Part shown: piece after piece, positions 1 through 64,000 of the stretch | How the letters are laid out: every line of letters starts with the position of its first letter | How positions within the stretch are numbered: the first letter of the stretch is position 1 | Translations under genes and position numbers: made by a program | The notes under the pieces: generated by a model | What the model was told of the DNA's origin: nothing | Seen by the model: the letters and a program-made list of their open reading frames with translations, nothing else | Databases searched by the model: none | Virus record (IMG/VR): IMGVR_UViG_3300003690_000003 | Location: 1 to 64,000 of that record | Reading direction: 5' to 3' (one strand) | Source: a virus | DNA length: 64,000 bases

Positions 1-200
1 TTTTCCTTTCTTACACTTGAAAGTACGATTAGCAGATCGGGGGTTTCTCTTGCTAGCTCCCCAGGCTTCCAGTCGAACCACTGAACTTCTACATGATCGT
101 CGCAGTCCTTATCATCGTACACCAATGCCAACACGATGCCTGGGATATCATTCCCTAGATTTATGTCTGCGTATCTTACCAGATCGCCTACTTGAAACAT
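1..200 (-). CDS. GDLV-family SH3-like small protein, 3' end outside window
   Basis: The reading frame starts at the ATG ending at base 200 and runs without a stop to the left edge, so the C-terminus is missing. The protein begins MFQVGDLVRYAD and has the family layout: GDLV at the N-terminus, a central PGIVLALV strand, then a VQWFDW segment. It directly follows the stop of the gene at 201..416. The SH3/KOW-like fold is inferred from this GDLV...GIV...V.W pattern. No biochemical function is known. Confidence 0.75.
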   Translation of the reverse strand, partial: MFQVGDLVRYADINLGNDIPGIVLALVYDDKDCDDHVEVQWFDWKPGELARETPDLLIVLSSVRKE

Positions 201-416
201 TTACTTTGCCCTCGACACTAGAATCAGGCTATACTGATTGAACCACATCGACTCACGACGCCAGCCTGTGAACCAAATCACCGCTGCCTCGTGACCGTCA
301 ACCCAGTTGCCGCGTGTGTCCGTGACGGTCCCTCGACCGGGATTGCGGTCTGCGCCATATGGCAGATCGTCTTCAAACCACTCGACTACATCGCCCGCGC
401 GGATCGGCAAGCTCAT
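201..416 (-). CDS. GDLV-family SH3-like small protein
   Basis: This 71-residue protein begins MSLPIRAGDVVEWFEDD and ends in LVSRAK. An upstream in-frame ATG exists at 485, but that extension would lie inside the preceding gene, whose stop is at 418; the ATG at 416 fits the packed operon. AGDVVEW replaces the usual GDLV and AAVIWFTGW supplies the central V-W strand. The role is unknown; it is a divergent family member. Confidence 0.75.
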   Translation of the reverse strand: MSLPIRAGDVVEWFEDDLPYGADRNPGRGTVTDTRGNWVDGHEAAVIWFTGWRRESMWFNQYSLILVSRAK

Positions 417-417
417 T

Positions 418-657
418 TTATTCTTCTGGCCTCGGGTCTGTTTCGTTTTCGAGAATCCAGCCTTGCTCGCCTTGAATCTGCACACACACCCAAGTTTCTT
501 TGTGCTTCAAGTCGCGCCACGTTGAATTGATCTCAACTTCGTCGCCGGGCAACCCAATGTCGAGTGTGCCGCGTTGGGTACTGAACGGGTTGTTAAGCTC
601 AATGAACCCTGCGTAGGATTTATTAAGTATCCTCACGCGGTTTTTGCTCATGCTCAC
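418..657 (-). CDS. Small SH3b-like protein of unknown function
   Basis: A 79-residue protein that begins MSMSKNRVRIL, with a second possible start at the next ATG. It lacks the GDLV signature. Its C-terminal half (TWVCVQIQGEQGWIL) resembles bacterial SH3 domains, in which a W-x-x-V strand is followed by GWI. It overlaps the preceding gene by 4 nt (ATGA) and ends one base before the next start, so it belongs to the same operon. Function unknown. Confidence 0.7.
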   Translation of the reverse strand: MSMSKNRVRILNKSYAGFIELNNPFSTQRGTLDIGLPGDEVEINSTWRDLKHKETWVCVQIQGEQGWILENETDPRPEE

Positions 658-1361
658 GCGACTACCTGTAGACGGGAAGTTGCTGCACCGGGCACATAAT
701 AGTTACTAAGCCGCTCGGTGTTGCCGTTGTGCATCCACTGAACGTCGATATTGTTAAGAAGATCGTGGGGGCGCCCGCTCACGGGCGTTACCTTGATAAC
801 GGTCCCAACGAACGGCGACGGGTGCCCGTTCAAGTCAATCAATTTTACGAGTTGTCCCACGCGAATGTCGAGGTAGTGGGTCGGGTGGGGCATCGACACG
901 CGCTTCTTCAGCGGTGCCGTGCGCCGCGTGAGCCTCTTTCGCGCCTTCTTCGGGGCCGGAGCCTCCGGCGCGGCGTTGCTGTCGCTACGGCCCGCCCAGC
1001 GGGTCCAACAGGCGTTGGCGCACACGACGTTACCGGACTTCGCCTTGAACTTCTTTGCACCGCACTTGCAGGTCGGCCCAGACGTTGCGGCAACCTCGAT
1101 AGCCTTCAAGTAGGAGCCGAAGGACTTGGTGCCCTTGAACGCTCCACCGGATGCAATCGTGCGCCAATGGCTTTGATTGTTGACAAAGACTGCCGTGAAG
1201 TGCGCCTGCTTGCCGCTGATCGGCTTCCCGGTGGCCTTGTCGATCCCGGTGTTGATCACGATCCGCACGTTCTGGAGCGTCGAATGAAACTTGCTAGCCA
1301 CAAGTTCCTCGCTCTTGTTGTTGTGGGTCTTGAACTTGTTGGTGCGAAGTGCGGTTCTCAT
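654..1361 (-). CDS. Zinc-ribbon protein with C-terminal GDLV-type SH3-like domain
   Basis: A 235-residue, two-part protein. The N-terminal ~95 residues are of unknown type and contain a VRIVINTGIDKATGKPISG segment. A four-cysteine cluster (CKCG...CANAC, about residues 98-118) looks like a zinc ribbon. A basic, Ala/Pro-rich linker follows. The C-terminal ~75 residues (RVGQLVKLID ... GTVIKVTP ... IDVQWMH) match the small tandem GDLV proteins. It is the first gene after a clear promoter and has a strong AGGAG site 8 nt before its ATG. Nucleic-acid binding is a reasonable inference from zinc ribbon plus SH3-like domain, not shown. Confidence 0.8.
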   Translation of the reverse strand: MRTALRTNKFKTHNNKSEELVASKFHSTLQNVRIVINTGIDKATGKPISGKQAHFTAVFVNNQSHWRTIASGGAFKGTKSFGSYLKAIEVAATSGPTCKCGAKKFKAKSGNVVCANACWTRWAGRSDSNAAPEAPAPKKARKRLTRRTAPLKKRVSMPHPTHYLDIRVGQLVKLIDLNGHPSPFVGTVIKVTPVSGRPHDLLNNIDVQWMHNGNTERLSNYYVPGAATSRLQVVA

Positions 1362-1402
1362 GGTCGATGCTCCTATGGGGCGTGATGCCCTCGACTGTCT
1401 AT

Positions 1403-1431
1403 ATTATGCCATAGGGAGAGAAGAAAAGCAA
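1403..1431 (-). promoter_or_regulatory. Sigma-70-like promoter
   Basis: On the minus strand: TTGCTT, 17 nt, CATAAT, followed by a ~40-nt leader with an AGGAG site before the ATG at 1361. It drives the leftmost operon. Confidence 0.7.
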
Positions 1432-1469
1432 GGAAAAAATATCGTTTAGCCGCTTTTTGTCAAATAAAA

Positions 1470-1544
1470 CTACGCTGCATCGTCAAACAGCGGGGGATCG
1501 TAATCGAGATCGAAACCGTACCTAAGTGATTGGATTTGTTCCAT
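1470..1544 (-). CDS. Possible 24-residue acidic peptide
   Basis: Short open frame MEQIQSLRYGFDLDYDPPLF, ending in four further residues. GGGAG lies 5 nt before its ATG, inside the end of the adjacent mini-ORF, which suggests translational coupling. No recognisable family. It lies in the ~300-nt interval 1362-1672, which otherwise holds only a promoter and another mini-ORF. Confidence 0.35.
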   Translation of the reverse strand: MEQIQSLRYGFDLDYDPPLFDDAA

Positions 1545-1546
1545 TT

Positions 1547-1606
1547 TTACTCCCAAATCACCACGGCACTTGCCAGGAGGAGAGTGAAAACTGCAAAGGT
1601 CCACAT
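1547..1606 (-). CDS. Possible 19-residue hydrophobic peptide
   Basis: Reads MWTFAVFTLLLASAVVIWE and would form a single membrane-spanning helix. The stop lies two bases before the start of the next mini-ORF. A weak purine-rich stretch precedes the ATG. Tiny phage membrane peptides are common but hard to prove from sequence. Confidence 0.35.
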   Translation of the reverse strand: MWTFAVFTLLLASAVVIWE

Positions 1607-1663
1607 ACTTTTATTTTACTTTCTTTTATCGGGGGTTAAAGTATTGTTATTGCTCGGGGCTGC

Positions 1664-1685
1664 CCCCCTGGTTTAATCCAGGGGG
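1664..1685. terminator. Perfect 8-bp hairpin containing a stop codon
   Basis: CCCCCTGG and CCAGGGGG form a perfect stem with a 6-nt loop. The TAA stop of the VWA protein lies in the loop. There is no U-tract, so it is not a classical intrinsic terminator; it may protect the mRNA 3' end. Confidence 0.45.
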
Positions 1686-2998
1686 ATCCCGACGAGTCGC
1701 TCGGGCTTCGGATCGAAGTATGGACGATCCGCGTGATAGTCGGTCGTCATCCACATTCGTTGCACTCGGCAAGCAATCGGCTTCGGTGCTTCCATATCGG
1801 TGAGGACGATCAGACCGTCGAATCCGCCCTTTTCGTTGACCCATTTGGTCGGGGCATCGAAGCAGGTTCCGCCGCACATAACACGCTCACGCTTGTGCTT
1901 TAGACCCTTTTTCCAGACGAAAACCTTATCATCGTCCACGCGGGTGTCGAAGGGAATCACGGTAAACTCAGCAAGCCTCGACAGCCCGTTTAGCTCACCG
2001 AAAAACGCCTCAAGCATTTGATCGGACACCGAACCGGACTGATCGATAGCAATTGCGACCTTTGCGGTCCGCGTTGCCTTCTTACCGGGGTGCTGGTACG
2101 GGTAGCGTCGATTGATCTTCCGCACGGTGGACCGCTTGTTAGCCCGTTGCGACTGCTTTACGAAGTATCGCAGAACCTTTTTCCAGTCCAGCTTGCTGGT
2201 GATGCTGTCGAGAATGTCCTTCCGCATGTTGGCGGGAATGGTTCCCCATCCTCGACTGCTCGACTGTGCCTCGTTGACCGCTTCCCGAATGAAGTCCTTG
2301 ACTCTCTCTTCGGCAAGTTGCTTCGTCGCGTCGTCAACCTCGTCCCAACCGGAATGATCATCGAAAACACCATCCTCAAAGGGTCCGTTGCCCTGGCCTT
2401 GACCCTGGCCTGTTCCGGGTGTGCCGCCTTCGGAGCCTTGACCCTCGCCGTCGCCGTCGTCGTCGCCGTCGTCGCCCTGCTGCTCGGGGAGGTGCTTCAA
2501 GTACCACTCCGCGCTCTTGTGGCTCGGGAGATCCTTGAACGGACCATCCTGACCGGGCTTGCAGCAGCCTTCGGGCAGGTTAACGAGGTGCGAGTTGATC
2601 GCAAGGTCCATGGCGATATTGTGCTGCCGACACTCGGCAGGACTCATATCGCGGAACGAACGGAATCGGCCCCCGGTAACGTGCTGCAAAACGATATGAT
2701 AAAACTCATGCTTGAGAATGTCCTTGCGCGTCTCGTCACTCAGGGGAGCGAAGAAGTCGGGATTGTACCGCATTTCCAGCTTGCCCTCTTTGGTCACGCG
2801 GACGCCAGCAGTCGGGACGCCGCCCGCACGCTTGTCGATCCGGCGTGAGAGAGCCGCGAAAAACGGCTCATCGATCAGCAGCCGGTGAACGTGCAGGCGA
2901 AGATCAAAAGGCTTGACCTCTCGCGCCGGTTCCAGAAGGTCAGCGATCTCGTCGTCGCTCATATCGGTAATGTCGGTCATGTTCGTTGGATCAGTCAT
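1673..2998 (-). CDS. VWA-like domain / metallopeptidase-like protein (DUF2201 type)
   Basis: 441 residues. An N-terminal metallopeptidase-like domain carries KHEFYHIVLQH (HExxH zinc-binding motif, about residues 95-105). A Gly/Gln/Asp-rich linker lies near residues 175-215. The C-terminal VWA-like domain contains AIAIDQSGSVSDQ, a DxSxS metal-ion adhesion motif. This matches the family in which a putative metallopeptidase domain is joined to a VWA-like domain. Such proteins usually pair with a MoxR AAA+ ATPase, and one is encoded immediately upstream. The start has AGGGAG upstream and its own promoter. The pair may act as a remodelling machine; the substrate is unknown. Confidence 0.85.
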   Translation of the reverse strand: MTDPTNMTDITDMSDDEIADLLEPAREVKPFDLRLHVHRLLIDEPFFAALSRRIDKRAGGVPTAGVRVTKEGKLEMRYNPDFFAPLSDETRKDILKHEFYHIVLQHVTGGRFRSFRDMSPAECRQHNIAMDLAINSHLVNLPEGCCKPGQDGPFKDLPSHKSAEWYLKHLPEQQGDDGDDDGDGEGQGSEGGTPGTGQGQGQGNGPFEDGVFDDHSGWDEVDDATKQLAEERVKDFIREAVNEAQSSSRGWGTIPANMRKDILDSITSKLDWKKVLRYFVKQSQRANKRSTVRKINRRYPYQHPGKKATRTAKVAIAIDQSGSVSDQMLEAFFGELNGLSRLAEFTVIPFDTRVDDDKVFVWKKGLKHKRERVMCGGTCFDAPTKWVNEKGGFDGLIVLTDMEAPKPIACRVQRMWMTTDYHADRPYFDPKPERLVGIPLD

Positions 2999-3019
2999 TG
3001 ATGTTCTCCCTACTCTCTA

Positions 3020-3048
3020 AGTATACCCCAGGTGGGGCTAGATTGCAA
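3020..3048 (-). promoter_or_regulatory. Sigma-70-like promoter of the VWA gene
   Basis: TTGCAA, 17 nt, TATACT on the minus strand, then an AGGGAG site before the ATG at 2998. A copy of the AT-rich palindrome, degenerate on one side, lies just upstream at about 3058-3078. Confidence 0.7.
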
Positions 3049-3110
3049 GCGTTTAGATTTTATTCTCAAATAAAAGTTAGGTTCTCTAACTCCATGATAT
3101 TGTTAAGGAC

Positions 3111-3146
3111 GGGGGCGCGGGCCTGGAGCGGTGGCCCACAACCCCC
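3111..3146. terminator. Long GC-rich hairpin after the MoxR gene
   Basis: Just past the MoxR stop, GGGGG + GTGGGCC pair with GGCCCGC + CCCCC around a 9-nt loop. The strong stem has no U-run, so it is a possible factor-dependent pause or mRNA end. The rest of 2999-3154 holds only the promoter and an AT-rich palindrome. Confidence 0.5.
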
Positions 3147-3154
3147 TATTATCC

Positions 3155-4225
3155 TTACTTCTTATTGATCTCTTCTCCGGTGAGAATCTCGACAAGGTAC
3201 GCGCCGACACTCTTATCATCCACGGTGCTGCCGTGCAGGGCAATCGCGTTGTCACTGTTCGCGGCACCGATAGCACTCCACAACTTCATGGCAGGCTCGC
3301 TCGGAATGTCCATGAAGTAGCGGGCGAGGTTCTCGGTCGCCTTTGCCTTCAAGGCATCATCGAGCCGACCGGAGGCAGCGATCTTATCGATCAGGGCACA
3401 GTGGTCATTGAGATCGAAGTCCTTGGGCAGAATACCCTTGTCGAGAACGTCAGTCACCGACACAACCTTTTCGACGTTCCGAACGTAGTCGTTAAACGCA
3501 ACAGCAGCCTCAAAACCGATATAGGCGGCACTCAGGGAGTAAACCTCGGGGCGCACTTCGCCAGCGGTCAGCAGACCAGCAGCGGTCAGAGTCTCATTCA
3601 GACGGACCCAGGAGCGGCGGGAAGGATAGACCTTGTTAGGCTCGGGGTCGTCGTTATGCTCAAGATGTGCAGGCTCGCCGCGAATGAAATCAATGATCAG
3701 AGTGTCAACGCTGCTCTGCGCCCAGGTGATCCAGTCGTCAACGGACGGCTCAACGTCGAAGGTAGTGTAACGGTCCAACTCAGCCGGATCCATTTCTCCC
3801 ACCTGATAGGCCGCCGCGCCGGCGTGAGTGCCACCGTTGACGGCAGCGAAGATCAAAGTCTCGGGGTGCAGGACGTTGCCAGCGAGCTTGCGAGAGTCGC
3901 ACAACTCAAAGATGCCCTGACGGACTTCCAGGGTCGCTCGATCAACTTCGTCGAGGAACAGCAGGACCGCTTCGTTACAGGCCCGGTCGAGCCAGTCGGG
4001 GGGGCAGAACGTAGTCACGTTGCCGTCGGTCTTCGGCAGACCCAGCAGATCGCCCTCAGTCATTTGACTCGCTCGGCGCTCGACAACGGGCAGGCCCATG
4101 CTGTCAGCGAACTGATAGACGACACTGGATTTGCCAATGCCGTGCCGACCACGAAGCAGAACGGGGTGATTCGCAGTCGTAACGTGCGGGAGGATTGAAA
4201 GAAGGGTCTTGAAGTCTACGGTCAT
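3155..4225 (-). CDS. MoxR-type AAA+ ATPase
   Basis: 356 residues. Walker A is GRHGIGKSS (about residues 25-33) and Walker B is LLFLDEVDRA (about 88-97), followed by a sensor-type AAVNGG. The overall size and order match the MoxR branch of AAA+ proteins, which act with VWA-domain partners in protein maturation or disassembly. The next gene encodes such a VWA protein with its own promoter. A long leader contains CAGGAG and separates the ATG from the promoter. Confidence 0.85.
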   Translation of the reverse strand: MTVDFKTLLSILPHVTTANHPVLLRGRHGIGKSSVVYQFADSMGLPVVERRASQMTEGDLLGLPKTDGNVTTFCPPDWLDRACNEAVLLFLDEVDRATLEVRQGIFELCDSRKLAGNVLHPETLIFAAVNGGTHAGAAAYQVGEMDPAELDRYTTFDVEPSVDDWITWAQSSVDTLIIDFIRGEPAHLEHNDDPEPNKVYPSRRSWVRLNETLTAAGLLTAGEVRPEVYSLSAAYIGFEAAVAFNDYVRNVEKVVSVTDVLDKGILPKDFDLNDHCALIDKIAASGRLDDALKAKATENLARYFMDIPSEPAMKLWSAIGAANSDNAIALHGSTVDDKSVGAYLVEILTGEEINKK

Positions 4226-4277
4226 TGTTCTCTGTTTTGCTCCTGGGTGGGCTTGTTAGGCGCCCTTCCACTCTCTA

Positions 4278-4306
4278 AGTATAACCCGAATGGGGTTGAA
4301 ATGCAA
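4278..4306 (-). promoter_or_regulatory. Sigma-70-like promoter of the MoxR gene
   Basis: TTGCAT, 17 nt, TATACT. The downstream leader shares TAGAGAGTGGAAGGGC with the leader of the zinc-knuckle gene (near 5240), so the two leaders look like duplicates. Between this promoter and the next gene (4307-4381) there is only an inverted repeat, AGTTGAT/ATCAACT near 4351-4382. Confidence 0.7.
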
Positions 4307-4381
4307 GGCTTTTTTATTTATTGTTAAAACTTTTTCTTCTATACTAAGTAGTTGATATCGCAGGGTTCTGCTTCAAAGTTA

Positions 4382-5200
4382 TCAACTATCCTCCCGTGCG
4401 GGCTGCGCCCACTCGGGGGGCAACTCCTCGGAACCGTTGAGATATTCGCGGATCGCCTTGCGCTGCGCGGGGGAGATCGTATCGAATTCATATGCCTCGT
4501 GCTTTTCATCGGTGGCGAACCAGCCTTCAACTACTTCCACCAGGCGAGTCCCAAACCAGTCATCGTTGGCGGCGACTGCTGGCGCGGGGCTGGCGAGGGT
4601 CCACCTGTGTCCGTCGCAGCCGATACGCGACTGCTGGTATCGCCCCGGGGGCCGGTCGTCCTGGGCGCCCGGTGCAACCGTGGGAACGTGAGGCAGGCCG
4701 AACCAGACCGCGCTGCCCGAAGCAACGTCGGTGGCTCGGATAAACGACTGGTCTTCCCGGTTGCCGGGGAGTCCGTGCCGTTGGGTGATGTGGCTCAGGG
4801 TCAACTCATTGACTAGAAACACGCGGGGCTGCTCATCGTCCCCCCTTTCCGCCTCATAACCGTTGTTATAGAAGGATCGACGCGAAGCGATCAGTGCGCC
4901 GGGACCAATGCCGGATGCCTCCAACCACTTTCTGAGTCCCTTGCGAATCAGGGTCGCATCTTGCGTTGCCTCACGCTTATGAGTCTTGAGTGTCGGGCAA
5001 GTGCGACGGGTGTGCCCCGCTGCTTCCTTACAGTAGGAACACTTGCGCGGGGCCTTAGAAGCAGCCTTCATTATCTCAACCTGTCGCGCATGATATCCGG
5101 TGGGATCTGCCGCCGCGAGCTTCCTGAGTTCTGGGCAGCTTCGCCTATTGTGCCCGGTATTGTAACACTGACCGCACCTGACGGTTCCACTCCACGACAT
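4382..5200 (-). CDS. Protein with two CCHC zinc knuckles
   Basis: 272 residues. The N-terminus has CGQCYNTGHNRRSC (C-x2-C-x4-H-x4-C, residues 9-22), the retroviral Gag-type zinc knuckle. A second copy, CSYCKEAAGHTRRTC (C-x2-C-x5-H-x4-C), is near residues 54-68. The remaining ~200 residues match nothing I recognise and include LTLSHITQRHGLPGN. Zinc knuckles bind single-stranded nucleic acid, usually RNA, so RNA binding is likely. This module is rare in phages. A promoter lies 47 nt upstream. Confidence 0.8.
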   Translation of the reverse strand: MSWSGTVRCGQCYNTGHNRRSCPELRKLAAADPTGYHARQVEIMKAASKAPRKCSYCKEAAGHTRRTCPTLKTHKREATQDATLIRKGLRKWLEASGIGPGALIASRRSFYNNGYEAERGDDEQPRVFLVNELTLSHITQRHGLPGNREDQSFIRATDVASGSAVWFGLPHVPTVAPGAQDDRPPGRYQQSRIGCDGHRWTLASPAPAVAANDDWFGTRLVEVVEGWFATDEKHEAYEFDTISPAQRKAIREYLNGSEELPPEWAQPAREDS

Positions 5201-5246
5201 TTTCTTTTTACTCCATCGGAGGGCTTAGGTGCCCTTCCACTCTCTT

Positions 5247-5275
5247 ATTATGCCACAGGGGCCACTCAAAGTCAA
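5247..5275 (-). promoter_or_regulatory. Promoter cassette for the zinc-knuckle gene
   Basis: TTGACT, 17 nt ending in TGG (extended -10), CATAAT. The AT-rich palindrome 5283..5305 lies just upstream of the -35. Confidence 0.75.
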
Positions 5276-5282
5276 CAATAAA

Positions 5283-5305
5283 AACTTTATTCTCAAATAA
5301 AAGTT
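5283..5305. repeat. 23-bp AT-rich inverted repeat, copy
   Basis: On the minus strand AACTTTTATT-TGA-GAATAAAGTT. The TGA in its centre is the stop codon of the SWIM gene, and the -35 of the next promoter follows within 8 nt. Further copies lie at 5650, 6206, 7553, 8388, 8998 and 9848. Confidence 0.8.
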
Positions 5306-5607
5306 TTCTTCTTTGCGTTGATATGCTTGCACTCGCGTCGGAAGTTGAAGCCGGGGCAGGTGCAGGACCAGCGACCGTCAAAGCGCACCGTGTAGGTGTT
5401 CCCCTTCGATCCCTGGACCTCCCACGACTGCGCCTCGACCTTTTCGATCTTGCGCGGGGTGTAGACCATCCAGCGACCGATCTCGTCCTGAGCCGTGCCC
5501 TCGGGCACCTCGATCCAGTCTGATCCGCTGATCGCGTAGGTCTTACCGACCCACGGCATGCTGACGATGCCGGGGGGAAACTGGACCTCGATGGGTTCGT
5601 TCATCAT
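5293..5607 (-). CDS. SWIM zinc-finger protein
   Basis: 104 residues. The C-terminal part reads TYTVRFDGRWSCTCPGFNF followed by CKH, the CxCx(n)CxH pattern of SWIM zinc fingers, which bind DNA or proteins. The N-terminal half is unassigned. The ATG lies exactly 6 nt after the -10 of its promoter, so its mRNA should be leaderless. A second ATG follows immediately. The final residues KTFI and the stop are encoded by the AT-rich palindrome. Confidence 0.85.
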   Translation of the reverse strand: MMNEPIEVQFPPGIVSMPWVGKTYAISGSDWIEVPEGTAQDEIGRWMVYTPRKIEKVEAQSWEVQGSKGNTYTVRFDGRWSCTCPGFNFRRECKHINAKKKTFI

Positions 5608-5613
5608 GTATCC

Positions 5614-5642
5614 ATTATGCCTGAGTTGAGGCGAGAAGTCAA
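5614..5642 (-). promoter_or_regulatory. Promoter cassette, leaderless type
   Basis: TTGACT, 17 nt, CATAAT, then 6 nt and ATG. The spacer ends in TCAGG, as in the cassettes at 6170 and 8352. Confidence 0.8.
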
Positions 5643-5649
5643 CAATAAA

Positions 5650-5672
5650 AACTTTATTCTCAAATAAAAGTT
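5650..5672. repeat. 23-bp AT-rich inverted repeat, copy
   Basis: Identical to the copy at 5283..5305, and at the same distance upstream of a TTGACT -35 box. Confidence 0.8.
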
Positions 5673-5674
5673 TT

Positions 5675-5743
5675 TTAGTTGTAAGTCACAACCAACATCA
5701 GGACATACAAGAAGCATACCAAAAAAACAAAAATCTCAAACAT
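5675..5743 (-). CDS. Possible 22-residue membrane peptide
   Basis: MFEIFVFLVCFLYVLMLVVT plus two residues. The ATG overlaps the stop of the preceding gene (ATGTTTGA), a typical coupled arrangement. It would be almost entirely one transmembrane helix. Too short for a family assignment. Confidence 0.4.
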   Translation of the reverse strand: MFEIFVFLVCFLYVLMLVVTYN

Positions 5744-5945
5744 TCTTGTCCTCTGTCTCCTCGGGCATCCCGAACGGGTCCACGATATCGCAGGTCGTGT
5801 CGAGCGCAACTCGCGTCACCCGAAACAGATCCTCGGTTCGCACTCGTCGGAGTGCCCCAAAAATTGAGTCAGCGTAGACGGTAAAAGTTCGCTCTTGTAC
5901 GGCTCCATCGACCATATACTGTGCGTTTACAATAAATCGGTTCAT
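5736..5945 (-). CDS. Small protein of unknown function
   Basis: 69 residues beginning MNRFIVNAQYMVDGAV. Predicted beta-alpha pattern: two strands, then SIFGALRRVRTEDLF, then VTRVALDTTCDI. It resembles small phage proteins that modify or mimic sensory input domains, but I cannot name a family. It overlaps the upstream gene by 4 nt (ATGA). Confidence 0.7.
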   Translation of the reverse strand: MNRFIVNAQYMVDGAVQERTFTVYADSIFGALRRVRTEDLFRVTRVALDTTCDIVDPFGMPEETEDKNV

Positions 5946-6160
5946 GTTTGGATCTCTTCCATATACTTCAAGAATGTTTTGTCTGTCACTCGCACATCGG
6001 CGCCCAACAAAAACTTGTGGTTTACAATCGTTACTCCATCGGAGCGATTGAAAATCTCTTCGCCCAGGTAGAGAGCAACTTTACCAGCCCACTGGACCGC
6101 GAAACGCTGGTGTGCGTTGCTGCGATAGAGTGCGCCGATTTTCATATCGCCTGCTTTCAT
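5942..6160 (-). CDS. Distant GDLV-family-like small protein
   Basis: About 72 residues from ATG 6160 (MKAGDMKIGALYRSN); an internal start at MKIGALY is also possible. The MKIG start, the short VQWAGKVALYLG strands and the C-terminal YMEEIQT fit a diverged family member. The ATG is 9 nt after the -10 with no Shine-Dalgarno site, consistent with a leaderless or near-leaderless mRNA. Confidence 0.65.
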   Translation of the reverse strand: MKAGDMKIGALYRSNAHQRFAVQWAGKVALYLGEEIFNRSDGVTIVNHKFLLGADVRVTDKTFLKYMEEIQT

Positions 6161-6169
6161 CGTATCTCT

Positions 6170-6198
6170 AGTATGCCTGAGTCCAGGCAAGAAGTCAA
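6170..6198 (-). promoter_or_regulatory. Promoter cassette, near-leaderless
   Basis: TTGACT, 17 nt ending TCAGG, CATACT, then 9 nt to ATG. The AT-rich palindrome 6206..6228 sits immediately upstream. Confidence 0.8.
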
Positions 6199-6205
6199 GG
6201 GCGAA

Positions 6206-6228
6206 AACTTTATTGTCAAATAAAAGTT
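6206..6228. repeat. 23-bp AT-rich inverted repeat, copy
   Basis: AACTTTTATT-TGA-CAATAAAGTT on the minus strand. It differs from the 5283 copy by one base in the loop. Confidence 0.8.
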
Positions 6229-6263
6229 GCCGTCGGGGTGTCGCCGGAGTATAGATTATGTTT

Positions 6264-6464
6264 CTAAGTACCTGATTTTACAGGTATTTCTTGCGCCAGT
6301 TCCAGATACCTATGCTTGCGGTCGTATTCCCCGCTGTGCTTAGGATTCTTCGTCCAGTAAATGTTGATCATATCCCCCATCCAGGGGTCGGGCGCGTACG
6401 CTAGAACGATGCCAATATCTTCTGCACCGGGGTACGTCCACCGAACAAGATCACCGGGTTTCAT
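6264..6464 (-). CDS. GDLV-family SH3-like small protein
   Basis: 66 residues, MKPGDLVRWTYPG, with DIGIVLAYAP and INIYWTKNP as the central strands. The upstream gene's stop overlaps its ATG by 4 nt. An earlier in-frame ATG would extend into that gene and is not needed. It is the last gene of the block that starts at 7507. Confidence 0.75.
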   Translation of the reverse strand: MKPGDLVRWTYPGAEDIGIVLAYAPDPWMGDMINIYWTKNPKHSGEYDRKHRYLELAQEIPVKSGT

Positions 6465-6655
6465 TTTGCGCGGCTCACAACGATCCAATGGTCGGGCGCG
6501 GCCATTTCAGGCCCGGACGTATCAAAAAACTGAATCAGAATTCTATCTAAAATCGACAGGGAGGTGATATCCATAACGAGTGCCAACGGCGGCGGCGCAT
6601 CGGGATCACCGCGATAATGTTTCAGTGTAACTAAATCACCTACTTGAAAGTTCAT
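6461..6655 (-). CDS. GDLV-family SH3-like small protein
   Basis: 64 residues, MNFQVGDLVTLKHY, with LALVMDIT and ILIQFFD strands. It ends VVSRAK, the alternative family C-terminus also seen at 201. It overlaps the preceding gene by 20 nt. Confidence 0.75.
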   Translation of the reverse strand: MNFQVGDLVTLKHYRGDPDAPPPLALVMDITSLSILDRILIQFFDTSGPEMAAPDHWIVVSRAK

Positions 6656-6818
6656 TGATAACCTCTAAGCCGTCCTGGGAGACAACCTCTGTACCGTCTG
6701 TGAAAAAAACTACCCAGCACCTTATGATACGTCCATATACTTTGATCAGCACTCCGACTTCGCCCATACTATATCGAGGACCAAAGCCGGTTGTTTTTAC
6801 AAGATCACCGATTTTCAC
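6636..6818 (-). CDS. GDLV-family SH3-like small protein
   Basis: 60 residues, starting GTG AAA ATC GGT (VKIGDLVKTTGFG) and containing EVGVLIKVYG and CWVVFFTDG. The start overlaps the end of the upstream member by exactly 14 nt. It ends LEVINELSSR: the SENR-type ending is disrupted here because the next overlap is 20 nt rather than 14. Confidence 0.75.
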   Translation of the reverse strand: MKIGDLVKTTGFGPRYSMGEVGVLIKVYGRIIRCWVVFFTDGTEVVSQDGLEVINELSSR

Positions 6819-6984
6819 TTACTAGCTCCAAGGCGTCGGCATAAGTCCAGCGAAGATCGTCAAGGTGATTGACACGAGACGACCATAGGCCGATATTGTA
6901 ACTCTGCTGGCAGACGCTAGCGACGATCCAGAGGTGCGCTTTCTTGCCGTTGCGTTTGAATCTTACGAGATCACCGATTTTCAC
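6805..6984 (-). CDS. GDLV-family SH3-like small protein
   Basis: 59 residues from a GTG start: VKIGDLVRFKRNGKKAHLWI ... ALELVSENR. It has 14-nt overlaps at both ends. TTGGAG, encoded by the codons for its own LEL, acts as the Shine-Dalgarno site of the next gene. Confidence 0.8.
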   Translation of the reverse strand: MKIGDLVRFKRNGKKAHLWIVASVCQQSYNIGLWSSRVNHLDDLRWTYADALELVSENR

Positions 6985-7159
6985 TGATTACCTCTAGCTC
7001 TCTTCTGGGGTGCGAACTCATGCAGTTATCATCCAGGCCACTGCCATCAATCCAATGAATCACTTGACGTTCGTCAGTGCCCGGTATCTGCCGAACAACG
7101 ATGCCGAACCAGTCTGCCCAACACGGATTGTTATAAACCACCAGATCACCGATTTTCAT
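6971..7159 (-). CDS. GDLV-family SH3-like small protein
   Basis: 62 residues, MKIGDLVVYNNPCWADWFG, with IVVRQI and VIHWIDG strands, ending LEVISENR. ATG start; 14-nt overlap with both neighbours. The upstream gene therefore ends NENR rather than SENR. Confidence 0.8.
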   Translation of the reverse strand: MKIGDLVVYNNPCWADWFGIVVRQIPGTDERQVIHWIDGSGLDDNCMSSHPRRELEVISENR

Positions 7160-7361
7160 TAGTTGCTTCTCGCAAGTAGTTGCTGTTTATCTGCACCACG
7201 TTGCCGGTTCTTACGTTCTGCCCCAACACGAAACCGTCGTAGCACTTACTTTCGCTAGCGGGGAGAAGTAAATACAAGTCACCGAGACCGGCCCGGGGGT
7301 TCCCGGTACTTCGCACCAGCATGCCAGCTTGCACCTGATCTCGTCGAAGATAAACGCTCAC
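7146..7361 (-). CDS. GDLV-family-like small protein, divergent N-terminus
   Basis: 71 residues from a GTG that overlaps the stop of the upstream basic protein (GTGA). VSVYLRRDQVQAGMLVRSTG replaces the usual start, with AGMLV in place of GDLV. It ends TNENR, as required by the 14-nt overlap with the ATG of the next gene. A longer frame starting at 7526 exists, but its first part is the basic protein's gene read in another frame. Confidence 0.7.
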   Translation of the reverse strand: MSVYLRRDQVQAGMLVRSTGNPRAGLGDLYLLLPASESKCYDGFVLGQNVRTGNVVQINSNYLREATNENR

Positions 7362-7507
7362 CAGTCCCGCCGCCCCTTGTGCTTCGGGTGTCGAGCATCC
7401 TTGCCGCTCCCCTTGCCAGAACCCTTGCGGGCCTTGTTCTTGTGCTTCCCTGCTCCCCGGTGGTTCCAGGCAGCGAGCGCAATCAGGTTTCGTCCGTTTC
7501 GCTTCAT
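7358..7507 (-). CDS. Small, highly basic protein
   Basis: 49 residues, MKRNGRNLIALAAWNHRGAG followed by a Lys/Arg/Gly/His-rich tail (KHKNKARKGSGKGSGKD...). It could bind nucleic acid by charge. It is the first gene of its block, 9 nt after the -10 with no ribosome-binding site, so the message should be nearly leaderless. Confidence 0.7.
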   Translation of the reverse strand: MKRNGRNLIALAAWNHRGAGKHKNKARKGSGKGSGKDARHPKHKGRRDW

Positions 7508-7516
7508 CGTGCTTAT

Positions 7517-7545
7517 AGAATACCACGGGCGACGGGTCAAGTCAA
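7517..7545 (-). promoter_or_regulatory. Promoter cassette, near-leaderless
   Basis: TTGACT, 17 nt ending GTGG (extended -10), TATTCT, then ATAAGCACG and ATG. The same TATTCTATAA follows in the 8962 cassette. Confidence 0.8.
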
Positions 7546-7552
7546 GGGTGAA

Positions 7553-7575
7553 AACTTTATTGTCAAATAAAAGTT
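7553..7575. repeat. 23-bp AT-rich inverted repeat, copy
   Basis: Same sequence as the 6206 copy. Its outer end is shared with the closing stem of the structured RNA element at 7573..7725. Confidence 0.8.
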
Positions 7576-7725
7576 AGAGGGTGCGGGTTCTCTTCGGTCC
7601 CCGCTGCCTAGCCTCCTGGCAACTTGTATTCGTAAGAGCAATCACGGAAGTGTGATCCTTTTTATAAGTCTCTTACAGGGATTCAGGAGAGGCGTTGAAT
7701 CCCGCTTAATATAATACCCTCTAAC
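7573..7725 (-). ncRNA. Candidate structured RNA, multi-stem
   Basis: The 150-nt interval between two genes is almost fully accounted for by base pairing. GTTAGAGGGT (7716-7725, minus strand) pairs perfectly with ACCCTCTAAC (7573-7582), a 10-bp closing stem. Inside are GGGATTCA/TGAATCCC (8 bp, 7678-7703), GTAAGAG/CTCTTAC (7 bp) enclosing ATCAC/GTGAT, a GCC/GGC stem and GCGGG/CCCGC (7583-7604). GCGGG near 7704 could instead pair with the CCCGC copy, suggesting a switch or pseudoknot. It is not a recognisable tRNA, tmRNA or terminator. It begins at the stop codon of the gene at 7725..8345 and may be part of that mRNA. Confidence 0.5.
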
Positions 7726-8345
7726 TACTTAACATTCTTGCGCTTTTTCGCTTTCTTCAAGTCGCGTTCTTCGCAGATTACTGGAGTAGCCGAACCAATG
7801 GGGATCACCTCGTAACGCTTGCCGCCTCTGGCGTGTGTCAACACCTCGGGAAGTGCCCGTAGAATCATCGCAGGCTTGCCGCCCAGACCGTAGCTCACGC
7901 GGGCCGCTTTCCGAAACTCGACCATGCTTGCGGCTGCGAACTTTGGTTCATCCAGTGAGTTCGTCAAGACCGCTTGCGCGTACTTATTGCCAGTGATCGC
8001 GCTATACTGCTTCTCTGTTGGAACCCACTCGGGATCTCCCATCGCGCTGGAAACAATACTTTGAAAATATCCGTTGCGATAGTAGTAGGCTGCAACGATT
8101 TGCAATCGTTGTGCCTTGTCGGCATCCCACACTTCTTCCCAATCCTTGTTGGCTGCAAGCACTTTGTCACTGTAGTTACCCTCGATCTCTTCGAGGATGT
8201 CGGTCTGTCGCGGGGAGAGGTTTCGCCCTTCCTGCGCTTGATCTCTCAGAGACGAGGCAAAGCCAAAATCCCAGGAGTTTTCATCTTTGATACGCTCGAT
8301 CAGGTTCTCAAGTCGCTGGATCATCTTGTCTCCGGTGTTGTCCAT
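7725..8345 (-). CDS. Phage protein of unknown function, 206 residues
   Basis: Begins MDNTGDKMIQRLENLIERIK and ends in a lysine-rich tail (KKAKKRKNVK). A helical N-terminal half contains SPRQTDILEEIEGNYSDK, and a middle segment has AYYYRNGYFQSIVSSAMGD. I cannot assign a family. The ATG is exactly 6 nt after the -10, so the mRNA is predicted leaderless. The structured RNA element follows directly. Confidence 0.8.
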   Translation of the reverse strand: MDNTGDKMIQRLENLIERIKDENSWDFGFASSLRDQAQEGRNLSPRQTDILEEIEGNYSDKVLAANKDWEEVWDADKAQRLQIVAAYYYRNGYFQSIVSSAMGDPEWVPTEKQYSAITGNKYAQAVLTNSLDEPKFAAASMVEFRKAARVSYGLGGKPAMILRALPEVLTHARGGKRYEVIPIGSATPVICEERDLKKAKKRKNVK

Positions 8346-8351
8346 ACTCTA

Positions 8352-8380
8352 ATTATGCCTGAATCGAAGAAGAAAGTCAA
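8352..8380 (-). promoter_or_regulatory. Promoter cassette, leaderless type
   Basis: TTGACT, 17 nt ending TCAGG, CATAAT, 6 nt, ATG. The AT-rich palindrome 8388..8410 lies just upstream. Confidence 0.8.
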
Positions 8381-8387
8381 CCCTCTA

Positions 8388-8410
8388 AACTTTATTCTCA
8401 AATAAAAGTT
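8388..8410. repeat. 23-bp AT-rich inverted repeat, copy
   Basis: Same as the 5283 copy. It overlaps the stop codon (8409-8411) of the upstream gene. Confidence 0.8.
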
Positions 8411-8699
8411 ATGCGGGCCAAAGGGGCGCACTGTTGCGGAATACCGTGGGGTGCATCACTTCGTTAGCATGACGCTTCGCCTTGTTTACATGGGTCGAAG
8501 TTGTGACAGAATGAAAGCATCCACCGGGCGCGGTGAAGTCGCCCACGACGACTAGCCCGCCAGAAGTGCGGTGAGCGATCTTCGCGCCATACGAGAGCAA
8601 CTCGCGCCCGTCGCTGCTCAGGTTGCCAGTGTGACTGATCGCCCTTTCACCTCGGGCGAAGGCGGCCACTACTTTATCATTCTTAACTGTATCAAACAT
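8409..8699 (-). CDS. Phage protein of unknown function, 96 residues
   Basis: MFDTVKNDKVVAAFARGERA, then SSDGRELLSYGAKIAHRTSG and GGLVVVGDFTAPGG, then a basic segment HVNKAKRHANEV. It looks like a small alpha/beta domain. It is co-transcribed with the GDLV-family gene just upstream. No family recognised. Confidence 0.7.
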   Translation of the reverse strand: MFDTVKNDKVVAAFARGERAISHTGNLSSDGRELLSYGAKIAHRTSGGLVVVGDFTAPGGCFHSVTTSTHVNKAKRHANEVMHPTVFRNSAPLWPA

Positions 8700-8700
8700 T

Positions 8701-8955
8701 TTAACTCCTTGAAATCACACGGATTTCGCTTAGGTATTGGACGCTCCGAACGTCGGGCCAAGTGATATCATAACACCGGCTCCCTCGCGGGGTGTCAACA
8801 TGTTGAGCCGCCGTGGTGTAGGACAGCCCATCGTATAGATTGGAGTGGACTGGGTCTAGCTCACGGATCTTGTGGACAACACCCACCTGACCACGATCAC
8901 CATCGATCTTCATCTTTACCAGATCGCCTACGCGGGGGATAAGTTCCTCATTCAT
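8701..8955 (-). CDS. GDLV-family SH3-like small protein, first gene of block
   Basis: 84 residues, MNEELIPRVGDLVKMKIDGD, with GVVHKIRELD, YDITWPDV and a terminal IRVISRS. It is larger than average because of an insertion between the two halves. The ATG is exactly 6 nt after the -10; leaderless mRNA predicted. Confidence 0.8.
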   Translation of the reverse strand: MNEELIPRVGDLVKMKIDGDRGQVGVVHKIRELDPVHSNLYDGLSYTTAAQHVDTPRGSRCYDITWPDVRSVQYLSEIRVISRS

Positions 8956-8961
8956 GCTTAT

Positions 8962-8990
8962 AGAATACCATGTGCCGGGTTATAAGTCAA
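8962..8990 (-). promoter_or_regulatory. Promoter cassette, leaderless type
   Basis: TTGACT, 17 nt ending CATGG, TATTCT, ATAAGC, ATG. Confidence 0.85.
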
Positions 8991-8997
8991 GCACCAA

Positions 8998-9020
8998 AAC
9001 TTTATTCTCAAATAAAAAAG
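8998..9020. repeat. 23-bp AT-rich inverted repeat, imperfect copy
   Basis: One arm is intact (AACTTTATTCTCAAATAAA); the other ends AAAAAG instead of AAAGTT. Confidence 0.7.
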
Positions 9021-9028
9021 ATTATGTT

Positions 9029-9094
9029 TTAAGTTGTGGATATTACTTCTAAAAACTCGGCCAACTCGACACTCGTTTCGCGCCCGACTTTCAT
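9029..9094 (-). CDS. Remnant-like mini GDLV-family gene (21 residues)
   Basis: MKVGRETSVELAEFLEVISTT joins a family N-terminus (MKVG) to a family C-terminus (FLEVIS), with the whole middle missing. It still overlaps the upstream gene by ATGA. This is what an internal deletion of a normal member would leave. It is too small to form the SH3-like fold; it may be a decaying gene. Confidence 0.5.
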   Translation of the reverse strand: MKVGRETSVELAEFLEVISTT

Positions 9095-9378
9095 CTTACG
9101 ATCTCCATCCGTCCATCCTGTAGCGCATCGTCGAAAGTTTGCGGGGTATGCTTACAAATCTCCGGCTCGCCTATCCAATCAACCGCAAAATACTCGTCTG
9201 CAAAATCCATCGGATGCTCACGCCCGCAATCTACAAGATCGTGGCAATCGGCGCGGTGCGTGTGAGGGCAATCGGTACAAGTCGGCAGTGGCACAGACAG
9301 AACAATCCCAAGATCGTCGTCGCCAGAGTCGTCGTCATTCCACCGAAGTAAAGTTCCGATGTCAATGGTTTGTTTCAT
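9091..9378 (-). CDS. GDLV-family-like protein with Cys/His-rich insertion
   Basis: 95 residues, MKQTIDIGTLLRWNDDDSGD, then DLGIVLSV, then an insertion CTDCPHTHRADCHDLVDCGR that could bind a metal ion, then FAVDWIGEP. It ends MEIVR. A typical member has no cysteine cluster here, so a small zinc-binding loop appears to have been inserted between the two beta halves. Confidence 0.75.
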   Translation of the reverse strand: MKQTIDIGTLLRWNDDDSGDDDLGIVLSVPLPTCTDCPHTHRADCHDLVDCGREHPMDFADEYFAVDWIGEPEICKHTPQTFDDALQDGRMEIVR

Positions 9379-9599
9379 CCTATGACCTCCAGTTGTCGCT
9401 GATAGATGGATTCTTCTAGTCTGTCGGGTGAATGTTCACTAACTTCGCCCTCTGTCGCCCACGCGATACTATAACATCCCTGCCAGTCCTCACCGGGCAG
9501 CCCCACAACAATCCCAATATCATCTATATCTTCGTCGCGCATTTCGTCGCCGTGCCAAAGAACCAACATTCCAATTCTCAACTCACTGTGGGTTGGCAT
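9375..9599 (-). CDS. GDLV-family SH3-like small protein
   Basis: 74 residues, MPTHSELRIGMLVLWHGDEM, with DIGIVVGLPG and YSIAWAT strands and a terminal RQLEVIG. It overlaps the next gene by 4 nt and the previous one by 17 nt. Confidence 0.75.
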   Translation of the reverse strand: MPTHSELRIGMLVLWHGDEMRDEDIDDIGIVVGLPGEDWQGCYSIAWATEGEVSEHSPDRLEESIYQRQLEVIG

Positions 9600-9813
9600 A
9601 AGACAAAATCTCCACAGAATCGCGGCGAACGTACTCTAGCCCTGAGTGTCCCTCCCAAGGCACCGCGAACAGGCGAACCCAAATATGAATGCCATAAGTA
9701 TCCACTATCAGGCCGACGGCGCCCTCAAGAACGATGTGAACTTGCAGAGTCTGTAGAGGACCGAGAATCAGCTTCACTACATCGCCCAACCGTGGCTTTT
9801 TACGTCGCTCCAT
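9583..9813 (-). CDS. GDLV-family-like protein, first gene of block
   Basis: 76 residues, MERRKKPRLGDVVKLILGPL, with VGLIVDTYGI and FAVPWEG. The ATG lies 6 nt after the -10 (leaderless). The block continues through three more members to 9029. Confidence 0.75.
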   Translation of the reverse strand: MERRKKPRLGDVVKLILGPLQTLQVHIVLEGAVGLIVDTYGIHIWVRLFAVPWEGHSGLEYVRRDSVEILSYANPQ

Positions 9814-9819
9814 GATTAT

Positions 9820-9848
9820 AGAATAGCATGGGAGGGCTGCGATGTCAA
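9820..9848 (-). promoter_or_regulatory. Promoter cassette, leaderless type
   Basis: Consensus TTGACA, 17 nt ending CATGC, TATTCT, ATAATC, ATG. Confidence 0.85.
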
Positions 9849-9870
9849 ACTTTTATTTGAATATAAAGTT
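9848..9870. repeat. 23-bp AT-rich inverted repeat, opposite orientation
   Basis: AACTTTTATTTGAATATAAAGTT on the plus strand: the same palindrome as at 5283, but with the longer arm on the other side. It abuts the -35 box. Confidence 0.75.
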
Positions 9871-9871
9871 C

Positions 9872-10069
9872 TCACCGGGCTGCACTTACAACCTCAAATT
9901 GGTGACTGCTATCTGCAACAATCGTGCCATCAGGCCAGCGAACGTGAATAATATCTGTCCAGCCCTCCGGGGGGTACTGGCTCGCGGCTCGGTGCACCTC
10001 ATACACCAGACCGACCAAATCAATATCCGATATCTCCTGGTCGTACCTCACCAGATCACCGATGTTCAT
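9872..10069 (-). CDS. GDLV-family SH3-like small protein
   Basis: 65 residues, MNIGDLVRYDQEISDIDLVG, with LVYEVHRA and IIHVRWPDG strands, ending FEVVSAAR. It is the last member of a five-gene run, so its C-terminus is not constrained by an overlap and is not SENR. Confidence 0.85.
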   Translation of the reverse strand: MNIGDLVRYDQEISDIDLVGLVYEVHRAASQYPPEGWTDIIHVRWPDGTIVADSSHQFEVVSAAR

Positions 10070-10223
10070 TTAGCAACTCCAGTGCCTCCCGTGCAAGCCA
10101 ACGAATCCTAGAGTCTCTCAAAAATCGCACACGGACTTCCGATTCTTTATGAGCAACCGCAATAACGAGCGCGGGATTCCCGCGACAGGGACCACCGACG
10201 AGCACAAGATCACCGATTTTCAC
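10056..10223 (-). CDS. GDLV-family SH3-like small protein
   Basis: 55 residues from GTG: VKIGDLVLVGGPCRGNPALV ... LELLNEHR. One of the shortest members. 14-nt overlaps at both ends. The NEHR ending follows from the next gene's ATG AAC ATC start. A longer frame from 10340 would run through the upstream gene. Confidence 0.85.
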   Translation of the reverse strand: MKIGDLVLVGGPCRGNPALVIAVAHKESEVRVRFLRDSRIRWLAREALELLNEHR

Positions 10224-10416
10224 TGAGTAACTCCAAGTTATAATCGTTGTGCCAGAATGTTGTTTTTGCGTCAAACCACGCAACGGCGTAAGAAATCGCG
10301 GGGGAGTCTCCGCTGCAACCGTCGCGGGGTCCGCCCACAATGATTCCTGTGTCGCGTCGAGCGAAAGGCCGAGGGCTCTCCTCTGCGTGCCACTTTACCA
10401 AGTCACCGATTTTCAC
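10210..10416 (-). CDS. GDLV-family SH3-like small protein
   Basis: 68 residues from GTG: VKIGDLVKWHAEESPRPFAR, with DTGIIVGGPRDG, YAVAWFDA and terminal LELLSENR. 14-nt overlaps on both sides. Confidence 0.85.
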   Translation of the reverse strand: MKIGDLVKWHAEESPRPFARRDTGIIVGGPRDGCSGDSPAISYAVAWFDAKTTFWHNDYNLELLSENR

Positions 10417-10612
10417 TGACTACCTCAAACTTCCAGTCGCTTGTGCGGAATATTCCATCATCGTCCCCAAAGTTAAGGAGGATAATTCCATCAGGGTCGC
10501 GCATTTCGCCATCAAAGCCCAACTTGGTTACAACACCAATCTGGGTGTAATCGTCGACGCTTACATTCCACTTTGCGAGTGGGGTTACCTTTACCAAGTC
10601 ACCGATTTTCAT
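10403..10612 (-). CDS. GDLV-family SH3-like small protein
   Basis: 69 residues, MKIGDLVKVTPLAKWNVSVD, with QIGVVTKLG and IILLNFGD and terminal FEVVSENR. Its GAG GTA codons place a GAGGT ribosome-binding site 5 nt before the GTG of the next gene. Confidence 0.85.
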   Translation of the reverse strand: MKIGDLVKVTPLAKWNVSVDDYTQIGVVTKLGFDGEMRDPDGIILLNFGDDDGIFRTSDWKFEVVSENR

Positions 10613-10817
10613 TTAGCAACTCCAACGCGCTCGTCGCAAGTCGGTGAGTGTAACTAAACTGAGGGAAACAAACTGCGCGTCGAGACCCACCCAAATCTTT
10701 GGTGATGATCCCCAACTCGTTCTCGATATGATATTCCATGTTCTCGACACAGTTGGTGCTGACATTGAATCGGCCACCGGGCTGCCAGAGGCAGCGTACA
10801 AGATCACCGATTTTCAT
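10599..10817 (-). CDS. GDLV-family SH3-like small protein
   Basis: 72 residues, MKIGDLVRCLWQPGGRFNVS, with ELGIITKDLGG and terminal LELLNENR. It starts within a half copy of the AT-rich palindrome just downstream of the 194-residue gene and has no obvious Shine-Dalgarno site. Confidence 0.85.
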   Translation of the reverse strand: MKIGDLVRCLWQPGGRFNVSTNCVENMEYHIENELGIITKDLGGSRRAVCFPQFSYTHRLATSALELLNENR

Positions 10818-10830
10818 TTGAAAATAAAGT

Positions 10831-11415
10831 TTAGGCGTTTTCGAGTTGCTTCTTGGTCAGTTCTGCGATCTTCAACTCTGCCTTGCGCTTGAAATTGTCC
10901 CCATAGTGGTAACGCTCATCCACTTTCAACACGGAGATTTTAATGGCAAGGTTCAAAGAACAGTTAGGATGCTCGACGAATCGTGTCAGGTGATAGCCGT
11001 GTGAGCTTTCGTTTACAGGGATATCGTCATAAATCTGTTCTAGCAACGCGGTGGGAGTCTTATTGGCTCCGATGTTCTCGCCCCAGTACCTCTGGCCCAG
11101 GAACGCACTCATCATGCGCCAGTATGACCGACTGTTCCTCTTGAAATACTTGTTATAAACGTCCCAATAGGTCTGTTCGTCAATATCGATTGCTCCGGTT
11201 CGCAAAAGCTCAGACTTAAAGACGTAGCCGCGCTGGTTCCACAGAATCTCGGCAGCTTCCTGGGTGATCTTAGGGTTGCAGGCAAGATAACTCTTTGCCA
11301 GCCTATAGGGATGATTAGCGATTGCCAGTTGCGTTTCGGCATCGGTAAATCGGTTCTTTGCGAGTCCGGTCAACTCGCTGTTATACATTTCTGTGATTTT
11401 ATCTGCGAAGGACAT
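10831..11415 (-). CDS. Unknown protein with LRV/HEAT-like repeats
   Basis: 194 residues. Segments such as AIANHPYRLAKSYLACNPKI and FVEHPNCSLNLAIKIS follow the 'x-HP/NP-x-x-x-x-x-A' rhythm of variant leucine-rich or HEAT-like helical repeats, which mediate protein binding. The family assignment is uncertain. Unlike its neighbours it has a 31-nt leader with GGAGACAG before the ATG. It heads a block that continues into five overlapping GDLV genes. Confidence 0.75.
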   Translation of the reverse strand: MSFADKITEMYNSELTGLAKNRFTDAETQLAIANHPYRLAKSYLACNPKITQEAAEILWNQRGYVFKSELLRTGAIDIDEQTYWDVYNKYFKRNSRSYWRMMSAFLGQRYWGENIGANKTPTALLEQIYDDIPVNESSHGYHLTRFVEHPNCSLNLAIKISVLKVDERYHYGDNFKRKAELKIAELTKKQLENA

Positions 11416-11446
11416 TCTGTCTCCAGGTGGTGTTTATCGTATCTAT

Positions 11447-11475
11447 AGAATAGCATGGATAACCGATGCCGTCAA
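11447..11475 (-). promoter_or_regulatory. Promoter cassette with leader
   Basis: TTGACG, 17 nt ending CATGC, TATTCT. It has the same architecture as the leaderless cassettes but is followed by a leader with a Shine-Dalgarno site. A half palindrome lies upstream at 11478-11498. Confidence 0.8.
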
Positions 11476-11496
11476 GAGTTTTCTTTGAAAATAAAG

Positions 11497-11721
11497 TTAG
11501 TTGTCTATGTCAGCGCAATTGCTGTGCTTTTCGACGGTATCTTCCATAACTTCGCGCAACAGCGCGTCAATACTGAAATATTCTTCATCAGTCTCATCCC
11601 ACAACACGCCGATCATCCCTAGCATTTCTTCCACTTCGGGTGGAGGCAGACCTTCTTCCCGTCGCGTTGCAGTTAGGCGGTCGAGTGCGGTGCTTCCAAT
11701 GTTACTCATTAGACTCATCAT
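11497..11721 (-). CDS. Small acidic protein of unknown function
   Basis: 74 residues from MMSLMSNIGSTALDRLTATR, rich in Glu/Asp (PEVEEMLGMIGVLWDETDEE). An in-frame ATG at 11742 lies only 2 nt from the -10, where transcription cannot yet have begun, so the ATG at 11721 with GGAGAA 6 nt before it is the better start. No family recognised. Confidence 0.7.
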   Translation of the reverse strand: MMSLMSNIGSTALDRLTATRREEGLPPPEVEEMLGMIGVLWDETDEEYFSIDALLREVMEDTVEKHSNCADIDN

Positions 11722-11744
11722 GTCGAATTCTCCATCGTACATAC

Positions 11745-11772
11745 ATTATAAGTAGTTTTCATTATCTGTCAA
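11745..11772 (-). promoter_or_regulatory. Consensus sigma-70 promoter
   Basis: TTGACA, 16 nt, TATAAT: perfect hexamers. It overlaps the end of the upstream gene. Confidence 0.8.
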
Positions 11773-12020
11773 ATCCTATTTCTCTTGCGTCGATACTTTT
11801 TATTCGGTACGAGGTAAACGTCTGTCACGGCGCCATCATCGAGACACTCATAAAAGCCCTTCGTGGCAATCCGCGAGATTGCGGCCGGAATAAGCCCATG
11901 CCCAACGCGAGACACCACCTTATAGTAAAACTTGCCATTCTTCTTGTCCACGATAATGCCCAAACCTCCAGCGGTCTTGAACATATCACCAACGCAAAGA
12001 TGATACTCGCACACGATCAA
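11769..12020 (-). CDS. GDLV-family-like protein with basic tail
   Basis: 83 residues, MIVCEYHLCVGDMFKTAGGL, with GIIVDKKNGKFYYKVVS; VGDMF replaces GDLV. The C-terminus is strongly basic (NKKYRRKRNRI). ATGA overlap with the preceding gene. Confidence 0.7.
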   Translation of the reverse strand: MIVCEYHLCVGDMFKTAGGLGIIVDKKNGKFYYKVVSRVGHGLIPAAISRIATKGFYECLDDGAVTDVYLVPNKKYRRKRNRI

Positions 12021-12193
12021 TCCAACTCTGAAAGAATTTCATAGTCGGTAAGCATTTGCCACTCTTTCCAGTCAGCAAATCTGACCCACTCCTGGGCGGC
12101 ATCGCACTTGTATTCTGTAACAATCTTCATAATGCCAGTCCCGTTAATCTTTCGGAGCAGCGCACCAATAATAACCATGCCGCGAGGTTTCAT
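12017..12193 (-). CDS. Small protein, distant GDLV-family member
   Basis: 58 residues, MKPRGMVIIGALLRKINGTG, ending YEILSELD. The ATG at 12193 has AGGAGACAG before it; an upstream in-frame start would lie within the preceding gene. Family membership is weak and rests on size, position and the ExLSE ending. Confidence 0.65.
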   Translation of the reverse strand: MKPRGMVIIGALLRKINGTGIMKIVTEYKCDAAQEWVRFADWKEWQMLTDYEILSELD

Positions 12194-12201
12194 TCTGTCT
12201 C

Positions 12202-12468
12202 CTAGTAACTGATTGAAGTGTGGGGGTAAATATCCCAAAATCCATCGCCCACACAAGTAATGTCAGCGGAGTCTTCGCCCACTTTAACAAACCTGAAATG
12301 CTCGGAAGAAGCAGAACCCGCGCCCGAGTCGTGATCGGGGGGATCTTCCTCAAACTCCCACGTATCGCAACCAGCGTCGTCAACAAACTTTTCGATAAGA
12401 TCGATAACCTTGTATTCCGGGCCGACTGTGCCGCTGTACCACTTGATACCATCCCATACTACCAGCAA
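12202..12468 (-). CDS. Acidic small protein of unknown function
   Basis: About 88 residues from a TTG start with AGGAG just before it, LLVVWDGIKWYSGTVGPEYK..., Asp/Glu-rich (DTWEFEEDPPDHDSGAG). It overlaps the upstream member by 10 nt. The unusual TTG start is the only one compatible with the operon spacing. Confidence 0.6.
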   Translation of the reverse strand: MLVVWDGIKWYSGTVGPEYKVIDLIEKFVDDAGCDTWEFEEDPPDHDSGAGSASSEHFRFVKVGEDSADITCVGDGFWDIYPHTSISY

Positions 12469-12677
12469 CTCCTAGAAACTACTATGAAATTTGAGGATAG
12501 GTGCATGCTGCTCCGTGATCGTGTATCGTTGTGCAGTCGAACATAATACGTGGTTCTGCTGTTGGCGTCCGTTGCTGACCATGCCTCGATCACAAGATGG
12601 GTGGCCGGCTTCGCGCCGTGTATATGCTGCTTGAACTTCACCAAGTCGCCAACTTTAATGCCGTCGTTCTTAACCAT
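12459..12677 (-). CDS. GDLV-family SH3-like small protein, first gene of block
   Basis: 72 residues, MVKNDGIKVGDLVKFKQHIH, with HLVIEAWSAT and YYVRLHND strands and terminal FIVVSRSCW. The ATG is exactly 6 nt after the -10 (leaderless). Confidence 0.8.
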   Translation of the reverse strand: MVKNDGIKVGDLVKFKQHIHGAKPATHLVIEAWSATDANSRTTYYVRLHNDTRSRSSMHLSSNFIVVSRSCW

Positions 12678-12683
12678 GTATAT

Positions 12684-12712
12684 AGAATACCACGCGAGGG
12701 CGCGAGAGTCAA
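12684..12712 (-). promoter_or_regulatory. Promoter cassette, leaderless type
   Basis: TTGACT, 17 nt ending CGTGG, TATTCT, ATATAC, ATG. The TGA inside the -35 box is the stop codon of the upstream gene at 12709..12921. Confidence 0.85.
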
Positions 12713-12921
12713 TCTTTTACTTCAAAATAAAGTTCTGGATTGGAAGTCTCTGGAATCACTGACAAATCTTGTCGCACCTCCCAGGAGTCTCGACTCAAAC
12801 TCTTGTCGTCGTTCCACTGAACGAGGTACTGAAAGCGTGTCGCGTCTAGTTCGCGGACGGTATCAAGAACCGTGCCAATCGATCCGGTAAAAGAATGTTG
12901 AACTGTATCACCGATTGTCAT
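12709..12921 (-). CDS. GDLV-family SH3-like small protein
   Basis: 70 residues, MTIGDTVQHSFTGSIGTVLD, with YLVQWNDDK. Its last residues (ELYFEVKD) read through a degenerate AT-rich palindrome and stop inside the -35 box of the next promoter. GDTV replaces GDLV. 4-nt overlap with the preceding gene. Confidence 0.8.
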   Translation of the reverse strand: MTIGDTVQHSFTGSIGTVLDTVRELDATRFQYLVQWNDDKSLSRDSWEVRQDLSVIPETSNPELYFEVKD

Positions 12922-13127
12922 TTTGTATTTGCCTTCGAGATTAGGGTTAGGTTGCGCTCAAACGCCCAAGTTTGTTGGTTGCCGTCGAACCATGCAATCC
13001 AGTATGCGGGCCGCTTATAAGGGTGAACCCAGGCGCGGGCGTGTTTTTCTGTCACCGGACCAACTATAACTCCGCGCCACGCGACCGCCTGGGCATGTTG
13101 ATATTCAATCAGGTCGCCGCGTTGCAT
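12918..13127 (-). CDS. GDLV-family SH3-like small protein
   Basis: 69 residues, MQRGDLIEYQHAQAVAWRGV, with IVGPVTE and YWIAWFDGN strands. It overlaps the upstream member by 23 nt. A promoter-like sequence lies inside the upstream gene just before this start. Confidence 0.8.
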   Translation of the reverse strand: MQRGDLIEYQHAQAVAWRGVIVGPVTEKHARAWVHPYKRPAYWIAWFDGNQQTWAFERNLTLISKANTK

Positions 13128-13350
13128 CTACTCTCTCCACTTCATTACTATAATACCACGATGGTTCTGTGTTGTCAACCCAAGAAATAAAAAACATTGT
13201 CACGCCCTGAGCTATCACATTAGGAAGGGGAGGATCAACTCTTGAACCAGACTGGAGGGTGGAAATATCACAGGTATCAGTCACAAGACCCAAGCCCCTC
13301 TGGCCGGAAGTGAATATATGAACGCTATAAACCAAGTCACCGACTTTCAT
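13105..13350 (-). CDS. GDLV-family SH3-like small protein
   Basis: 81 residues, MKVGDLVYSVHIFTSGQRGL, with FFISWVDNTEPSWYYSNEVE near the C-terminus. The ATG overlaps the upstream stop (ATGA). The bases for VDNTEPSWYY also spell a good promoter. Confidence 0.8.
   Translation of the reverse strand: MKVGDLVYSVHIFTSGQRGLGLVTDTCDISTLQSGSRVDPPLPNVIAQGVTMFFISWVDNTEPSWYYSNEVERVDATRRPD
13150..13178 (-). promoter_or_regulatory. Candidate intragenic promoter
   Basis: TTGACA, 17 nt ending CGTGG, TATTAT: the same extended -10 style as the intergenic cassettes, but wholly inside the coding sequence of 13105..13350. It would serve 12918..13127, whose ATG lies 22 nt downstream and is preceded by a GGAGAG ribosome-binding site. 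Confidence 0.5.
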
Positions 13351-13544
13351 CTTGCGATCTCTAAGGCTTTTTCGTACCATAAAACAATATTTTGACTGTC
13401 ATACCAATAAACCTCAAACTCTTCCTCCGACTCTTCAAATCTTTCCGGCCCCATGCGAATAATAATCCCCATGCGTCCGTACGGACACGGAAACTCTTGC
13501 AAGTCCTCGCGCTGTTTATAAGTTACCAAATCACCGACCTTCAC
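13347..13544 (-). CDS. GDLV-family SH3-like small protein
   Basis: 65 residues from GTG: VKVGDLVTYKQREDLQEFPC, with RMGIIIRMGP and FEVYWYDSQ, ending LEIAR. 14-nt overlap with the upstream gene. Confidence 0.85.
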   Translation of the reverse strand: MKVGDLVTYKQREDLQEFPCPYGRMGIIIRMGPERFEESEEEFEVYWYDSQNIVLWYEKALEIAR

Positions 13545-13731
13545 TGATTACCCCCAGATACTTTTCTTCCCACCAGCCTTCGTTACCGCAAGTGTACCAC
13601 CTGATTTCCCAGCGTCGTTTCGCATTATTGCCAGACCACCCATCGATGGGGCCACGCACAATAATTCCATGCGAGGGCGTTGAGGGGGGACTGCCGCACT
13701 CAATGAATTCTACTAAATCACCGATTTTCAT
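13531..13731 (-). CDS. GDLV-family SH3-like small protein
   Basis: 66 residues, MKIGDLVEFIECGSPPSTPS, with HGIIVRGPIDG and WEIRWYTCG. It ends VISEGR: the G instead of N follows from the next gene beginning GTG AAG GTC (VKV) rather than GTG AAA ATC (VKI). Confidence 0.85.
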   Translation of the reverse strand: MKIGDLVEFIECGSPPSTPSHGIIVRGPIDGWSGNNAKRRWEIRWYTCGNEGWWEEKYLGVISEGR

Positions 13732-13867
13732 TTATTAACTCCAAGCAAGAAGGGTGTGCCTCCGCTCTCTTTCCAGAGAAAAGCTCAATCCTCGCAGTGG
13801 CATCCCCCAAAAAAACAAGAATACCTAGTCCCCGATACGGGACTCTTACCAAACTACCGATTTTCAC
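13718..13867 (-). CDS. GDLV-family SH3-like small protein (GSLV variant)
   Basis: 49 residues from GTG: VKIGSLVRVPYRGLGILVFL ... LELINENR. The upstream gene ends in TAG instead of TGA, and this changes residue 5 of this protein from Asp to Ser, a direct consequence of the shared bases. A longer frame from 13900 runs into the upstream gene and is not the start. Confidence 0.85.
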   Translation of the reverse strand: MKIGSLVRVPYRGLGILVFLGDATARIELFSGKRAEAHPSCLELINENR

Positions 13868-14063
13868 TGATAACCTCCAAAGTCTCGGGGCCGGTTGCAT
13901 AAATATCTGAGCTACCGGGGATCACAATATCGACCATCAGGTTGTCACGCTCAGGATGGGAAGTAATCTCATAAGGCTCGCGAATAACAATGTATAGTGG
14001 GCGATCCTCTATCGGAGTGCCCCAGCTTTCGGGCGTGAATGTTACCAAGTCACCGATTTTCAC
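13854..14063 (-). CDS. GDLV-family SH3-like small protein
   Basis: 69 residues from GTG: VKIGDLVTFTPESWGTPIED, with LYIVIREPYE and MVDIVIPGS, ending LEVISENR and TAG. 14-nt overlaps at both ends. Confidence 0.85.
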   Translation of the reverse strand: MKIGDLVTFTPESWGTPIEDRPLYIVIREPYEITSHPERDNLMVDIVIPGSSDIYATGPETLEVISENR

Positions 14064-14277
14064 TTACTCGCTCCAGCATGCCTCGGCTGTGCCAATCATC
14101 TATTTCTTCGTGTTCATGGTAAGTGAGTTGGTCGTCTTCGTCTCGCCAGTGGATGCCCACTTCTTCTTCGTCGGAGTCCACAAACAACACCACTCCAAGA
14201 TCATGGTCGTGGTCGGGACTGTGACGATAGTTGAATCTCACCAGATCGCCAGTGTTTAGAACCTCGCTAATCTTCAT
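14050..14277 (-). CDS. GDLV-family SH3-like small protein, first gene of block
   Basis: 75 residues, MKISEVLNTGDLVRFNYRHS, with DLGVVLFVDSDEEE and VGIHWRDE, ending LERVSENR. The ATG is exactly 6 nt after the -10 (leaderless). It leads a chain of 14-nt overlaps through 13531. Confidence 0.85.
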   Translation of the reverse strand: MKISEVLNTGDLVRFNYRHSPDHDHDLGVVLFVDSDEEEVGIHWRDEDDQLTYHEHEEIDDWHSRGMLERVSENR

Positions 14278-14283
14278 GCTTCT

Positions 14284-14312
14284 AGCATACCATGTCAGAA
14301 GCGCAGGGTCAA
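14284..14312 (-). promoter_or_regulatory. Promoter cassette, leaderless type
   Basis: TTGACC, 17 nt ending CATGG, TATGCT, AGAAGC, ATG. A palindrome copy (arm TTTTATTTGAAAATAAAGTTT) lies at about 14314-14335. Confidence 0.85.
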
Positions 14313-14334
14313 GGCTTTTATTTGAAAATAAAGT

Positions 14335-15273
14335 TTAGGCCCAAGGGGTCTTAATCTTTTCTTTCTTGTAGTGCTTCACGCACCCTCCGGGTCGGGAGTA
14401 GTCCTTTTTGAACCAGAGCGCGATGATACCGTTAGCGAAACTTTCAATAGTTCTGTTTTGCTCGGGGGGGGACTCGCCCTTAACTTGAGTCTGGAATTCT
14501 TGGCTCGTTATTTCCTGTAGTCTCTCAGTAAAAATCGCCCAATCCTTCCCCACTTTAGTTGTAGCAGCAAACAAGGCAGGATTTGCTTCGTAGATCATCG
14601 CAAAGCCGCCCAGCATGGGCTTGTTAAGCTTGTTAAGACTAGGCCACGTACCCCTAACAGTTTGGATTGATTCTTTGATAGCCTGAAGGCCCGTCGCATC
14701 ACTACCTATAAGGTTTTCCACAACGGTAAATGTTTGTGCGCTGACTCGACTACCGTGGAGGTCGCCTACGATACCACCCGGCTCGGAACAACCATAAACG
14801 TAAGCGCCACACTGTTGCATCCTGGCAACCTGCGCTTGCACTTGGGCGTCTATCTGAAACTTATGGACATACCTTTCATCGGGTGTAAGAGCCTTTGTCT
14901 TACCCCCGTTACAGTTATCGAAGTTTCTGTGATAAGTGTCCACGTCGTCTATTTCTGTAACGTAAGCCCACATGTGCGTTGCCTGTGGGAAGGTCAACCG
15001 GAACATATGTGTGGTATGATCACCGTTCATGCGTTCCAGCCGTCCCCCCGCAGCACGGATCCTGTGCACCAGCGGGGGTACATGGATGCTCCAGTCCCAT
15101 ACCCAATCGTCCGTCTGTTCATCTTTCATCTGCTTTTCTAGCTGTTTTCCCTTTGTATCTCTGTTGATCCGGGAGGGGGTGTCTACGGGGACCAGTTCTA
15201 GTTTTCCCTGCTTTCCTCTAACCTTGGGGGCGCCGGGCTTAATGGCGCATGCGCCTACAATCTTATTGCTCAT
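14335..15273 (-). CDS. Phage protein of unknown function, 312 residues
   Basis: MSNKIVGACAIKPGAPKVRG, with a Lys/Arg/Pro-rich N-terminal 50 residues, then a mixed alpha/beta body with WDWSIHVPPLVHRIRAAGG, FPQATHMWAYVTEIDDVDTY and a basic C-terminus (KHYKKEKIKTPWA). I recognise no family. It lies alone between two GDLV blocks behind a 45-nt leader. Confidence 0.8.
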   Translation of the reverse strand: MSNKIVGACAIKPGAPKVRGKQGKLELVPVDTPSRINRDTKGKQLEKQMKDEQTDDWVWDWSIHVPPLVHRIRAAGGRLERMNGDHTTHMFRLTFPQATHMWAYVTEIDDVDTYHRNFDNCNGGKTKALTPDERYVHKFQIDAQVQAQVARMQQCGAYVYGCSEPGGIVGDLHGSRVSAQTFTVVENLIGSDATGLQAIKESIQTVRGTWPSLNKLNKPMLGGFAMIYEANPALFAATTKVGKDWAIFTERLQEITSQEFQTQVKGESPPEQNRTIESFANGIIALWFKKDYSRPGGCVKHYKKEKIKTPWA

Positions 15274-15318
15274 AATATTTATCTACCTCTTTTGCAGTTG
15301 TTGTTTGACCGTCTTTAG

Positions 15319-15346
15319 AGTATAACACACTTTTTGTGAAAAGTAA
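15319..15346 (-). promoter_or_regulatory. Sigma-70-like promoter
   Basis: TTACTT, 16 nt, TATACT upstream of the 312-residue gene. It overlaps no coding sequence. Confidence 0.6.
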
Positions 15347-15354
15347 CCCTTTTT

Positions 15355-15573
15355 TCAAAAATATTTCTTAATTATTTCAAGATGGCCTACTTCGTGGCAA
15401 TCGCGCCCCAAGGGCCAGTGAACTTCAATGGGGGTGTAGGAAATATCATTATGCGCGGCGGGAACCTCGGAGTGTTCCTTGATAACGATACCGACCGCAT
15501 CGTGATTTATGTTGGGATACCACGCGGCTACCACTCCATCGGGCGTCAGCCGCACAAGATCGCCAATGTTCAT
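15355..15573 (-). CDS. GDLV-family SH3-like small protein
   Basis: 72 residues, MNIGDLVRLTPDGVVAAWYP, with AVGIVIKEH and PIEVHWPLG, ending LEIIKKYF. ATGA overlap with the preceding gene; an in-frame extension to 15645 lies within that gene. Confidence 0.8.
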   Translation of the reverse strand: MNIGDLVRLTPDGVVAAWYPNINHDAVGIVIKEHSEVPAAHNDISYTPIEVHWPLGRDCHEVGHLEIIKKYF

Positions 15574-15809
15574 GCTGCAACCGATATTACCCTGATTTGG
15601 TTTTTGGTACAATGAGAGACGCGTTCGTGCTGCATCGAGTTCCATACAAGAAACCTCGGATTTTCAAACCAACGAACAACAAAACCATCCGTTAGGCTAT
15701 AGTGAGCGTTCAAAAAGCTCTTTTCTTCAACGATGATGCCTTGTCCTTCGACATAGCCCCGCTTAGTTTCAACGAGGGAACCGACTCTATACTTGCTTTT
15801 TCGTGCCAT
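15570..15809 (-). CDS. GDLV-family SH3-like small protein, first gene of block
   Basis: 79 residues, MARKSKYRVGSLVETKRGYV, with GQGIIVEEKSF and FVVRWFENP, ending IRVISVAA. The ATG is 6 nt after a near-consensus -10 (leaderless). Confidence 0.8.
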   Translation of the reverse strand: MARKSKYRVGSLVETKRGYVEGQGIIVEEKSFLNAHYSLTDGFVVRWFENPRFLVWNSMQHERVSHCTKNQIRVISVAA

Positions 15810-15815
15810 GTTTAT

Positions 15816-15844
15816 ATCATATCATCTTTCGCTGCTGGTGTCAA
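15816..15844 (-). promoter_or_regulatory. Promoter cassette, leaderless type
   Basis: TTGACA, 17 nt ending ATGA, TATGAT, ATAAAC, ATG. It lies in the last codons of the upstream gene 15822..16151. Confidence 0.85.
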
Positions 15845-16151
15845 GAGGAAAATCATCCAATGCGTTCAAATAGGCCACACCGTTCGGGACTTGCCCTCGC
15901 AAGATGCCGCCGTGCTTTGCTATGACAGTGTTCACCACCTCTACGGGAACGTAAGCATACACCGTTTCGGTGGGTTCGTCGGGACGTTCGGCCCAAGGTA
16001 TAATGATTTCTTCCCGGTGGCTCGGATAACCGATTTCTACCTCCGTATACTTCTCCGCGTCGTCGGTGCGCGGATCGCAGTATGCGCCGTGGTGTCCCTG
16101 AACAGACATAAAAAATCCGTCCGCACATACTACTCTTTTATTCAGAGCCAT
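15822..16151 (-). CDS. Phage protein of unknown function, 109 residues
   Basis: MALNKRVVCADGFFMSVQGH, then GAYCDPRTDDAEKYTEVEIG, EIIIPWAERPDEPTETVYAY and PVEVVNTVIAKHGG. It has the feel of a small alpha/beta domain for which I know no function. Directly downstream of tRNA-Ile and probably co-transcribed with it. Confidence 0.75.
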   Translation of the reverse strand: MALNKRVVCADGFFMSVQGHHGAYCDPRTDDAEKYTEVEIGYPSHREEIIIPWAERPDEPTETVYAYVPVEVVNTVIAKHGGILRGQVPNGVAYLNALDDFPLDTSSER

Positions 16152-16168
16152 TTTCTTTCCTTTGGTAT

Positions 16169-16245
16169 TGGTAGGGCAGGCGGGACTTGAACCCGCGACC
16201 TGCGCTTTATAAGAACGCTACTCTGACCTACTGAGTTACTGCCCT
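16169..16245 (-). tRNA. tRNA-Ile(UAU)
   Basis: A full cloverleaf: acceptor AGGGCAG/CTGCCCT, D stem ACTC/GAGT, anticodon stem GCGTT/AGCGC with loop CTTATAA (anticodon UAU, reading AUA), T stem GCGGG/CCCGC with TTCAAGT, discriminator A and encoded CCA. Bacteria normally read AUA with a lysidine-modified CAU anticodon, so a direct UAU tRNA widens decoding for an A/T-rich gene set. Confidence 0.92.
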
Positions 16246-16294
16246 GCGCGGGGTAGATCATTTTTGAGTATTCTCTTAGGTTCGTAAGCACCGT

Positions 16295-16429
16295 CTAACT
16301 CTTTTTCTTGTTCTTCTTAACCTCGGGCTTCTTTTTGTCCACAGGAAACTTGTTGCCGTGCCTGTCGATTTTAATATATCCCTTATCGGTCTTAACAATC
16401 ATATAACTCTGTTCATTTCTTCTGGGCAT
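16295..16429 (-). CDS. Small basic protein
   Basis: 44 residues, MPRRNEQSYMIVKTDKGYIK, with a lysine-rich tail ending VKKNKKKS. The start overlaps the end of the upstream gene in another frame. An internal ATG (MIVKTDKG) is a possible alternative start. Function unknown. Confidence 0.6.
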   Translation of the reverse strand: MPRRNEQSYMIVKTDKGYIKIDRHGNKFPVDKKKPEVKKNKKKS

Positions 16430-16691
16430 TATTCTTCTTTCTACTCTCGTAGGTTTCTTTTGCCCGCCCGCCGCCGGGTGGGGTTGCCCACCCCAAGAGG
16501 TACGACCTCTGTCGGCCGTCGGCCTTCGTTCCCGTGAAATAGCGAGAGGGCCCAGCCCTCATCGCGTCAGGAGCGTTAGGCATATGCCCGGTTTTCATGT
16601 TCTCGCGGATCTCTTTGTCGGTGTTGCCATACGGCGACCACCAGCCCCCCACCGACAACTTAATCTTTCCATCTGGTCCCATTACGCTCAT
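16413..16691 (-). CDS. WWSPYGNTD-type phage protein, copy 1
   Basis: 92 residues. The N-terminal MSVMGPDGKIKLSVGGWWSP and YGNTDKEIRENMKTGHMPN are closely matched in the protein at 17044..17313, so the two are paralogs. Both end in a KESYE/KETYESRKK-like basic helix, but the middles differ. The family is unknown to me. It lies between tRNA-Leu and tRNA-Ile. Confidence 0.75.
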   Translation of the reverse strand: MSVMGPDGKIKLSVGGWWSPYGNTDKEIRENMKTGHMPNAPDAMRAGPSRYFTGTKADGRQRSYLLGWATPPGGGRAKETYESRKKNNAQKK

Positions 16692-16693
16692 AT

Positions 16694-16939
16694 TTATCCA
16701 AGTCCATTCATTGTGGTATTAACATCACCTTGACCGGAGAGTTCAGCAATCGGCTTAAATGTCCCTCCATCCTCCGGGTGCAGCGCAGTCATAAGGGTGG
16801 GATGCGGCCCAATAATCTTGTGTAGACTGATATACCAAAAACACTGTTCCTCGGCATCCCATTTGGCAACCGCTGTATCTTCGTGGATACCAAAATAACT
16901 TAGGTTATTCTTGAGTCTACTTTTAGCAAAATATTCCAT
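16694..16939 (-). CDS. Phage protein of unknown function, 81 residues
   Basis: MEYFAKSRLKNNLSYFGIHE, with AVAKWDAEEQCFWYISLHKI and a C-terminal PIAELSGQGDV. Start chosen at 16939, just after tRNA-Leu, because the longer frame would run into the tRNA. Confidence 0.65.
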   Translation of the reverse strand: MEYFAKSRLKNNLSYFGIHEDTAVAKWDAEEQCFWYISLHKIIGPHPTLMTALHPEDGGTFKPIAELSGQGDVNTTMNGLG

Positions 16940-16951
16940 TTTATTCCTTAT

Positions 16952-17037
16952 TGGTAGCGCGGGCGGGACTCGAACCCGCAAGCCCCACGGGCGGCAGATT
17001 TTGAGTCTGCTGTGTATACCAGTTCCACCACCGCGCC
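16952..17037 (-). tRNA. tRNA-Leu(CAA)
   Basis: 86-nt class II tRNA with a long variable arm (CGCCCGTGGGGCTT region). Acceptor GGCGCGG/CCGCGCT (one G-U pair), anticodon stem GCAGA/TCTGC with loop CTCAAAA (anticodon CAA, codon UUG), T stem GCGGG/CCCGC with TTCGAGT, discriminator A and encoded CCA. Confidence 0.92.
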
Positions 17038-17043
17038 AAGCTG

Positions 17044-17313
17044 TTACTTCTTTCTTTTCTCGTAAGATTCTTTTGCTTTGCCGTTGATCGCACCAATGTC
17101 TTCCAGGAAGTCAGACATCTGCTCGTCCCGTTGCCCTCTGGCGGCGCTGGCGACGACGAGGGCGATGTACGCCCGGGGCACCCGCCCGTCGGGCACATTG
17201 GGCATTTGCCCCATTTTTAGGTTCTCGCGGATCTCTTTATCGGTGTTACCGTAAGGCGACCACCAACTTCCATCTACGTAGTATACTTTTCCATCGGTTT
17301 TCATCAGGCTCAT
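17044..17313 (-). CDS. WWSPYGNTD-type phage protein, copy 2
   Basis: 89 residues, MSLMKTDGKVYYVDGSWWSP, then YGNTDKEIRENLKMGQMPNV, a helical middle and KESYEKRKK. Paralog of 16413..16691. Its ATG overlaps the stop of a 9-codon leader ORF (ATGA), with AGGAAG inside that ORF as ribosome-binding site. Confidence 0.8.
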   Translation of the reverse strand: MSLMKTDGKVYYVDGSWWSPYGNTDKEIRENLKMGQMPNVPDGRVPRAYIALVVASAARGQRDEQMSDFLEDIGAINGKAKESYEKRKK

Positions 17314-17339
17314 ATTTGCTTCCTGTGAGGGGTGTCCAT
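17310..17339 (-). CDS. Possible leaderless 9-residue leader peptide
   Basis: MDTPHRKQI followed by TGA. Its ATG lies exactly 6 nt after the -10, as in the other leaderless cassettes, and its stop overlaps the next ATG. It probably feeds ribosomes to 17044..17313. Confidence 0.45.
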   Translation of the reverse strand: MDTPHRKQI

Positions 17340-17345
17340 CTTTCT

Positions 17346-17374
17346 ATCTTACTACAACGCAGAACGTCTGTCAA
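17346..17374 (-). promoter_or_regulatory. Promoter cassette, leaderless type
   Basis: TTGACA, 17 nt, TAAGAT, AGAAAG, ATG. The -35 lies in the last codons of the upstream gene, whose TAG stop is the end of the spacer. Confidence 0.8.
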
Positions 17375-17588
17375 GACTTTTTTCCACTATTTTGCTCACC
17401 AACTCAAAATCATCCGTGAATACCTCGCGTGTCGATCTTCCAAATTGTACGCGGCCGATGGTATAAACGTATCCATACTTTGCGTGCTCTATAGGCCAAG
17501 AATCAAGAAATATGCCAACTTTGGGATCCCGAAGATCCCTTATAACTCCATCTTTGAACATTACGAGATCACCCGCTGAGAACTTCAT
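17352..17588 (-). CDS. GDLV-family SH3-like small protein
   Basis: 78 residues, MKFSAGDLVMFKDGVIRDLR, with KVGIFLDSWPI and TIGRVQFGRS. The family part ends FELVSK and is followed by an extra VEKSLDRRSAL tail made of promoter sequence. It overlaps the upstream member by 20 nt. Confidence 0.8.
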   Translation of the reverse strand: MKFSAGDLVMFKDGVIRDLRDPKVGIFLDSWPIEHAKYGYVYTIGRVQFGRSTREVFTDDFELVSKIVEKSLDRRSAL

Positions 17589-17757
17589 CTGCCCTGCTTA
17601 CAAGTTTAAACTCGCCGTCTATTACTTCTTTTGGAAAAAGACTTTCTTCGTTATCTCGCACTGACCGTAAATGGTAGCTATATTCTCCAACTTCCGTCAC
17701 AAGCCAGCGGATAATTAACTTTTTGTTTTCTATGATGTCGCCTACTTTAAAGTTCAT
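17569..17757 (-). CDS. GDLV-family SH3-like small protein
   Basis: 62 residues, MNFKVGDIIENKKLIIRWLV, with VTEVGEYSYHL and FKLVSRADEVLSG. It overlaps the end of the HNH endonuclease gene by 11 nt. Confidence 0.75.
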   Translation of the reverse strand: MNFKVGDIIENKKLIIRWLVTEVGEYSYHLRSVRDNEESLFPKEVIDGEFKLVSRADEVLSG

Positions 17758-18226
17758 AATATGTGTCGGGCGTCCTCTCTATTAACAGCCGGTGACTGTA
17801 ATGATTTTGCTCGATTGCTGTTTTTCTCCTATGACACGAAGCGCATCGTGTTTCACACTTGTCAAGTTCTGCTTCAATCCGCAGCCAGCCGTAACCTTGT
17901 CCCAAAAGGCTCGATATGTCTTTATCTTTGTCGCGCATATGATCGCTCTCTAAAACGCGTGGATCTGCTTCTCCGCAATCTACACAGGGATTCTCCAAAT
18001 AATGTCGAAGGAGCTTGTGTCGATTTTCTTCGATTCGCTTTGCTTTACATGCGCCAATCTTTTTAATTTGACTTGTGCGATTCTTTTTATAATACTCTCT
18101 ATTACGCTGGTGCGTACATTGTCGGCACTGAGTTTGGTGCCCATCTTTGCGGTTGGCCGCTTTGTTATATTCGCTTAACGGCTTTTCTTGTTTACACAAA
18201 GTACATTTTTTTGATTCTGTTTTCAT
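17747..18226 (-). CDS. HNH endonuclease with N-terminal zinc finger
   Basis: 159 residues. The N-terminus has CTLCKQEKPLSEYNKAANRK and CRQCTHQRNREYYKKN, a CxxC...CxxC motif often attached to phage HNH nucleases. The HNH part shows CVDCGEADPRVLESDHM and RCASCHRRK. HNH proteins of this type are often mobile nicking or homing enzymes. It sits between tRNA-Lys and a GDLV block, a typical insertion site. Start at 18226 chosen because the longer frame enters the tRNA. Confidence 0.88.
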   Translation of the reverse strand: MKTESKKCTLCKQEKPLSEYNKAANRKDGHQTQCRQCTHQRNREYYKKNRTSQIKKIGACKAKRIEENRHKLLRHYLENPCVDCGEADPRVLESDHMRDKDKDISSLLGQGYGWLRIEAELDKCETRCASCHRRKTAIEQNHYSHRLLIERTPDTYYEL

Positions 18227-18235
18227 AACAAAAGT

Positions 18236-18311
18236 TGGAGGGCCGGGTGGGACTCGAACCCACAACAAGAAGATTAAAAGTCTCCTACTCTGCCTGTTGA
18301 GTTACCGGCCC
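18236..18311 (-). tRNA. tRNA-Lys(UUU)
   Basis: Acceptor GGGCCGG/CCGGCCC, D stem ACTC/GAGT, anticodon stem GGAGA/TCTTC with loop CTTTTAA (anticodon UUU), T stem GTGGG/CCCAC with TTCGAGT, encoded CCA. The discriminator base reads U, unusual for lysine tRNAs. Confidence 0.92.
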
Positions 18312-18329
18312 ATTCATCCTTACACCCTT

Positions 18330-18358
18330 ATCGTAACACTGTTTTGGCATAAAGTCAA
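18330..18358 (-). promoter_or_regulatory. Promoter for tRNA-Lys / HNH gene
   Basis: TTGACT, 17 nt, TACGAT, ending about 18 nt before the first base of tRNA-Lys. The -35 overlaps the stop codon of the upstream gene. Confidence 0.75.
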
Positions 18359-18546
18359 CAGTTCTTTTTCATTTCTTTGGCTGCACTCACAATCTCTAAC
18401 CAATTGTGTGCATAGTTTTCTGTAAGATAAGGAGGCTGAAGCCACTGAATACTTATATGCCCCGTCACAGGACCTACGGCCACCACTAGTGCCAAATCGT
18501 CGCCGGCTGGATCACGAACCAAGTCACCTACTTTAAATCGCTCCAC
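18355..18546 (-). CDS. GDLV-family SH3-like small protein
   Basis: 63 residues from GTG: VERFKVGDLVRDPAGDDLAL, with VVAVGPV and ISIQWLQP, ending WLEIVSAAKEMKKNC. It overlaps the upstream gene by exactly 14 nt although the overlapping bases differ from the SENR/KIGD consensus. Confidence 0.8.
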   Translation of the reverse strand: MERFKVGDLVRDPAGDDLALVVAVGPVTGHISIQWLQPPYLTENYAHNWLEIVSAAKEMKKNC

Positions 18547-18757
18547 TTACAACCTCAAATGGTGCATAAGGCAACTCATCCCGCCACCTATCATCATATT
18601 CCGAAGTACCGTAGTAAGGGTGCACTCCACTAAACCAGTTAATCTTTACCTTTTCAGCATTCACTTCAAGAAGAATACCGAGCCAGTTGGCGCAGTATCC
18701 CAGTCCTGGGGTAGAAGTATGTTCCTTTGAAAATCTGACCAAATCACCGATTTTCAT
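18533..18757 (-). CDS. GDLV-family SH3-like small protein
   Basis: 74 residues, MKIGDLVRFSKEHTSTPGLG, with LGILLEVNAEKV and INWFSG, ending FEVVSGAI. TAATG junction with the upstream gene. Confidence 0.85.
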   Translation of the reverse strand: MKIGDLVRFSKEHTSTPGLGYCANWLGILLEVNAEKVKINWFSGVHPYYGTSEYDDRWRDELPYAPFEVVSGAI

Positions 18758-18951
18758 TAGTTGCTTTCCAAACCTATTTTAATGGCTTCCGCCAGCGTAT
18801 CAAAGTAATAGTAAGCCATTTCAGTGTATCCCATTGTGGGATGATACACCTTATAAAGAAGTTCGTTCTCATGGGGATCGAGGCGCTGTCCAACGAAAAG
18901 GCATATGCCCCCTGGAGTGCAGCACATCCAAATGAGATCACCGGTTTTCAC
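18757..18951 (-). CDS. GDLV-family SH3-like small protein
   Basis: 64 residues from GTG: VKTGDLIWMCCTPGGICLFV, with YKVYHPTMGY; C-terminus AIKIGLESN. 14-nt overlap with the upstream SENR end. Confidence 0.8.
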   Translation of the reverse strand: MKTGDLIWMCCTPGGICLFVGQRLDPHENELLYKVYHPTMGYTEMAYYYFDTLAEAIKIGLESN

Positions 18952-19093
18952 TTAGAACCTCCACTGCTTTTGGAGAAGTCCAAAAGGTTCCGTACTGTCC
19001 ATCCCACCGGACTTTTATATACAGGCCATTCGTTTCAACCACTATCCCCAGGCGCGTAGCACTATATCTTCTTACCAAATCACCAACCTTCAT
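18938..19093 (-). CDS. GDLV-family SH3-like small protein
   Basis: 51 residues, MKVGDLVRRYSATRLGIVVE ... VKVRWDGQ-like strand (IKVRWDGQ) ... VEVLSENR. ATGA overlap with the upstream member. Nearly a minimal version of the domain. Confidence 0.8.
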   Translation of the reverse strand: MKVGDLVRRYSATRLGIVVETNGLYIKVRWDGQYGTFWTSPKAVEVLSENR

Positions 19094-19260
19094 GCGCTGC
19101 TTACCTCGTTTAACTCTGCTTTGTCACACAAAGTTCTGCATCCATAATCATCAAAGCAAACCAAGTAGGCGCCATTTTTATGATCGAGAATAATAAGACC
19201 CAAGTAACCGTGCATCGCACGGTGGGGGTTTCTCAGTCTGACCAGAGATCCTACTGTCAT
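19090..19260 (-). CDS. GDLV-family SH3-like small protein, first gene of block
   Basis: 56 residues, MTVGSLVRLRNPHRAMHGYL, with GLIILDHKNGAYLVCFDDYG, ending LNEVSSA. The ATG is 6 nt after the -10 (leaderless). Confidence 0.8.
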   Translation of the reverse strand: MTVGSLVRLRNPHRAMHGYLGLIILDHKNGAYLVCFDDYGCRTLCDKAELNEVSSA

Positions 19261-19266
19261 GCTACT

Positions 19267-19295
19267 AGCATAGCACGGCTAGCAACTGCTGTCAA
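19267..19295 (-). promoter_or_regulatory. Promoter cassette, leaderless type
   Basis: TTGACA, 17 nt ending CGTGC, TATGCT, AGTAGC, ATG. Confidence 0.85.
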
Positions 19296-19303
19296 GAGAA
19301 AAA

Positions 19304-19555
19304 TCAGTCGCCCACGTCGCTATAGCGTTGAGCAAACTTATTAAGAGCGGCGCGCATTTCTTCCAGCGTCTTCCCTCCCATGTATTCTTGTAGCTCCCTT
19401 ATGAAAACCTTCTCAAATCTCTTCTGGCTCCATCTTTTTAGTCCTTGGCTTTTCATAAATTGCTTCTTGAACTTATCATCAATCTCAAAATAGACAGTAT
19501 GAGTACCGTCCCCGTTGTCGACCTCATTGGTTATAGGAAGGTTAAAGGTCTCCAC
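19304..19555 (-). CDS. Phage protein of unknown function, 83 residues
   Basis: METFNLPITNEVDNGDGTHT, then VYFEIDDKFKKQFMKSQGLK, then two helices rich in Lys/Glu. Similar small proteins with a VYFEIDDxFKK segment occur in phages, but no function is known to me. Two bases separate it from thyX. Confidence 0.75.
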   Translation of the reverse strand: METFNLPITNEVDNGDGTHTVYFEIDDKFKKQFMKSQGLKRWSQKRFEKVFIRELQEYMGGKTLEEMRAALNKFAQRYSDVGD

Positions 19556-19557
19556 TT

Positions 19558-20211
19558 CTATAACTTTCGATAGGCTTCAACGGTAATAGGGTATAGTTTT
19601 TCAATAATATTTAATATGGTCTCCGCAACTTTTTGGATCTCCCACTGGGCGCTTTCGTCCAGACGCAGATCAATGAACTTTAAAATATTGTTTAGATTCG
19701 CAGTCGCGTAGTATTCCGTATACATATTCTGAGGCAAAATACCCCTGGCCTGCTCTCGGCACACACCTTCCGTGAGCAACCACTCGTATAGCTCCAGAGA
19801 ACTTTCGTGGTGGCCCTGGACCAGGGCCCTGACTACGGGATTTTTAATATACTCGTCGCTGCTCGCTTGTCGATTGTTCTGGTGCTGTATTCTCAACTGT
19901 TTGGGTTCATAGAACCGAATGTCAAAATCTGTGTATCGTCTGCTGATTTCATTGTAAGACCACGTTCTGTGTCTCATGTGCTGTCGAGCAACAAACAAAG
20001 GAACCTTTATTCTGAAGGTGACACTACAATGTTCGAGCACAGAAGTATGTTTGTGCTCTATAAGATAGTTTATTAGCTTCTTATCTTTTTTCTGCAGTTC
20101 CAACTTTTGTTTGCCAAATGAAACGCGCGCGCTGTTTACTACAGTGAGATCCGTTCCGACGTGGTGGACCAATTCGACGTTACCTATACCATCCTCATAG
20201 AGATCGACCAT
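19558..20211 (-). CDS. thyX: Flavin-dependent thymidylate synthase
   Basis: 217 residues. The ThyX signature RHRTWSYNEISRRY (RHRxxSxNxxSxRY) is near residue 80. ThyX makes dTMP from dUMP using FAD, NADPH and methylenetetrahydrofolate. Length is typical. With the dUTPase at 38475, the dCMP-deaminase-like protein at 51206 and RNR at 46454, it completes a phage route to dTTP. Confidence 0.96.
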   Translation of the reverse strand: MVDLYEDGIGNVELVHHVGTDLTVVNSARVSFGKQKLELQKKDKKLINYLIEHKHTSVLEHCSVTFRIKVPLFVARQHMRHRTWSYNEISRRYTDFDIRFYEPKQLRIQHQNNRQASSDEYIKNPVVRALVQGHHESSLELYEWLLTEGVCREQARGILPQNMYTEYYATANLNNILKFIDLRLDESAQWEIQKVAETILNIIEKLYPITVEAYRKL

Positions 20212-20216
20212 GAGTT

Positions 20217-20477
20217 TTACCTTCCTATTCTGTCGCAGTGGAGATCATCATAGCGCATGAGCAACTTTAATCTGTGAGCTGCAGCGGCTGTCGCGCCGGA
20301 GTGTGGAATTATGTTTGGCTGAAACATTCTTTTCGAGCTGTCCGGCGAATCTATGAGCTCATAACTTTTATTTATCTGCTCCACCAACACATCACAGGCA
20401 TGGCCGCGATCAGGCTCGCAGTGGGTGAATATCAAGAACAAAGCAAAATACAAGGAACCAGCTACGTTGGTTGTCAC
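20217..20477 (-). CDS. Possible exported Cys-containing protein
   Basis: 86 residues. The N-terminal MTTNVAGSLYFALFLIFTHC is a hydrophobic, signal-like segment, followed by a polar body with three further cysteines. The lipobox is poor, so it could be exported or membrane-anchored. 4-nt overlap with the preceding gene. Function unknown. Confidence 0.6.
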   Translation of the reverse strand: MTTNVAGSLYFALFLIFTHCEPDRGHACDVLVEQINKSYELIDSPDSSKRMFQPNIIPHSGATAAAAHRLKLLMRYDDLHCDRIGR

Positions 20478-21217
20478 TCTGAAAACTTCAAAAATACCTC
20501 GCCGTAGCGTCGTCGTGCTTCGGCGGTGCTGGTTGGGGAGGTACGCACTCTGAAAACTAGTTCTTTGCTTTCGTCCAGCGCGGTAAAGCGATGACGCGGA
20601 CCACGCCTCATTTGGGTGTAAAACTGTTGTTTGAGATCGTTGATTGTGAAAGTATCGAACTGCATATCGATCGAACCATCGGGCCTAATCCAATACGCAC
20701 CTTCGTCAACATCATCAGGAGGCTTATAAAAGAAACTATCTTGACCGTATTTATCTGCAAGAACCATGCCAACGCTTTTTAGTTCTTCGTGATCGCCACC
20801 CTGCTCTGGGCGCGCAACAATAATGACAGAGTTTTCTGGCTTTTCCGTATCAACTTTAACTATTTCGCCTTCTTCATCCTTGACGGGTTCTCCTGTCTCG
20901 GGATCGATCAAGTCTTCTTTGTAACCGCCAAGTGTAGGTATGTAACCAAACCCTGCGGTCCGAACATCTGAAAGAAACTGCTCCATATTCTCTCTGTTCA
21001 CCCTGTCTTGAATAGCCGTATCCTCTTCAGAGCATTCTTTTCCGGGTGCGAGGCCGAGTTCTGCCTCACAGGACCGATCACTCGTTAATATAATGTATCC
21101 TCTATCACCGTAGTCGGTTACTATTCGGCTGAATGCGGTTTCGTTGAGAATACGATATTTCCAGTTATTATCGGCAAGATATTTGTTCCAACTTTCAAAT
21201 AGCTGTTTCATCTGCAT
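20474..21217 (-). CDS. Phage protein with LFESWNKYL-type N-terminal tag
   Basis: 247 residues. The N-terminus MQMKQLFESWNKYLAD resembles that of the M23 fusion protein (MKDLVENWNAFLSED) and short capsid-targeting-like tags of phage internal proteins. The body is mixed alpha/beta, with GYIILTSDRS and GFGYIPTLGGYKEDL, the latter like DUF3293-type proteins. A virion-associated role is inferred. Confidence 0.7.
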   Translation of the reverse strand: MQMKQLFESWNKYLADNNWKYRILNETAFSRIVTDYGDRGYIILTSDRSCEAELGLAPGKECSEEDTAIQDRVNRENMEQFLSDVRTAGFGYIPTLGGYKEDLIDPETGEPVKDEEGEIVKVDTEKPENSVIIVARPEQGGDHEELKSVGMVLADKYGQDSFFYKPPDDVDEGAYWIRPDGSIDMQFDTFTINDLKQQFYTQMRRGPRHRFTALDESKELVFRVRTSPTSTAEARRRYGEVFLKFSE

Positions 21218-21231
21218 ACCTTAAATAGTTC

Positions 21232-21414
21232 TTAGCGAATGACACGACCGAGTTCATTTGCTTTATGAGTCGTCACGGGTTGTCGAGGATCTATTCTGTC
21301 ATGCCAATCAACAATATAAAAAAGTTCATCATCTAATTTCATACTTCCCACCACTTCTCCGATTCTTCCCGTGCCACGCTGGACTACCAGCTCTCCTACA
21401 CTAAATAACCTCAT
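21232..21414 (-). CDS. GDLV-family SH3-like small protein
   Basis: 60 residues, MRLFSVGELVVQRGTGRIGE, with VVGSMKL and FYIVDWHD. VGELV replaces GDLV. It overlaps by exactly 14 nt with a gene that is not a family member. Confidence 0.75.
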   Translation of the reverse strand: MRLFSVGELVVQRGTGRIGEVVGSMKLDDELFYIVDWHDRIDPRQPVTTHKANELGRVIR

Positions 21415-21670
21415 CGTTGAAAACTTTATCAGCGAACTCTTTTGTATATTTTAACCGGCTGAAACCGTAGTTGTCTTCATCAAGATCAAACTCTTTTTGT
21501 ATCTGCCTGGCAAAAGCGCGGAGCGTTTTAATAAACGCGATCTTTCCGAACGATTTGTCATAACGCCTTGGGTAGCGACTCAAATACTTTTCAGCAAGAT
21601 GATCGATAATCTTGACGGTACTTTCCATGCCCGTCCGGTCATCAGTATCAAAAACGATGTGTGTCTTCAT
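21401..21670 (-). CDS. Phage protein of unknown function, 89 residues
   Basis: MKTHIVFDTDDRTGMESTVK, then helices LAEKYLSRYPRRYDKSFGK and AFARQIQKEFDLDEDNYG. No family recognised. Its last 14 nt are the first 14 nt of the next gene. Confidence 0.7.
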   Translation of the reverse strand: MKTHIVFDTDDRTGMESTVKIIDHLAEKYLSRYPRRYDKSFGKIAFIKTLRAFARQIQKEFDLDEDNYGFSRLKYTKEFADKVFNDEVI

Positions 21671-21863
21671 CTCGTACCTTTTTAAACATATCGGGCGCTA
21701 TTGTCAGTGCCCATTGAGTGTCTGTAAATACAATCTTGATCCAGTTAAGACCCATAGTGTCTACTACAGCTTTTCGGCCCACCAACGTGCCTGGAAAGTT
21801 ATTGGGGTGGGTCTTCTCTGTATCCACTTCCACTATATCGCCAATCGCAAAGGGTAAACTCAT
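21648..21863 (-). CDS. GDLV-family-like small protein
   Basis: 71 residues, MSLPFAIGDIVEVDTEKTHP, with LVGRKAVVDTMG and WIKIVFTDTQ. IGDIV replaces GDLV. It resembles the start of 201..416 (MSLPIRAGDVVEW). 23-nt overlap with the following gene. Confidence 0.75.
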   Translation of the reverse strand: MSLPFAIGDIVEVDTEKTHPNNFPGTLVGRKAVVDTMGLNWIKIVFTDTQWALTIAPDMFKKVRDEDTHRF

Positions 21864-22057
21864 TTTTTCTCCACTTTATCTAATTTCTTTCCTTGCACAT
21901 TGCAAAAAAGAGTGATTGCAGTTGCTTCTAGCCTCTTCAAGCTATATCTTATCTTTTTACCGACCTTCTGGACCGAATAGATTTCCCACAGTCCTGACGA
22001 TTTGTAATCCTTCACCCGAACATGGTCGCCTTCTACAAACTTTTGTTTCGGTACCAT
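21860..22057 (-). CDS. GDLV-family-like small protein
   Basis: About 65 residues from ATG 22057 (MVPKQKFVEGDHVRVKDYKS), which has GGAG 6 nt upstream. A GTG at 22069 is an alternative. EGDHVRVKD ... IYSVQKVGKKIRYSLKRL is very KOW-like. Lysine-rich C-terminus. Confidence 0.75.
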   Translation of the reverse strand: MVPKQKFVEGDHVRVKDYKSSGLWEIYSVQKVGKKIRYSLKRLEATAITLFCNVQGKKLDKVEKK

Positions 22058-22209
22058 CTGTGTCTCCACGCATCCTCACAAAACCCCGTATGATTTAAAT
22101 GTCTGATGCAATCAGTATTATAACGACTTATCCTAGGGCACTCCCGAATTTCAACGCCAGGGAGTTTTCCGAGTAGTTTCCTCCAAAGATTAATGAGGCT
22201 CCTTTTCAT
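22033..22209 (-). CDS. Small basic protein of unknown function
   Basis: 58 residues, MKRSLINLWRKLLGKLPGVE, with three cysteines in a basic body. ATGA overlap with the preceding gene; its end overlaps the next gene by 25 nt. The N-terminal amphipathic helix could touch membranes. Coding status rests on the tight operon fit. Confidence 0.55.
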   Translation of the reverse strand: MKRSLINLWRKLLGKLPGVEIRECPRISRYNTDCIRHLNHTGFCEDAWRHRWYRNKSL

Positions 22210-22397
22210 TTCTTTTTCTTGCGCTCCGCATCTTCTTTCATAATTTCACGCAATCGGCGCTTGATATAGGGGTGTTCTTCTTCGAGGTTACCGTACCGCG
22301 GTAGGATTTCCCCTCGTAACTCAGCCAAGCGTCGTTTTATATACACTTCGGTCCGTTCTTCTATTGTCATCTCCTCTATAGTATCACGATTACTCAT
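22206..22397 (-). CDS. Small charged helical protein
   Basis: 63 residues, MSNRDTIEEMTIEERTEVYI, with two copies of a (V/P)YIKRRL(A/R)E helix, ending ERKKKK. Probably all helical; function unknown. 8-nt overlap with the upstream gene. Confidence 0.7.
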   Translation of the reverse strand: MSNRDTIEEMTIEERTEVYIKRRLAELRGEILPRYGNLEEEHPYIKRRLREIMKEDAERKKKK

Positions 22398-22620
22398 CGG
22401 AGTCAACAACTCCTTGTATTTTTTTAAGATAATGCTCCATTATTTTAAACTTCATGCCATTAAAAAACGTTACGTGCCATACGTTGCGGTCCGACTTCTT
22501 GCTCTTTTTCGCAATTCCTGTGAGAAGACCTGTTCCCTGGGGGATACCATTACCACTCTTTGCAGGATGTTCAACTATATCCCCTAGCTTCAACGGCTCC
22601 TTTTTAGAAAAGTTCACCAT
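22390..22620 (-). CDS. GDLV-family SH3-like small protein
   Basis: 76 residues, MVNFSKKEPLKLGDIVEHPA, with GTGLLTGIAKKSKK and WHVTFFNGM. LGDIV replaces GDLV. Confidence 0.75.
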   Translation of the reverse strand: MVNFSKKEPLKLGDIVEHPAKSGNGIPQGTGLLTGIAKKSKKSDRNVWHVTFFNGMKFKIMEHYLKKIQGVVDSDE

Positions 22621-22622
22621 TT

Positions 22623-22865
22623 TTAACAGGATTTTGGAGCCGGTTCGCCGTGAGACCGATACACCGACTCAAGCTGAAGGTTTTTTGTAGAGTTCCATTT
22701 AAAAAGATTCTCCAAAGAAAACTTTTTGACCCAATGCACTTTTATTTTGCCGTGTTCGTCGGGGCCCCCAACCACCACTCCTAATGCCCCTTGATAAGGT
22801 CCCAACAATTGTAACTGGGACGCCTGATAGGACACCAAATCACCTTTTTTTAGCTTCCTATCCAT
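22623..22865 (-). CDS. GDLV-family SH3-like small protein
   Basis: 80 residues, MDRKLKKGDLVSYQASQLQL, with ALGVVVGGPDEHGK and IKVHWVKKF. This is the upstream-most clear family member. It shares one base with the stop of 22865..23260. Confidence 0.8.
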   Translation of the reverse strand: MDRKLKKGDLVSYQASQLQLLGPYQGALGVVVGGPDEHGKIKVHWVKKFSLENLFKWNSTKNLQLESVYRSHGEPAPKSC

Positions 22866-23260
22866 TACACATCCAGTTGCGGATTACTGAAGTATTCTTG
22901 TTCACCATCATCCCACGTCAGAATGCTGGAGTTCCCGGGATGCGGCTTGATGTGGATCTTAATAAAATCAGCCATCGAATCAAAAATAGCTAATGCGCCG
23001 CGGGGTGCTGGTGTAAGCCAATGAATAACGGCTTGACCAGTCGCCAGCACGACTCCTTCGATCACAACGCCCACCCCAGATATTCCTGTTTCATCGTGCT
23101 GCCTGGCAATCGTAAATGTACGAATACCTTGAGGAGCCTGTGCCGCGGGGCGCTTTGGTTTAAGAACTTCCGGCTCGGTTGAAACTTCCTCTTTAATATC
23201 TTCTTTAACCTCTTCAACTGTTTTTGCTGTAGTTCTTTTTTTAGTGGTTTTTTTTGCCAA
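22865..23260 (-). CDS. Phage protein with Lys/Thr-rich N-terminus, unknown function
   Basis: 131 residues. The first ~50 are MAKKTTKKRTTAKTVEEVKE-like charged sequence. The C-terminal domain runs TFTIARQHDETGISGVGVVI, AVIHWLTPAPRGALAIFDSM and ILTWDDGEQEYF. That domain is a compact, conserved-looking phage domain of unknown function; its V-I-H-W strand recalls the GDLV proteins, but the homology is unproven. Confidence 0.75.
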   Translation of the reverse strand: MAKKTTKKRTTAKTVEEVKEDIKEEVSTEPEVLKPKRPAAQAPQGIRTFTIARQHDETGISGVGVVIEGVVLATGQAVIHWLTPAPRGALAIFDSMADFIKIHIKPHPGNSSILTWDDGEQEYFSNPQLDV

Positions 23261-23263
23261 GAC

Positions 23264-25525
23264 TTACTCCTGTTCTGCTAACGATTTTTGTGCATCATAG
23301 GCTGTTCCAACTGCATTTAATAGCTTACCCATATAACCTCCCCGGCGCAATACTTTAAAAGCAAGATTTTCTGTGGAGTAAATACCGCCTTTTTGAAGTC
23401 CCGTTTGTCTCATTCTCTTGATCTTATCCTTGGTCACCTGTCCCAACGCGAGAGCTACCCCGTATTCTTTACGATCAAGATGTTTTTCTACTTTGTCTAT
23501 ATCTCTCATAACGTGTCGAGCTTTTTTAAAGATATTTAATTTATCTATTTCTTTTTGTTCTCGGGAAGGTTTCAATACCCATTCGTCATTTAAAATGGAA
23601 AAAACTCCCGTCGATGTGTGTTTTTCATCATCATCCTGAACATATAGCTCGACTTCAAATCCTTTCAGTTTAATATCGTGGTTGCGATTCCAATTGGCGC
23701 GAACAGCATCAAAATACTTTTTAACCAATCTTTCATCGTCAGCCACATCTCTAAAATCTATTACAATATGTACATCAAGGTCTGAATAATCCGACCAGTT
23801 GTAGTTCGCAAGAGATCCTGTTAGTATTATATCCTTTATATCTACGTTTGGCAAGTCTAATTTTTCAATAAATTCTTCTGCTATTTCTCGAAGTCTTTCT
23901 TTGATCTCGGGTCGAAGGTGGTCTCCATCCCACACTTCGGAATTTAAATCTGACTGCACCTCAAAAGAAGTTATAAGTTTTCCTCCATGTGGTCGGATTT
24001 TTATTCTAAGTTTTTTACGAGGCCCACAGTCTTCCTTAAGCTTTTTCTCCATCCCCTCTCGCGTATAACCCAACCTTTCGGCTTCTTCTTCGGCTTCGGC
24101 GGTTTGTGCTGCGAGCGCCGTGGCCTCTTCGGCCCGGGCCTGTATATCCTTTTGTTTCTGAGCGACTAGCTTCTTCCATGAAATATTCTTCCCTCCAGGT
24201 CCGTATTTCTCGTCTCCTCGAATTCCGTGCCGGCGAAGACGAGCTACCTCTGCCTTTGTTTCGGGTCGCACTTGATGGTGAAGATGAGGCCCCGTAGAGC
24301 CCCCCGTACTACCCGCTGTAATTCCCAGAAGCGCGCCCGATTTGAATATTCGTCCTGGTTTCAAATGAGTCGGAAGTTTATCTAAATGCAGCATCGCCCC
24401 CCGATGAGACTGTCCGTTTTCGTCTACATAACGATAAACAACATAATTCCCAGCGCCTTTGCCTATCCCCTTTTTTTTGCGACGAGTAATACTTCCTTTT
24501 GTTTCCGGGTGAACAGCTAAAATTTGCATATTGACTGGCGCGCTCAGTTCACCACGAATATCTTTTAATTTTTCTTGTCGAGATTGTTGGGCGGCCGCTA
24601 TTTCCCCCGCCGGTACATCCATTGCTTGGCCTGCTCCGGCCCACTCTTGTTCTGACCGCGCATACTCGGCTTCTCTAGCTAGCTCATCAGCAGCAATCGC
24701 AGCCTCCCGAGCCGAGGCAGCTCTGGTATCCACAGCTCGATGCCGCTGTGGCAATCCTGCGCCTTCAACCCCCGCCGGTCGGGTTCGCAGACCAAAATCT
24801 GAAGTAGTCACTGCAGTACTTGTCATGGGGTCGCGGTAATCCTGTGGTTGATTAACTATCTCGGGAGGATTGATTTCCCACCCTTTCTCATCTACATCCC
24901 CTATCCCCAACTCTTCCATAGACGCGTCCTCTTCGGGTTTAAACTCTATTTCCTCGGGCGGTCCCGGCGTAACAACCGCCTTGGGTTGCGCCTCTTCTAA
25001 CCCGCCGGGAGCCCCGGGCGGGGCTGATGTCCAATCTGGATCATCGGTAACTGCTTTAAAGGGGCCGGCCTTATTGGGGCCTGTTTTAGTTAACCTATTA
25101 AATGCTTTGCGCAATCTGCGTGCGCGGCCGGGTGACTTCTGATAATCCACTTCTTCTCGGACCTCCCTTCCATACTCTGAGGTATGGCGACGTACAGTGA
25201 CACCGCGCATTGTGTTGATATCATTAACTATTTGTTGAGTTAGTATATCCCTGTCGATCCCGCGAGGTAAGCGTATACGCAGTTTCATCGTGGTTAGATA
25301 GTAATCCTCTAACTGCTTTTGCACTCCTCCATCAACTCGGTCTACGGGAGTAACCGTTAAAACTTCAGGAACCGCACGAATATCGTTTTTAACTTCATCG
25401 CGATTGCCTCCGCGTTCATTGGACAACGCCAACAGTAAGAAGGCATTATAGGTATCTTGACTGTAAGTTAGATCATCCCTATCTTCTGATAAGAATGCAT
25501 TCCAATTTTCAACTAAATCTTTCAT
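23264..25525 (-). CDS. M23 peptidase fused to nucleotidyltransferase-like domain
   Basis: 753 residues. The N-terminus is MKDLVENWNAFLSED, a possible virion tag. A domain of unknown type (residues ~50-120) follows. The M23/LytM peptidase region has DFGLRTRP (243-250), RHRAVD (261-266, the HxxxD zinc ligands), GAMLHLDK (377-383) and STGPHLHHQV (410-419, HxH). A helical insertion (~268-325) separates the two halves. The C-terminal part has LTGSLANYNWSDYSDLDVHI (569-587), the GS...DxD motif of Pol-beta-type nucleotidyltransferases. M23 enzymes cut peptidoglycan cross-links. The NTase partner is unexpected and its substrate unknown. Confidence 0.85.
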   Translation of the reverse strand: MKDLVENWNAFLSEDRDDLTYSQDTYNAFLLLALSNERGGNRDEVKNDIRAVPEVLTVTPVDRVDGGVQKQLEDYYLTTMKLRIRLPRGIDRDILTQQIVNDINTMRGVTVRRHTSEYGREVREEVDYQKSPGRARRLRKAFNRLTKTGPNKAGPFKAVTDDPDWTSAPPGAPGGLEEAQPKAVVTPGPPEEIEFKPEEDASMEELGIGDVDEKGWEINPPEIVNQPQDYRDPMTSTAVTTSDFGLRTRPAGVEGAGLPQRHRAVDTRAASAREAAIAADELAREAEYARSEQEWAGAGQAMDVPAGEIAAAQQSRQEKLKDIRGELSAPVNMQILAVHPETKGSITRRKKKGIGKGAGNYVVYRYVDENGQSHRGAMLHLDKLPTHLKPGRIFKSGALLGITAGSTGGSTGPHLHHQVRPETKAEVARLRRHGIRGDEKYGPGGKNISWKKLVAQKQKDIQARAEEATALAAQTAEAEEEAERLGYTREGMEKKLKEDCGPRKKLRIKIRPHGGKLITSFEVQSDLNSEVWDGDHLRPEIKERLREIAEEFIEKLDLPNVDIKDIILTGSLANYNWSDYSDLDVHIVIDFRDVADDERLVKKYFDAVRANWNRNHDIKLKGFEVELYVQDDDEKHTSTGVFSILNDEWVLKPSREQKEIDKLNIFKKARHVMRDIDKVEKHLDRKEYGVALALGQVTKDKIKRMRQTGLQKGGIYSTENLAFKVLRRGGYMGKLLNAVGTAYDAQKSLAEQE

Positions 25526-25584
25526 GTTCGAGCACCACTCTCCCCATTAAATAGTGTCGAGCATCCCTTTCCGGCCCTCTTTTG

Positions 25585-25809
25585 TCAGGCGTCCCCTTGC
25601 GGGGTGAAACTACGGATGATCACCTTTTCTAACTCTTCCTGCATGATTTTTTTAGCCTCGACCTCTTGTTCACGCATTTCGTCAATAAATAACCATAAGG
25701 ACTCTCGTTCATCTGCTATCTTTTCCAGCTCTACCACCTTTTCTTCTAGATGACGTAGCCGTGCCTGTAAATTCTTGAACTCCACATACTTGCGAAAAAA
25801 ACGTCTCAT
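25585..25809 (-). CDS. Small coiled-coil protein
   Basis: 74 residues, MRRFFRKYVEFKNLQARLRH, followed by heptad-like LEEKVVELEKIADERESLW. Predicted almost entirely helical. No family recognised. A TATAAT-like -10 lies just upstream. Confidence 0.7.
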   Translation of the reverse strand: MRRFFRKYVEFKNLQARLRHLEEKVVELEKIADERESLWLFIDEMREQEVEAKKIMQEELEKVIIRSFTPQGDA

Positions 25810-25841
25810 ATAAAGTAATTATACAGGAGCTGCAAAATTTT

Positions 25842-26084
25842 TTAATGCAGAGTTGGTTCTACAAAGATTATATCTTGTAACTCTTCTCGGGTGATGATTC
25901 CTGATTTCCTGGTCCTTACTAAATAAAGTAACTCAAACTGCTGCTCGGGAGATAAAGGAAACGGGGAATATCTGGTCTTTTTCTTCTCACCCAATATTAG
26001 CGCCAACGGTTCTGGTGCATCGTAAATACTCGTTTTTTTTATTTCATGGACTAGACGTATCGGTTTTTGGTGTTTCATACTCAT
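25842..26084 (-). CDS. Small protein of unknown function
   Basis: 80 residues, MSMKHQKPIRLVHEIKKTSI, with FPLSPEQQFELLYLVRTRKS and ITREELQDIIFVEPTLH. A second ATG follows the first after one codon. Co-transcribed with the coiled-coil gene. Confidence 0.7.
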   Translation of the reverse strand: MSMKHQKPIRLVHEIKKTSIYDAPEPLALILGEKKKTRYSPFPLSPEQQFELLYLVRTRKSGIITREELQDIIFVEPTLH

Positions 26085-26096
26085 ATCCTTTATTTT

Positions 26097-26125
26097 ATTA
26101 TATCCTTTCTTGTGTAAAAGTTTAA
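26097..26125 (-). promoter_or_regulatory. Sigma-70-like promoter
   Basis: TTAAAC, 17 nt, perfect TATAAT, then AAGGATATG at the start of 25842..26084. Confidence 0.65.
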
Positions 26126-27241
26126 CTAATTTCCCGCAGAATCGTCATCGTCGCCGGAGTCGTCGTCGTCGCCTGCCGAGTCATCGTCGTCGCCTAGGCC
26201 GCCTTCAACTACGTAGCCTATCTCAACCAGACTTCCCTCGGGGGGAATGACGTCGAAGCTTACTATATTAGTAGCTGCATCGTAGGTCCAATCATCAAAC
26301 TCTACAAAATCTACAAAAACAATCAACGTCTCTTCTATGGGGGGATATGTTAACTCCCATTCTTCGTGAGGTAGCGTTTGAATAGCCGCATCCTGAACGC
26401 CGGTCGACCAATCTGTCGAACAAATATCTATGACAGTGCCCCCAAAATAGTTTGTTGCATCAATGTATCTTTCCCCCACCCAGGTAGAATGAGTATAGCC
26501 TGTGCACACCGATTCCGCAACCGGAACATTTACAATGCTAGCCATAAAAACAGAATTCCGGGTCGCACCGAACCACGTTTGAAAATCTTGAAGCCCAACA
26601 GGCGTAGAGTTATAGTAGTGGTTGCTCTGTTCCTCTTCGTCACTGACAAAAACCACAAGCAACCCCGCATCTGGGCGCAGCCATCCTGCATTATACGTAT
26701 TATAGTCTATATAAGCAGTTATGGCATCAAACCCAGCCTCCTGCGGAGCGCCCCCAATATTATTGTACGCGTCCCACGCATCCTGCACAGAATCGCCCGG
26801 TAACAAGGGAAATTCTTGAGTTTGGAGGCCCCACGTCCAAGAAGTTGAAGTTATTCCTAGTCGCCACCCATTCGCCGGCAGTGCGTTCATCATAGCAGCT
26901 ATACCATCCACTATTGCTTGAGAGTGTTGCCACATAGACCCTGACTGATCAATAAGCCAAACAATGTCAATACCATTCATGGTGTAGGGTTGTTCAAAAG
27001 AATCAATCCAGACATCTCCCCCTTCACCCGGAACTTCTACTTCTACCTCAACTTCTACTATTACTTCTACCTCAACTTCTACCTCAACTTCTACTATTAC
27101 TTCTACCGGGACTTCGACCTCAACTATTACTTCAACTTCGACAATCTCGGGCGGCAGCGGTTCATGCATATTTATAAGCGCATAATCTCCTTCACAGCCT
27201 ATCAAAGCTAATAGAAGAAATAATGAAAGTATACGCTTCAT
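26126..27241 (-). CDS. VWA-domain lipoprotein with EV and DDDDSA repeats
   Basis: 371 residues. Type II signal peptide MKRILSLFLLLALIGC with Cys16 as lipidation site. Residues ~34-70 are an EV/PV/IV dipeptide repeat, probably an extended stalk. The VWA domain follows, with IVWLIDQSGSMW (DxSxS at 98-102). The last ~20 residues repeat GDDDDSA. Such acidic repeats and VWA lipoproteins are familiar from Myxococcota/Bdellovibrionota-type surface proteins, so host origin is likely. TAATG junction with the upstream protease gene suggests joint function at the cell surface. Confidence 0.85.
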   Translation of the reverse strand: MKRILSLFLLLALIGCEGDYALINMHEPLPPEIVEVEVIVEVEVPVEVIVEVEVEVEVEVIVEVEVEVEVPGEGGDVWIDSFEQPYTMNGIDIVWLIDQSGSMWQHSQAIVDGIAAMMNALPANGWRLGITSTSWTWGLQTQEFPLLPGDSVQDAWDAYNNIGGAPQEAGFDAITAYIDYNTYNAGWLRPDAGLLVVFVSDEEEQSNHYYNSTPVGLQDFQTWFGATRNSVFMASIVNVPVAESVCTGYTHSTWVGERYIDATNYFGGTVIDICSTDWSTGVQDAAIQTLPHEEWELTYPPIEETLIVFVDFVEFDDWTYDAATNIVSFDVIPPEGSLVEIGYVVEGGLGDDDDSAGDDDDSGDDDDSAGN

Positions 27242-28035
27242 TAGTTGTGTAATCCTCCGCGCCTTGGGGCACTAGCTCCAGGCATAGCTTTTATGACTCC
27301 TACCATCTCCGCTGTTTTAACTCGGGCCTTGACTACATCCTTATCAAGAAACCATATGGGAGATATCCAAACGATATTACTTAATAATCGTCTCTGGGAG
27401 TTTCCTATATCAATACCTGTCACCACCCCCATAAATCTTCCATGTTGGTCAAACGCGCCCGCGCCCGAGGCTCCAAACCAACCAAACATATTAGTTACTA
27501 TCATATCGTGTTCTAAGGCTGCAACATGTCCACGAATAGTGAGAAGATCGTGATTGCCCGGAAAACCAGTATAAGTAATTGACGCACCAAGTATATTTCT
27601 ATTATCTTTGTATGGGTGCCACGGAGCAGCTATTCTTGAGTGAATTTGAGGAACTATCAATATAGCCAAATCTGCATCTAGATCACGATATACGATGGTA
27701 CCCACTACTACTTCTTCATCCCTAGCCTCTATGAACATAGTAGTTAAATTCTCAACGACGTGCGCTGCAGTAACCACAACATAGCGCCCGTACATCATCA
27801 TATATGTGCCGGAACCGTGGCCCCCATCAAAGGGATCAACAACTTTAACTGCAGCATTTCGTGCTATTATTTCGGTGGGGGTAAGTCGAGAAAATTCAAG
27901 TACGCGAGCCGTTTCTTGAAATGTTTCTACCGCTGTCCCGGTAACTTCGGTAACGGCAGCTGCTTGCGGAGAGGTACAGGATCCCAGCGCCAACAGGGCT
28001 ACTATAAATCCTACAAATATTCTCCAGCGGGTCAC
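27241..28035 (-). CDS. Trypsin-like serine protease lipoprotein
   Basis: 264 residues from GTG with AGGAGG upstream. The signal peptide ends LLALGSC (Cys20). Trypsin fold with VVTAAHVVE (His92), LDADLAI (Asp122) and FGASGAGAF (Ser190 in GxSG), the classic catalytic triad order. It would act in the periplasm or outside the cell. A protease plus VWA lipoprotein pair could alter the host surface against other phages; that is inference. Confidence 0.88.
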   Translation of the reverse strand: MTRWRIFVGFIVALLALGSCTSPQAAAVTEVTGTAVETFQETARVLEFSRLTPTEIIARNAAVKVVDPFDGGHGSGTYMMMYGRYVVVTAAHVVENLTTMFIEARDEEVVVGTIVYRDLDADLAILIVPQIHSRIAAPWHPYKDNRNILGASITYTGFPGNHDLLTIRGHVAALEHDMIVTNMFGWFGASGAGAFDQHGRFMGVVTGIDIGNSQRRLLSNIVWISPIWFLDKDVVKARVKTAEMVGVIKAMPGASAPRRGGLHN

Positions 28036-28171
28036 ACTCGGACCTCCTCTTAAAAACCTTACCTATTTCTCTGCTTCTCTACCTACTTTTGCTACTGCAA
28101 CCTTTCTAACCTTTAGGGGCAACTACAGTTACCCTATTAGTAAATATGAAGCAGATTGCCTTTAACAGCTT

Positions 28172-28202
28172 TTAAATAAAAAAAGACGCCCTGAAGGGCG
28201 CC
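28172..28202 (-). terminator. Intrinsic terminator after hsp20
   Basis: GGCGCCC-TTCA-GGGCGTC stem-loop followed by seven U residues, 25 nt after the hsp20 stop. The rest of 28036-28171 shows only the leader of the protease gene, with no clear promoter. Confidence 0.9.
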
Positions 28203-28226
28203 CTTAATTTTCACGAAAAGTATTTT

Positions 28227-28646
28227 TTACTTAACTTCAATGCGATGGGAAAGAGGTACCTCACTATCCGGCTTCGGTACAATCACCGATAGAATGCCTT
28301 GGTTATATTCCGCATTAATGTTCGCAGGATCCACATTCTTGGGGAGTGACCAACTGCGGTGGAACGAACTATATGACATAGCAGTAGCACTCTCTTCCTT
28401 AGCCTCATATGAAATAGAAATAGTGGCGTCGTTGACATCAATATTAATATCTTTCTTATCTAGGCCTGGAATCACTACGTCGATGCGATAATCCTTATCG
28501 GATGCCGTCACATTCGTCTTAATCTGTGGGGTGGCTTCGCGCAAAATAGAGTTAAAGATTGGAGCAAATCCCCAGTCGTCCTCCAAAATATTGTCTAGCA
28601 AACTTCGTGTAGTCGGAATATTCGACCGTCTAATCATAGGATACAT
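28227..28646 (-). CDS. Small heat-shock protein Hsp20
   Basis: 139 residues. Alpha-crystallin domain with DYRIDVVIPGLDKKDINIDV, SFHRSWSLPKNVD and the NQGILSVIVPK segment. Hsp20 proteins bind unfolded proteins without ATP, and phages carry them in particle-assembly contexts. AAGGAGGG precedes the ATG. Confidence 0.93.
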   Translation of the reverse strand: MYPMIRRSNIPTTRSLLDNILEDDWGFAPIFNSILREATPQIKTNVTASDKDYRIDVVIPGLDKKDINIDVNDATISISYEAKEESATAMSYSSFHRSWSLPKNVDPANINAEYNQGILSVIVPKPDSEVPLSHRIEVK

Positions 28647-28669
28647 ATGTTATCCCTCCTTCTGAGTAT

Positions 28670-28697
28670 AATATAATCACTTATTTAAAAGTGTCAA
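28670..28697 (-). promoter_or_regulatory. Promoter for hsp20
   Basis: TTGACA, 16 nt, TATATT. The -35 overlaps the stop of the upstream cupin gene. With the terminator at 28172 it makes hsp20 a stand-alone transcription unit. Confidence 0.7.
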
Positions 28698-29083
28698 GCA
28701 TCAATATCTGGAGTTCTGCCATAATCATCTTCCAGCCGTATGATATCACTTAGCTCCGGGGTACTCACCTCGATAAGCTCAATATCATAGTCGGCCGGTG
28801 CACAAAATCGATGGATCACCTCGGGCTTCACGTGATATGCTTCTCCCTCCGCGAGACCTAACGAAACGACGTCATCATTTTCATTATCTGGACCAATCTC
28901 TACAACGAGCGGCCCTGTGAGAACATATATAGTTTTATCTTTCTGTTCATGATATTGCCGTGAAAGCTGATGGCCACCCTTAATAAATATATATTTTGCT
29001 ACATACCTCTCTGTACAAGCCCAAATTCTCTCGTAGCCCCAAGGCTTATCGATATAGAGAATATCTTCATCTGTTTTGAGCAT
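28694..29083 (-). CDS. Cupin protein, mannose-6-phosphate isomerase-like
   Basis: 129 residues. KPWGYERIWACTERYVAKYI, then LSRQYHEQKDKTIYVLTGPL and HVKPEVIHRFCAP match the single-cupin C-terminal domain of type II phosphomannose isomerase/ManC proteins, including the metal-binding QYHEQ and H-R-F. It may act on nucleotide sugars or simply bind a metal. Confidence 0.85.
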   Translation of the reverse strand: MLKTDEDILYIDKPWGYERIWACTERYVAKYIFIKGGHQLSRQYHEQKDKTIYVLTGPLVVEIGPDNENDDVVSLGLAEGEAYHVKPEVIHRFCAPADYDIELIEVSTPELSDIIRLEDDYGRTPDIDA

Positions 29084-29084
29084 G

Positions 29085-29393
29085 CTAGCCCTTTAAAAGT
29101 TGTTTGGAGGATGTTTTAAAAATCTGATCAGCCAAAATACCGGGGGGCCCCACCACCGTTACAACCGACACATTATTACCCGTCCCAAAATGAACGCGCG
29201 AAAACTCTTGCCTTGGATCTAGTTTGGTAGGAAGGGCGCCCCTCGCAAGATTATTAGCCATTACGGGATCAGGTTTAATCTGCAGTATAGATGATGGATT
29301 AATCCATATTTCATCTAACTCATAATGAACAGAGTTTTTTCTTTCGTTTACATTAAAATCATTCACCTTTTTAACTTCTACAAATTTAATCAT
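29085..29393 (-). CDS. Phage protein of unknown function, 102 residues
   Basis: MIKFVEVKKVNDFNVNERKN, then ELDEIWINPSSILQIKPDPV and VHFGTGNNVSVVTVVGPPG. Likely all-beta. Overlaps the neighbouring gene by 8 nt. Confidence 0.7.
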   Translation of the reverse strand: MIKFVEVKKVNDFNVNERKNSVHYELDEIWINPSSILQIKPDPVMANNLARGALPTKLDPRQEFSRVHFGTGNNVSVVTVVGPPGILADQIFKTSSKQLLKG

Positions 29394-29739
29394 CAGAGAT
29401 CTCCAGTTCTTCCGAAATCACACGGGATGCAGAGTCGGCCGGAATGTCTTCTTCGGGAACGGTCTCAGGAGTACGTTGTATCCTTTGATAATCTTCGTGC
29501 CCGCTAACTATTTGTTCTATTTCCATCAATCGAATATCTATCTGTGTTAGATGCTGGCGAAGCATCTCAATCATTTCAAAAACTTGATGAGGATTAACTT
29601 CATCGGCCTGGAGGGTTGTTACTAGACTGTTAAAAAGTTCGACAGCGGCCTTGAGTGTATCCCCTTTGTTGACTGTAAGATAGGCGCACTCAGTCAAAAT
29701 ATCCTCGACATTAGCTGTATAGCTAAGTTTAACTCTCAT
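29386..29739 (-). CDS. Phage helical protein of unknown function
   Basis: 117 residues from MRVKLSYTANVEDILTECAY, which has GGAAG 4 nt before it. Helical middle (LRQHLTQIDIRLMEIEQIVS) and acidic C-terminus. Similar proteins with an RVKLSYT start occur in large phages without known role. Confidence 0.7.
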   Translation of the reverse strand: MRVKLSYTANVEDILTECAYLTVNKGDTLKAAVELFNSLVTTLQADEVNPHQVFEMIEMLRQHLTQIDIRLMEIEQIVSGHEDYQRIQRTPETVPEEDIPADSASRVISEELEISDD

Positions 29740-29757
29740 ATTTCTTCCTTTCATTGA

Positions 29758-30039
29758 TTATAGAATAGTTCTCCAGGCGGTTGTGATTACTAGACCGGTG
29801 CCTATAGATACTACAATCCACATAAGCTTTGTGTTGTTGTTTTTCCATGACTCTAGGATGAACAAACGAATATCCAGTTTGTTGAGTCTCGCGTACAACC
29901 CCTCGTCTGGATTGTAAACAGCCTCTTTGATTTTGGTTATATTTTCTGCCAGTTCTTCTTGCTTGTCTATCAACGTTTCTATCTTGCCCGTTAGTTCCGC
30001 TAAAGCAATAATAACCTGATTTTCGTTTACGTCTGACAT
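29758..30039 (-). CDS. XhlA-like membrane protein (possible lysis accessory)
   Basis: 93 residues. N-terminal coiled coil (LTGKIETLIDKQEELAENIT), a second helix LNKLDIRLFILESWKNNN, then one C-terminal membrane segment LMWIVVSIGTGLVITTAW. This layout matches XhlA-type phage lysis proteins. No endolysin is adjacent, so the lysis role is tentative. Confidence 0.6.
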   Translation of the reverse strand: MSDVNENQVIIALAELTGKIETLIDKQEELAENITKIKEAVYNPDEGLYARLNKLDIRLFILESWKNNNTKLMWIVVSIGTGLVITTAWRTIL

Positions 30040-30079
30040 TCCACCGATTCTCCATGGTTCGTTTCTTCCTTAACTAGTG

Positions 30080-31651
30080 TTATGTTTCTATAATGGCGTG
30101 ACTCGTAGTGATTAATGTTCCCGCTGCAGAAGCTGCATTTTGAAGGGCCGTTCTTGTCACCTTTAAAGGATCAATAATTCCAGCGTCATACATATCTACA
30201 ATCGAAAAGTCTCGAAAGTTGAAGCCAGATTTTTTCGGGGCGTTTCGTATTTTAGCCTCGATTAAATCAGGGCTTTGGCCAGCATTAATCGCCATCTGTC
30301 GCAGAGGCGCAACAACTGCTTTTTTCACAATTTCTGCTCCCAAACCCTGGTCTTCATTTTCTACGTCCACTGTCAAATTTTCTATTGCCCGCAGGAGCGC
30401 AACCCCGCCTCCCGGCACGATTCCTTCTTGTTGGGCCGCACGTACAGCCTCTAATGCGTCTTCTACTCGATGTTTCTTTTCGATCATTTCTACTTCAGTA
30501 GGTGCTCCCACACGAATAACGGCTACGCCCGCGGCCAGCTTGGTAATGCGTTGTTGAATCTTTTCACATTCTTTAATCTCTTCCGTCTGGGCGAGTTCAC
30601 TTTTGAGAAGCTCTATTCTCTTGTCTATCTCTTCAAAATCTCCGCATCCTCCAATAACAGTCGTGAGAACCTTAGTAATATCGATGGATTTACATTGACC
30701 AAAGTGAGTTAACTTCACAGTCTTCAGCTTCGTTGTCGAATCTCTGGTTAAAAACGTAGCTCCTGTTGAGACAGCCAAATCGCTGAGCATGCTTTTTCTC
30801 GCTTCCCCGTAGAAGGGCGCCTTAACGGCGGCGATTTTCAGAGTTCCTCTTACCGTATTCATGATAAGAGCAGCGAGAGCTTGACCTTCAATCTCTTCAG
30901 CAAAGATAACCAGGGGGCGCCCATCTCTAGATACCACTTCTAATACTGGAAGGATTTGTTCTACCGTGTCTATCCTTGCGTCTGTTACCAGCAACAGCGG
31001 GCTGTCATATTTAACAGCTCCCCGTCGTTCATCTGTGACGAAAGCCGATGCTACGTACCCTGCCGGCATTCTAAAGCCTTCTATCACATCTAGGGAGGTT
31101 TCCATCGAACGCGCTTCTTCGACCGTTATCGCACCGTCGGCGCCGGCCTTGTCAATTGCAGTTGCAACCAACTTTCCAATGACCGGATCGTTGTTGGCCG
31201 AAATGGTAGCCACACTTTCAACATCTTCAAGGCTCGTAACGGGAGTTGCCATTTCTTGTAGGTTCTCAACAATAGCTATCACAGCCTTGTCAATTCCTCG
31301 TTTAAGTTCGATAGGTGAAGCGCCGGCGGTAAGGTACTTTTGGGCCTCCCTAAAGATTTCTCTTGCGAGAACCGTCGCAGTAGTGGTGCCGTCGCCAGTT
31401 ACCGTGTTGGTTTCAGAAGCAGCTTGCTTTAAAATCTGAGCACCGGCGTTGGCAAACTCATCGTCTAAATGGACAAAAACCGATACTGTCACTCCATCTT
31501 TAGTAATAAAGGGATCTTTACCTTTCTCTTGAAGGATTACATTTCTTCCCTTTGGTCCCAGCGTGGTTGCTACGTAGTCGGCTAGCTTATTAACTCCTTC
31601 TAAAAGTTTCTCATTAAGAACACGTCGGTCCTCAAACTTACACGTCGCCAT
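30080..31651 (-). CDS. groEL: GroEL-type chaperonin
   Basis: 523 residues. VATTLGPKGRNVILQEKGKD, DGVTV, ETNTVTGDGTTTATVLAREI and the C-terminal GGGVALLRAIENL region are all present. Phage GroELs help fold capsid or other virion proteins; some work without GroES. A GroES-like protein is encoded 14 kb away at 45770. Strong promoter directly upstream. Confidence 0.97.
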   Translation of the reverse strand: MATCKFEDRRVLNEKLLEGVNKLADYVATTLGPKGRNVILQEKGKDPFITKDGVTVSVFVHLDDEFANAGAQILKQAASETNTVTGDGTTTATVLAREIFREAQKYLTAGASPIELKRGIDKAVIAIVENLQEMATPVTSLEDVESVATISANNDPVIGKLVATAIDKAGADGAITVEEARSMETSLDVIEGFRMPAGYVASAFVTDERRGAVKYDSPLLLVTDARIDTVEQILPVLEVVSRDGRPLVIFAEEIEGQALAALIMNTVRGTLKIAAVKAPFYGEARKSMLSDLAVSTGATFLTRDSTTKLKTVKLTHFGQCKSIDITKVLTTVIGGCGDFEEIDKRIELLKSELAQTEEIKECEKIQQRITKLAAGVAVIRVGAPTEVEMIEKKHRVEDALEAVRAAQQEGIVPGGGVALLRAIENLTVDVENEDQGLGAEIVKKAVVAPLRQMAINAGQSPDLIEAKIRNAPKKSGFNFRDFSIVDMYDAGIIDPLKVTRTALQNAASAAGTLITTSHAIIET

Positions 31652-31673
31652 TCATCCTCCGAGTTGTATGATT

Positions 31674-31701
31674 ATTATAACACAGAATTTTCAATTGTCA
31701 A
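31674..31701 (-). promoter_or_regulatory. Consensus promoter for groEL
   Basis: TTGACA, 16 nt, TATAAT: perfect hexamers. A CGGAGG ribosome-binding site follows. Confidence 0.88.
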
Positions 31702-31710
31702 ACTACTTTC

Positions 31711-33582
31711 TTATTCCGCTGCCTGGGGGAGAGTTTCTTCCTCCCTGCGGGTGGTTATTTCCGCGTCTACATTATCTTTAAGTTCTATACACTCCTCAGA
31801 AGCTTCTTGCCCCGCTGCAAGATCGTTCTGAGTGTATAATAGTTGCAGCTCGGCCATTAGTTTATCAACACTTACAAAAACCGGCATTAGGCGCTCCTTG
31901 ATGTCTTTATTGTATAGATTAATTGCATCATAAATAGAGCGTTTATCTAGTCTAATCTCGTCAATAAAATATGAAGTTTCCCCAAAGGTGACCTTATCCT
32001 GGGGGATGGAGAACTGAGACTTCTCGTCAAGACCTTTTGCGGATTTGAGGACTAGCTCGTAAAAGTCGTTGGGATTGGCTTTCGCCCACGCAACAAAGTT
32101 TTGTTGTTCAATGTCGTTAAGCCCCGCCAGGGTTCCCTCCTGGGCCATGGTCAACCTTTCAGCCGCCGATTTTTGCGCTTTCTCGCCAGAAGCCTTCGAG
32201 TATGCAAAGCCGCCCGTACTAAAACGACCAGAAATGCGTGACAACTGAGGGACCGCTTTGGTAAAGGCGTGGTGAAGGATCCTGGATGCGACTTCGTATT
32301 CCTTTTCGTTAGCTGGGCCCGCTACTAAAACGTCCAAGGCGGCGGCGACGTGGGGCTGTTTAATCTTTAGTTGGCCCGAATGGCCTCCCGCCGGGTCGGG
32401 ATCGAGCCCCGTCCACTCTGGACCATTACTGATGCTGATAACCTCGGCATGCTTATACATACTTTTAAGAAGTTCGTGTTGGCTCTGAAGGTATCCAGCC
32501 GCGGCTACGATGTAGGGACGTGAAGAGTCCCAAAGTTCTCTGCGGCCGGCCAGAGAGGTCGTAAGATTTGGCGCGGCCTCTCCATCCGGCATTACTTGAG
32601 CGTCTTCGCGGAACTTTGGGTGTACCCCTAGCGCAGGCTGAATCTTTATTACTTCCTTCCTGAACCGAGACGCTGCGGTGGCTTCATCCTCGCGCTTTTC
32701 GGGGCCGGGCTCGAACTTCCCGACGCGTTGGTAGCCCGGTTCGCCGCGTTTCGGTTTGGGCTGCGCCGGGGAGCCTCGTGAAGTCGAAAGGGCCTGCAGT
32801 TGGCTCGGATCGATAACAATAAACTTGCCCACCCAATAAATAAAATTTTCAATGTTGATATTGAATTCATAAAAGGCCACTTGTGACGCGTCCGCGTGTA
32901 TCGCCGCAAGCACATAGTCTATCCCGCGATCGGGAAACTTAGATATATGATTTGCAAGATTTTTAAGGGATCCCTTGATGGGGGTTTTCCCTTTTCCGCC
33001 GGTGAGTCTTTTAAGTGAGACGGGATCGCCGGCGCCACCTTCGTAGTCAACGATAGGAAGAGTGCCGCCCGTCTCATCGCTGTTCTCTATAATCTGCCTT
33101 CCTTTCATAAGGCCCGCAAGAAAAGCTTCCAAAAGGAACCCGCTTCCGGACGGAGAATAATCTTTAAAAACCTCTGACATACACTTAAGAAAGGTTACGA
33201 AAGATAAAATCTCATCGACCGAGCGCGTCTCGTCATATTCCGTCATGAAGAGCTTTACATTGTTGAGCTTTTCTCGGAGAGTTCTCCCCCCAACGCCGCT
33301 CATGGAACGTATAAATGCCTGGCGTGTTTTATTTTTGTCTTTTATCTCGCCAATCTCTTCGGTAATATTGGGAGTATAGATGGTGTCAAAGAACTTAGCA
33401 GCAGAAAAATCTTTTATTCCTTCCGTGAGAAGGGTTGGGTCCCGGTTCTCTACTATCGGAAGGCCGGCCTCTTCCATTGAATTCATCACTTTCTCAATCA
33501 GGCCGGCGAGATTCTCGAAACCAAAGATGTCCTCCCTCTCTTCGAAGTGACTCTCCACTATTTGATCAAAGTCGTTAGTCAT
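31711..33582 (-). CDS. Large phage protein of unknown function, 623 residues
   Basis: MTNDFDQIVESHFEEREDIF, a helical N-terminal third, then LLEAFLAGLMKGRQI, LPIVDYEGGAGDPVSLKRLT and PIKGSLKNLANHI. The order E...D...SLK with IKGS resembles the active-site layout of restriction-fold (PD-(D/E)XK) nucleases, but this is weak. Its position between groEL and ClpP suggests a virion or head-maturation protein. Confidence 0.7.
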   Translation of the reverse strand: MTNDFDQIVESHFEEREDIFGFENLAGLIEKVMNSMEEAGLPIVENRDPTLLTEGIKDFSAAKFFDTIYTPNITEEIGEIKDKNKTRQAFIRSMSGVGGRTLREKLNNVKLFMTEYDETRSVDEILSFVTFLKCMSEVFKDYSPSGSGFLLEAFLAGLMKGRQIIENSDETGGTLPIVDYEGGAGDPVSLKRLTGGKGKTPIKGSLKNLANHISKFPDRGIDYVLAAIHADASQVAFYEFNINIENFIYWVGKFIVIDPSQLQALSTSRGSPAQPKPKRGEPGYQRVGKFEPGPEKREDEATAASRFRKEVIKIQPALGVHPKFREDAQVMPDGEAAPNLTTSLAGRRELWDSSRPYIVAAAGYLQSQHELLKSMYKHAEVISISNGPEWTGLDPDPAGGHSGQLKIKQPHVAAALDVLVAGPANEKEYEVASRILHHAFTKAVPQLSRISGRFSTGGFAYSKASGEKAQKSAAERLTMAQEGTLAGLNDIEQQNFVAWAKANPNDFYELVLKSAKGLDEKSQFSIPQDKVTFGETSYFIDEIRLDKRSIYDAINLYNKDIKERLMPVFVSVDKLMAELQLLYTQNDLAAGQEASEECIELKDNVDAEITTRREEETLPQAAE

Positions 33583-33602
33583 AATGTAAACTCCTGATAT
33601 AA

Positions 33603-34196
33603 TTAGACGATTATGTCTGCAATACCCATTTCAACTGCTTCTTCTGCGCTGAAGTATGCATCAAGGTTTTTAGAAACGATTTTCTTTATCCGCTTCATTG
33701 TTAGATTGCTCTCTTCGACGAGCGCCTCAAACATCATTTGTTCTAAAGTTTCGGCTTCCTTAAAACCAGCCTCGATACTATGTAAACTTCCACTTTCTCC
33801 GGTTAAAACGCGATGTAACATGATGCGGCAATGTTTGCCAATCCTTCGGTTGCCTTTGGTACCGGCCGCCAACAATAAAACACCAGCTGACATTACTTTG
33901 CCCATCCCACATGTGTGAATGGGGCACTCTTCTCGAACCATTCGCATCATATCATAGATTGCAAACATTTCGGCAACATTCCCACCTCCCGTCGCAATGT
34001 AAAAATCAACCGGTAAAAGCGGTATAATGCCATCTTCATCGGGGAGACCCTCTCGCGTGTGATGGTAGTGAAGAAGTCCTATTAAAAACTCTTGAGTATT
34101 TTCTTCGTTAACATCTCCGTAAAGCCCCAGCACTCTTGGTTCAAGAAGTTCAGGCGCCTCGAGTTCGAATTCTATTACCGGTTCTTCGTTATTCAT
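33603..34196 (-). CDS. ClpP-like serine protease, copy 1
   Basis: 197 residues. DFYIATGGGNVAEMFAIYDM, the catalytic-Ser motif GKVMSAGVLLLAAG, the His motif RIMLHRVLTG and a terminal FSAEEAVEMGIADIIV. A complete S14 (ClpP) fold. In phages ClpP-like enzymes often serve as prohead proteases. A second copy is at 38948. Confidence 0.92.
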   Translation of the reverse strand: MNNEEPVIEFELEAPELLEPRVLGLYGDVNEENTQEFLIGLLHYHHTREGLPDEDGIIPLLPVDFYIATGGGNVAEMFAIYDMMRMVREECPIHTCGMGKVMSAGVLLLAAGTKGNRRIGKHCRIMLHRVLTGESGSLHSIEAGFKEAETLEQMMFEALVEESNLTMKRIKKIVSKNLDAYFSAEEAVEMGIADIIV

Positions 34197-34199
34197 TGA

Positions 34200-34601
34200 T
34201 TAACTTTCCTTTCTTTCTTGCGTCATCTCGTCGAGCCGCTGCATTGCCTCTCTCCAACTTGTAAAGTTGGTGACAAAAGAAAAAGCTCGGGGAGAGTTCA
34301 CGAGAATAGTCTGTATAACTGAGTTTTTCCAGTTAGCAATAATCTCGTTGTCTACTTTCTGAAAATCTCGAATCTGCTGCTTCGTAAAATCGCATTTTCG
34401 TAGATGACTGTACTTTATTTCCGTGATAAATGAAACATCTTCATGTATTTTGGCGCACATTAAAAGACAGCAGTATATAGTTTTCTCTACGACGTGAGCT
34501 GCATGCGATACTTCAAAAAACTGAGTGGCAAATTTACAGGAGAACACTCCAAAAAAATAAACACAAACTATCACTGCAATTTGAATGCCAGTCAAGTCCA
34601 T
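34200..34601 (-). CDS. Small membrane-anchored protein
   Basis: 133 residues from MDLTGIQIAVIVCVYFFGVF, with GGAGATAAC before the ATG; an N-terminal transmembrane helix continues to about residue 25. A charged helical body follows (KVDNEIIANWKNSVIQTI). The longer frame from 34670 would run through a terminator and is rejected. Role unknown. Confidence 0.75.
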   Translation of the reverse strand: MDLTGIQIAVIVCVYFFGVFSCKFATQFFEVSHAAHVVEKTIYCCLLMCAKIHEDVSFITEIKYSHLRKCDFTKQQIRDFQKVDNEIIANWKNSVIQTILVNSPRAFSFVTNFTSWREAMQRLDEMTQERKES

Positions 34602-34610
34602 GTTATCTCC

Positions 34611-34640
34611 AAAAAAAACCGCGGGGACTACCCACGGTTT
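34611..34640 (-). terminator. Intrinsic terminator
   Basis: AACCGTGGG-TAGT-CCCCGCGGTT followed by eight U residues, between the acidic virion-type protein and the membrane protein. The next Shine-Dalgarno site follows immediately, so read-through must supply the downstream gene unless another promoter is used; TATAAT lies just upstream of the hairpin. Confidence 0.8.
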
Positions 34641-34676
34641 TATTATAGCAGCTTTTGTTTTATTTATCAATCAATA

Positions 34677-35660
34677 TTATTTTTTATTCCGCAAAGCCTC
34701 GCGAACGATTCGCTTAGCGACGCGCTTAGTAATCTTATTAATCATTTCTTGAAGTGGTAAATCAAGCTCTTCTTCCTCTTCAACATCAACATCTAGTTCT
34801 TCACCGCTGTCGAGAGGTAGCTCAACTTCTTCCTCTTCCTCTTGATCTACTTCGACTTCATCTCCTAGAACGTCTTCGAGAGCTATTTCAAGCGCAGCTA
34901 AGAAATCATCAACGCTGATTTCTCGGCCACCAGAGGGTTCCTCCAGATCGAGTCCAGCGTCCTCAAGATCCTCTTCGGCATCTAGATCAAGGTCATCAGC
35001 ACGTTCTAGATCAGCTGCGTCTTCCAAATCATCGAGCTCTTCGTCTTCCAGCTCGCCTTCCCGAAGGCGCGCTCCGGGGCGCTCATCATCAGGATGTCCA
35101 TAACCTGCGGCGCCTTCGCCGCGACCTCGACCATGAGATTCTTGCTGTTGCTGCGGAAGCTTCGGCTTCGGGAGCTTTCCCAGCTGGGCCTGCACGTCCG
35201 GTCTTCGCGGCCCTTTCAGCGCCGGGCTCGAACCCTCCGGGGCAGGAGCCGGCGGAAGATCGGGGATGGTGGCAGCACCTTCGCCACCGCCGCCCTTTCG
35301 AAGGCCGCCGCTTCCGGCTACCCCTCTGGGCTTGGTGGAAACTCCCTTCAACTCGGGGCGGGAAGCCTGCAGGGCGCCCTTCACCTCGGGAGAAAGTTCG
35401 GCTGCGTCTTCCGGAAAAGCTTCATTAACATATGCTTCGTCACCCTTCTTCTCGCCGCGGCCTTTACCAGAATGAGTTAAGTCCTGACCTTTGGTCGGGC
35501 TCTCGTCGGCCGGGCCGCCGGCTTCAGTCTCTTGACCCTTTTTAAAAGCAGCCTTCTCTGTCAGGCCGTGAACAAAGCCAGGCGTCAGAGGGGTTAGATT
35601 GGCCAGCTTCATGAACTGACGAACTTGAGCTTCGGTCAGTAGATTATCATTTTTACTCAT
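34677..35660 (-). CDS. Acidic low-complexity virion-type protein
   Basis: 327 residues. N-terminal LLTEAQVRQFMKLANLTPLT is a short motif common at the start of phage prohead-core-like proteins. A Gly/Pro/Lys-rich middle follows, then long Asp/Glu runs (~205-310) and a basic C-terminal helix (NKITKRVAKRIVREALRNKK). Composition and neighbourhood (ClpP, terminator) suggest a scaffold or internal head protein cut by the protease. Confidence 0.7.
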   Translation of the reverse strand: MSKNDNLLTEAQVRQFMKLANLTPLTPGFVHGLTEKAAFKKGQETEAGGPADESPTKGQDLTHSGKGRGEKKGDEAYVNEAFPEDAAELSPEVKGALQASRPELKGVSTKPRGVAGSGGLRKGGGGEGAATIPDLPPAPAPEGSSPALKGPRRPDVQAQLGKLPKPKLPQQQQESHGRGRGEGAAGYGHPDDERPGARLREGELEDEELDDLEDAADLERADDLDLDAEEDLEDAGLDLEEPSGGREISVDDFLAALEIALEDVLGDEVEVDQEEEEEVELPLDSGEELDVDVEEEEELDLPLQEMINKITKRVAKRIVREALRNKK

Positions 35661-35716
35661 TACACTATTCTCCTAAGCAAAAGAGTCGTATTACACGTGC
35701 TTGTCGCTACATTTAA

Positions 35717-35956
35717 TTAGTATCTATCGAACATAACGACGCTTTTTATTTTCTTCAAAGTTCCATCGACAATCTGTTTTGCGCGTACAATACTGATATG
35801 ATGTCGCGCAGCTACCTCCTTCAGCGTCATCGGTCCATGTTTATGGATCGCTATAAGGGTACAGTTCTGGTCCTCGGGATAATCAATCCACATCCGACAG
35901 TCCTTTTCAACACAACACTTTTTAGCGACTAAACATTCTTTACTACATTCTCTCAT
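35717..35956 (-). CDS. Sigma-70 region 4-like protein with Cys cluster
   Basis: 79 residues. Six cysteines at the N-terminus (CSKECLVAKKCCVEKDC), then WIDYPEDQNCTLIAI and a helix-turn-helix GPMTLKEVAARHHISIVRAK followed by QIVDGTLKKIK, the layout of sigma region 4 (-35 recognition). Small phage proteins of this kind may redirect host RNA polymerase to phage promoters. Confidence 0.8.
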   Translation of the reverse strand: MRECSKECLVAKKCCVEKDCRMWIDYPEDQNCTLIAIHKHGPMTLKEVAARHHISIVRAKQIVDGTLKKIKSVVMFDRY

Positions 35957-36348
35957 CTTCTGTTCCTCTGCAGCAAATATTCTCTCACATGCTGCGCTAT
36001 TCTCTTATCATCAAAACGACGAAGACCTGCATTCCACACCACTGTTTGGTATGGGATTTCATGTGCATCATCGGGCGTTACAATAAAAAGAGAAGGATAA
36101 CCTCTGTAGTTACACCCAAACTCTTTTTTAAATCCATGGCTTAAAATGCCGCGGCCACCAGTACTTTCTGCCTCTATTATATAGAATTCACAACAATCTT
36201 TAAGTCTTTCTTGAAGCTTTTTATATACTGGTTTGAAAAAAGCACATACATCGCATTCAAGTGATACTATCAATAGTATGGCCGCTGACGATTGATTTTT
36301 GGCCTCGCGTAACAGCTTTAGATCTTTAACCTTGCGCAGTTCTCTCAT
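35953..36348 (-). CDS. Thioredoxin-fold protein
   Basis: 131 residues. ILLIVSLECDVCAFFKPVYK contains CDVC at the thioredoxin active-site position, and YPSLFIVTPD corresponds to the cis-Pro region. Two further cysteines (DCCEFYII) follow. Probably a thiol-disulfide oxidoreductase; it could reduce the phage RNR. ATGA overlap. Confidence 0.8.
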   Translation of the reverse strand: MRELRKVKDLKLLREAKNQSSAAILLIVSLECDVCAFFKPVYKKLQERLKDCCEFYIIEAESTGGRGILSHGFKKEFGCNYRGYPSLFIVTPDDAHEIPYQTVVWNAGLRRFDDKRIAQHVREYLLQRNRR

Positions 36349-36665
36349 AGTTCTGGTATCTCCTCTTCTATCAAATCAAATATGTTCTCTACATCTTCCT
36401 CTGTAATCCCCAACCTCTTCATTAAATCTTGCCCAGTTTTTCTGAGTGCTGCTGATTTTTTTATATTAGCTTTGGACTGTAGCTTTTCGTCCGTTTTATA
36501 GAAATCGAGAAACTCCATAAACTTTTCATTCTTATCTAAATAGGAAAGAACGCAAGCTCGAAAAAATTCACTCTGTGTTTTAAATCCATCGTAATGTATT
36601 CTTATTTTAAAGTCCTCGTGTAACCGAGGATGCAGGAAAAAAGCTATGCTTGCCAGATCTTTCAT
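36345..36665 (-). CDS. Phage protein, ribbon-helix-helix-like
   Basis: 106 residues, MKDLASIAFFLHPRLHEDFK, then GFKTQSEFFRACVLSYLDKN, the helix pattern of Arc/MetJ-type DNA-binding proteins, then a Lys-rich segment and a terminal acidic helix. DNA binding is inferred only. ATGA overlaps at both ends. Confidence 0.65.
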   Translation of the reverse strand: MKDLASIAFFLHPRLHEDFKIRIHYDGFKTQSEFFRACVLSYLDKNEKFMEFLDFYKTDEKLQSKANIKKSAALRKTGQDLMKRLGITEEDVENIFDLIEEEIPEL

Positions 36666-37696
36666 CGGTTTAATATATGAGTTGAACTTTCAACTTGGCC
36701 CGCGGAAGACTGAATAACAAACTGCGCTCTTTCCTGTAACTCTAAAATAGTCCGGGCGCCCGAGTATGACAGACCGCTACAAATTCCTCTCTTTAAATCT
36801 TGTAGTGTGATCTTTACGCCGCCGCGATATCGAACCGCTGTAGATATTCCTTCCAGTGAAGACGCTTTACCTCGCCAATCGATTTGAGCATCTTTGCTGG
36901 CCATTCCTCGGTAGGTTTTAAACTTGCCTTTGGCTGTTTCAAACACTTCGCCTGGGCATTCATTTGTGCCGGCGAGAAGAGACCCAACCATTATAAAATC
37001 CGCTCCACAGGCGAGAGCTTTAACAATATCTCCGGAGTTTTTAATTCCACCATCGGCAATAACTTTTACATTTTTAAATCGTCCCGCTTGTTTTGCAATA
37101 CGAGTTGCCAAGATTGATTCCAGTGTTGGGATTCCATGTCCTGTTTGAACACGGGTGGAACATATACTACCCCCTCCGATACCGATGCGCACGCTGTTTG
37201 CTCCCCATGTAGCTAAATCTCCAAAACCTTCGAAGGTCGCAACATTCCCCGCCATCAGATGAACTGCGTCCCCAAATGCTTGCCGAAGTTCGCGGAGAGC
37301 ATTCTTTACATGAAGATGATGACCGTGCGCCACGTCGATACATAGAATGCGTACCCCCGCCTCATATAAAGCTCTCGCGCGGTCCAAGTAATCTCCAGAT
37401 ACTCCGATTGCGGCGCCGGCGCGACCCCCCCTTAGTTTGATGACTTCCTCGGCCATTTGAGACTGCACTTCGATCGTATTATAACGATGTAAAATCGCGA
37501 GCGCTCCATTAGAACTCATAGCAATACCCATTTTCGTTTCAGATATGGTATCCATTGGGCTAGCTATGATTGGTAAATCAAAATGATTCTGTTGATCTAG
37601 CTCATTTTCTATACATATTTCAGTTCGTGATCCAATATCAGAATATTGAGGTACTAATAATATATCGTCATATGATAAAGCCTGCTTAAGTTGCAT
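36662..37696 (-). CDS. IMP dehydrogenase / GMP reductase family protein
   Basis: 344 residues. N-terminal ALSYDDILLVPQYSDI, LPIIASPMDTISETKMGIAM, active-site loop GIGGGSICSTR with catalytic Cys, VIADGGIKNSGDI and GGADF-like ACGADFIMVGSLLAGTNE. There is no CBS domain, so the length fits GMP reductase or a minimal IMPDH. It interconverts IMP, XMP or GMP, and with the PurA-like protein at 39550 forms a phage purine branch point. Confidence 0.92.
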   Translation of the reverse strand: MQLKQALSYDDILLVPQYSDIGSRTEICIENELDQQNHFDLPIIASPMDTISETKMGIAMSSNGALAILHRYNTIEVQSQMAEEVIKLRGGRAGAAIGVSGDYLDRARALYEAGVRILCIDVAHGHHLHVKNALRELRQAFGDAVHLMAGNVATFEGFGDLATWGANSVRIGIGGGSICSTRVQTGHGIPTLESILATRIAKQAGRFKNVKVIADGGIKNSGDIVKALACGADFIMVGSLLAGTNECPGEVFETAKGKFKTYRGMASKDAQIDWRGKASSLEGISTAVRYRGGVKITLQDLKRGICSGLSYSGARTILELQERAQFVIQSSAGQVESSTHILNR

Positions 37697-37949
37697 TTGT
37701 TTCTCCTATACTATTTTCAACTCTCTGCCAACAGAAGGGACACGTAAGACGAACGATCTTTCTCTCCTCAAACGTTACCACATGCCAAGTTTGTGCCATC
37801 TCTTTACTCTTTTTATCAAACTCTGTTTCACATACACAACATTTTTCTGGCATATCCAAAAGCAAACTTGTTCGTCGCTGAAGTACCTCCTGGGTCTTCT
37901 TGCGTTCCTTCTTACGCTGGGCGCTATTGAACTTTCTTATCTTAGGCAT
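37686..37949 (-). CDS. Zinc-ribbon protein of unknown function
   Basis: 87 residues. Basic N-terminus (QRKKERKKTQEVLQRR), then CCVCETEFD and CPFC, a CxxC...CxxC zinc ribbon separated by about 30 residues. It overlaps the IMPDH-like gene by 11 nt. Confidence 0.75.
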   Translation of the reverse strand: MPKIRKFNSAQRKKERKKTQEVLQRRTSLLLDMPEKCCVCETEFDKKSKEMAQTWHVVTFEERKIVRLTCPFCWQRVENSIGETNAT

Positions 37950-37951
37950 TC

Positions 37952-38485
37952 TTATGGTCTTTCCATGGGATAGAAATCTGGTGCCAAAGCAACTGGCGGC
38001 TTATAAAGGGTATTCGAATGAAATACGACTACCGCCGAAGGGAAAGGCGCAGCATTCTCTGAGTCTCCGAACTTTAGTCTGCCGCGTACCAAATGGACTT
38101 CTTTGGCCTTCATTACATAATCATGCCACCACTTGGTATCTGTTCTCGAAGGAATTAACATCACCACTACCGTATTGTGTTTCTTAGACTCTTCATAGCC
38201 TTTCTTAAGCCACACTCCGATGCCTCGACCGTAAGGAGGATTAACAAAAACTGTATGTCCTTTCCAATCCTGTGTGAGGCCGTCATCTTCTTCTGTGAAA
38301 TATTTATCACATTTGGTGTTCGTTGCTGTTGCACATGGATCCAAAGTGAAGTTGAACTGTTCGTCTAGTTTATCAAAAAGAGCCTGCGGGGTTTCCCACT
38401 CGCCATTTCCCGAACTAAATCCTACGGCACCCTTGGATTGACTCCACAAGTTTCCCTTAACAAAGTGTGATATTTCAGGTCGCAT
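37952..38485 (-). CDS. Phage N6-adenine DNA methyltransferase (DNA_N-6-adenine-methyltransferase type)
   Basis: 177 residues. EWETPQALFDKLDEQFNFTL, DPCATATNTKC, FVNPPYGRGIGVWLKKGYEE and VVVMLIPSRTDTKWWHDYV are hallmarks of the small phage Dam family (NPPY catalytic motif). Probably protects phage DNA or regulates it. A second, unrelated-type methyltransferase is at 53929. Confidence 0.93.
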   Translation of the reverse strand: MRPEISHFVKGNLWSQSKGAVGFSSGNGEWETPQALFDKLDEQFNFTLDPCATATNTKCDKYFTEEDDGLTQDWKGHTVFVNPPYGRGIGVWLKKGYEESKKHNTVVVMLIPSRTDTKWWHDYVMKAKEVHLVRGRLKFGDSENAAPFPSAVVVFHSNTLYKPPVALAPDFYPMERP

Positions 38486-38939
38486 CTGTACTCCCTAGTG
38501 CGCCATGGCCGCGAGCACTTATGGTAACTGGATATTCATACAGTTCGCCGCCAGTGTTCTCCCATGGTTGGAATGAAACAACTGGTATCATTACAAGTTG
38601 AGCTATTTTTGTTTCCCTCTCAACGAAAGTTACTTCGCTCCCGATGTTATGAAGATTAATAAATACTTCGCCGTCATACCCCGAATCTATAACGCATGCG
38701 CCCACTATAAGGCTGCGCTTGACTGCAATACTCGATCTGTTCTTTACTTCCAGCATGTAGCCATGCGGCACTTCAAATCTTAATCCAGTCTGAAGCAGTG
38801 CACTTTCTCCTGGTTCAATACGGCGCGTTGTCGTAGAAAAATCTTCGGGACAATAATATACGTCTAAGCCTGCATCACTTGGGTGCCCTCTTGTTGGTTT
38901 AATCGCATCGTCTCTTACACGGTGGTACTGTACAATCAT
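38475..38939 (-). CDS. dut: dUTPase
   Basis: 154 residues with all five motifs: SDAGLDVY, NRSSIAVK, GACVIDSGYDGEVFINLHN, KIAQLVMIP and RGHGALGSTD. Converts dUTP to dUMP, feeding ThyX and keeping uracil out of DNA. Confidence 0.96.
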   Translation of the reverse strand: MIVQYHRVRDDAIKPTRGHPSDAGLDVYYCPEDFSTTTRRIEPGESALLQTGLRFEVPHGYMLEVKNRSSIAVKRSLIVGACVIDSGYDGEVFINLHNIGSEVTFVERETKIAQLVMIPVVSFQPWENTGGELYEYPVTISARGHGALGSTDAT

Positions 38940-38947
38940 TTTATCTC

Positions 38948-39550
38948 CTATTCAAAATCAATGTTAACGTTAACTGTTATGTTAAACTTGGGTACTCGTA
39001 TTTGACTGGCTAGTCCATGGTTCTTTGCCTCGGCAGCGTCCAAAAACCAGTCAGCATGGCCTCGCTCATGGATAAGATCCAAGAAGTAATCATCTTTCTT
39101 CCCACAGTTTCTAGCCATCATCTTATAAACTGTTTGATTTAATCTTTCTGCTTCTGCTGCATCCGCCTTGATCTCTTCTACCTTGCCCCATACCGATGTC
39201 GAAATATCATGTATCATTAAAGTAGCATCAGGGTCCATAAACCTCATTCCATCGTCCCCAAAAGAAAATAAAATTGCTCCACACGACATGGCTTTCCCTT
39301 CAATAATCGTAGCTACGGGTAGCTCCGCGTGTTTGATAGATGATATCATGGCCATCAGGCTGTAAACCTGACCGCCATATGAATCAACAATAACGGGAAT
39401 AACTGATTGGCCCGTGTTGTGTGCCTCAGATATTTGTGCGGCAAACTCTTTGGCCGCTTTGTTGTTAAACTCGTTCACCCTTGCGACCACCGGTGTTTTC
39501 CGAAGCTCGGTCTCTTTCAGAAGCGGACTACACGTTATTGTTGTCTTCAT
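38948..39550 (-). CDS. ClpP-like serine protease, copy 2
   Basis: 200 residues. VIVDSYGGQVYSLMAMISSI, catalytic-Ser GKAMSCGAILFSFG, His in TLMIHDIS and C-terminal DAAEAKNHGLASQI. Only distantly similar to the 33603 copy, so probably not a recent duplication. Its position among nucleotide genes suggests a role in regulation or host takeover rather than capsid maturation. Confidence 0.9.
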   Translation of the reverse strand: MKTTITCSPLLKETELRKTPVVARVNEFNNKAAKEFAAQISEAHNTGQSVIPVIVDSYGGQVYSLMAMISSIKHAELPVATIIEGKAMSCGAILFSFGDDGMRFMDPDATLMIHDISTSVWGKVEEIKADAAEAERLNQTVYKMMARNCGKKDDYFLDLIHERGHADWFLDAAEAKNHGLASQIRVPKFNITVNVNIDFE

Positions 39551-40542
39551 TATATCCTTTCTGGGTTATCTGAAAAATGTAGTTCCAGCTGAGGAAGATA
39601 GAGTTCTAAATAATCTTTCCAGCTGTCTTCGTTTTGTAAATGTATTTCAATACTATTTGTATTATCCATGCGAAATGGCCAGCGGTTTAACTCTCGAAGC
39701 ACATCGACCTTATTTATTACTAAATCAGTTACTCCATTAATTTCTATTGCTTTCTTGAGTAGATTTAAGTTAGTCCAGTTGCATTGGCGTGGGCGCCCCG
39801 TTGTGGCTCCAAACTCCTGCCCCGCTTCTTGGAGCTTATCAAAGATTTCGCCGGCGCCGTGAAACTTCTTAGACCCCACATATGTTTCGTAGGCCTTGGC
39901 CACCCCCCATACCTTTCGTACCGCCGTTGCAGGAATACCATTGAGAAGCGCTCCAGCGGCCGTACAGTGGCTTGAGGTAACGTAAGGGTAGTCACCCCAG
40001 TCTATGTCCAGGCCAAAGCCTTGTGCACCCTCACAGAGGATTAGAGCACATGGATGATCATGAAGTTCTTTATAAAGATCAATGACATAGTCCATAAGGG
40101 CGGGCACCATTTCGGCACGGACGCCCTTCCGCGCATACTTGTCCCGGTAGGCGGGCCCATTGCCTCTCTTGGTGGTGCCGATGATACTTTCCTGCGCATC
40201 TTCTTGTAAATGTTTATCCGTAATAATATGAGCGTTTTTAGCTATCTTTACTAGATCGTTACAGGGAATACCATTCTCTTCCAACATTTCTATTTCTTTA
40301 AAGAACTGTTCCATATTAACCACACATCCAGCCCCAATGATAGACTTTACGCCAAAGAAAACACCGGCCGGTATGTGATGGGTGATGAACTTCTTTTCCT
40401 TGTGGTAAATGGTATGCCCCGCATTGCAGCCACCATTGTAGCGTAGACAAATATTATATGCTCCCTGGCGTAGAAGGTGATGGGCTATTTTCCCCTTCCC
40501 GCAATCGCCGTATTGTAAATCAACTACTATATCTACTATCAT
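39550..40542 (-). CDS. Adenylosuccinate synthetase-like protein (short PurA/PurZ family)
   Basis: 330 residues, about 100 fewer than bacterial PurA. Key motifs present: QYGDCGKGK (GDxGKGK with catalytic Asp), NGGCNAGHT, GNGPAYRDKYARKGVR, CEGAQGFGLDIDWGDYPYVT, GATTGRPRQCNW and NKVDVL. The retained Asp favours a PurA-like reaction (IMP to adenylosuccinate) over PurZ, which makes the 2-aminoadenine precursor and, as I recall, lacks that Asp. Its short length is PurZ-like, so the substrate is open. Confidence 0.9.
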   Translation of the reverse strand: MIVDIVVDLQYGDCGKGKIAHHLLRQGAYNICLRYNGGCNAGHTIYHKEKKFITHHIPAGVFFGVKSIIGAGCVVNMEQFFKEIEMLEENGIPCNDLVKIAKNAHIITDKHLQEDAQESIIGTTKRGNGPAYRDKYARKGVRAEMVPALMDYVIDLYKELHDHPCALILCEGAQGFGLDIDWGDYPYVTSSHCTAAGALLNGIPATAVRKVWGVAKAYETYVGSKKFHGAGEIFDKLQEAGQEFGATTGRPRQCNWTNLNLLKKAIEINGVTDLVINKVDVLRELNRWPFRMDNTNSIEIHLQNEDSWKDYLELYLPQLELHFSDNPERI

Positions 40543-40685
40543 CGTTTTCCTTGACCTCGATATCTCTTCTTGTAATGTTGATTTCCACCATTAGCGCCCG
40601 GGTTCCCGTACTTAGTAAATTTGCTATTCCCGAGACGCGTCTTTTTCTTGGAGCCTTCTTTTTGGCGCTCTTTTTTCTTTGCCAC
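40539..40685 (-). CDS. Small basic protein
   Basis: 48 residues from GTG, MAKKKERQKEGSKKKTRLGN ... HYKKRYRGQGKR. ATGA overlap with the PurA-like gene; AGGA lies before the start. Likely nucleic-acid binding by charge. Between polymerase and PurA genes. Confidence 0.6.
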   Translation of the reverse strand: MAKKKERQKEGSKKKTRLGNSKFTKYGNPGANGGNQHYKKRYRGQGKR

Positions 40686-40695
40686 TGTATTTTTC

Positions 40696-43600
40696 CTATC
40701 CTAGTAGTTTCATGTTTCTTCTAACAGACCTAGTGCTGAACCCCCATTGCTCATTATAATCCAAACGAGCCATGTAGGGTCTATTGATAAACACTTGATC
40801 CTTACCTGGTATTATGCCCCAACATCTAATCTTTGTCAAGGTAGAATTACCGTCTATTGCAGTTATAACCAAATATGGTTTGCCGTTCTTTGTTTTGCGC
40901 TCTATAACCTCCCGAGGAATAAACCATACCAATCCTAGCTCTCGATCATATTCTGATATGGGTGGGATGTACAACTCATCCAGCCGGCTCTTAGTGTGGT
41001 GATCTAAGACTAGATCCATAGGGAAGATGCCCGTAAGACTGACAGTATTTTCAATCTCTTCTTCGTGCGAAAACTCACCTTCGGGCTTATATGTTTCTAT
41101 ATTCTCGTTGAACTTCTTCTTGTTCTTTGGGCGATCGACCGCTACCGATGACCAAAAATGTTTGCGTCCTGTAAAACGGTCATCTATTAAACTATCCATG
41201 GCTCCGCTTCGTACTAACACGTCCAATGCCTTCTTATTGAACTTAGAGTATACCACATCTGGATGGAATATGGCATCTTCAATCGTGTCGAAAGGACGAT
41301 TTTTTAATACCTGCTCAATGGCTGCGTCGCCAAGTCCCTTCAACGAAGATAATGGCTGCACTAGTGTCATACTGTCATTGGGATCGATTTCCCACACGTC
41401 AATCGACATATTAATGTCTGCCTTCTCAATATTAAATCCATAGCTCTTAGCAATATTGATTGCCTTCTCTTTTCTAGACTCGGGCTCTTTGTCAAGGAAT
41501 GCCGCCATCCATTCAGCAGGGTAGTAGTTTAGTAGCCATGCGCATTGGAATGAAATAATAGAATAAGAAACGGCATGCGATTTATTAAAGCCGTAGCCTG
41601 AGAAATACTCAAAAGTTTTCCATAGTCTGTCAGCCTGTGAAATTCTCATCCCTTTCTCCTGACAACCCTCCACGAACTTTGCATAAAGTTTGTTCTTAAC
41701 TTCGTGACCCTTTCCGGTCCCTTTCTTAGTAAGAACCTTACGAAGCATATTTCCCTCATCGAGACTAAGGTTTTTACCAAGTTTATGAGCGAGCAGCGCT
41801 ATCTGTTCCTGAAAAATAAGAAATCCAAATGTCTCTTGTGTTTCTTCTTTTACAATCTCATGAACGTGGTCGATGTTTTCCGGATGTCTCTTGGCTTCTA
41901 CATATTGTTCATGTACGTTAGCCGATAGCGGGCCCGGGCGATAGATGGCAGTGATGGCTGCGATATCAATCAAACTCTCTGGGCGCGCTCTCTTGCAGAA
42001 GTTTTGTGCCGGCTGTTCCGTGAACTGAAAGATACCGGCCCAGCTGCCTTTGTGAAAAATATTCTTATACACTTCTTGATTATCAAAATCAATCGTATCA
42101 GGGTGAAGATGTTTGTGGTAGAAGTTTTTAACGTCTTCAAATGTAGGGTTCTCCACCCCGTGGTGCCTACGTAGCACGTGCCGGATACACCCGTCAATCA
42201 TTCGAAGTGTAGAAAGCCCAAGCAAATCAAACTTAATGAACCCTAGCGGTTCTAGGTGTCGAACATTTTGACCTTCTGACCACGGTGCTTGGCGTACGCC
42301 TCCAGAATTAATGAGGGGCATACGCTCGTCCAAGTTCTCGGCTATAAGAACGCCGCCGGCATGCCGACTGCAGCTGCGTACCTGTCCTACCAACGCCTCC
42401 ACATGCGTCTTAATGCGTGGATGCTTTACCAGGAAGCCGCGCAGAGAGGGGCTGAACTCCATAACCTCTTCCCATGTAGGATTATAGACGCCAGCTTTAA
42501 TATCGTTCTTACGTTTGGCATCTTGAAGCGCTTCTCTTACCATCACACTTGTGACTTTGTTAACTTCTATAAATGGGATATCATAAAACTTTGAAATATC
42601 TTTAAGGAGCGACCTTAGCTGAAGGGTGTTCCAATTTGAGATAGGGACTACGGTGTTCTCACCCCAGTCTTTCGCGAGACGCTCTTTAAGTTCCATGGGC
42701 TCTGACACATCGAAGTCGATATCAGGGTAATCCGTAGCGTCGCGACGTAAAAATCTCTCAAACAGGAGTCCCCATCGAACCGGATCAACCTGTGTAATAT
42801 CCAGCACATAGGCTACCAGAGAACCTGCTGCTGAACCTCGGCCAGGTCCTGTAACCTGAACCTCATTAGCCTTGTCAACAATCGCTTTCATTGTCAAAAA
42901 ATACTTGCTGAATCCTCGATCCTTAATGACTTCAAGTTCCATTTTTAAGCGTGAGGTATATTTTTGATTCGTATGAAGGTCCTTCGTACGCAAACCATCG
43001 ATGGCTAGCTTTTGAAGGGCTTCTTCAGCGGTTGCCCCTTCGGGAACAACAAAGTCTGGTAACTTGATAGAAGTGTCGGGTTGAAAATCTTCGATGCGAT
43101 TAAAAGCAATATTGTGAGTTTCAGTAAGGGAACTCAATACAAGATCATCATCGTATTCTACCTCGCATGCTTCTGAATACTTTTTATAGGCTTCCCACAT
43201 TTGATCACCGTTTTTAGGGTAAAGTTCATACCCAATCGTATCAACATCTATAGGCAAATCATCTGACATCCACTCGGGTCTTTGCATACTCTTTCCAAGC
43301 CAGCCTAAGCGCTTGTATAACTCTCGATCTTTCCATGCGGTCGGATTTGGGTAGTGACTATCGGCCGTAGAAATTAAAGTAATCCCATATTCATCCTTCA
43401 TCTGGATGATATACTTGTTCAACTCATGTTGCTCGGGAACGCTGTTCCATTGTAGCTCTCCATACCAACGGTCTCCAAATATTCTTACCATGTTCTCGGT
43501 AGTTCCGCGCATTGCGTTCAGAATAGCCTCTTCGCCTTCTTCCCGATTGCTCCAATAGTCCCCCGCATAGATGCCCCCCAGACATGCGCTCGCTGCAATA

Positions 43601-44136
43601 ATCCCTTCGTTATATTTCTCCAACATTTCATAGTCTACACGGGGATAACGATAAAAGTTTTCTTGCTTGTAGCTTTGTGAGATTAGCTTGAAAATATTAT
43701 TTAAGCCTGTCTGATTTTGGGCCAAGAGAATCATGTGCCGCCGATGATTGAGAAGACTACGAATAGCTTTCTTACTTTCTCCTTCATCTTCGATCGTGGT
43801 GCCGCTCATTTCATTATTAAGTTTACGAGCCTCTTTCGCATCTGCTTTTATTCTATCATATTCTTCACGCCACTCGCTGATGCTGGGAATAAAATACGCT
43901 TCCACTCCATAGATGGCTTTAAACTTCTTACCCTCGGCTTGCATCTTTTTTAGGTGTAGAAATTGATGACTGAACCCATTCATATTTCCGTGATCGGTAA
44001 GCGCCAGTGCCTCCCCGCCATTCTCATAGGCAAAATCCATGTGTTCTGGTGGATATCCAATCGCATCAAAGATACTTCCTGCGACACTATGAGCATGTAG
44101 TCCAACAAATGGGATTGAGGGTTCTTTTCTATTCAT
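40696..44136 (-). CDS. dnaE: DNA polymerase III alpha subunit (DnaE-type)
   Basis: 1146 residues. N-terminal PHP domain (VGLHAHSVAGSIFDAIGYPP, ALTDHGNMNG), palm motifs GPGRGSAAGSLVAYVLDITQ and PDIDFDVSEP (catalytic Asp triad), and a finger region with SYSIISFQCAWLLNYYPAEW. Family C replicative polymerase. The C-terminus lacks long tau- or clamp-binding extensions that I can identify. The window also holds a family A polymerase (57785). Confidence 0.96.
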   Translation of the reverse strand: MNRKEPSIPFVGLHAHSVAGSIFDAIGYPPEHMDFAYENGGEALALTDHGNMNGFSHQFLHLKKMQAEGKKFKAIYGVEAYFIPSISEWREEYDRIKADAKEARKLNNEMSGTTIEDEGESKKAIRSLLNHRRHMILLAQNQTGLNNIFKLISQSYKQENFYRYPRVDYEMLEKYNEGIIAASACLGGIYAGDYWSNREEGEEAILNAMRGTTENMVRIFGDRWYGELQWNSVPEQHELNKYIIQMKDEYGITLISTADSHYPNPTAWKDRELYKRLGWLGKSMQRPEWMSDDLPIDVDTIGYELYPKNGDQMWEAYKKYSEACEVEYDDDLVLSSLTETHNIAFNRIEDFQPDTSIKLPDFVVPEGATAEEALQKLAIDGLRTKDLHTNQKYTSRLKMELEVIKDRGFSKYFLTMKAIVDKANEVQVTGPGRGSAAGSLVAYVLDITQVDPVRWGLLFERFLRRDATDYPDIDFDVSEPMELKERLAKDWGENTVVPISNWNTLQLRSLLKDISKFYDIPFIEVNKVTSVMVREALQDAKRKNDIKAGVYNPTWEEVMEFSPSLRGFLVKHPRIKTHVEALVGQVRSCSRHAGGVLIAENLDERMPLINSGGVRQAPWSEGQNVRHLEPLGFIKFDLLGLSTLRMIDGCIRHVLRRHHGVENPTFEDVKNFYHKHLHPDTIDFDNQEVYKNIFHKGSWAGIFQFTEQPAQNFCKRARPESLIDIAAITAIYRPGPLSANVHEQYVEAKRHPENIDHVHEIVKEETQETFGFLIFQEQIALLAHKLGKNLSLDEGNMLRKVLTKKGTGKGHEVKNKLYAKFVEGCQEKGMRISQADRLWKTFEYFSGYGFNKSHAVSYSIISFQCAWLLNYYPAEWMAAFLDKEPESRKEKAINIAKSYGFNIEKADINMSIDVWEIDPNDSMTLVQPLSSLKGLGDAAIEQVLKNRPFDTIEDAIFHPDVVYSKFNKKALDVLVRSGAMDSLIDDRFTGRKHFWSSVAVDRPKNKKKFNENIETYKPEGEFSHEEEIENTVSLTGIFPMDLVLDHHTKSRLDELYIPPISEYDRELGLVWFIPREVIERKTKNGKPYLVITAIDGNSTLTKIRCWGIIPGKDQVFINRPYMARLDYNEQWGFSTRSVRRNMKLLG

Positions 44137-45025
44137 TATCGTTTTCTCCTATACTAATATGACCAGTGACAAATCCGTAGGGGCGTTTGATTTCCATATA
44201 ATGTCCTGATGTTATTAGTGTACAATATTGAGCCCACGTTGTCAAGTCGTAAAACCAAGGAAGTTCATTTATTATTGCGTCCGACTGGTCTGCCTCTTTA
44301 AATACATCTGACAACTTAAAATGTCTAGACTTTCTGCGCTCTTCGGGGGGAAGTTTTCTTTTGGGTATTTCTTCCTCATTAGTCGGAGGATAATAGGTAC
44401 GAGAGTTAGATTTAATCACATTTCGGGCGCGCCGCCATTCTTCCGTATCAAAGGTAAATCCCAAGGGAAGGCCATCACAAACCGTTTTACCTTCATGCGA
44501 AAAATAAAATGGTTTCTTTCCGCTTATCTTGCTTCTCGCCTTTTTAATCTCGTTTAAGCCACACACTCCAAAAGGAAAACTTACGTAGTAGCGATCAGGA
44601 ATAAGCCAACGTCCCAGCCGTCTACAAATCCAGTATGCAACGTTTGCACCATGAATAATAGACCACGCGTAGCAATCATATTTATCTCGATGTTTTGGAT
44701 GAATCGGTACATAATATATGGGAATTGATACATGACCTTCTTTGGGATATTTCACATAGCGCCCCGCTTCAATCGTATATAAATCCTCTACCCAATCTCC
44801 TACTTTGTGTTTGATAAGTGGTGCGATATCATCATTACAAACTATCCAGATGGTTTCACAGCCTGCGTAAGAACATTCGGCTACCGCAGCCTCAATCAAA
44901 CTAAAATCCGACGCTATCGGCATTAATGTATCGTGGCCTGGCAGATTAAACTCTCCGGTTGACGACGCCACTGGAATGATACCGGCTAAGTGAAAAGCTG
45001 TTTTGCTTTGTCGTGCTATGTCCAT
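44129..45025 (-). CDS. Nucleotidyltransferase-like phage protein
   Basis: 298 residues from MDIARQSKTAFHLAGIIPVA. FNLPGHDTLMPIASDFSLIE, AVAECSYAGCETIWIVCNDD and IPIYYVPIHPKHRDKYDCYA resemble the N-terminal NTP-transferase (Rossmann-like) fold, and a charged C-terminus follows. Such proteins recur in large marine phages without known substrate. Start uncertain: a TTG at 45046 is also possible. Confidence 0.75.
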   Translation of the reverse strand: MDIARQSKTAFHLAGIIPVASSTGEFNLPGHDTLMPIASDFSLIEAAVAECSYAGCETIWIVCNDDIAPLIKHKVGDWVEDLYTIEAGRYVKYPKEGHVSIPIYYVPIHPKHRDKYDCYAWSIIHGANVAYWICRRLGRWLIPDRYYVSFPFGVCGLNEIKKARSKISGKKPFYFSHEGKTVCDGLPLGFTFDTEEWRRARNVIKSNSRTYYPPTNEEEIPKRKLPPEERRKSRHFKLSDVFKEADQSDAIINELPWFYDLTTWAQYCTLITSGHYMEIKRPYGFVTGHISIGENDNE

Positions 45026-45783
45026 TCCTTTGACGCGTTGCAACAAAAAATATTAGATGTTGTGTCCTCTCTTACAATAAATTCTTTTTTATGTTTGTGA
45101 AGCTCTCGTCTGTCGTGTTCCAGGACCAGATTAAGATTATGAACCTTATCACCAAACCGACGCTCAGGGCCTTGTAACCCATTCTCTTTTATTAACCTCA
45201 TTGCTGCGAACCTGGCTGCAGTCTCAGAATATTCAAACTCCCGCAGCTGATCACATGGAATATATGACTTGGTATAACAGTCTTTAAAAGAACCATCATT
45301 ACCATCTTTTCTGATGGATGGATAAAAAACGAGCTCTTTAACAAAGTTGCCGTGGCCCTCAACTGTGCCAGCGGTCTGTTTGGCTCCGCGTTTGATGTCA
45401 AACCAGTCATAAACAATATACTCTTCTACCTTTTCTTCTATGGCTAGCCCCTCTACCCTGTCGAGATCAAAGATATAAAGCTCCTCAAAACGAATCTTAA
45501 TCATCCGATAAAACTCTGTTATAACTTTGACGGTAGATTCCTCAACTCTAATACTTTCTATTTCCGAAGGAATAGGTGTCAATCCTCGCATGCCTAGCTC
45601 AAATGTCAAACGGTACCAGTTAGTCGCTTTTTCTTTTTCTTCTATAGGATGAGGAAGCGTCACCCCATTAATGAGAAGAGTGGCACCATTGGCCATGGCA
45701 AACTGGAGGGCCGGCAAACTGTATCCAACAACGAGTTTTCTACTTTTTAGTTCTGGTGTCTCAATCACTTTAGGCACGTTCAT
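45016..45783 (-). CDS. Phage protein of unknown function, 255 residues
   Basis: LVVGYSLPALQFAMANGATL, LLINGVTLPHPIE, ELGMRGLTPIPSEIESIRVE and IFDLDRVEGLAIEEKVEEY. A conserved-looking companion of the nucleotidyltransferase-like gene, with which it overlaps by 10 nt. Possibly a recognition or redox protein; no firm family. Confidence 0.75.
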   Translation of the reverse strand: MNVPKVIETPELKSRKLVVGYSLPALQFAMANGATLLINGVTLPHPIEEKEKATNWYRLTFELGMRGLTPIPSEIESIRVEESTVKVITEFYRMIKIRFEELYIFDLDRVEGLAIEEKVEEYIVYDWFDIKRGAKQTAGTVEGHGNFVKELVFYPSIRKDGNDGSFKDCYTKSYIPCDQLREFEYSETAARFAAMRLIKENGLQGPERRFGDKVHNLNLVLEHDRRELHKHKKEFIVREDTTSNIFCCNASKEWT

Positions 45784-46063
45784 AGGTCGATAAGCTACCT
45801 ATAACATAGTTTTCAGTAATAGTGTGGTATACGTGGTTCTCATAAGTAATCTCACGAATCATGTGTGCTTCAACTACCAAAAGCCATCCCGGCTCCCATT
45901 GGCGTTGGCAATCGGCGGCGCCTCCATCGGGGCTCACGCGAACGACAGCGTAAGGCTCCACAGGTGCCTGATAATCTGAAGGAAGTAGTATAGTACCTTC
46001 TTCCGTTCTTTCATCTTCTATCAGTTCAATACTAATATTTCTATTATGTGGCAAAAATCTCAT
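45770..46063 (-). CDS. GroES-like co-chaperonin (Hsp10 fold)
   Basis: 97 residues. LIEDERTEEGTILLPSDYQA aligns with the T/E-x-x-G-I/T-x-L/I-P mobile-loop region, then VVRVSPDG..., GWLLVVEAHMIREITYENHV and TENYVIGSL match the end of the GroES barrel (E-x-x-I/V-L/I-A/G). It may partner the phage GroEL encoded at 30080. Confidence 0.75.
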   Translation of the reverse strand: MRFLPHNRNISIELIEDERTEEGTILLPSDYQAPVEPYAVVRVSPDGGAADCQRQWEPGWLLVVEAHMIREITYENHVYHTITENYVIGSLSTYERA

Positions 46064-46434
46064 TTTTTCTCCAAATCTTCTATGGCTGCTTTAATCGCTT
46101 CTTCCGCCAACACCGAACAATGTATTTTAACGGGAGGGAGCGATAATTCCTCTACAATATCGGTATTTTTAATTTCGGCCGCTTCTTTTAGGGTTTTACC
46201 CTTTATCCACTCTGTAGCTAAAGAAGACGCTGCTATGGCGGATCCGCACCCAAAGGTTTTGAACTTCGCATCGCAAATACGCCCATCATCACCTACTTTA
46301 ATCTGTAACTTCATAACATCCCCACATTCGGGAGCGCCTACAACGCCTGTCCCTACGCGCGCGTCTTCCTTATTAAAAGAGCCCATATTGCGGGGGCTAT
46401 TAAAATGATCTAAAACTTTTTTTGAATATGCCAT
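46060..46434 (-). CDS. iscU: IscU-type iron-sulfur cluster scaffold
   Basis: 124 residues from MAYSKKVLDHFNSPRNMGSF. The three cluster-binding cysteines are in GAPECGD, FGCGSA and HCSVLAE, with the Asp of ECGD present. IscU assembles Fe-S clusters from IscS-derived sulfur. It is a very rare phage gene. ATGA overlap with the GroES-like gene; no IscS, HscA or HscB is nearby, so host partners are needed. Confidence 0.93.
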   Translation of the reverse strand: MAYSKKVLDHFNSPRNMGSFNKEDARVGTGVVGAPECGDVMKLQIKVGDDGRICDAKFKTFGCGSAIAASSLATEWIKGKTLKEAAEIKNTDIVEELSLPPVKIHCSVLAEEAIKAAIEDLEKK

Positions 46435-46453
46435 GATTTTCTCCTTATATTGA

Positions 46454-48862
46454 TTAGCCGCATTTGGCATGCCCGCAGGCTTTACAGGTTATACACCCTT
46501 CCATATATACCAGCCCTTCGGCGTTGCATTCCGAACAAGTCTTTTCAGAAGGACAGGAACCATTGATGATATATCCTTTAAGGACTCTCGCCACGCAGCG
46601 CGCAAAACTAAACATATCGCTATCGCGATCTTTTTGTAGTTGTTCTACAACATACTGAGTGTTGGCACCGTGGCGTAAGCCCAAAGATATCATACGTGTG
46701 AATGCAGAATGATTGGGATTATCAAAAACCTTTACCAAATCTTTTACTGTGAGAGTTTCACCATTTTTGCCAATCTTTAGATCATAGATAGAGTTCATTG
46801 TCTTGCGAGGATTTTTAACTAGAATGCCCTCTTCTCTGTTCCTAGGTATCTCAATTAAATTTGATAAACCGCCCATTACTTCATAAGGTCTACCATCCAT
46901 GAGTCCAACCATGATTACCCATTTTTCTCCCTGAATCGTAGCACGATGTATATTACAAGGCAGCTCGGTGGGACGCTTAGGCGCTGTATGATGGGGAAAT
47001 CGTTCTTTTCCTCTCTCCACCAATACACCAGATCGAGACCCCGCAACATATACGGTGATTCCTTTAAGCCCTTGCTTCCACCCCTCCATATAAATCTCGC
47101 CCACTACACTTGAAGGGGTTCCTTTAGGAAGATTGATAGTAGAACTAATGGAATGGTCAATGCTTCGTTGGATTACTGCTTGAACCTTTACCCGTTTCGT
47201 CCAATCAATATCTCCTGATTCTACAAAAAAACTAGGAGGGGTATCCTCTCCGAACAAATCTAAATACTCGCGCACGTTGTGGTGAAATACTTTATATTCT
47301 AGCCATTTATCTCCAAGTTCATCAGTATAATCTGCTTCCAAATCTTGTTCGTTGTGAGACAGCTTACGGCGCCGGATGTAAATATTTTTGAACACCGGCT
47401 CTAGGCCAGAAGAGGTTTGTGACAGAATGGAGACTGAGCCGGTAGGGGCGTTCGTGAGGATAGAAATATTGCGGCGTCCAAAAGTCTCAAATTTCTCGGA
47501 CAGATTTTTTGGGAGCCTTTGGATATATGGATTGTTTTTCTCTTTCTCCCAATCGAATACCGGAAAAGCGCCACGTTCCTGGGCTAAATAAACACTCTCC
47601 AGGTACGCAGTATCACGAATAGTCTCATAGATTTGCTTGATGATTTCGATGGCTTCATCCGAATCATAAGCTAGCTTGAGACGAGCCAGAGCATCTGCAA
47701 GGCCATGAGTACCAAGCCCCGTCCTGCGGCCGTTCACACACGCTGTATGCAAGTTATTCCATAGTTCTTTTTCGCTCTCCGTGTCACAAACCTCTTTGAT
47801 TGCTTCTAACTTTTCTAGCTCCAGTTCTACAAGGTCATCCGACAGACGCATACCCACAGACGTGATTTCTTTTAGTTTATTAAAATCAAAGACCGCTTTA
47901 TCACTGAACGGATTGCGTACTAAATGTTTAAGATTTAAAGAGATTAAACGACAACTATCGTAGGCCGAAAGGGGGATTTCTCCGCACGGATTCGTTGTAA
48001 GAGTGCGAAATCCTTCATCTTTATAACAGTCTGCTGGTAAATTCTCGATGATATTATCCCACATAAGAAGTCCTGGCTCTGCGGTGGTTGTTGCTGAATC
48101 TACTATCTTCTTCCATAGTTCCTCGGCTTGAATCTCGATTCTATGTGTAGGATCAGCCGAATCAACGGGAAACTGTAAAATAAATGATTCTTTATTTTCA
48201 ACTGCTCTCATGAAAGAATCGCTTATTTTCACCGATACGTTTGCCCCAGTCACCTTAGTAAGATTTTGTTTCATTACAACAAACTTCTCAATGTCGGGGT
48301 GTCGGATATCCATCGAGATCATCAGCGCGCCGCGGCGACCATTCTGGCCTATCATCCGACAAACATAAGAATAGAAATCTGCGAAGGACCAGGCGCCCGT
48401 AGTAGTGCGAGCGGAGTTATTTACTGGGGCATTTTCGGGGCGCAAGTTAGATATGTCAAGGCCAACACCACAGCGACGCTTAAATAAATTAGCCAAATCT
48501 TTTCCGGCATCGACGATCGAGCTAATATTATCGTTGGGAGATTCCACAACAACACAGTTGGATAAAGATACGTTAACATAATTATTTCCTATTCCCATCA
48601 TGGGCGAGCCTTGCGGCACAATATATTTAAAGTTTTTAAAATACGAAAAGATTTCTTCCTCAGTTAAGCGGTTACCTTCAAACTTATCTTCGATACGGGC
48701 AAACTCTCTGGCCAACCGCTTGTGCATATCGGTTGGAGTTTTTTCTATAAAATTCCCCTCGTTGTCTTGCAAACAATATTTAGTTATGAAAACATTGGTG
48801 GCTAGTTCATCCTCATTAAAATATGCTAGGGTCGCCTCTCGGACTTCTTCTACAGTATACAT
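46454..48862 (-). CDS. nrdJ: Adenosylcobalamin-dependent (class II) ribonucleotide reductase
   Basis: 802 residues. LTTNPCGEIPLSAYDSCRLI carries an active-site Cys, NAPTGSVSILSQTSSGLEPV is typical of class II enzymes, and the C-terminus ends in a zinc-ribbon-like CSECNAEG...CITCKACGHAKCG. No small subunit (NrdB) is present, in keeping with a B12 enzyme. Reduces ribonucleotides for phage DNA without oxygen; the host must supply cobalamin. Confidence 0.95.
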   Translation of the reverse strand: MYTVEEVREATLAYFNEDELATNVFITKYCLQDNEGNFIEKTPTDMHKRLAREFARIEDKFEGNRLTEEEIFSYFKNFKYIVPQGSPMMGIGNNYVNVSLSNCVVVESPNDNISSIVDAGKDLANLFKRRCGVGLDISNLRPENAPVNNSARTTTGAWSFADFYSYVCRMIGQNGRRGALMISMDIRHPDIEKFVVMKQNLTKVTGANVSVKISDSFMRAVENKESFILQFPVDSADPTHRIEIQAEELWKKIVDSATTTAEPGLLMWDNIIENLPADCYKDEGFRTLTTNPCGEIPLSAYDSCRLISLNLKHLVRNPFSDKAVFDFNKLKEITSVGMRLSDDLVELELEKLEAIKEVCDTESEKELWNNLHTACVNGRRTGLGTHGLADALARLKLAYDSDEAIEIIKQIYETIRDTAYLESVYLAQERGAFPVFDWEKEKNNPYIQRLPKNLSEKFETFGRRNISILTNAPTGSVSILSQTSSGLEPVFKNIYIRRRKLSHNEQDLEADYTDELGDKWLEYKVFHHNVREYLDLFGEDTPPSFFVESGDIDWTKRVKVQAVIQRSIDHSISSTINLPKGTPSSVVGEIYMEGWKQGLKGITVYVAGSRSGVLVERGKERFPHHTAPKRPTELPCNIHRATIQGEKWVIMVGLMDGRPYEVMGGLSNLIEIPRNREEGILVKNPRKTMNSIYDLKIGKNGETLTVKDLVKVFDNPNHSAFTRMISLGLRHGANTQYVVEQLQKDRDSDMFSFARCVARVLKGYIINGSCPSEKTCSECNAEGLVYMEGCITCKACGHAKCG

Positions 48863-48863
48863 T

Positions 48864-50222
48864 TTATCTACTCCTGTCTTTAAACTTTTTATATTTTTCA
48901 GCCAGTTTTTGCTTTTGAACCAGGGGGCTTACTTCAATTTCATTGTCGGCGATTGGTTCTAGAATCTTTATAGATACTGTGCTGGTGTCCATATAGAGGG
49001 GGTATATTATACCGTCCGGACCATTCCTATTTTTAGCAATAAAAACCCTGCCTGTATTCCCCAGTTTATCATTGATAGTTCGCGAAATACTAAAAATAAA
49101 ATCTGAAACAAAGCACTTATTAAAGGCTTCTGATATGGATTCCATCGTTATCACTTCAGCATTAAGGCCCGAACGATTTGTTTGTGAGGCAGTCCATACG
49201 GGGCACCTGTACTCCTGGGCCAACCCACGAAGCTCTTCGTAGATAGATTCTAGCTCATTACGCTTCTCTCTTTGGGCTGTTATGGGGCGAAGCAAGTCGG
49301 CATAGTCTACTATAATCATATCAATCGGAACATCCTTCATGCGAAGACGCTCCAAATGTGTTTTAATAGTGTGAGTGGACGCTGACTTCGTTGGATATTC
49401 CTTAATAATTAAGCGACCTTCGATACCTTGAACCTCTTCGTAAACTTTTTCTTTAAATGTAGCTAAATCACCTAACTCAATCCTCGTCAGACAGCTATCA
49501 TAACGCGAGCCGACGACGGTGTCTTGAAGTTCTAAAGTATAATGTATCACCGTCTTGCCTTCTTTAATGGCTTGAGTACCTAAATGCACAAGAGCCATGG
49601 ACTTGCCCACCCCCGTAGGGGCAATAACAACTCCTAGCTCTTTTTGTCCTAGTCCTCCTTGACATATATCATCTATGAGCGGCCATCCCGTTGCGACAGG
49701 ATTGCGGAACTTAGGTTTAAACCTCTCTTCGAAATCCTTTTTCCAATCATAGCCGGCATCGTTATCTGCACCAAGCTTGAGAGACGCATTAATCAACAAC
49801 GCAATTTCATCAAAGGATGAACTTTGCAAAAGACCGATGGACTTAATCATTGCGGACTTTAGATTTTGCTTGCGACAAAAATCCAGGGCAGTATCTTTAA
49901 TATACTCCTGGTTTTCTAGGTGTGTCGACATGACGCGGGCGTAATATTCCCTAACTTGCTGTTGCGTCATCTCATTTTCATCATCAATACCTGAACGCAA
50001 AATAGTCCCGAGGATTTGGCGTGAGGGATGAACCCCGTACTTTTGTCGGTACTGAAATATTACTTTGAGGAAGAGTTTTAAATAACGAAGCTCTAAAAAA
50101 TTAATATCAAGAACTTCTTCTATTTGATCTGCGAAAGGACGATCATCTAAGATGACCATACACAACTGCTCTTGGAATGATTTGCCGTAGCGAGAAAAAG
50201 TTATCTTCTCTTTTGATTCCAT
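48864..50222 (-). CDS. Replicative DNA helicase (DnaB/gp41-like)
   Basis: 452 residues. Walker A APTGVGKSMALVHLG (about 205-219), Walker B DMIIVDYADLLRP, and SQTNRSGLNAEVITMESISE typical of RecA-fold hexameric helicases. The N-terminal ~150 residues fit the primase-interacting domain. T4 gp41/DnaB role at the fork. Confidence 0.93.
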   Translation of the reverse strand: MESKEKITFSRYGKSFQEQLCMVILDDRPFADQIEEVLDINFLELRYLKLFLKVIFQYRQKYGVHPSRQILGTILRSGIDDENEMTQQQVREYYARVMSTHLENQEYIKDTALDFCRKQNLKSAMIKSIGLLQSSSFDEIALLINASLKLGADNDAGYDWKKDFEERFKPKFRNPVATGWPLIDDICQGGLGQKELGVVIAPTGVGKSMALVHLGTQAIKEGKTVIHYTLELQDTVVGSRYDSCLTRIELGDLATFKEKVYEEVQGIEGRLIIKEYPTKSASTHTIKTHLERLRMKDVPIDMIIVDYADLLRPITAQREKRNELESIYEELRGLAQEYRCPVWTASQTNRSGLNAEVITMESISEAFNKCFVSDFIFSISRTINDKLGNTGRVFIAKNRNGPDGIIYPLYMDTSTVSIKILEPIADNEIEVSPLVQKQKLAEKYKKFKDRSR

Positions 50223-50243
50223 GGGTACCTCTCTCTAATCCTA

Positions 50244-51209
50244 CTAGTTTTTGAGCGCTTTGTCAACGGCAAATCGGTTCATAGTCGCAAATAGATCGTC
50301 CCAGTTAAAAACCCCGAAACCATCTTTATTCATCATTTTGATGAACTCGGTTCTATTGAACTCATATCCCAAATTGTTAAATACATAATCGACCTTCTGT
50401 CTACTTTGGCGAGAGAGATTGGGATCGTACAGCTGCATCAACTTGTAGTTCCTTATAACTAGGTTTTTGTTCTCGATAACGCGATCAAAAAATACTACTT
50501 TGCTGTCAACTTTTTCGCAATAATCTATAACCTCTTGAAATGAATACTCTTTGTCCTCAAATAAAAATGGTAATCTTTTTTTGACGGTAGCCAAGCCGGC
50601 TCCAGGAACCCCTTTAAGATTGTCTGACTTATCTCCCGCGATAGCTCGCGCCATGGCAAAGTTGCGCGGATGAATACCAAACTTCTCTAGAATATTCTTC
50701 TGAGTAAGGACTTCTTTCTGGATAGGACGGAACAAAACCGTTTCACCATCACAGAGCTGAATGAAATCTTTATCACTGGAAACCACTACCTTCTGCCATC
50801 CCTTAAATTTATCTGATTGGGTTATGTACGCGATTACATCATCTGCTTCTACCTCGGGAAACATAAACTGCGGGATGGGCAGCTCATTAAGATATTCCAG
50901 AAGACGCGTCTGCTGCCACACCTTGTTCTCTGTCTCTTCGTCAGGAGTAAGGTTGCTCTCGCGGTTAAGACGGATGGGCTTGCGCCCCTCCTTATATTCC
51001 TTCACGATGGCTCGGCGCTTAGCCGATCCTCCTGGACCATCCCAAACTACCACCACCATGTCAGGCTTGTTCTCTCGAACAAGCTTTTGGAGGATCTTCA
51101 AGAATCCTTTAACACCACCGATGGGTTGCCCGTTGGTAGACATACTGGGATCTACAATATATGCCCTGAAATATGCATTCAGCGCATCAATAATCATTAC
51201 TCTTTTCAC
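50244..51209 (-). CDS. 5'-3' exonuclease (RNase H / PolA N-terminal type)
   Basis: 321 residues. MIIDALNAYFRAYIVDPSMS, WDGPGGSAKRRAIVKEYKEG, EVEADDVIAYI, VVVSSDKDFIQLC and AIAGDKSDNLKGVPGAGLAT match the FEN-type acidic active site and the helix-hairpin-helix. Removes RNA primers. The family A polymerase at 57785 lacks such a domain, so this gene may supply it. Confidence 0.93.
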   Translation of the reverse strand: MKRVMIIDALNAYFRAYIVDPSMSTNGQPIGGVKGFLKILQKLVRENKPDMVVVVWDGPGGSAKRRAIVKEYKEGRKPIRLNRESNLTPDEETENKVWQQTRLLEYLNELPIPQFMFPEVEADDVIAYITQSDKFKGWQKVVVSSDKDFIQLCDGETVLFRPIQKEVLTQKNILEKFGIHPRNFAMARAIAGDKSDNLKGVPGAGLATVKKRLPFLFEDKEYSFQEVIDYCEKVDSKVVFFDRVIENKNLVIRNYKLMQLYDPNLSRQSRQKVDYVFNNLGYEFNRTEFIKMMNKDGFGVFNWDDLFATMNRFAVDKALKN

Positions 51210-51592
51210 AATGTCATGTTTTCTATTCTGCCGTCTCTGTTGGTGTATACCACCCTCTTAACGCCTACATGCTTCATGGCGCTTTCGCACATGGGGCACG
51301 GCTTGCTCATGCGCGATTGTCCTTCCCTGTTAATCCTAACCACATAGATGGTTGAACCTTGGGTAATGTTCCGATCTATTCCTAGAATCGCTCCTAGTTC
51401 TGCGTGCAGGGTGGCGTCGCCATCATTATGTTCTCGAAAACGTTTTCCAAACCCACAGTGGCGGTGCTTATTGCAAGCTACATTACGAATAGAGCTGCCC
51501 TTTACGAGGATAGCTCCGTGTCTAAATTTGCCATAGTTTGATTGTTCTGCGATCTTCTTGGCGAAGGATATATAACGTCGTTGTTTCCCCAT
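51206..51592 (-). CDS. dCMP/cytidine deaminase-like protein
   Basis: 128 residues from MGKQRRYISFAKKIAEQSNY. Zinc motifs are TLHAELGAI (HAE) and PCPMCESAM (PCxxC). Makes dUMP for ThyX or deaminates another cytosine substrate. The ATG is 5 nt after the -10, so the message is near leaderless. Confidence 0.88.
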   Translation of the reverse strand: MGKQRRYISFAKKIAEQSNYGKFRHGAILVKGSSIRNVACNKHRHCGFGKRFREHNDGDATLHAELGAILGIDRNITQGSTIYVVRINREGQSRMSKPCPMCESAMKHVGVKRVVYTNRDGRIENMTL

Positions 51593-51597
51593 ACCAT

Positions 51598-51625
51598 AGT
51601 ATACACTATGGGCTGTGGGTGTCAA
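51598..51625 (-). promoter_or_regulatory. Consensus-like promoter, near-leaderless
   Basis: TTGACA, 16 nt, TATACT, 5 nt, ATG. It is the only cassette of this kind seen in the right half of the window. Confidence 0.8.
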
Positions 51626-51639
51626 GGATTAAAAGAGGC

Positions 51640-51906
51640 TTATTCTCTCTCCCGCAGCCCCAACGCTGCCAGTGCAGGAAGCAATTGCTTAGTTGCCTGA
51701 ACAATCTCATAACCCTTGTCGACCCATTTCTGCGCATGCTCTGCGGCTTCCTCGGCAGTGTTGGCACCGCCCCAGAGCCCTGTCGTCCCTGTAGAAGTAG
51801 CCTTTCTAGCTAAAAAATGAAAATCGGGAAAAACAGTTTTAATGCCCGGGCCTCTCTCTACTTCTTCCCTGATAATCTCTTTTAATCTTTGTTTGGTGAG
51901 TTTCAC
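51640..51906 (-). CDS. Tag-bearing small protein C of a trio
   Basis: 88 residues from GTG (VKLTKQRLKEIIREEVERGP). The N-terminal K-L-T-K-Q-R-L-x-x-I-I-R-E-E tag is shared with the next two genes upstream. The body has NTAEEAAEHAQKWVDKGYEI. TAGTG junction with the upstream gene. A virion-targeting role for the tag is inferred. Confidence 0.7.
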   Translation of the reverse strand: MKLTKQRLKEIIREEVERGPGIKTVFPDFHFLARKATSTGTTGLWGGANTAEEAAEHAQKWVDKGYEIVQATKQLLPALAALGLRERE

Positions 51907-52262
51907 TACACTTTCCCCTGCCATCCAGTGCCGCCCTCTTTCTTCTCTTTACGGCCGGCTTTCTTGAATCTCTTAGCTAAAGCTTTACGCTTAGGGGTAC
52001 ACGTAGACTTGGTCATGGGTGTACAATATCCTTTGTGCTCAGGATCTACAGCTTTTTGAATCCAGTCCTTCTTCTTCTTCTTTTTCTTCTTCTCGTCAAG
52101 ATTATCTTCGCTGAGATATTCTTCGATCTCTTCCATCCCCATTTGTTCAAGGCGCGTGCGATTGAAAGATTCACTCTTCTCTCTGCGTTCCTGCTCCTGC
52201 TCACTAATAGAAGCAATCTCTTCTCTAATGATTTGTAGTAGTTTTTGTTTAGATAAATTCAT
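51906..52262 (-). CDS. Tag-bearing small basic protein B of a trio
   Basis: 118 residues, MNLSKQKLLQIIREEIASIS, then an acidic helix, then a run of eight lysines and a DPEHKGYCTPMTKSTCTPKR basic segment. The C-terminal part resembles DUF-type phage proteins with a C-TPMTKxTC motif. Possibly packaged with DNA. Confidence 0.7.
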   Translation of the reverse strand: MNLSKQKLLQIIREEIASISEQEQERREKSESFNRTRLEQMGMEEIEEYLSEDNLDEKKKKKKKKDWIQKAVDPEHKGYCTPMTKSTCTPKRKALAKRFKKAGRKEKKEGGTGWQGKV

Positions 52263-52267
52263 TTGTT

Positions 52268-52618
52268 TTAATCCTTTGCTGGCGTTACGTGTCCCGGCAA
52301 ACTCTTAAGATGCTTGGGTTCCTTCGACTTGTGCTGCTTTACTTTTTGACCAAGCTTTGCTAGGCTTCTCAACTCTTTAGTAGTTATCTCTCCCTTATAC
52401 AAATCTAAAGCGGCACCCTTTAACTTACTCGTGGGAGTGTCCCCTCTCCGCGCAGACAAAGCCATCCCCGCCGCTTTCTGTTGCGCCTGGGATTCCGTGG
52501 AGCCCTGCTCACGATAGGGAGGGTCACCAACAGTCTTGTCTGCTTTGTTACCTTCGTCTACAAAAGACTGAAGTTCTTCTCTAATAATCTCTTGAAGTCT
52601 TTGCTTGGTAAGTTTCAC
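52268..52618 (-). CDS. Tag-bearing small protein A of a trio
   Basis: 116 residues, MKLTKQRLQEIIREELQSFV, then a polar, Gln/Ala/Lys-rich body (KLGQKVKQHKSKEPKHLK). The same tag as its two neighbours suggests repeated use of one signal on unrelated cargos. Confidence 0.7.
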   Translation of the reverse strand: MKLTKQRLQEIIREELQSFVDEGNKADKTVGDPPYREQGSTESQAQQKAAGMALSARRGDTPTSKLKGAALDLYKGEITTKELRSLAKLGQKVKQHKSKEPKHLKSLPGHVTPAKD

Positions 52619-52627
52619 TGCCCTCTC

Positions 52628-52774
52628 CTAAAGTAAGGAACAGTGTCCAAGAACAAGTCCAACAGCAAGAGCTGCAGCACTATTCGCCGCCAAAAGAACA
52701 TAAAGTTCACGGGGGGCGCGTAGTAAAGCAACGTTCTTTGCCAGAGATAAACTATCTAAAAGTAATTTCTTCAT
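52628..52774 (-). CDS. Possible small membrane protein
   Basis: 48 residues, MKKLLLDSLSLAKNVALLRA, with a hydrophobic stretch LAANSAAALAVGLVLGHC near the C-terminus. Good fit in the ~200-nt gap before recA. No family recognised. Confidence 0.5.
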   Translation of the reverse strand: MKKLLLDSLSLAKNVALLRAPRELYVLLAANSAAALAVGLVLGHCSLL

Positions 52775-52819
52775 TATACTATTCCTTATAAGTCGACATC
52801 AAGTGTCAATAATAAATAG

Positions 52820-53929
52820 TCACTCATCGTCTAAAGTATAATGGTCTTCTGCGTTCCCCGTGCGATTATCAAACTTCATTATGATCTCTTCATCCATGAT
52901 ATCATATACGCGTTCCCTAAACCGCTCATCTTCTAGCTTATCCACCCAGTGAGCTGCCTGAAACTTTTCTTCGGACCCATCGTCATGTACCAAAGCATAC
53001 CAAGCACCCGTTTGCTTAAGGTTCTCCGAAGACTTAATAGCTTCGAGCCAGGATTCCTCGTCCTGAACTCCAACATCTTCTCCCCATAAAATCTTAAAAG
53101 CGCAGTTACGACCCTGCGTCCCAAAGCGAGATTTCTCTAGCTTAACCTTAACTTCCGATCCGATACGGAAACCATTATTGTCCAGAACAAAACTAGCTTT
53201 AGCCTTCCGTCCCGTCAGCCACACACGCAGAGAGTAGGCATAAATCATTGCCTTCCCTCCCGGAGTGACATAGGGAGTGGTCATGGCTTCGGCTGGAAAT
53301 CTTGTGATATTAGTCTTCAACTGGTTGAGTACTAAGAAGGATGACTGGCTGTTCGCAATGGGAATGGTTAGCTTAGACATACCCTTGGCGAGGATGCGGG
53401 CTTTCACTGCCATCGACGATTGAGGATTAAAATCTCCCTCCACATCCGAAATGGACGGCGTAAGTGCTAGTGAATCCCAGATGAACAACATTTTCTCGGC
53501 TCCGCTATTAAGGATTTGTTCAATAGTTTCAAGCACTTGCTCGACTGACTGGACCTGAACATAAATAAGTGTCTCCAAATCGCACCCGGCACGTTCTAGG
53601 AAGGCCGGATCGATTGCAGACTCCGCATCCATGTAGATTACATTCATACCCATTCGCTGGGCATTGCCGGCGATCTGTGCGGCCATGAAAGACTTACCTG
53701 TGGACTCCAACCCGGCGATTTCTGAAATCTTTCCGACAGGAATACCCGCAAGCTTGCCGCGGCAGATAATACTATCGAGCCAACGAGAACCTGTAGGAAT
53801 CCACTCTTTAACTTCTGTTGGGTTCTCTTCTTTAAGGTTATATGCGACTTCCATTCCGGAAGCCTTGTTAATAAGGGAACGCAGTTCTCCTACGGATACT
53901 GTCCCTACTTTTGATTTTGATTTTGCCAC
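52820..53929 (-). CDS. RecA/UvsX recombinase
   Basis: 369 residues. Walker A AGLESTGKSF, MNVIYMDAESAIDPAFLERA, Walker B MLFIWDSLAL, and RFPAEAMTTPYVTPGGKAMI with the DNA-binding loops. Strand exchange and recombination-dependent replication. Its gp32-like SSB partner is at 56114. Confidence 0.95.
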   Translation of the reverse strand: MAKSKSKVGTVSVGELRSLINKASGMEVAYNLKEENPTEVKEWIPTGSRWLDSIICRGKLAGIPVGKISEIAGLESTGKSFMAAQIAGNAQRMGMNVIYMDAESAIDPAFLERAGCDLETLIYVQVQSVEQVLETIEQILNSGAEKMLFIWDSLALTPSISDVEGDFNPQSSMAVKARILAKGMSKLTIPIANSQSSFLVLNQLKTNITRFPAEAMTTPYVTPGGKAMIYAYSLRVWLTGRKAKASFVLDNNGFRIGSEVKVKLEKSRFGTQGRNCAFKILWGEDVGVQDEESWLEAIKSSENLKQTGAWYALVHDDGSEEKFQAAHWVDKLEDERFRERVYDIMDEEIIMKFDNRTGNAEDHYTLDDE

Positions 53930-54873
53930 TATTTTCTCCCAATCATTAGTATTTCTCGTGCCTTCTTGGCCTCATATAAAGTGTTGCCGTCTTCATCAAT
54001 GCCGACTTGCTTTCTACGGCCCGCTGTATATGTAACATCGAAGTATACAATATCATTCTTTCCTTTTCGGCTTTCGAAGAAGTCATCTTCTTCATCTTCA
54101 ACCACCCTATTAGATAGCATAACATAGGCACCAAGTTTTGTCGAGTCATTTAAAAATTTAATCACGCGCTCCTGCCATACATCATCAAAATCCACTCCAT
54201 ATTGTGTAAACGATCCGCGATAGGGAGGATCAAGAAAAACGTATGAGTTTTCCTTAATGTAGGGCATTAGTTTCCCAAAATCGCCTGATAATAGTATCGT
54301 CTTCCGCAAGGCTTTAGACCACTCTAAAACATTCTGTTTGTCATATACTTTTTTGTCATGATTTAACAGCCCAGAGGGAGTAGCATAACGATCTCCCGAC
54401 TCCTTCGTAGTCTGCCAAATGCCATTAAATCCTGTCTTCAAAAGAAAATATAATACCGCATCTTCCTCTGTATTGCTCCATTTTTTATGGTCATGTATAT
54501 ATTCATCTAAAAGATTATAATAAAACTTCTTTCTTTCCCCTCCGACAAGCTCTTTATCCGGCTTAAAAAAACGAGAGTACGCAACATGGTGTTCGTTGTT
54601 CAGTGGAAGATACTCGGCCTCCAGCTCATCTACTTTGGTTAGAAAATTATTACAGTCCCCCCGAATGGTCCTATATATATTCATAATGTACTTGTTGTAA
54701 TCGTTTAAGATAAAGGTGGCATTTTTATTTCTATTGTATACCCATACAAACATAGCGCCAGCACCCATAAAGGGTTCAACATAATGCTCGACTGTTCTGG
54801 GAAGAACATCTCTTACTTTATACTTCTTAATGAGGCGTGTCTTGCCGCCTGCCCACATGAACAAAGGTTTCAT
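53929..54873 (-). CDS. D12-class N6-adenine DNA methyltransferase
   Basis: 314 residues. MWAGGKTRLIKKYKV (FxGxK SAM-binding motif), HYVEPFMGAGAMFVW, FVLDPPYRG-like VFLDPPYRGSFTQYGVDFDD (DPPY catalytic motif). Dam/DpnII type. It directly follows a nuclease-like gene with a TAATG overlap, the arrangement of a restriction-modification pair. Confidence 0.93.
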   Translation of the reverse strand: MKPLFMWAGGKTRLIKKYKVRDVLPRTVEHYVEPFMGAGAMFVWVYNRNKNATFILNDYNKYIMNIYRTIRGDCNNFLTKVDELEAEYLPLNNEHHVAYSRFFKPDKELVGGERKKFYYNLLDEYIHDHKKWSNTEEDAVLYFLLKTGFNGIWQTTKESGDRYATPSGLLNHDKKVYDKQNVLEWSKALRKTILLSGDFGKLMPYIKENSYVFLDPPYRGSFTQYGVDFDDVWQERVIKFLNDSTKLGAYVMLSNRVVEDEEDDFFESRKGKNDIVYFDVTYTAGRRKQVGIDEDGNTLYEAKKAREILMIGRK

Positions 54874-55511
54874 TACTTACGTAGGCCCGTGTCTAGAGTG
54901 CGCAACTTTTCCAATAGCTGCCTGCGCTGAGGTTCATCATCAATATCAATATCGTTTAGAAGTTGTCCCACAAGGGCCTTGATGGGCTTGTTGAGGTGGC
55001 AACGAAGCGCTTTACGAATATGTTCCACTACGTGTTGTTTAAAAGTGTCATCACACTGTACATTTTCGAGCACAGTCACACCAGCAAAGCGATTAGTATC
55101 AATAAACGGGCCGGTGGCACCCCCCGCATCCTTCTTCAGGAACCCAACACCGCCGCATGATATAAAAAGTTGCTCCGGCTCTACAAAAGTAAGATAATGA
55201 TCACCGCGCTGGCAAGCGTTGGCGCGGGCTGTCTGAAACTTATCTTCAAAAATCGCGATCAAGTGCCACTGGCCCGCTGGATCCTTCCACCAAAGAAATC
55301 CGCCATCAGCTCTATATTCCTGTGAGTTCCCTTTGGCAGTTCTTGAGTACGGGCACTTCCCGTCTGTGATCTGTTCAATTGAAAGAGATCCCGTCAGTTT
55401 GTACTCTGGCCCTAATTCTCTTACGGCGCTAACAATGATTTGTCTATGTCTTTCCTCTGATTCCTTAGACTTTGCGGTTGTAAACCCCTCTGTTCCCTTC
55501 GGCGCTGTCAT
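54873..55511 (-). CDS. Putative restriction endonuclease (PD-(D/E)XK, EcoRI-like)
   Basis: 212 residues. EYRADGGFLWWKDPAGQWHL followed by IAIFEDKFQTARANACQRGD matches the ...DGG...(E/A)-x-K-Q...N-A...R pattern of EcoRI-type restriction enzymes: catalytic Asp about residue 90 and E-D-K about 110. The adjacent adenine methyltransferase would protect the phage's own sites. If correct, the phage carries a complete type II system against other DNA. Confidence 0.7.
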   Translation of the reverse strand: MTAPKGTEGFTTAKSKESEERHRQIIVSAVRELGPEYKLTGSLSIEQITDGKCPYSRTAKGNSQEYRADGGFLWWKDPAGQWHLIAIFEDKFQTARANACQRGDHYLTFVEPEQLFISCGGVGFLKKDAGGATGPFIDTNRFAGVTVLENVQCDDTFKQHVVEHIRKALRCHLNKPIKALVGQLLNDIDIDDEPQRRQLLEKLRTLDTGLRK

Positions 55512-55549
55512 TTTTTTCCCTAAATATTTGAGGGCCCTATACCCCGGAG

Positions 55550-55564
55550 CCCCCCGCTGGGGGG
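55550..55564. terminator. GC hairpin between genes
   Basis: CCCCCC-GCT-GGGGGG perfect 6-bp stem just past the stop of 55569..56045. No U-run. The remaining bases to 55512 contain GGGCCC and an AAATATTTAGGG stretch next to the following ATG. Confidence 0.4.
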
Positions 55565-55568
55565 ATCC

Positions 55569-56045
55569 TTACCACTCTACTGAAAGGGTTCCGTTTTTGG
55601 TTGGAATGTTTACCTTCCACCCATTCACAACACTCGGGTGGTCTACAATCTGTGAGACGGCCACCTTCACCGTCGCCTTCACATCGCAACGGCCGCGTTT
55701 ATAGTCATAACGCTCGGTATTCGTTTCCAGCCAATCATAGTCATAGTGCGTAGTACGCAACACTTCGGCGAGATATTCCTGAAAAGTAAAATCGTACCCA
55801 TACTCGTCAAGCAAGCCGTCGTCGCGCATATCTTGCAAAATATCGGCCGTCCCGTGTGTGGTGGCTACGGTTACTCCGCTGGTGGCCAAAAGCCCTGCAA
55901 GAGTCTCAGCTGTTGTTGTCTCAAGAAGAGCATCATCAATGTAATCGTCTGTATAGTGAAATACGTCAGCACCATCTGTATGTATTAGTGTCGCAACGGC
56001 ATCCGGTGCCAGATCTACCGTCTTTAAAACTTCGTTTAAACTCAT
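55569..56045 (-). CDS. Phage protein of unknown function, 158 residues
   Basis: MSLNEVLKTVDLAPDAVATL, then ILQDMRDDGLLDEYGYDFTF, QEYLAEVLRTTHYDYDWLET, and a beta-rich C-terminus (CDVKATVKVAVSQIVDHPSV). It looks well conserved and sits between the R-M pair and SSB. No known function. Confidence 0.75.
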   Translation of the reverse strand: MSLNEVLKTVDLAPDAVATLIHTDGADVFHYTDDYIDDALLETTTAETLAGLLATSGVTVATTHGTADILQDMRDDGLLDEYGYDFTFQEYLAEVLRTTHYDYDWLETNTERYDYKRGRCDVKATVKVAVSQIVDHPSVVNGWKVNIPTKNGTLSVEW

Positions 56046-56068
56046 TTTATCTCTTTCGTATTTATGTG

Positions 56069-56101
56069 AGGCCCCTGTAACCCCGGGCCTCCCTGCGGGA
56101 G
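56069..56101. terminator. Alternative GC hairpins after the SSB gene
   Basis: AGGCCC/GGGCCT (6 bp, 56069-56090) and CTCCC/GGGAG (5 bp, 56089-56101) overlap, so they are mutually exclusive. No U-run. CATAAATA lies next to the following start, weakly like a T4-type late promoter. Confidence 0.35.
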
Positions 56102-56113
56102 TGGAGGGCTAGG

Positions 56114-56896
56114 CTATAGAGCGCCCAGCTCAGCAAATGCAGCGTCTACCGCATTAGGCTCTTCATCAGTGGTCGTAGAGGTGCCACCAAACTTTTGGGT
56201 CTCGGATGAAACCGCCTCGGGGTCCGCTACACCCGCGTTTACAAAGGTGTCAAGCAGCGCGCCCACTTCTTCAGCAGTCTTGCGCTCGAACAAGTCTTCC
56301 AGTTCTGGAATACTCTCAAGCAGTTCCGAACACTTCTCCGGCGTCATATCCTCACATAACTCGGTGCTACGTCGACGAGGTACAAGCTTTGTCTGCGGGA
56401 ACGAAGCACCTACGGGCTTTCCATAAGTCATGGTAAGATCGGTGCCGGTCTCAGGATCGGTGATATCACCATACTCTGGATTAAGCACGAGACTGAGAAG
56501 ATTCTCATATGCCATCTTGCCATACCCCCAGATACGTACACCCTTATCTTCTTCGCCACGTACGAACACCGGCGAGAAGAAGCGCGGCCGAACGAATAGG
56601 CTCTTAGCCACCTTCTTACTTTCATCATCATTGTTGTCTACACCATCGCGCCAAAGCTGCGAAGCAAACTCACACACGGGGCATTCCTCCGCATAGTTAC
56701 GCTTGGGACATAAAAATCCCGGAGTATTTCCGAGGTTATAATGGAACCACTTCTCCTTGAAGGGATCTCCATCGGGAGTCGGAACAATACGAATGTCCTG
56801 GTTCCCATCTTCGGGACGCCAAAAGTTGTCCCTATCGCCGCCTTGTCCTTTGAGAGTGGCTAGCTTTGCTCTCATTTTTTCTAAATCGATACCCAT
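56114..56896 (-). CDS. Single-stranded DNA-binding protein (T4 gp32-like)
   Basis: 260 residues. Zinc site FHYNLGNTPGFLCPKRNYAE followed by CPVCEFASQL, SLFVRPRFFSPVFVRGEEDK and the OB-fold core ITDPETGTDLTMTYGKPVG, and an acidic C-terminal tail (EEPNAVDAAFAELGAL). Coats ssDNA and organises helicase, polymerase and UvsX. Confidence 0.93.
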   Translation of the reverse strand: MGIDLEKMRAKLATLKGQGGDRDNFWRPEDGNQDIRIVPTPDGDPFKEKWFHYNLGNTPGFLCPKRNYAEECPVCEFASQLWRDGVDNNDDESKKVAKSLFVRPRFFSPVFVRGEEDKGVRIWGYGKMAYENLLSLVLNPEYGDITDPETGTDLTMTYGKPVGASFPQTKLVPRRRSTELCEDMTPEKCSELLESIPELEDLFERKTAEEVGALLDTFVNAGVADPEAVSSETQKFGGTSTTTDEEPNAVDAAFAELGAL

Positions 56897-56927
56897 TTTA
56901 TTTTCCTTTCACTGGGTTAGAGTACGA

Positions 56928-57785
56928 TCAGCCAATATCCTGATCGTCTAGTTCATCTATATATGATTGTACCACAGAACTATATTTAACGCAATAACAA
57001 TATTTCTGTTCGTAGTTCGTTTTGTATACTCCGTAGGACACATTAATCTTTTCTTCTACTTTGTCTTTGACATATTCTTTAATTTTGTTAAAGAGTGTTC
57101 CATCTGTCTTCAAATCATTCTCATTGATACCATAATAGTATACCACGTCCCTCAGCATTTGCAAGTCATAAAACCATTTTTCTTCATTTTTTTCTACATC
57201 CACCACTCCTAGTGTAGATATCCTAGCAATCTCATGAGGTTCTGTAAATGTCCCCAAAATTGGTTCGGAGTTTTTAAAAACGTTTACCATGTGTAACGTG
57301 TTTACAACTGCCTGATTTATAGTATCATAATAGCTTATGATCGGAATGTCTCCGATGCTTTTTTCTATCTGTCCGTTGGAAACCAGGTAGATTCTTTCAA
57401 ACATTCCTGATCTAGCGTACTCTTGAAAAACGTTCTTCACGATCCTCTCCTGTACCGCTTCAGTTTCACTTAGAAGCGAGACATCCGGCTCTATGTACAG
57501 AACGGTTACAGAAACGTCTGAGAGTTGCTCTAAGAGCCTCAGAGCGGCGCCTGTGATGCTCCCCGCGCCACATAGGACGAAGATAACATCCCCGGAGATC
57601 TGTTGCAAGTCTTTTTTGAAGTTTGGGAACTTTTTTTCGTACTCTTCATGAGATTTCTGCTTTGGAATATCGAAACAGTTTTCTCCGACAAGCCCGGTAT
57701 CAAACTTATAGATTTTGTACTGAGGAAACTTCGAAAAGCAGTCCGCAATTGCGCAACCGGCTTTCCCTAAGCCAATAATGTTCAT
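56928..57785 (-). CDS. FtsZ/tubulin-like phage protein (tentative)
   Basis: 285 residues. N-terminal MNIIGLGKAGCAIADCFSKF resembles the FtsZ start (IGVGGGGxN), VIFVLCGAGSITGAALRLLE lies where the tubulin signature loop GGGTGTG would be, and LLSETEAVQERIVKNVFQEY plus IISYYDTINQAVVNTLHMVN follow the FtsZ order. The glycine loop is degenerate, so GTPase activity is doubtful. TAATG overlap with the polymerase gene. PhuZ-type tubulins position DNA in large phages; a similar role here is inference. Confidence 0.55.
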   Translation of the reverse strand: MNIIGLGKAGCAIADCFSKFPQYKIYKFDTGLVGENCFDIPKQKSHEEYEKKFPNFKKDLQQISGDVIFVLCGAGSITGAALRLLEQLSDVSVTVLYIEPDVSLLSETEAVQERIVKNVFQEYARSGMFERIYLVSNGQIEKSIGDIPIISYYDTINQAVVNTLHMVNVFKNSEPILGTFTEPHEIARISTLGVVDVEKNEEKWFYDLQMLRDVVYYYGINENDLKTDGTLFNKIKEYVKDKVEEKINVSYGVYKTNYEQKYCYCVKYSSVVQSYIDELDDQDIG

Positions 57786-58972
57786 TATAGGTTTAAATCC
57801 TTCATATCTCCGAAGTTTTTACCGAGAGTTGTGTTTACCTTGTAATCACCGAAAGGAGTCGTACCAAAAATCTTTATTAGCTCTGGAATAATCTGACGCT
57901 CTCCGTGTTTTAAATCTATAACAATCGAATCGTGCATCATAAAAGCTATGTTGCTTTCTTTCTCTTGTAAGCTATTGTGAATCTCAACTGCTTTACTCAA
58001 AACCAAATCGCTCGTTGTGCTCTGTATAATATAGTTCAAAGCGTGATGGTTGTCAACCCCTTTTATGTCTCTCCCAAACTCTGTGTGTATATCATGACCG
58101 TTCCAGTACTTTTCTTTAACGAGGCTTTTATCGTAAAAGGTCTCAGCTTTCTTATTCTTTCGATGAGAATACAGCCACTCAAAAATCTTCTGCTTTGCCT
58201 GCGGTCGGTCAAGCTTGCCGCCATAAATGTTCTGAATATTCCACTCGTGAATATCGTCCTCGGGCTGTGGTGTTCCCGAGAGGCCCAACAGTGTCCTTAC
58301 TTCGGCCGCGTTATAATCCAACTCCAAAAACCAATCATTTTGAGGATGAAGACATCCACGAAAGTCTCTATGCAGAGTCAAAATAGGAAATGTCTTCGGC
58401 ATCGTTGTGAGTCTTCCTGTCACAGTCCCGAATGGATTATAATCGCATATCCAATCAACTTCTTGAAGTTTCTTGGCAAAGTTTTTTCCTTTCACCGACA
58501 CCAATTTTGTCATGATGGGTTCCGTATCTATATTCAAGGGTTGTTCTTTAAGATCCCCAAGCATTTTAATAACATCCACCATAAAATCATGATTAAGGGG
58601 CCGCTTGTGACTCATTAAAATATGCTTTGTAATCTCATTCTTGGCATCACAAAGTTCATAGAGGAAAAACTCTGGGATCAAATTATAGATACAAGTCTCA
58701 TTTAAATTAATCTTGGCTATTTGAAATGACTTGAGGAAGGCATGCAGCCGTTTGGTAATGCTATCCCATACAGGCTTGAGTTCTGGCGGGCAGGCTTCGG
58801 CTAATGTGAGACCCCCGTTATAAATGCGTGCGTATTCTACGTGGCGCTCCTTTAAAGAAGGAGAGTAGTACCATGTCTTGTCGGCAGTTTGCGGGAGATC
58901 TTGATAATAAAGTTCATTATCAGCGTAATATCCTAAACACTCGCCTTTGCTATCCAGCGTTTGAAAATACAA
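57785..58972 (-). CDS. Family A DNA polymerase, polymerase domain only
   Basis: 395 residues, about the size of a Klenow polymerase domain without exonuclease domains. Motif A WFLELDYNAAEVRTLLGLSG, motif B AKQKIFEWLYSHRKNKKAET, motif C IAFMMHDSIVID (HDS in place of HDE). NPFGTVTGRLTTMPKTFPIL precedes motif A as in PolA. A second polymerase in the window besides DnaE; repair or lagging-strand work is plausible. Confidence 0.88.
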   Translation of the reverse strand: MYFQTLDSKGECLGYYADNELYYQDLPQTADKTWYYSPSLKERHVEYARIYNGGLTLAEACPPELKPVWDSITKRLHAFLKSFQIAKINLNETCIYNLIPEFFLYELCDAKNEITKHILMSHKRPLNHDFMVDVIKMLGDLKEQPLNIDTEPIMTKLVSVKGKNFAKKLQEVDWICDYNPFGTVTGRLTTMPKTFPILTLHRDFRGCLHPQNDWFLELDYNAAEVRTLLGLSGTPQPEDDIHEWNIQNIYGGKLDRPQAKQKIFEWLYSHRKNKKAETFYDKSLVKEKYWNGHDIHTEFGRDIKGVDNHHALNYIIQSTTSDLVLSKAVEIHNSLQEKESNIAFMMHDSIVIDLKHGERQIIPELIKIFGTTPFGDYKVNTTLGKNFGDMKDLNL

Positions 58973-58980
58973 GTGGCCTC

Positions 58981-60444
58981 CTAATAGACGCCCCCCCCGT
59001 TGACCCCCCTGGGGCCCACATGTGTCGGAGCAGTTCTAGCATTCTCTACACTTCCTATCTTAACAGGTCCCTTTTCCTTTGTCAAGACTTTTTTGCCCAC
59101 TTGTAAGTTATATAAATAAGGTTTAATTAAATTATTAATATAACGCATGGCTGTTTCTTCATTATAAGTTTTGTATATAGTGTTAATCATTTGGATCTTT
59201 TGATTATAATCAGTAAATGTTACATTAGCCTCGCGTGTGCGAATATTAAAATATGTATGAAGCCAAAACAAACTGCCAAGTCCGTGCACCGCGTCCTTTG
59301 AAATCGTATTTCTCATTCTTACTTCGTAAGATGGGCGATTGGGGCATTTCACAGTAGATGTCGTCTGGATAGTCGCGCGCGGGTAATCTTGTGCAAACTG
59401 ATTATACATTTTCAATAAAGCATCCTTTAGAAGTAGCAAATCTTTCTTATAGGTTTTCTGATAATAAGTATTAAAAAACTGTTGGCGCGAAGGAGCATCA
59501 AAATATCCTCCAATTTGTTCACAAGTAGGACTAAAGGTTTTCGTCATGTACGCAAGCATAGGCTCCGATAAGGGATCGGCGGTTATCTTCCATGGGCCGT
59601 TTCTATCCACATAAAACCCATACTTTCTGGCAGCTTTTACAAAATAGTCAAAGTTAGGATCGAGTATATAGTTCTCGAACTTAGGAGAATCTTTGGCATA
59701 ATCCGGATTCTTCTTTAACTCTAGAGAAAGGCCCGAGATCATAGGAGAAGAATAGTTTGATACCACGTATCCTGTCAAAGTGATAGGCCAATCGTTAAGT
59801 TTTGTTCCCATATAGTTGGATAGCTCTTTGACAAAAGAGGGAAAATCCAATACTCTATTAGAAATACTTTTACTAGATCGAATCCAGTTCGTGAACCGCG
59901 TGCCATAAGCCCGATTAAAACCTCGGAAAGAGTTGTCATAGTTTTCGAAACCGCGCACAGGTTCTAACTTATAGTATACGCTATTAAACTTATTTATCAG
60001 GTCAGCATCGCCAGCGCGCTGGAGGTGTTCCTTCAAATCTTTAAATGCATCTGCCACAAAATTAAACACAAATACATTACCAGCTGAACTCTTAACTTGT
60101 TTGAGAGTGTTTTGCCCATTAGGTTCGTAAGTAGTTAGGGGGCCGGTGGGCTGCAGAATACCGGACGAGTCCGGGTCGAATGTCATGCCCACCTGGCGAT
60201 GGGCCCATTCGGCGGGTCCGACGGGATTAACCACAATCCCATTCTGAATAGGGTCAACCCTCCCATAATAATAAGATGTATACCATGAACGAAGAGGATG
60301 AGGCGTATCTAAAAAGAGTGGTAAATCCTTATATTTTTTACGCTCATAAAAAGCGTCTTTGGCTGATAGCTCGTTACTCCCACGAAGGTTCATGGCCTCC
60401 GTCGGTGAGTAAGGAATGGTTCCTGTTAGTTCTGACTGATGCAT
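58981..60444 (-). CDS. Phage structural protein of unknown function, 487 residues
   Basis: MHQSELTGTIPYSPTEAMNL, a long aromatic-rich body with YYKLEPVRGFENYDNSFRGF, RVLDFPSFVKELSNYMGTKL and WPITLTGYVVSNYSSPMISG, and a C-terminus with NARTAPTHVGPRGVNGGGVY. Its position next to baseplate genes and Tyr/Phe/Asn-rich composition suggest a tail or baseplate component. Confidence 0.75.
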   Translation of the reverse strand: MHQSELTGTIPYSPTEAMNLRGSNELSAKDAFYERKKYKDLPLFLDTPHPLRSWYTSYYYGRVDPIQNGIVVNPVGPAEWAHRQVGMTFDPDSSGILQPTGPLTTYEPNGQNTLKQVKSSAGNVFVFNFVADAFKDLKEHLQRAGDADLINKFNSVYYKLEPVRGFENYDNSFRGFNRAYGTRFTNWIRSSKSISNRVLDFPSFVKELSNYMGTKLNDWPITLTGYVVSNYSSPMISGLSLELKKNPDYAKDSPKFENYILDPNFDYFVKAARKYGFYVDRNGPWKITADPLSEPMLAYMTKTFSPTCEQIGGYFDAPSRQQFFNTYYQKTYKKDLLLLKDALLKMYNQFAQDYPRATIQTTSTVKCPNRPSYEVRMRNTISKDAVHGLGSLFWLHTYFNIRTREANVTFTDYNQKIQMINTIYKTYNEETAMRYINNLIKPYLYNLQVGKKVLTKEKGPVKIGSVENARTAPTHVGPRGVNGGGVY

Positions 60445-60447
60445 GGC

Positions 60448-63336
60448 TTAAGTATTAACTAGGTTCTTGCCGGGGTCAATGTATGGCATCGCTTGATGAA
60501 GCGCTTTGACGATCGTTTCATATCCCTTCTGAGAAATAGTATTTTCTACAGATGTTACCAAATGGTATCCTCCTATTCCTAAATAGCGCGCTGGTGAGTT
60601 TCTGTTTTTAGGGGTGCCAAAACCTATCGGGGCGGGGGAAACATAAATATATTGTCCGGGCTTTATGAGCGGTGCCCCATATAGCTTAAGCGTAACACTG
60701 TAGAGTTCTCTCAGTTGCTCGGCTCCTGCCACCCTATCTCGATTTATTCTAGCCTCGCGCAGGTAGGGAGCGTCAGTACGTTGAAAAGTGGCCGTTTTAA
60801 GAAGACCCCTATCGGCACCCACGATGAAATGATATATTCCCTTTTCTCGATCGCTGTCCTCATCACCCAACTCGAACTCCATCATTCCAGGATCTGTCAT
60901 CAAAAGTATTTTAAAGTTTCTATGAATATTCTTGGCGGCGGGTTTATCAAGGTGCCTCGTCCCCTGCTTTCCTATAGATATCGACAAAGGAAGTGCGCGG
61001 CGCGCTACAAGACCGCTAGTAAATACAGAGTTAGTAAGGGGGGGGACCCCATCACTATATAATGCCTTCGCAAAGACGCCATCTCTGTCGGCCAAAATGT
61101 CTAGTTGTGTAAAGTGGTATTGTCTTTGAGGCATGCCATAGAAACACTTGGCGGATAGCATAGGCATCACTAAGTCTCGGAGAACGTCTGCGATAAAGTG
61201 GTTAAAATAATAACGCGGCTTTTTCGGTTTAACAACCTTCTTTATATACCAATTCACAAAAGACTCATATTGAATGGGAATGGAGGCAATATTAATGGTT
61301 TTAAAAAGCCGCTGTTTATCTTGTCTAGAAAAGGAGAGTTCCCGAAATTTCAACTTCTTAAAAAATTGTTCTGGATTCCTAGATTGTGTGCGCGTTCCGG
61401 CCTCCGGATCAGCCGGTTTAAACGCGGTCGCTGCATCATAAAAAACTTTTACATTCATAAATTCCAAGTCTGTTGTGACCAGACCCATACGTTGCATATC
61501 TATTTCTTTCTTGACTCCACCCTTATTTCCCTCCTCAATCACCCCTTCTATGAGATCTCCTAAAAGAAAGAAGGTAACAGGTATTTTGTCCTTCCCCAGA
61601 TTAGGATCCTCCATGGGATTGGGCTGTTGGTCTCCACTTGTATTGGGTCTTACCCCTTCGGCGGCCCCGTGGGCCGTGAAGCGCGACCAGGGCGTCCCCG
61701 GGGTGCGCGGGGATCCCATCCCCGCCATTGAGATTCCCAAAGCATCCTTACTGTCCGGATCGTTTTCCAACGCCTCTTCCAATCGCTTCCGATAAAGACC
61801 ATGTTCGGTTTGAATACTAACAAGATCCGCATGGTGTACCACCTCCCCATTATACCCAAAAAAACCATCCTGGCGGAGTCCTTCATAGTATGTGGTTCTG
61901 CCAAACATATACTGAAAAAAAGGCTCACTCCCGGTGGCGCCCCCAGCTAAATGAGCCTCCGACACAGGAGAGTCCGTAGTATGTGCAGCCTGGGCTCGTT
62001 CGGTCATCTGTCTATAATCCTCAATAGACATTTCGGCGGGAGCACCCGTGCCTGGCGCCTGTGAAAAGGCGCGGAGTTGAAGAGGTTTGGCAAAAACATC
62101 CAAGAGATGGTTACGGGAGATAAGATAGGTAAATATTCGACTGTACCTTTCTTCCAAATAGTCGTTTAACAACTTCTGAGCAGCCTCGACCTGCTGGTTG
62201 GCGTCGTCGAATGGCGCGCGTTGCGCAGCAGTGGGGCGGGGGGGGGACTGACCTAAACTTTCCCTTGATTTTTCAAGTTTTGCTAGGTTCGTAATAAGAT
62301 CTAGATCCTCTGGAATTCCCAAAATATCAAATCTATTTTCTAAACTCCCATACCGCGCACGATAGTCAATTACCAGATCGGCAGACCCATCCTGATTGAA
62401 GTTAAATCGATGCTGTGTCAGCTGCAAATAGAGAGGAGTACGCGTGTCTCTGATAACATCCATTTCCTTAGAAGTAAAAAAACTTCCGTGGTTGGGAGGA
62501 ACTTGCCATCCTACTTCGGCTTTAATTTCAAAAAAGGCGCCATCGTAATGCAGGTAACTGGGAACTGTCTCTGTATCTTGTGCGTTGCCGCTTTCCGCAT
62601 CTCCCGTTGTGGCGAGGGCCTTATGCGGGGCATAAATGATTAAATCTAAAAAGCTACTCCCTCCGGGGCGGCCGGCTTTATATACCGAATGCCGCGTATT
62701 ATCCGTAAACAAAGCCGATACATCGTTAAAATGAACTGTGAGTTGAGCCTCAATATTTTTATCAACATCCGCAGGATTAACTCCCTTTAAAGACCACTTA
62801 AAACTTTTAATACCTGTTCCTGCCAACCTTCCTTGGTGACGTTCAAACATTCTTTCTAAGGTTTGCTCGCTCACAAAGTCATCAAAAATGATCTCTTTGT
62901 CCTTCGCCAGATTAAGATTGGGACGCCGAAATCCCTCGTCGTCGGGCGGAAGGGACTCGTACTCTACCTTGTAGATTCGAAGACACGGCACAAGCATGGC
63001 CATCTTGTCTGTGGTCAGGTCAAGCATCCGAATTGCTTCCCTAGGTTGTACCAGTTTGGAAAACGTTTTCGGAGCTGTATAAGCAGTATCGCTTAAGAGG
63101 GGTGCCACATAGTTATAACCACTAGCCTGCGACGTGCTGTGGGGGTCAGTTTCAGTGTCGTTGCGGAGTCGTTCAATAAAAAGCCCAAGCTTCTCTTCCG
63201 CTTTGGGAGCAATGTCAAACATATTCTGAATTAAAAAGCACTGAGCATTAAAGGTAATAGATTCGGCGAGTGAATCGCCCACAATTGTTTGACCACTGGT
63301 CTCAAGAGTTTCGCGATAATCTTTCTGGACGGCCAT
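60448..63336 (-). CDS. Large baseplate/tail structural protein, 962 residues
   Basis: MAVQKDYRETLETSGQTIVG ... PLLKPGQYIYVSP-like LIKPGQYIYVSPAPIGFGTP and YLGIGGYHLVTSVENTISQK near the C-terminus, a layout seen in T4-like baseplate wedge or hub proteins with late beta domains. It follows the gp53-like gene by 4 nt spacing. Exact T4 counterpart unclear. Confidence 0.8.
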   Translation of the reverse strand: MAVQKDYRETLETSGQTIVGDSLAESITFNAQCFLIQNMFDIAPKAEEKLGLFIERLRNDTETDPHSTSQASGYNYVAPLLSDTAYTAPKTFSKLVQPREAIRMLDLTTDKMAMLVPCLRIYKVEYESLPPDDEGFRRPNLNLAKDKEIIFDDFVSEQTLERMFERHQGRLAGTGIKSFKWSLKGVNPADVDKNIEAQLTVHFNDVSALFTDNTRHSVYKAGRPGGSSFLDLIIYAPHKALATTGDAESGNAQDTETVPSYLHYDGAFFEIKAEVGWQVPPNHGSFFTSKEMDVIRDTRTPLYLQLTQHRFNFNQDGSADLVIDYRARYGSLENRFDILGIPEDLDLITNLAKLEKSRESLGQSPPRPTAAQRAPFDDANQQVEAAQKLLNDYLEERYSRIFTYLISRNHLLDVFAKPLQLRAFSQAPGTGAPAEMSIEDYRQMTERAQAAHTTDSPVSEAHLAGGATGSEPFFQYMFGRTTYYEGLRQDGFFGYNGEVVHHADLVSIQTEHGLYRKRLEEALENDPDSKDALGISMAGMGSPRTPGTPWSRFTAHGAAEGVRPNTSGDQQPNPMEDPNLGKDKIPVTFFLLGDLIEGVIEEGNKGGVKKEIDMQRMGLVTTDLEFMNVKVFYDAATAFKPADPEAGTRTQSRNPEQFFKKLKFRELSFSRQDKQRLFKTINIASIPIQYESFVNWYIKKVVKPKKPRYYFNHFIADVLRDLVMPMLSAKCFYGMPQRQYHFTQLDILADRDGVFAKALYSDGVPPLTNSVFTSGLVARRALPLSISIGKQGTRHLDKPAAKNIHRNFKILLMTDPGMMEFELGDEDSDREKGIYHFIVGADRGLLKTATFQRTDAPYLREARINRDRVAGAEQLRELYSVTLKLYGAPLIKPGQYIYVSPAPIGFGTPKNRNSPARYLGIGGYHLVTSVENTISQKGYETIVKALHQAMPYIDPGKNLVNT

Positions 63337-63339
63337 TCT

Positions 63340-63678
63340 TTATTCCCTATAATATTCTAACATAGTTTCGAGGGGCATTGGAATATAAACCATTTCTCCT
63401 AGTTTAAAATGAGCGTCTGTGGGTTTGGAATTAAATCTTGCTATTACCCACCACAATTTTGGATCACCGTAGTGTTCAGCGGCCAATTTATAAAGGCGAT
63501 CGCCGACCGTCCAAACTTTTTGTAGTTTAGTTATACGCATACGTTCTGCCTGAGTTACCTTATTAAATACAGGAGTGACGTACTGAACAATGCTAGTAAG
63601 TCCACGCTCTTCTAATATATTAAAATAGATCTCGTCAGTATTTCTAAAGATGCGTCGGTTATCGTATCGTGATGGCAT
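63340..63678 (-). CDS. LysM-domain baseplate protein (gp53-like)
   Basis: 112 residues. C-terminal LysM-like TVGDRLYKLAAEHYGDPKLW, WVIARFNSKPTDAHFKLGEM, YIPMPLETMLEYY. T4 gp53-type wedge proteins share this end. Supports a contractile-tail (myovirus) particle. Confidence 0.88.
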   Translation of the reverse strand: MPSRYDNRRIFRNTDEIYFNILEERGLTSIVQYVTPVFNKVTQAERMRITKLQKVWTVGDRLYKLAAEHYGDPKLWWVIARFNSKPTDAHFKLGEMVYIPMPLETMLEYYRE

Positions 63679-63703
63679 TCATGCTCTCCCTTATACTATT
63701 CTA

Positions 63704-64000
63704 TTAGTCTGGTCTTCCAGGTATATTTTCCACACCAGCTGCGAGCCCAGGCACCGCACCGGTACCAGTTAGAGTCGCCGCAGCATCTCCTGCGGCCTCT
63801 AGAGTGGACTGGTCGCCCTTGAGGGCCCCGGCCTCGACTGTATCGTCAGCCGGGGACACCGGTGCTGACGCGGCCGTGTCACTCAAAGTTGTGCCATACC
63901 CATACGGGTAATCAGCGGTTTGTCCAAAAGTAATGGTATTTGTTCCACTGAAGGCGTCGTCGCGATTCCACGTCCAGCCCACTTTCGCATTTTCATGCAG
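63704..64000 (-). CDS. Phage structural protein, 5' end outside window
   Basis: The frame is open to the right edge (…ENAKVGWTWNRDDAFSGTNT), and the GTG at 63982 has no special support, so this is the C-terminal end of a longer protein. Gly/Ala/Thr-rich, with TYPYGYGTTLSD-like ADYPYGYGTTLSD. A tail or baseplate protein is likely from context. Confidence 0.65.
   Translation of the reverse strand: MHENAKVGWTWNRDDAFSGTNTITFGQTADYPYGYGTTLSDTAASAPVSPADDTVEAGALKGDQSTLEAAGDAAATLTGTGAVPGLAAGVENIPGRPD

Follow-up and report, generated by a model that had tools for sequence, protein, structure and literature searches.

The window analysed (64,000 nt; positions 1 to 64,000 of IMG/VR record IMGVR_UViG_3300003690_000003) belongs to a phage contig of 170,861 bp and harbors tandem arrays of a gene family encoding proteins of 50-80 aa (Table 1). 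Promoters and a palindrome adjoining the promoter were confined to operon ends in the window. The last stop codon of array A (TGA, 12711-12709) sits within the following -35 box (TTGACT), and the first member of array B begins within a truncated palindrome. The palindrome was considered as a terminator, which was judged unlikely because its RNA hairpin was weak.

Table 1. Arrays, promoters and junctions of the small-gene family in the window.
Feature	Position	Strand	Remarks	Basis
Array A	12709..14277	-	8 members; overlaps 14, 14, 14, 14, 4, 23, 4
Array B	9872..10817	-	5 members; four 14-nt overlaps
Array C	6264..7526	-	overlaps 14, 14, 14, 20, 4
Array D	18355..19260	-	overlaps 4, 14, 1, 14; final 14 nt unrelated sequence, stop TAA
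Sigma-70-like promoter, array A	14283..14312	-	TTGACC-17-TATGCT
Sigma-70-like promoter	12683..12712	-	overlaps stop of member 12709-12921
Sigma-70-like promoter, upstream of array C	7516..7545	-
Sigma-70-like promoter, array D	19266..19295	-
14-nt junction	14050..14063	-	members 14050-14277 / 13854-14063	ORF coordinates, motif scan
14-nt junction	13854..13867	-	GTGAAAATCGGTAG read as SENR-TAG; stop TAG; follower MKIGSLV
14-nt junction	13718..13731	-	NENR / MKIGDLV	ORF coordinates, motif scan
14-nt junction	13531..13544	-	GTGAAGGTC read as SEGR / MKVGDLV
14-nt junction	10599..10612	-		ORF coordinates, motif scan
14-nt junction	10403..10416	-		ORF coordinates, motif scan
14-nt junction	10210..10223	-		ORF coordinates, motif scan
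14-nt junction	10056..10069	-	ATGAACATC read as NEHR / MNIGDLV
14-nt junction	7146..7159	-	upstream ORF a divergent member, tail NENR	ORF coordinates
14-nt junction	6971..6984	-		ORF coordinates, motif scan
14-nt junction	6805..6818	-		ORF coordinates, motif scan
14-nt junction	18938..18951	-	GTGAAAACC read as SENR / MKTGDL
4-nt ATGA junction	6461..6464	-	after SRAK member
4-nt ATGA junction	13347..13350	-	after IAR member
Further 4-nt family junctions	12918, 19090
20-nt family junction	6636
23-nt family junction	13105
1-nt family junction	18757
14-nt overlap, unrelated sequence	18533-18546		ends TAA

All twelve 14-nt junctions claimed in a sequence-only reading of this DNA were present in the ORF coordinates, in each case placing the stop of the upstream ORF exactly 13 nt past the next start. 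The junction motif RTGAAAATCGGTGA, allowing at most two mismatches, matched 19 times in the window against 1.1 expected (at least 19 matches in 0/100 shuffles), and 18 of the 19 matches lay on the minus strand, between 6132 and 18951. Junction alignment confirmed the claimed shared patch but not its length of 14-20 bp: conservation was limited to positions -13 to +19 of the start codon, giving a patch of 32 nt (TTGGAGGTnATmARTGAAARTCGGTGAYYTGGTA). In the upstream frame, this patch encodes the last strand (LEV), the tail SENR and the stop, and in the downstream frame it provides the Shine-Dalgarno sequence (GGAGGT), the start codon and MK(V/I)GDLV. GGAGG is positioned at -11 to -7, inside the upstream gene, and the stop falls 10-14 nt past the next start, an arrangement also seen in termination-reinitiation pairs. 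Further, each of the other two frames meets a stop in the patch (RTGA and GGTGA), which ends an upstream gene arriving in either frame at most 14 nt past the next start.

Codon usage within the patch was restricted. The Gly codon was GGT in 97.9% of cases in the 14-nt frame, compared with 79% for the 4-nt frame, 59% at leader starts and 29% inside gene bodies, and this bias was unchanged once junctions matching the fetch patterns described below were removed. For the Glu of the last strand, the GAG:GAA ratio was 453:41 with a follower and 33:40 without one (p = 2e-19). Synonymous constraint in the patch thus exceeds what the protein needs.

The conserved SENR terminus had been explained as a by-product of the next gene's start, and this was strongly supported. 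SENR-like tails were found in 595/645 members whose follower overlaps by 14 nt, in 0/71 whose follower overlaps by 4 nt and in 8/169 lacking a follower, and in 60 of 65 homologous pairs one and the same body dropped the tail once the follower was missing or in the ATGA register. The tail is not a wholly free by-product, since the overlap avoids bases that would change the terminal Arg to Trp. The accompanying claim that terminal members without a follower end differently was wrong for SRAK and IAR, both of which have 4-nt (ATGA) followers. The last member of array B (9872) ends in SAAR over a ghost start, GTGCAGCCCGGTGAG, a truncated follower (MQPGENFIFK-stop) that reads into the operon-end palindrome. 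With stops in both frames and a tail supplied by the follower, any member can precede any other.

To survey the family, 228 sequences, nearly all IMG/VR viral contigs, were gathered by junction patterns; the frequencies given here therefore describe pattern-fetched contigs rather than all phages. Exactly 14 nt were shared at 827/994 member-member junctions (83%) and 4 nt at 102/994; a smaller junction count gave 675/799 at exactly 14 nt. After removal of all pattern-matching junctions, 456/575 were still exactly 14 nt, by which the fetch-pattern bias was tested and removed. The fetched loci contained 1726 distinct members, and the viral contigs in which the arrays recurred came from many samples and measured 159-293 kb. 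Dozens of related small genes are packed head-to-tail in many large phages, most of them uncultured. No relatives were found via the neighbouring 312-aa gene. Against named phages, neither megablast of the array nor tblastn of a 962-aa protein and two members gave a match, and the junction sequence matched at chance level only. Our literature search found no paper mentioning MKVGDLV or MKIGDLV, and, among the papers found, none on tandem overlapping phage paralogs.

The members are predicted to be SH3/KOW-like barrels. The AlphaFold2 model was a five-stranded barrel (mean pLDDT 92.5) that resembled Spt5/NusG KOW domains (TM 0.78-0.88), and a profile matched an Spt5 KOW chain (E 5e-4). Pfam and PHROG searches with single window members gave weak matches only, with no Pfam family at cut-off. 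VGDLV and LEV form the first (N-terminal) and last (C-terminal) strand of the predicted barrel, respectively. The predicted fold is shared with the KOW/SH3-like domains of Spt5, NusG and MutS2, whereas the phage proteins stand alone at 50-80 aa. They may serve early host takeover or counter-defence and be under diversifying turnover.

Comparison of related phages revealed whole members that had been gained or lost, had replaced one another or had changed position; the breakpoints lay at the patch. As the cassette proposal had predicted, four clean single-member differences between near-identical contigs began and ended at junctions, with patch overlaps of 16-21 nt at each breakpoint: an extra member flanked on both ends by the 20-nt repeat ATGAAAGTCGGTGATTTGGT (L054/L055), two differences with 16-nt overlaps (L093/L212) and one with a 21-nt overlap (L127/L215). 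In addition, one cassette was exchanged for another allele (L069/L220), cassette order was permuted (L023 and L095 vs. L085), and window members 10403, 10210 and 6636 occurred in another order in the two closest array relatives (L033 and L035). The near-identical pair L098/L135 counts against this pattern: it differs by a tRNA and a small ORF outside any junction and was rejected as a junction event. L017/L039, at 99.98% collinear, were set aside as uninformative. In metagenome assemblies, indels across repeats of 16-21 nt could in part be assembly errors.

At identities of at least 90, 70-90 and 50-70%, array members retained their follower in 75, 12 and 6% of cases, and other genes in 100, 69 and 53%, respectively. 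At equal divergence, followers turn over several times faster in the arrays than among neighbouring genes outside them. Breakpoints fell at gene ends at a frequency of 0.84 in arrays (0.36 expected) and 0.23 in ordinary genes of the same contigs (0.09 expected), the same fold enrichment, with odds ratios of about 9 and 3. Since ordinary genes are enriched too, breakpoint position alone is no proof of patch-driven exchange, and after this non-array control boundary enrichment counts only as weak evidence.

We consider it probable (about 0.7) that these tandem overlapping arrays of small SH3/KOW-fold genes behave as interchangeable cassettes. Each joint is a single dual-coded patch in which the follower supplies the tail of whichever member precedes it. 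Ribosomes ending at GGTGA may re-initiate on the start codon that they have just passed (translational coupling). The repeated patch could give general recombination the homology it needs to delete, duplicate or exchange members; the phage encodes a RecA-family gene (132 bits) and a gp32-like protein (51 bits). The signature predicted for a built-in cassette exchange system was found; that the patch drives the exchange and was selected as such a system is what we infer, because whole-gene exchange with selection leaves the same breakpoints.

Such a history without any exchange role for the patch is a possible but less favoured account: an ancestral gene was duplicated in tandem, the overlap was kept by protein and ribosome-binding constraints, and turnover reflects illegitimate recombination plus selection. 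It agrees with the gene-end breakpoints of non-array genes, with the toleration of 1-, 4-, 20- and 23-nt junctions, and with the barrel strands VGDLV and LEV, for which the protein itself needs part of the patch. The excess follower turnover, the patch overlap in 4/4 clean differences and the synonymous constraint beyond the protein's needs argue against it. We regard as rather doubtful that the overlap is a translational device fixing stoichiometric, coupled synthesis of hetero-oligomer subunits, with order changes being neutral. The canonical position of GGAGG, the GAG bias seen only with a follower and the stop shortly past the next start would suit this function, and translational coupling has been reported for overlapping pairs, which often encode subunits of heteromeric complexes (PMC10666635); however, the members are extremely diverse, their number and set vary between near-identical phages, and the identity of the follower is not kept, contrary to what one would expect of fixed subunits. 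Although the data come from metagenome contigs with 16-21-nt repeats, it is very improbable that the small ORFs or indels are annotation or assembly artefacts, given that 1726 distinct ORFs from many samples share a foldable domain and a two-frame codon constraint, and keep the ribosome-binding site and the start in constant positions from contig to contig.

Integrons likewise carry small interchangeable gene cassettes in an array, using an integrase and attC sites, whereas the joint described here is coding sequence and the proposal involves neither a recombinase nor an attC-like site. Among reported gene overlaps, lengths of 4 nt (about 45%) and 1 nt (about 15%) predominate (PMC3887535); in Haloferax volcanii, longer overlaps are rare (PMC10666635). 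Termination-reinitiation pairs in these reports share the stop/start overlap and the Shine-Dalgarno sequence in the upstream gene with our junctions, but here 14 nt accounts for 83% of junctions and conservation extends to the sequence of the overlap. In T4-type phages, PeSL (promoter-early-stem-loop) repeats at module ends, which combine promoter and terminator, are credited with shuffling small genes between related phages, as summarized in PMC4503421 (Arbiol et al., 2010; Comeau et al., 2014). As far as PeSLs are described there, short repeats at module ends and small-gene shuffling are common to both systems, but our junctions, which fall within two coding frames, showed no intergenic early promoter with stem-loop; the patch contributes ribosome-binding site, start and stop, and joins members of one family inside one operon. 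Short conserved boundary sequences have also been proposed as module crossover points in lambdoid phages (Susskind and Botstein, 1978; Clark et al., 2001; as cited in PMC3029335). The arrays likewise have the same short homology, the 32-nt patch, at the ends of exchanged blocks, but here one patch recurs many times per genome and in many phages, and it is dual-coded, so that both reading frames are kept automatically.

Tentatively, the junction may be a selected, self-renewing exchange element that unites ribosome-binding site, start, a stop for every frame and homology, allowing phages to change SH3/KOW takeover or counter-defence repertoires without a dedicated recombinase. How reading frames and expression are kept while early genes shuffle is an old question, and a single dual-coded sequence appears to take care of both. 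The near-identical natural contig pairs are ready-made test cases, and the patch provides a natural design rule for joining genes without scars. The SENR case shows that a conserved C-terminus can be an artefact of the gene that follows, and a large unnamed protein family is marked as a candidate host-interaction repertoire.

Four operon-like arrays of small paralogs with a predicted SH3/KOW-like fold (members; 50-80 aa, N-terminus MK(I/V)GDLV) were found on the minus strand at ~6.2-19.3 kb of the window, which covers the first 64,000 bases of a 170,861-bp virus record. The twelve junctions between consecutive members that had been claimed from sequence inspection were all genuine, each with a 14-nt overlap, and the junction 14-mer occurred far more often than expected by chance (19 matches in the window vs. 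1.1 expected). Joints of 4, 20, 23, and 1 nt were also present in these arrays.

An exact scan of IMG/VR was performed for the joint plus its Shine-Dalgarno sequence with several pattern versions, yielding 32 stretches for the ATC version, at least 120 for the GTC version, and 80 additional stretches for a third pattern. In total, 1,726 distinct members and 994 member-member joints were identified in the fetched loci. The overlap was 14 nt in 827 joints and 4 nt in 102; the 14-nt share was 456/575 once joints matching the first two fetch patterns were left out. Twenty-six virus records of 159-293 kb, including that of the window, contained 7-27 detectable members each, and the junction was also present in six MAG contigs. 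Member genes (8 matches) were found in a candidate division WOR-3 MAG chromosome (CP070664.1, 2.14 Mb), possibly as prophage or mis-binned phage DNA, a possible lead to the host. No match was found in named phage genomes at the sensitivities tried, and no description of such overlapping joint arrays was found in the literature searched.

When the 14-nt joints were aligned by start codon, hardly any information was seen outside a conserved patch at positions -13 to +19. This patch (consensus TTGGAGGTnATmARTGAAARTCGGTGAYYTGGTA) reads upstream as Leu-Glu-Val of the last strand followed by S/N-E-N/S/G-R-stop, and downstream as GGAGG, an RTG start, and MK(V/I)GDLV. Both other frames contain stops (RTGA and GGTGA), so that whichever of them the upstream gene is read in, its overlap with the next member is 4 or 14 nt. 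The Gly-4 codon was GGT in 97.9% of 14-nt-frame joints, 79% of 4-nt-frame joints, 59% of leader starts, and 29% of bodies. For the last-strand Glu, the GAG:GAA ratio was 453:41 with a follower (the next member downstream) vs. 33:40 without (Fisher p=2e-19, fetch-pattern matches removed); the last strand doubles as a Shine-Dalgarno sequence only where a follower needs it. These codon tests show that selection on the patch exceeds the protein requirement.

The SENR-like C-terminal tail, proposed in the sequence-only reading to be a by-product of the next gene's start, was found in 595 of 645 members when the follower overlapped by 14 nt, in none of 71 when it overlapped by 4 nt, and in 8 of 169 members lacking a follower. 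In 60 of 65 homologous pairs differing in follower state, the partner lacked the tail, which strongly supports this proposal. The window members at 10403, 6636, and 13854 end in FEVVSENR, NELSSR, and ISENR, and their counterparts in two relative loci (L033/L035) end in QVKTFI, NENR or DLINTA, and LSGTRN, respectively, varying with what comes next. The tail lay outside the barrel in the structure model and was its lowest-confidence part. Overlap third bases converting the terminal Arg into Trp were avoided (T in 7/282 vs. 13/72 at leaders), indicating a mild constraint on the tail itself. The accompanying claim that members ending in SAAR, SRAK, and IAR have no follower failed for SRAK and IAR, both of which are followed in the ATGA register. 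The SAAR member ends on GTGCAGCCCGGTGAG, whose reading (MQPGE) continues into the operon-end palindrome and is likely the stump of a lost, truncated follower.

The arrays had also been read as a cassette exchange system. L054 and L055 (flanks 99.5-100% identical) differed by exactly one member, flanked by two ATGAAAGTCGGTGATTTGGT copies, of which one was left in L055. One-member differences were also found in L093/L212 (two, 16-nt overlaps; 95-98%) and L127/L215 (21-nt overlap; 99.4%). In L069/L220 (99.3-99.8%), a single cassette was replaced by a diverged allele; L023 and L025 differed in one member and one diverged neighbour; and member order was permuted between L023+L095 and L085 (flanks 98%), as it was between the window and its closest array relatives. 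The same follower was retained by 75, 12, and 6% of array homologues at ≥90, 70-90, and 50-70% identity, vs. 100, 69, and 53% of non-array genes, and one member cluster had nine different followers in 13 contigs.

Between contigs, 70% of the 5' ends of homologous blocks fell within -20 to +5 of a member start (13% expected), and 79% of the 3' ends within -5 to +25 (20% expected). Selection for intact genes predicts the same breakpoints as patch homology, and gene-end breakpoints were enriched in non-array genes too; some of the indels could be assembly errors. The near-identical pair L098/L135 carried a tRNA insertion away from any joint; this tRNA plus a small ORF was the sole difference within otherwise about 99.8% identical DNA. 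The data support exchange as a pattern, and we infer that the patch causes it. The phage carries a gene of the RecA family and encodes a gp32-like single-strand binding protein, which makes short-homology recombination plausible. The exchange resembles phage boundary-sequence mosaicism and PeSL shuffling, although the defining features of PeSL are absent here and the array joints, unlike both systems, are coding in both frames.

Operon-terminal members often reuse their end for another signal: the TGA stop lay within the next promoter's -35-like TTGAC box in 51/169 terminal members vs. 8/1,020 with a follower. A 24-bp AT-rich palindrome, AACTTTTATTTGA(G/C)AATAAAGTTT, stood just 5' of many -35 boxes in the window, and palindrome plus TTGAC was found in only three other IMG/VR contigs. 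It is likelier an operator or UP-like element than a terminator because it is weak as an RNA hairpin. The member that starts inside a palindrome copy lacks an evident promoter and Shine-Dalgarno sequence; this start is likely a recombination scar. Elsewhere in the window, B12-dependent ribonucleotide reductase and ThyX accompany the GroEL and ClpP-like genes.

Features of the window and of relative loci
Feature	Location	Remark
AT-rich palindrome	3055-14336	nine copies
Ghost start GTGCAGCCCGGTGAG	9862-9880	after SAAR member; reads MQPGENFIFK-stop
Member start in palindrome copy	10817-10831	shortened copy of operon-end palindrome
TGA stop within TTGAC -35 box	12709-12712	end of 12709 member
TGA stop within TTGAC -35 box	L023, L024, L037, L050, L065, L080, L085, L101, L106	
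tRNA genes Ile-tat, Leu-caa, Lys-ttt	16169-18311	between small-gene operons
Further exact 14-nt overlap	18533-18546	unrelated sequence GTGGAGCGATTTAA, stop TAA
GroEL, phage-encoded	30080-31651	605 bits
ClpP-like proteases (two)	33603-34196, 38948-39550	
IMP dehydrogenase/GMP reductase-like gene	36662-37696	adjoins adenylosuccinate synthetase homologue
Adenylosuccinate synthetase homologue	39550-40542	PurA 274 bits > PurZ 134 bits, under every NCBIfam cut-off

A five-stranded barrel was confidently predicted from a 72-sequence alignment (pLDDT 92.5), and its nearest folds were the Spt5 and NusG KOW domains, the SH3-like domain of MutS2, and PWWP folds; a profile search of solved structures also identified Spt5 KOW (E 5e-4). 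Host-like sigma-70 promoters stand at the head of the array operons, suggesting early expression; combined with the turnover of members, they also suggest a role of the member proteins in host interaction.
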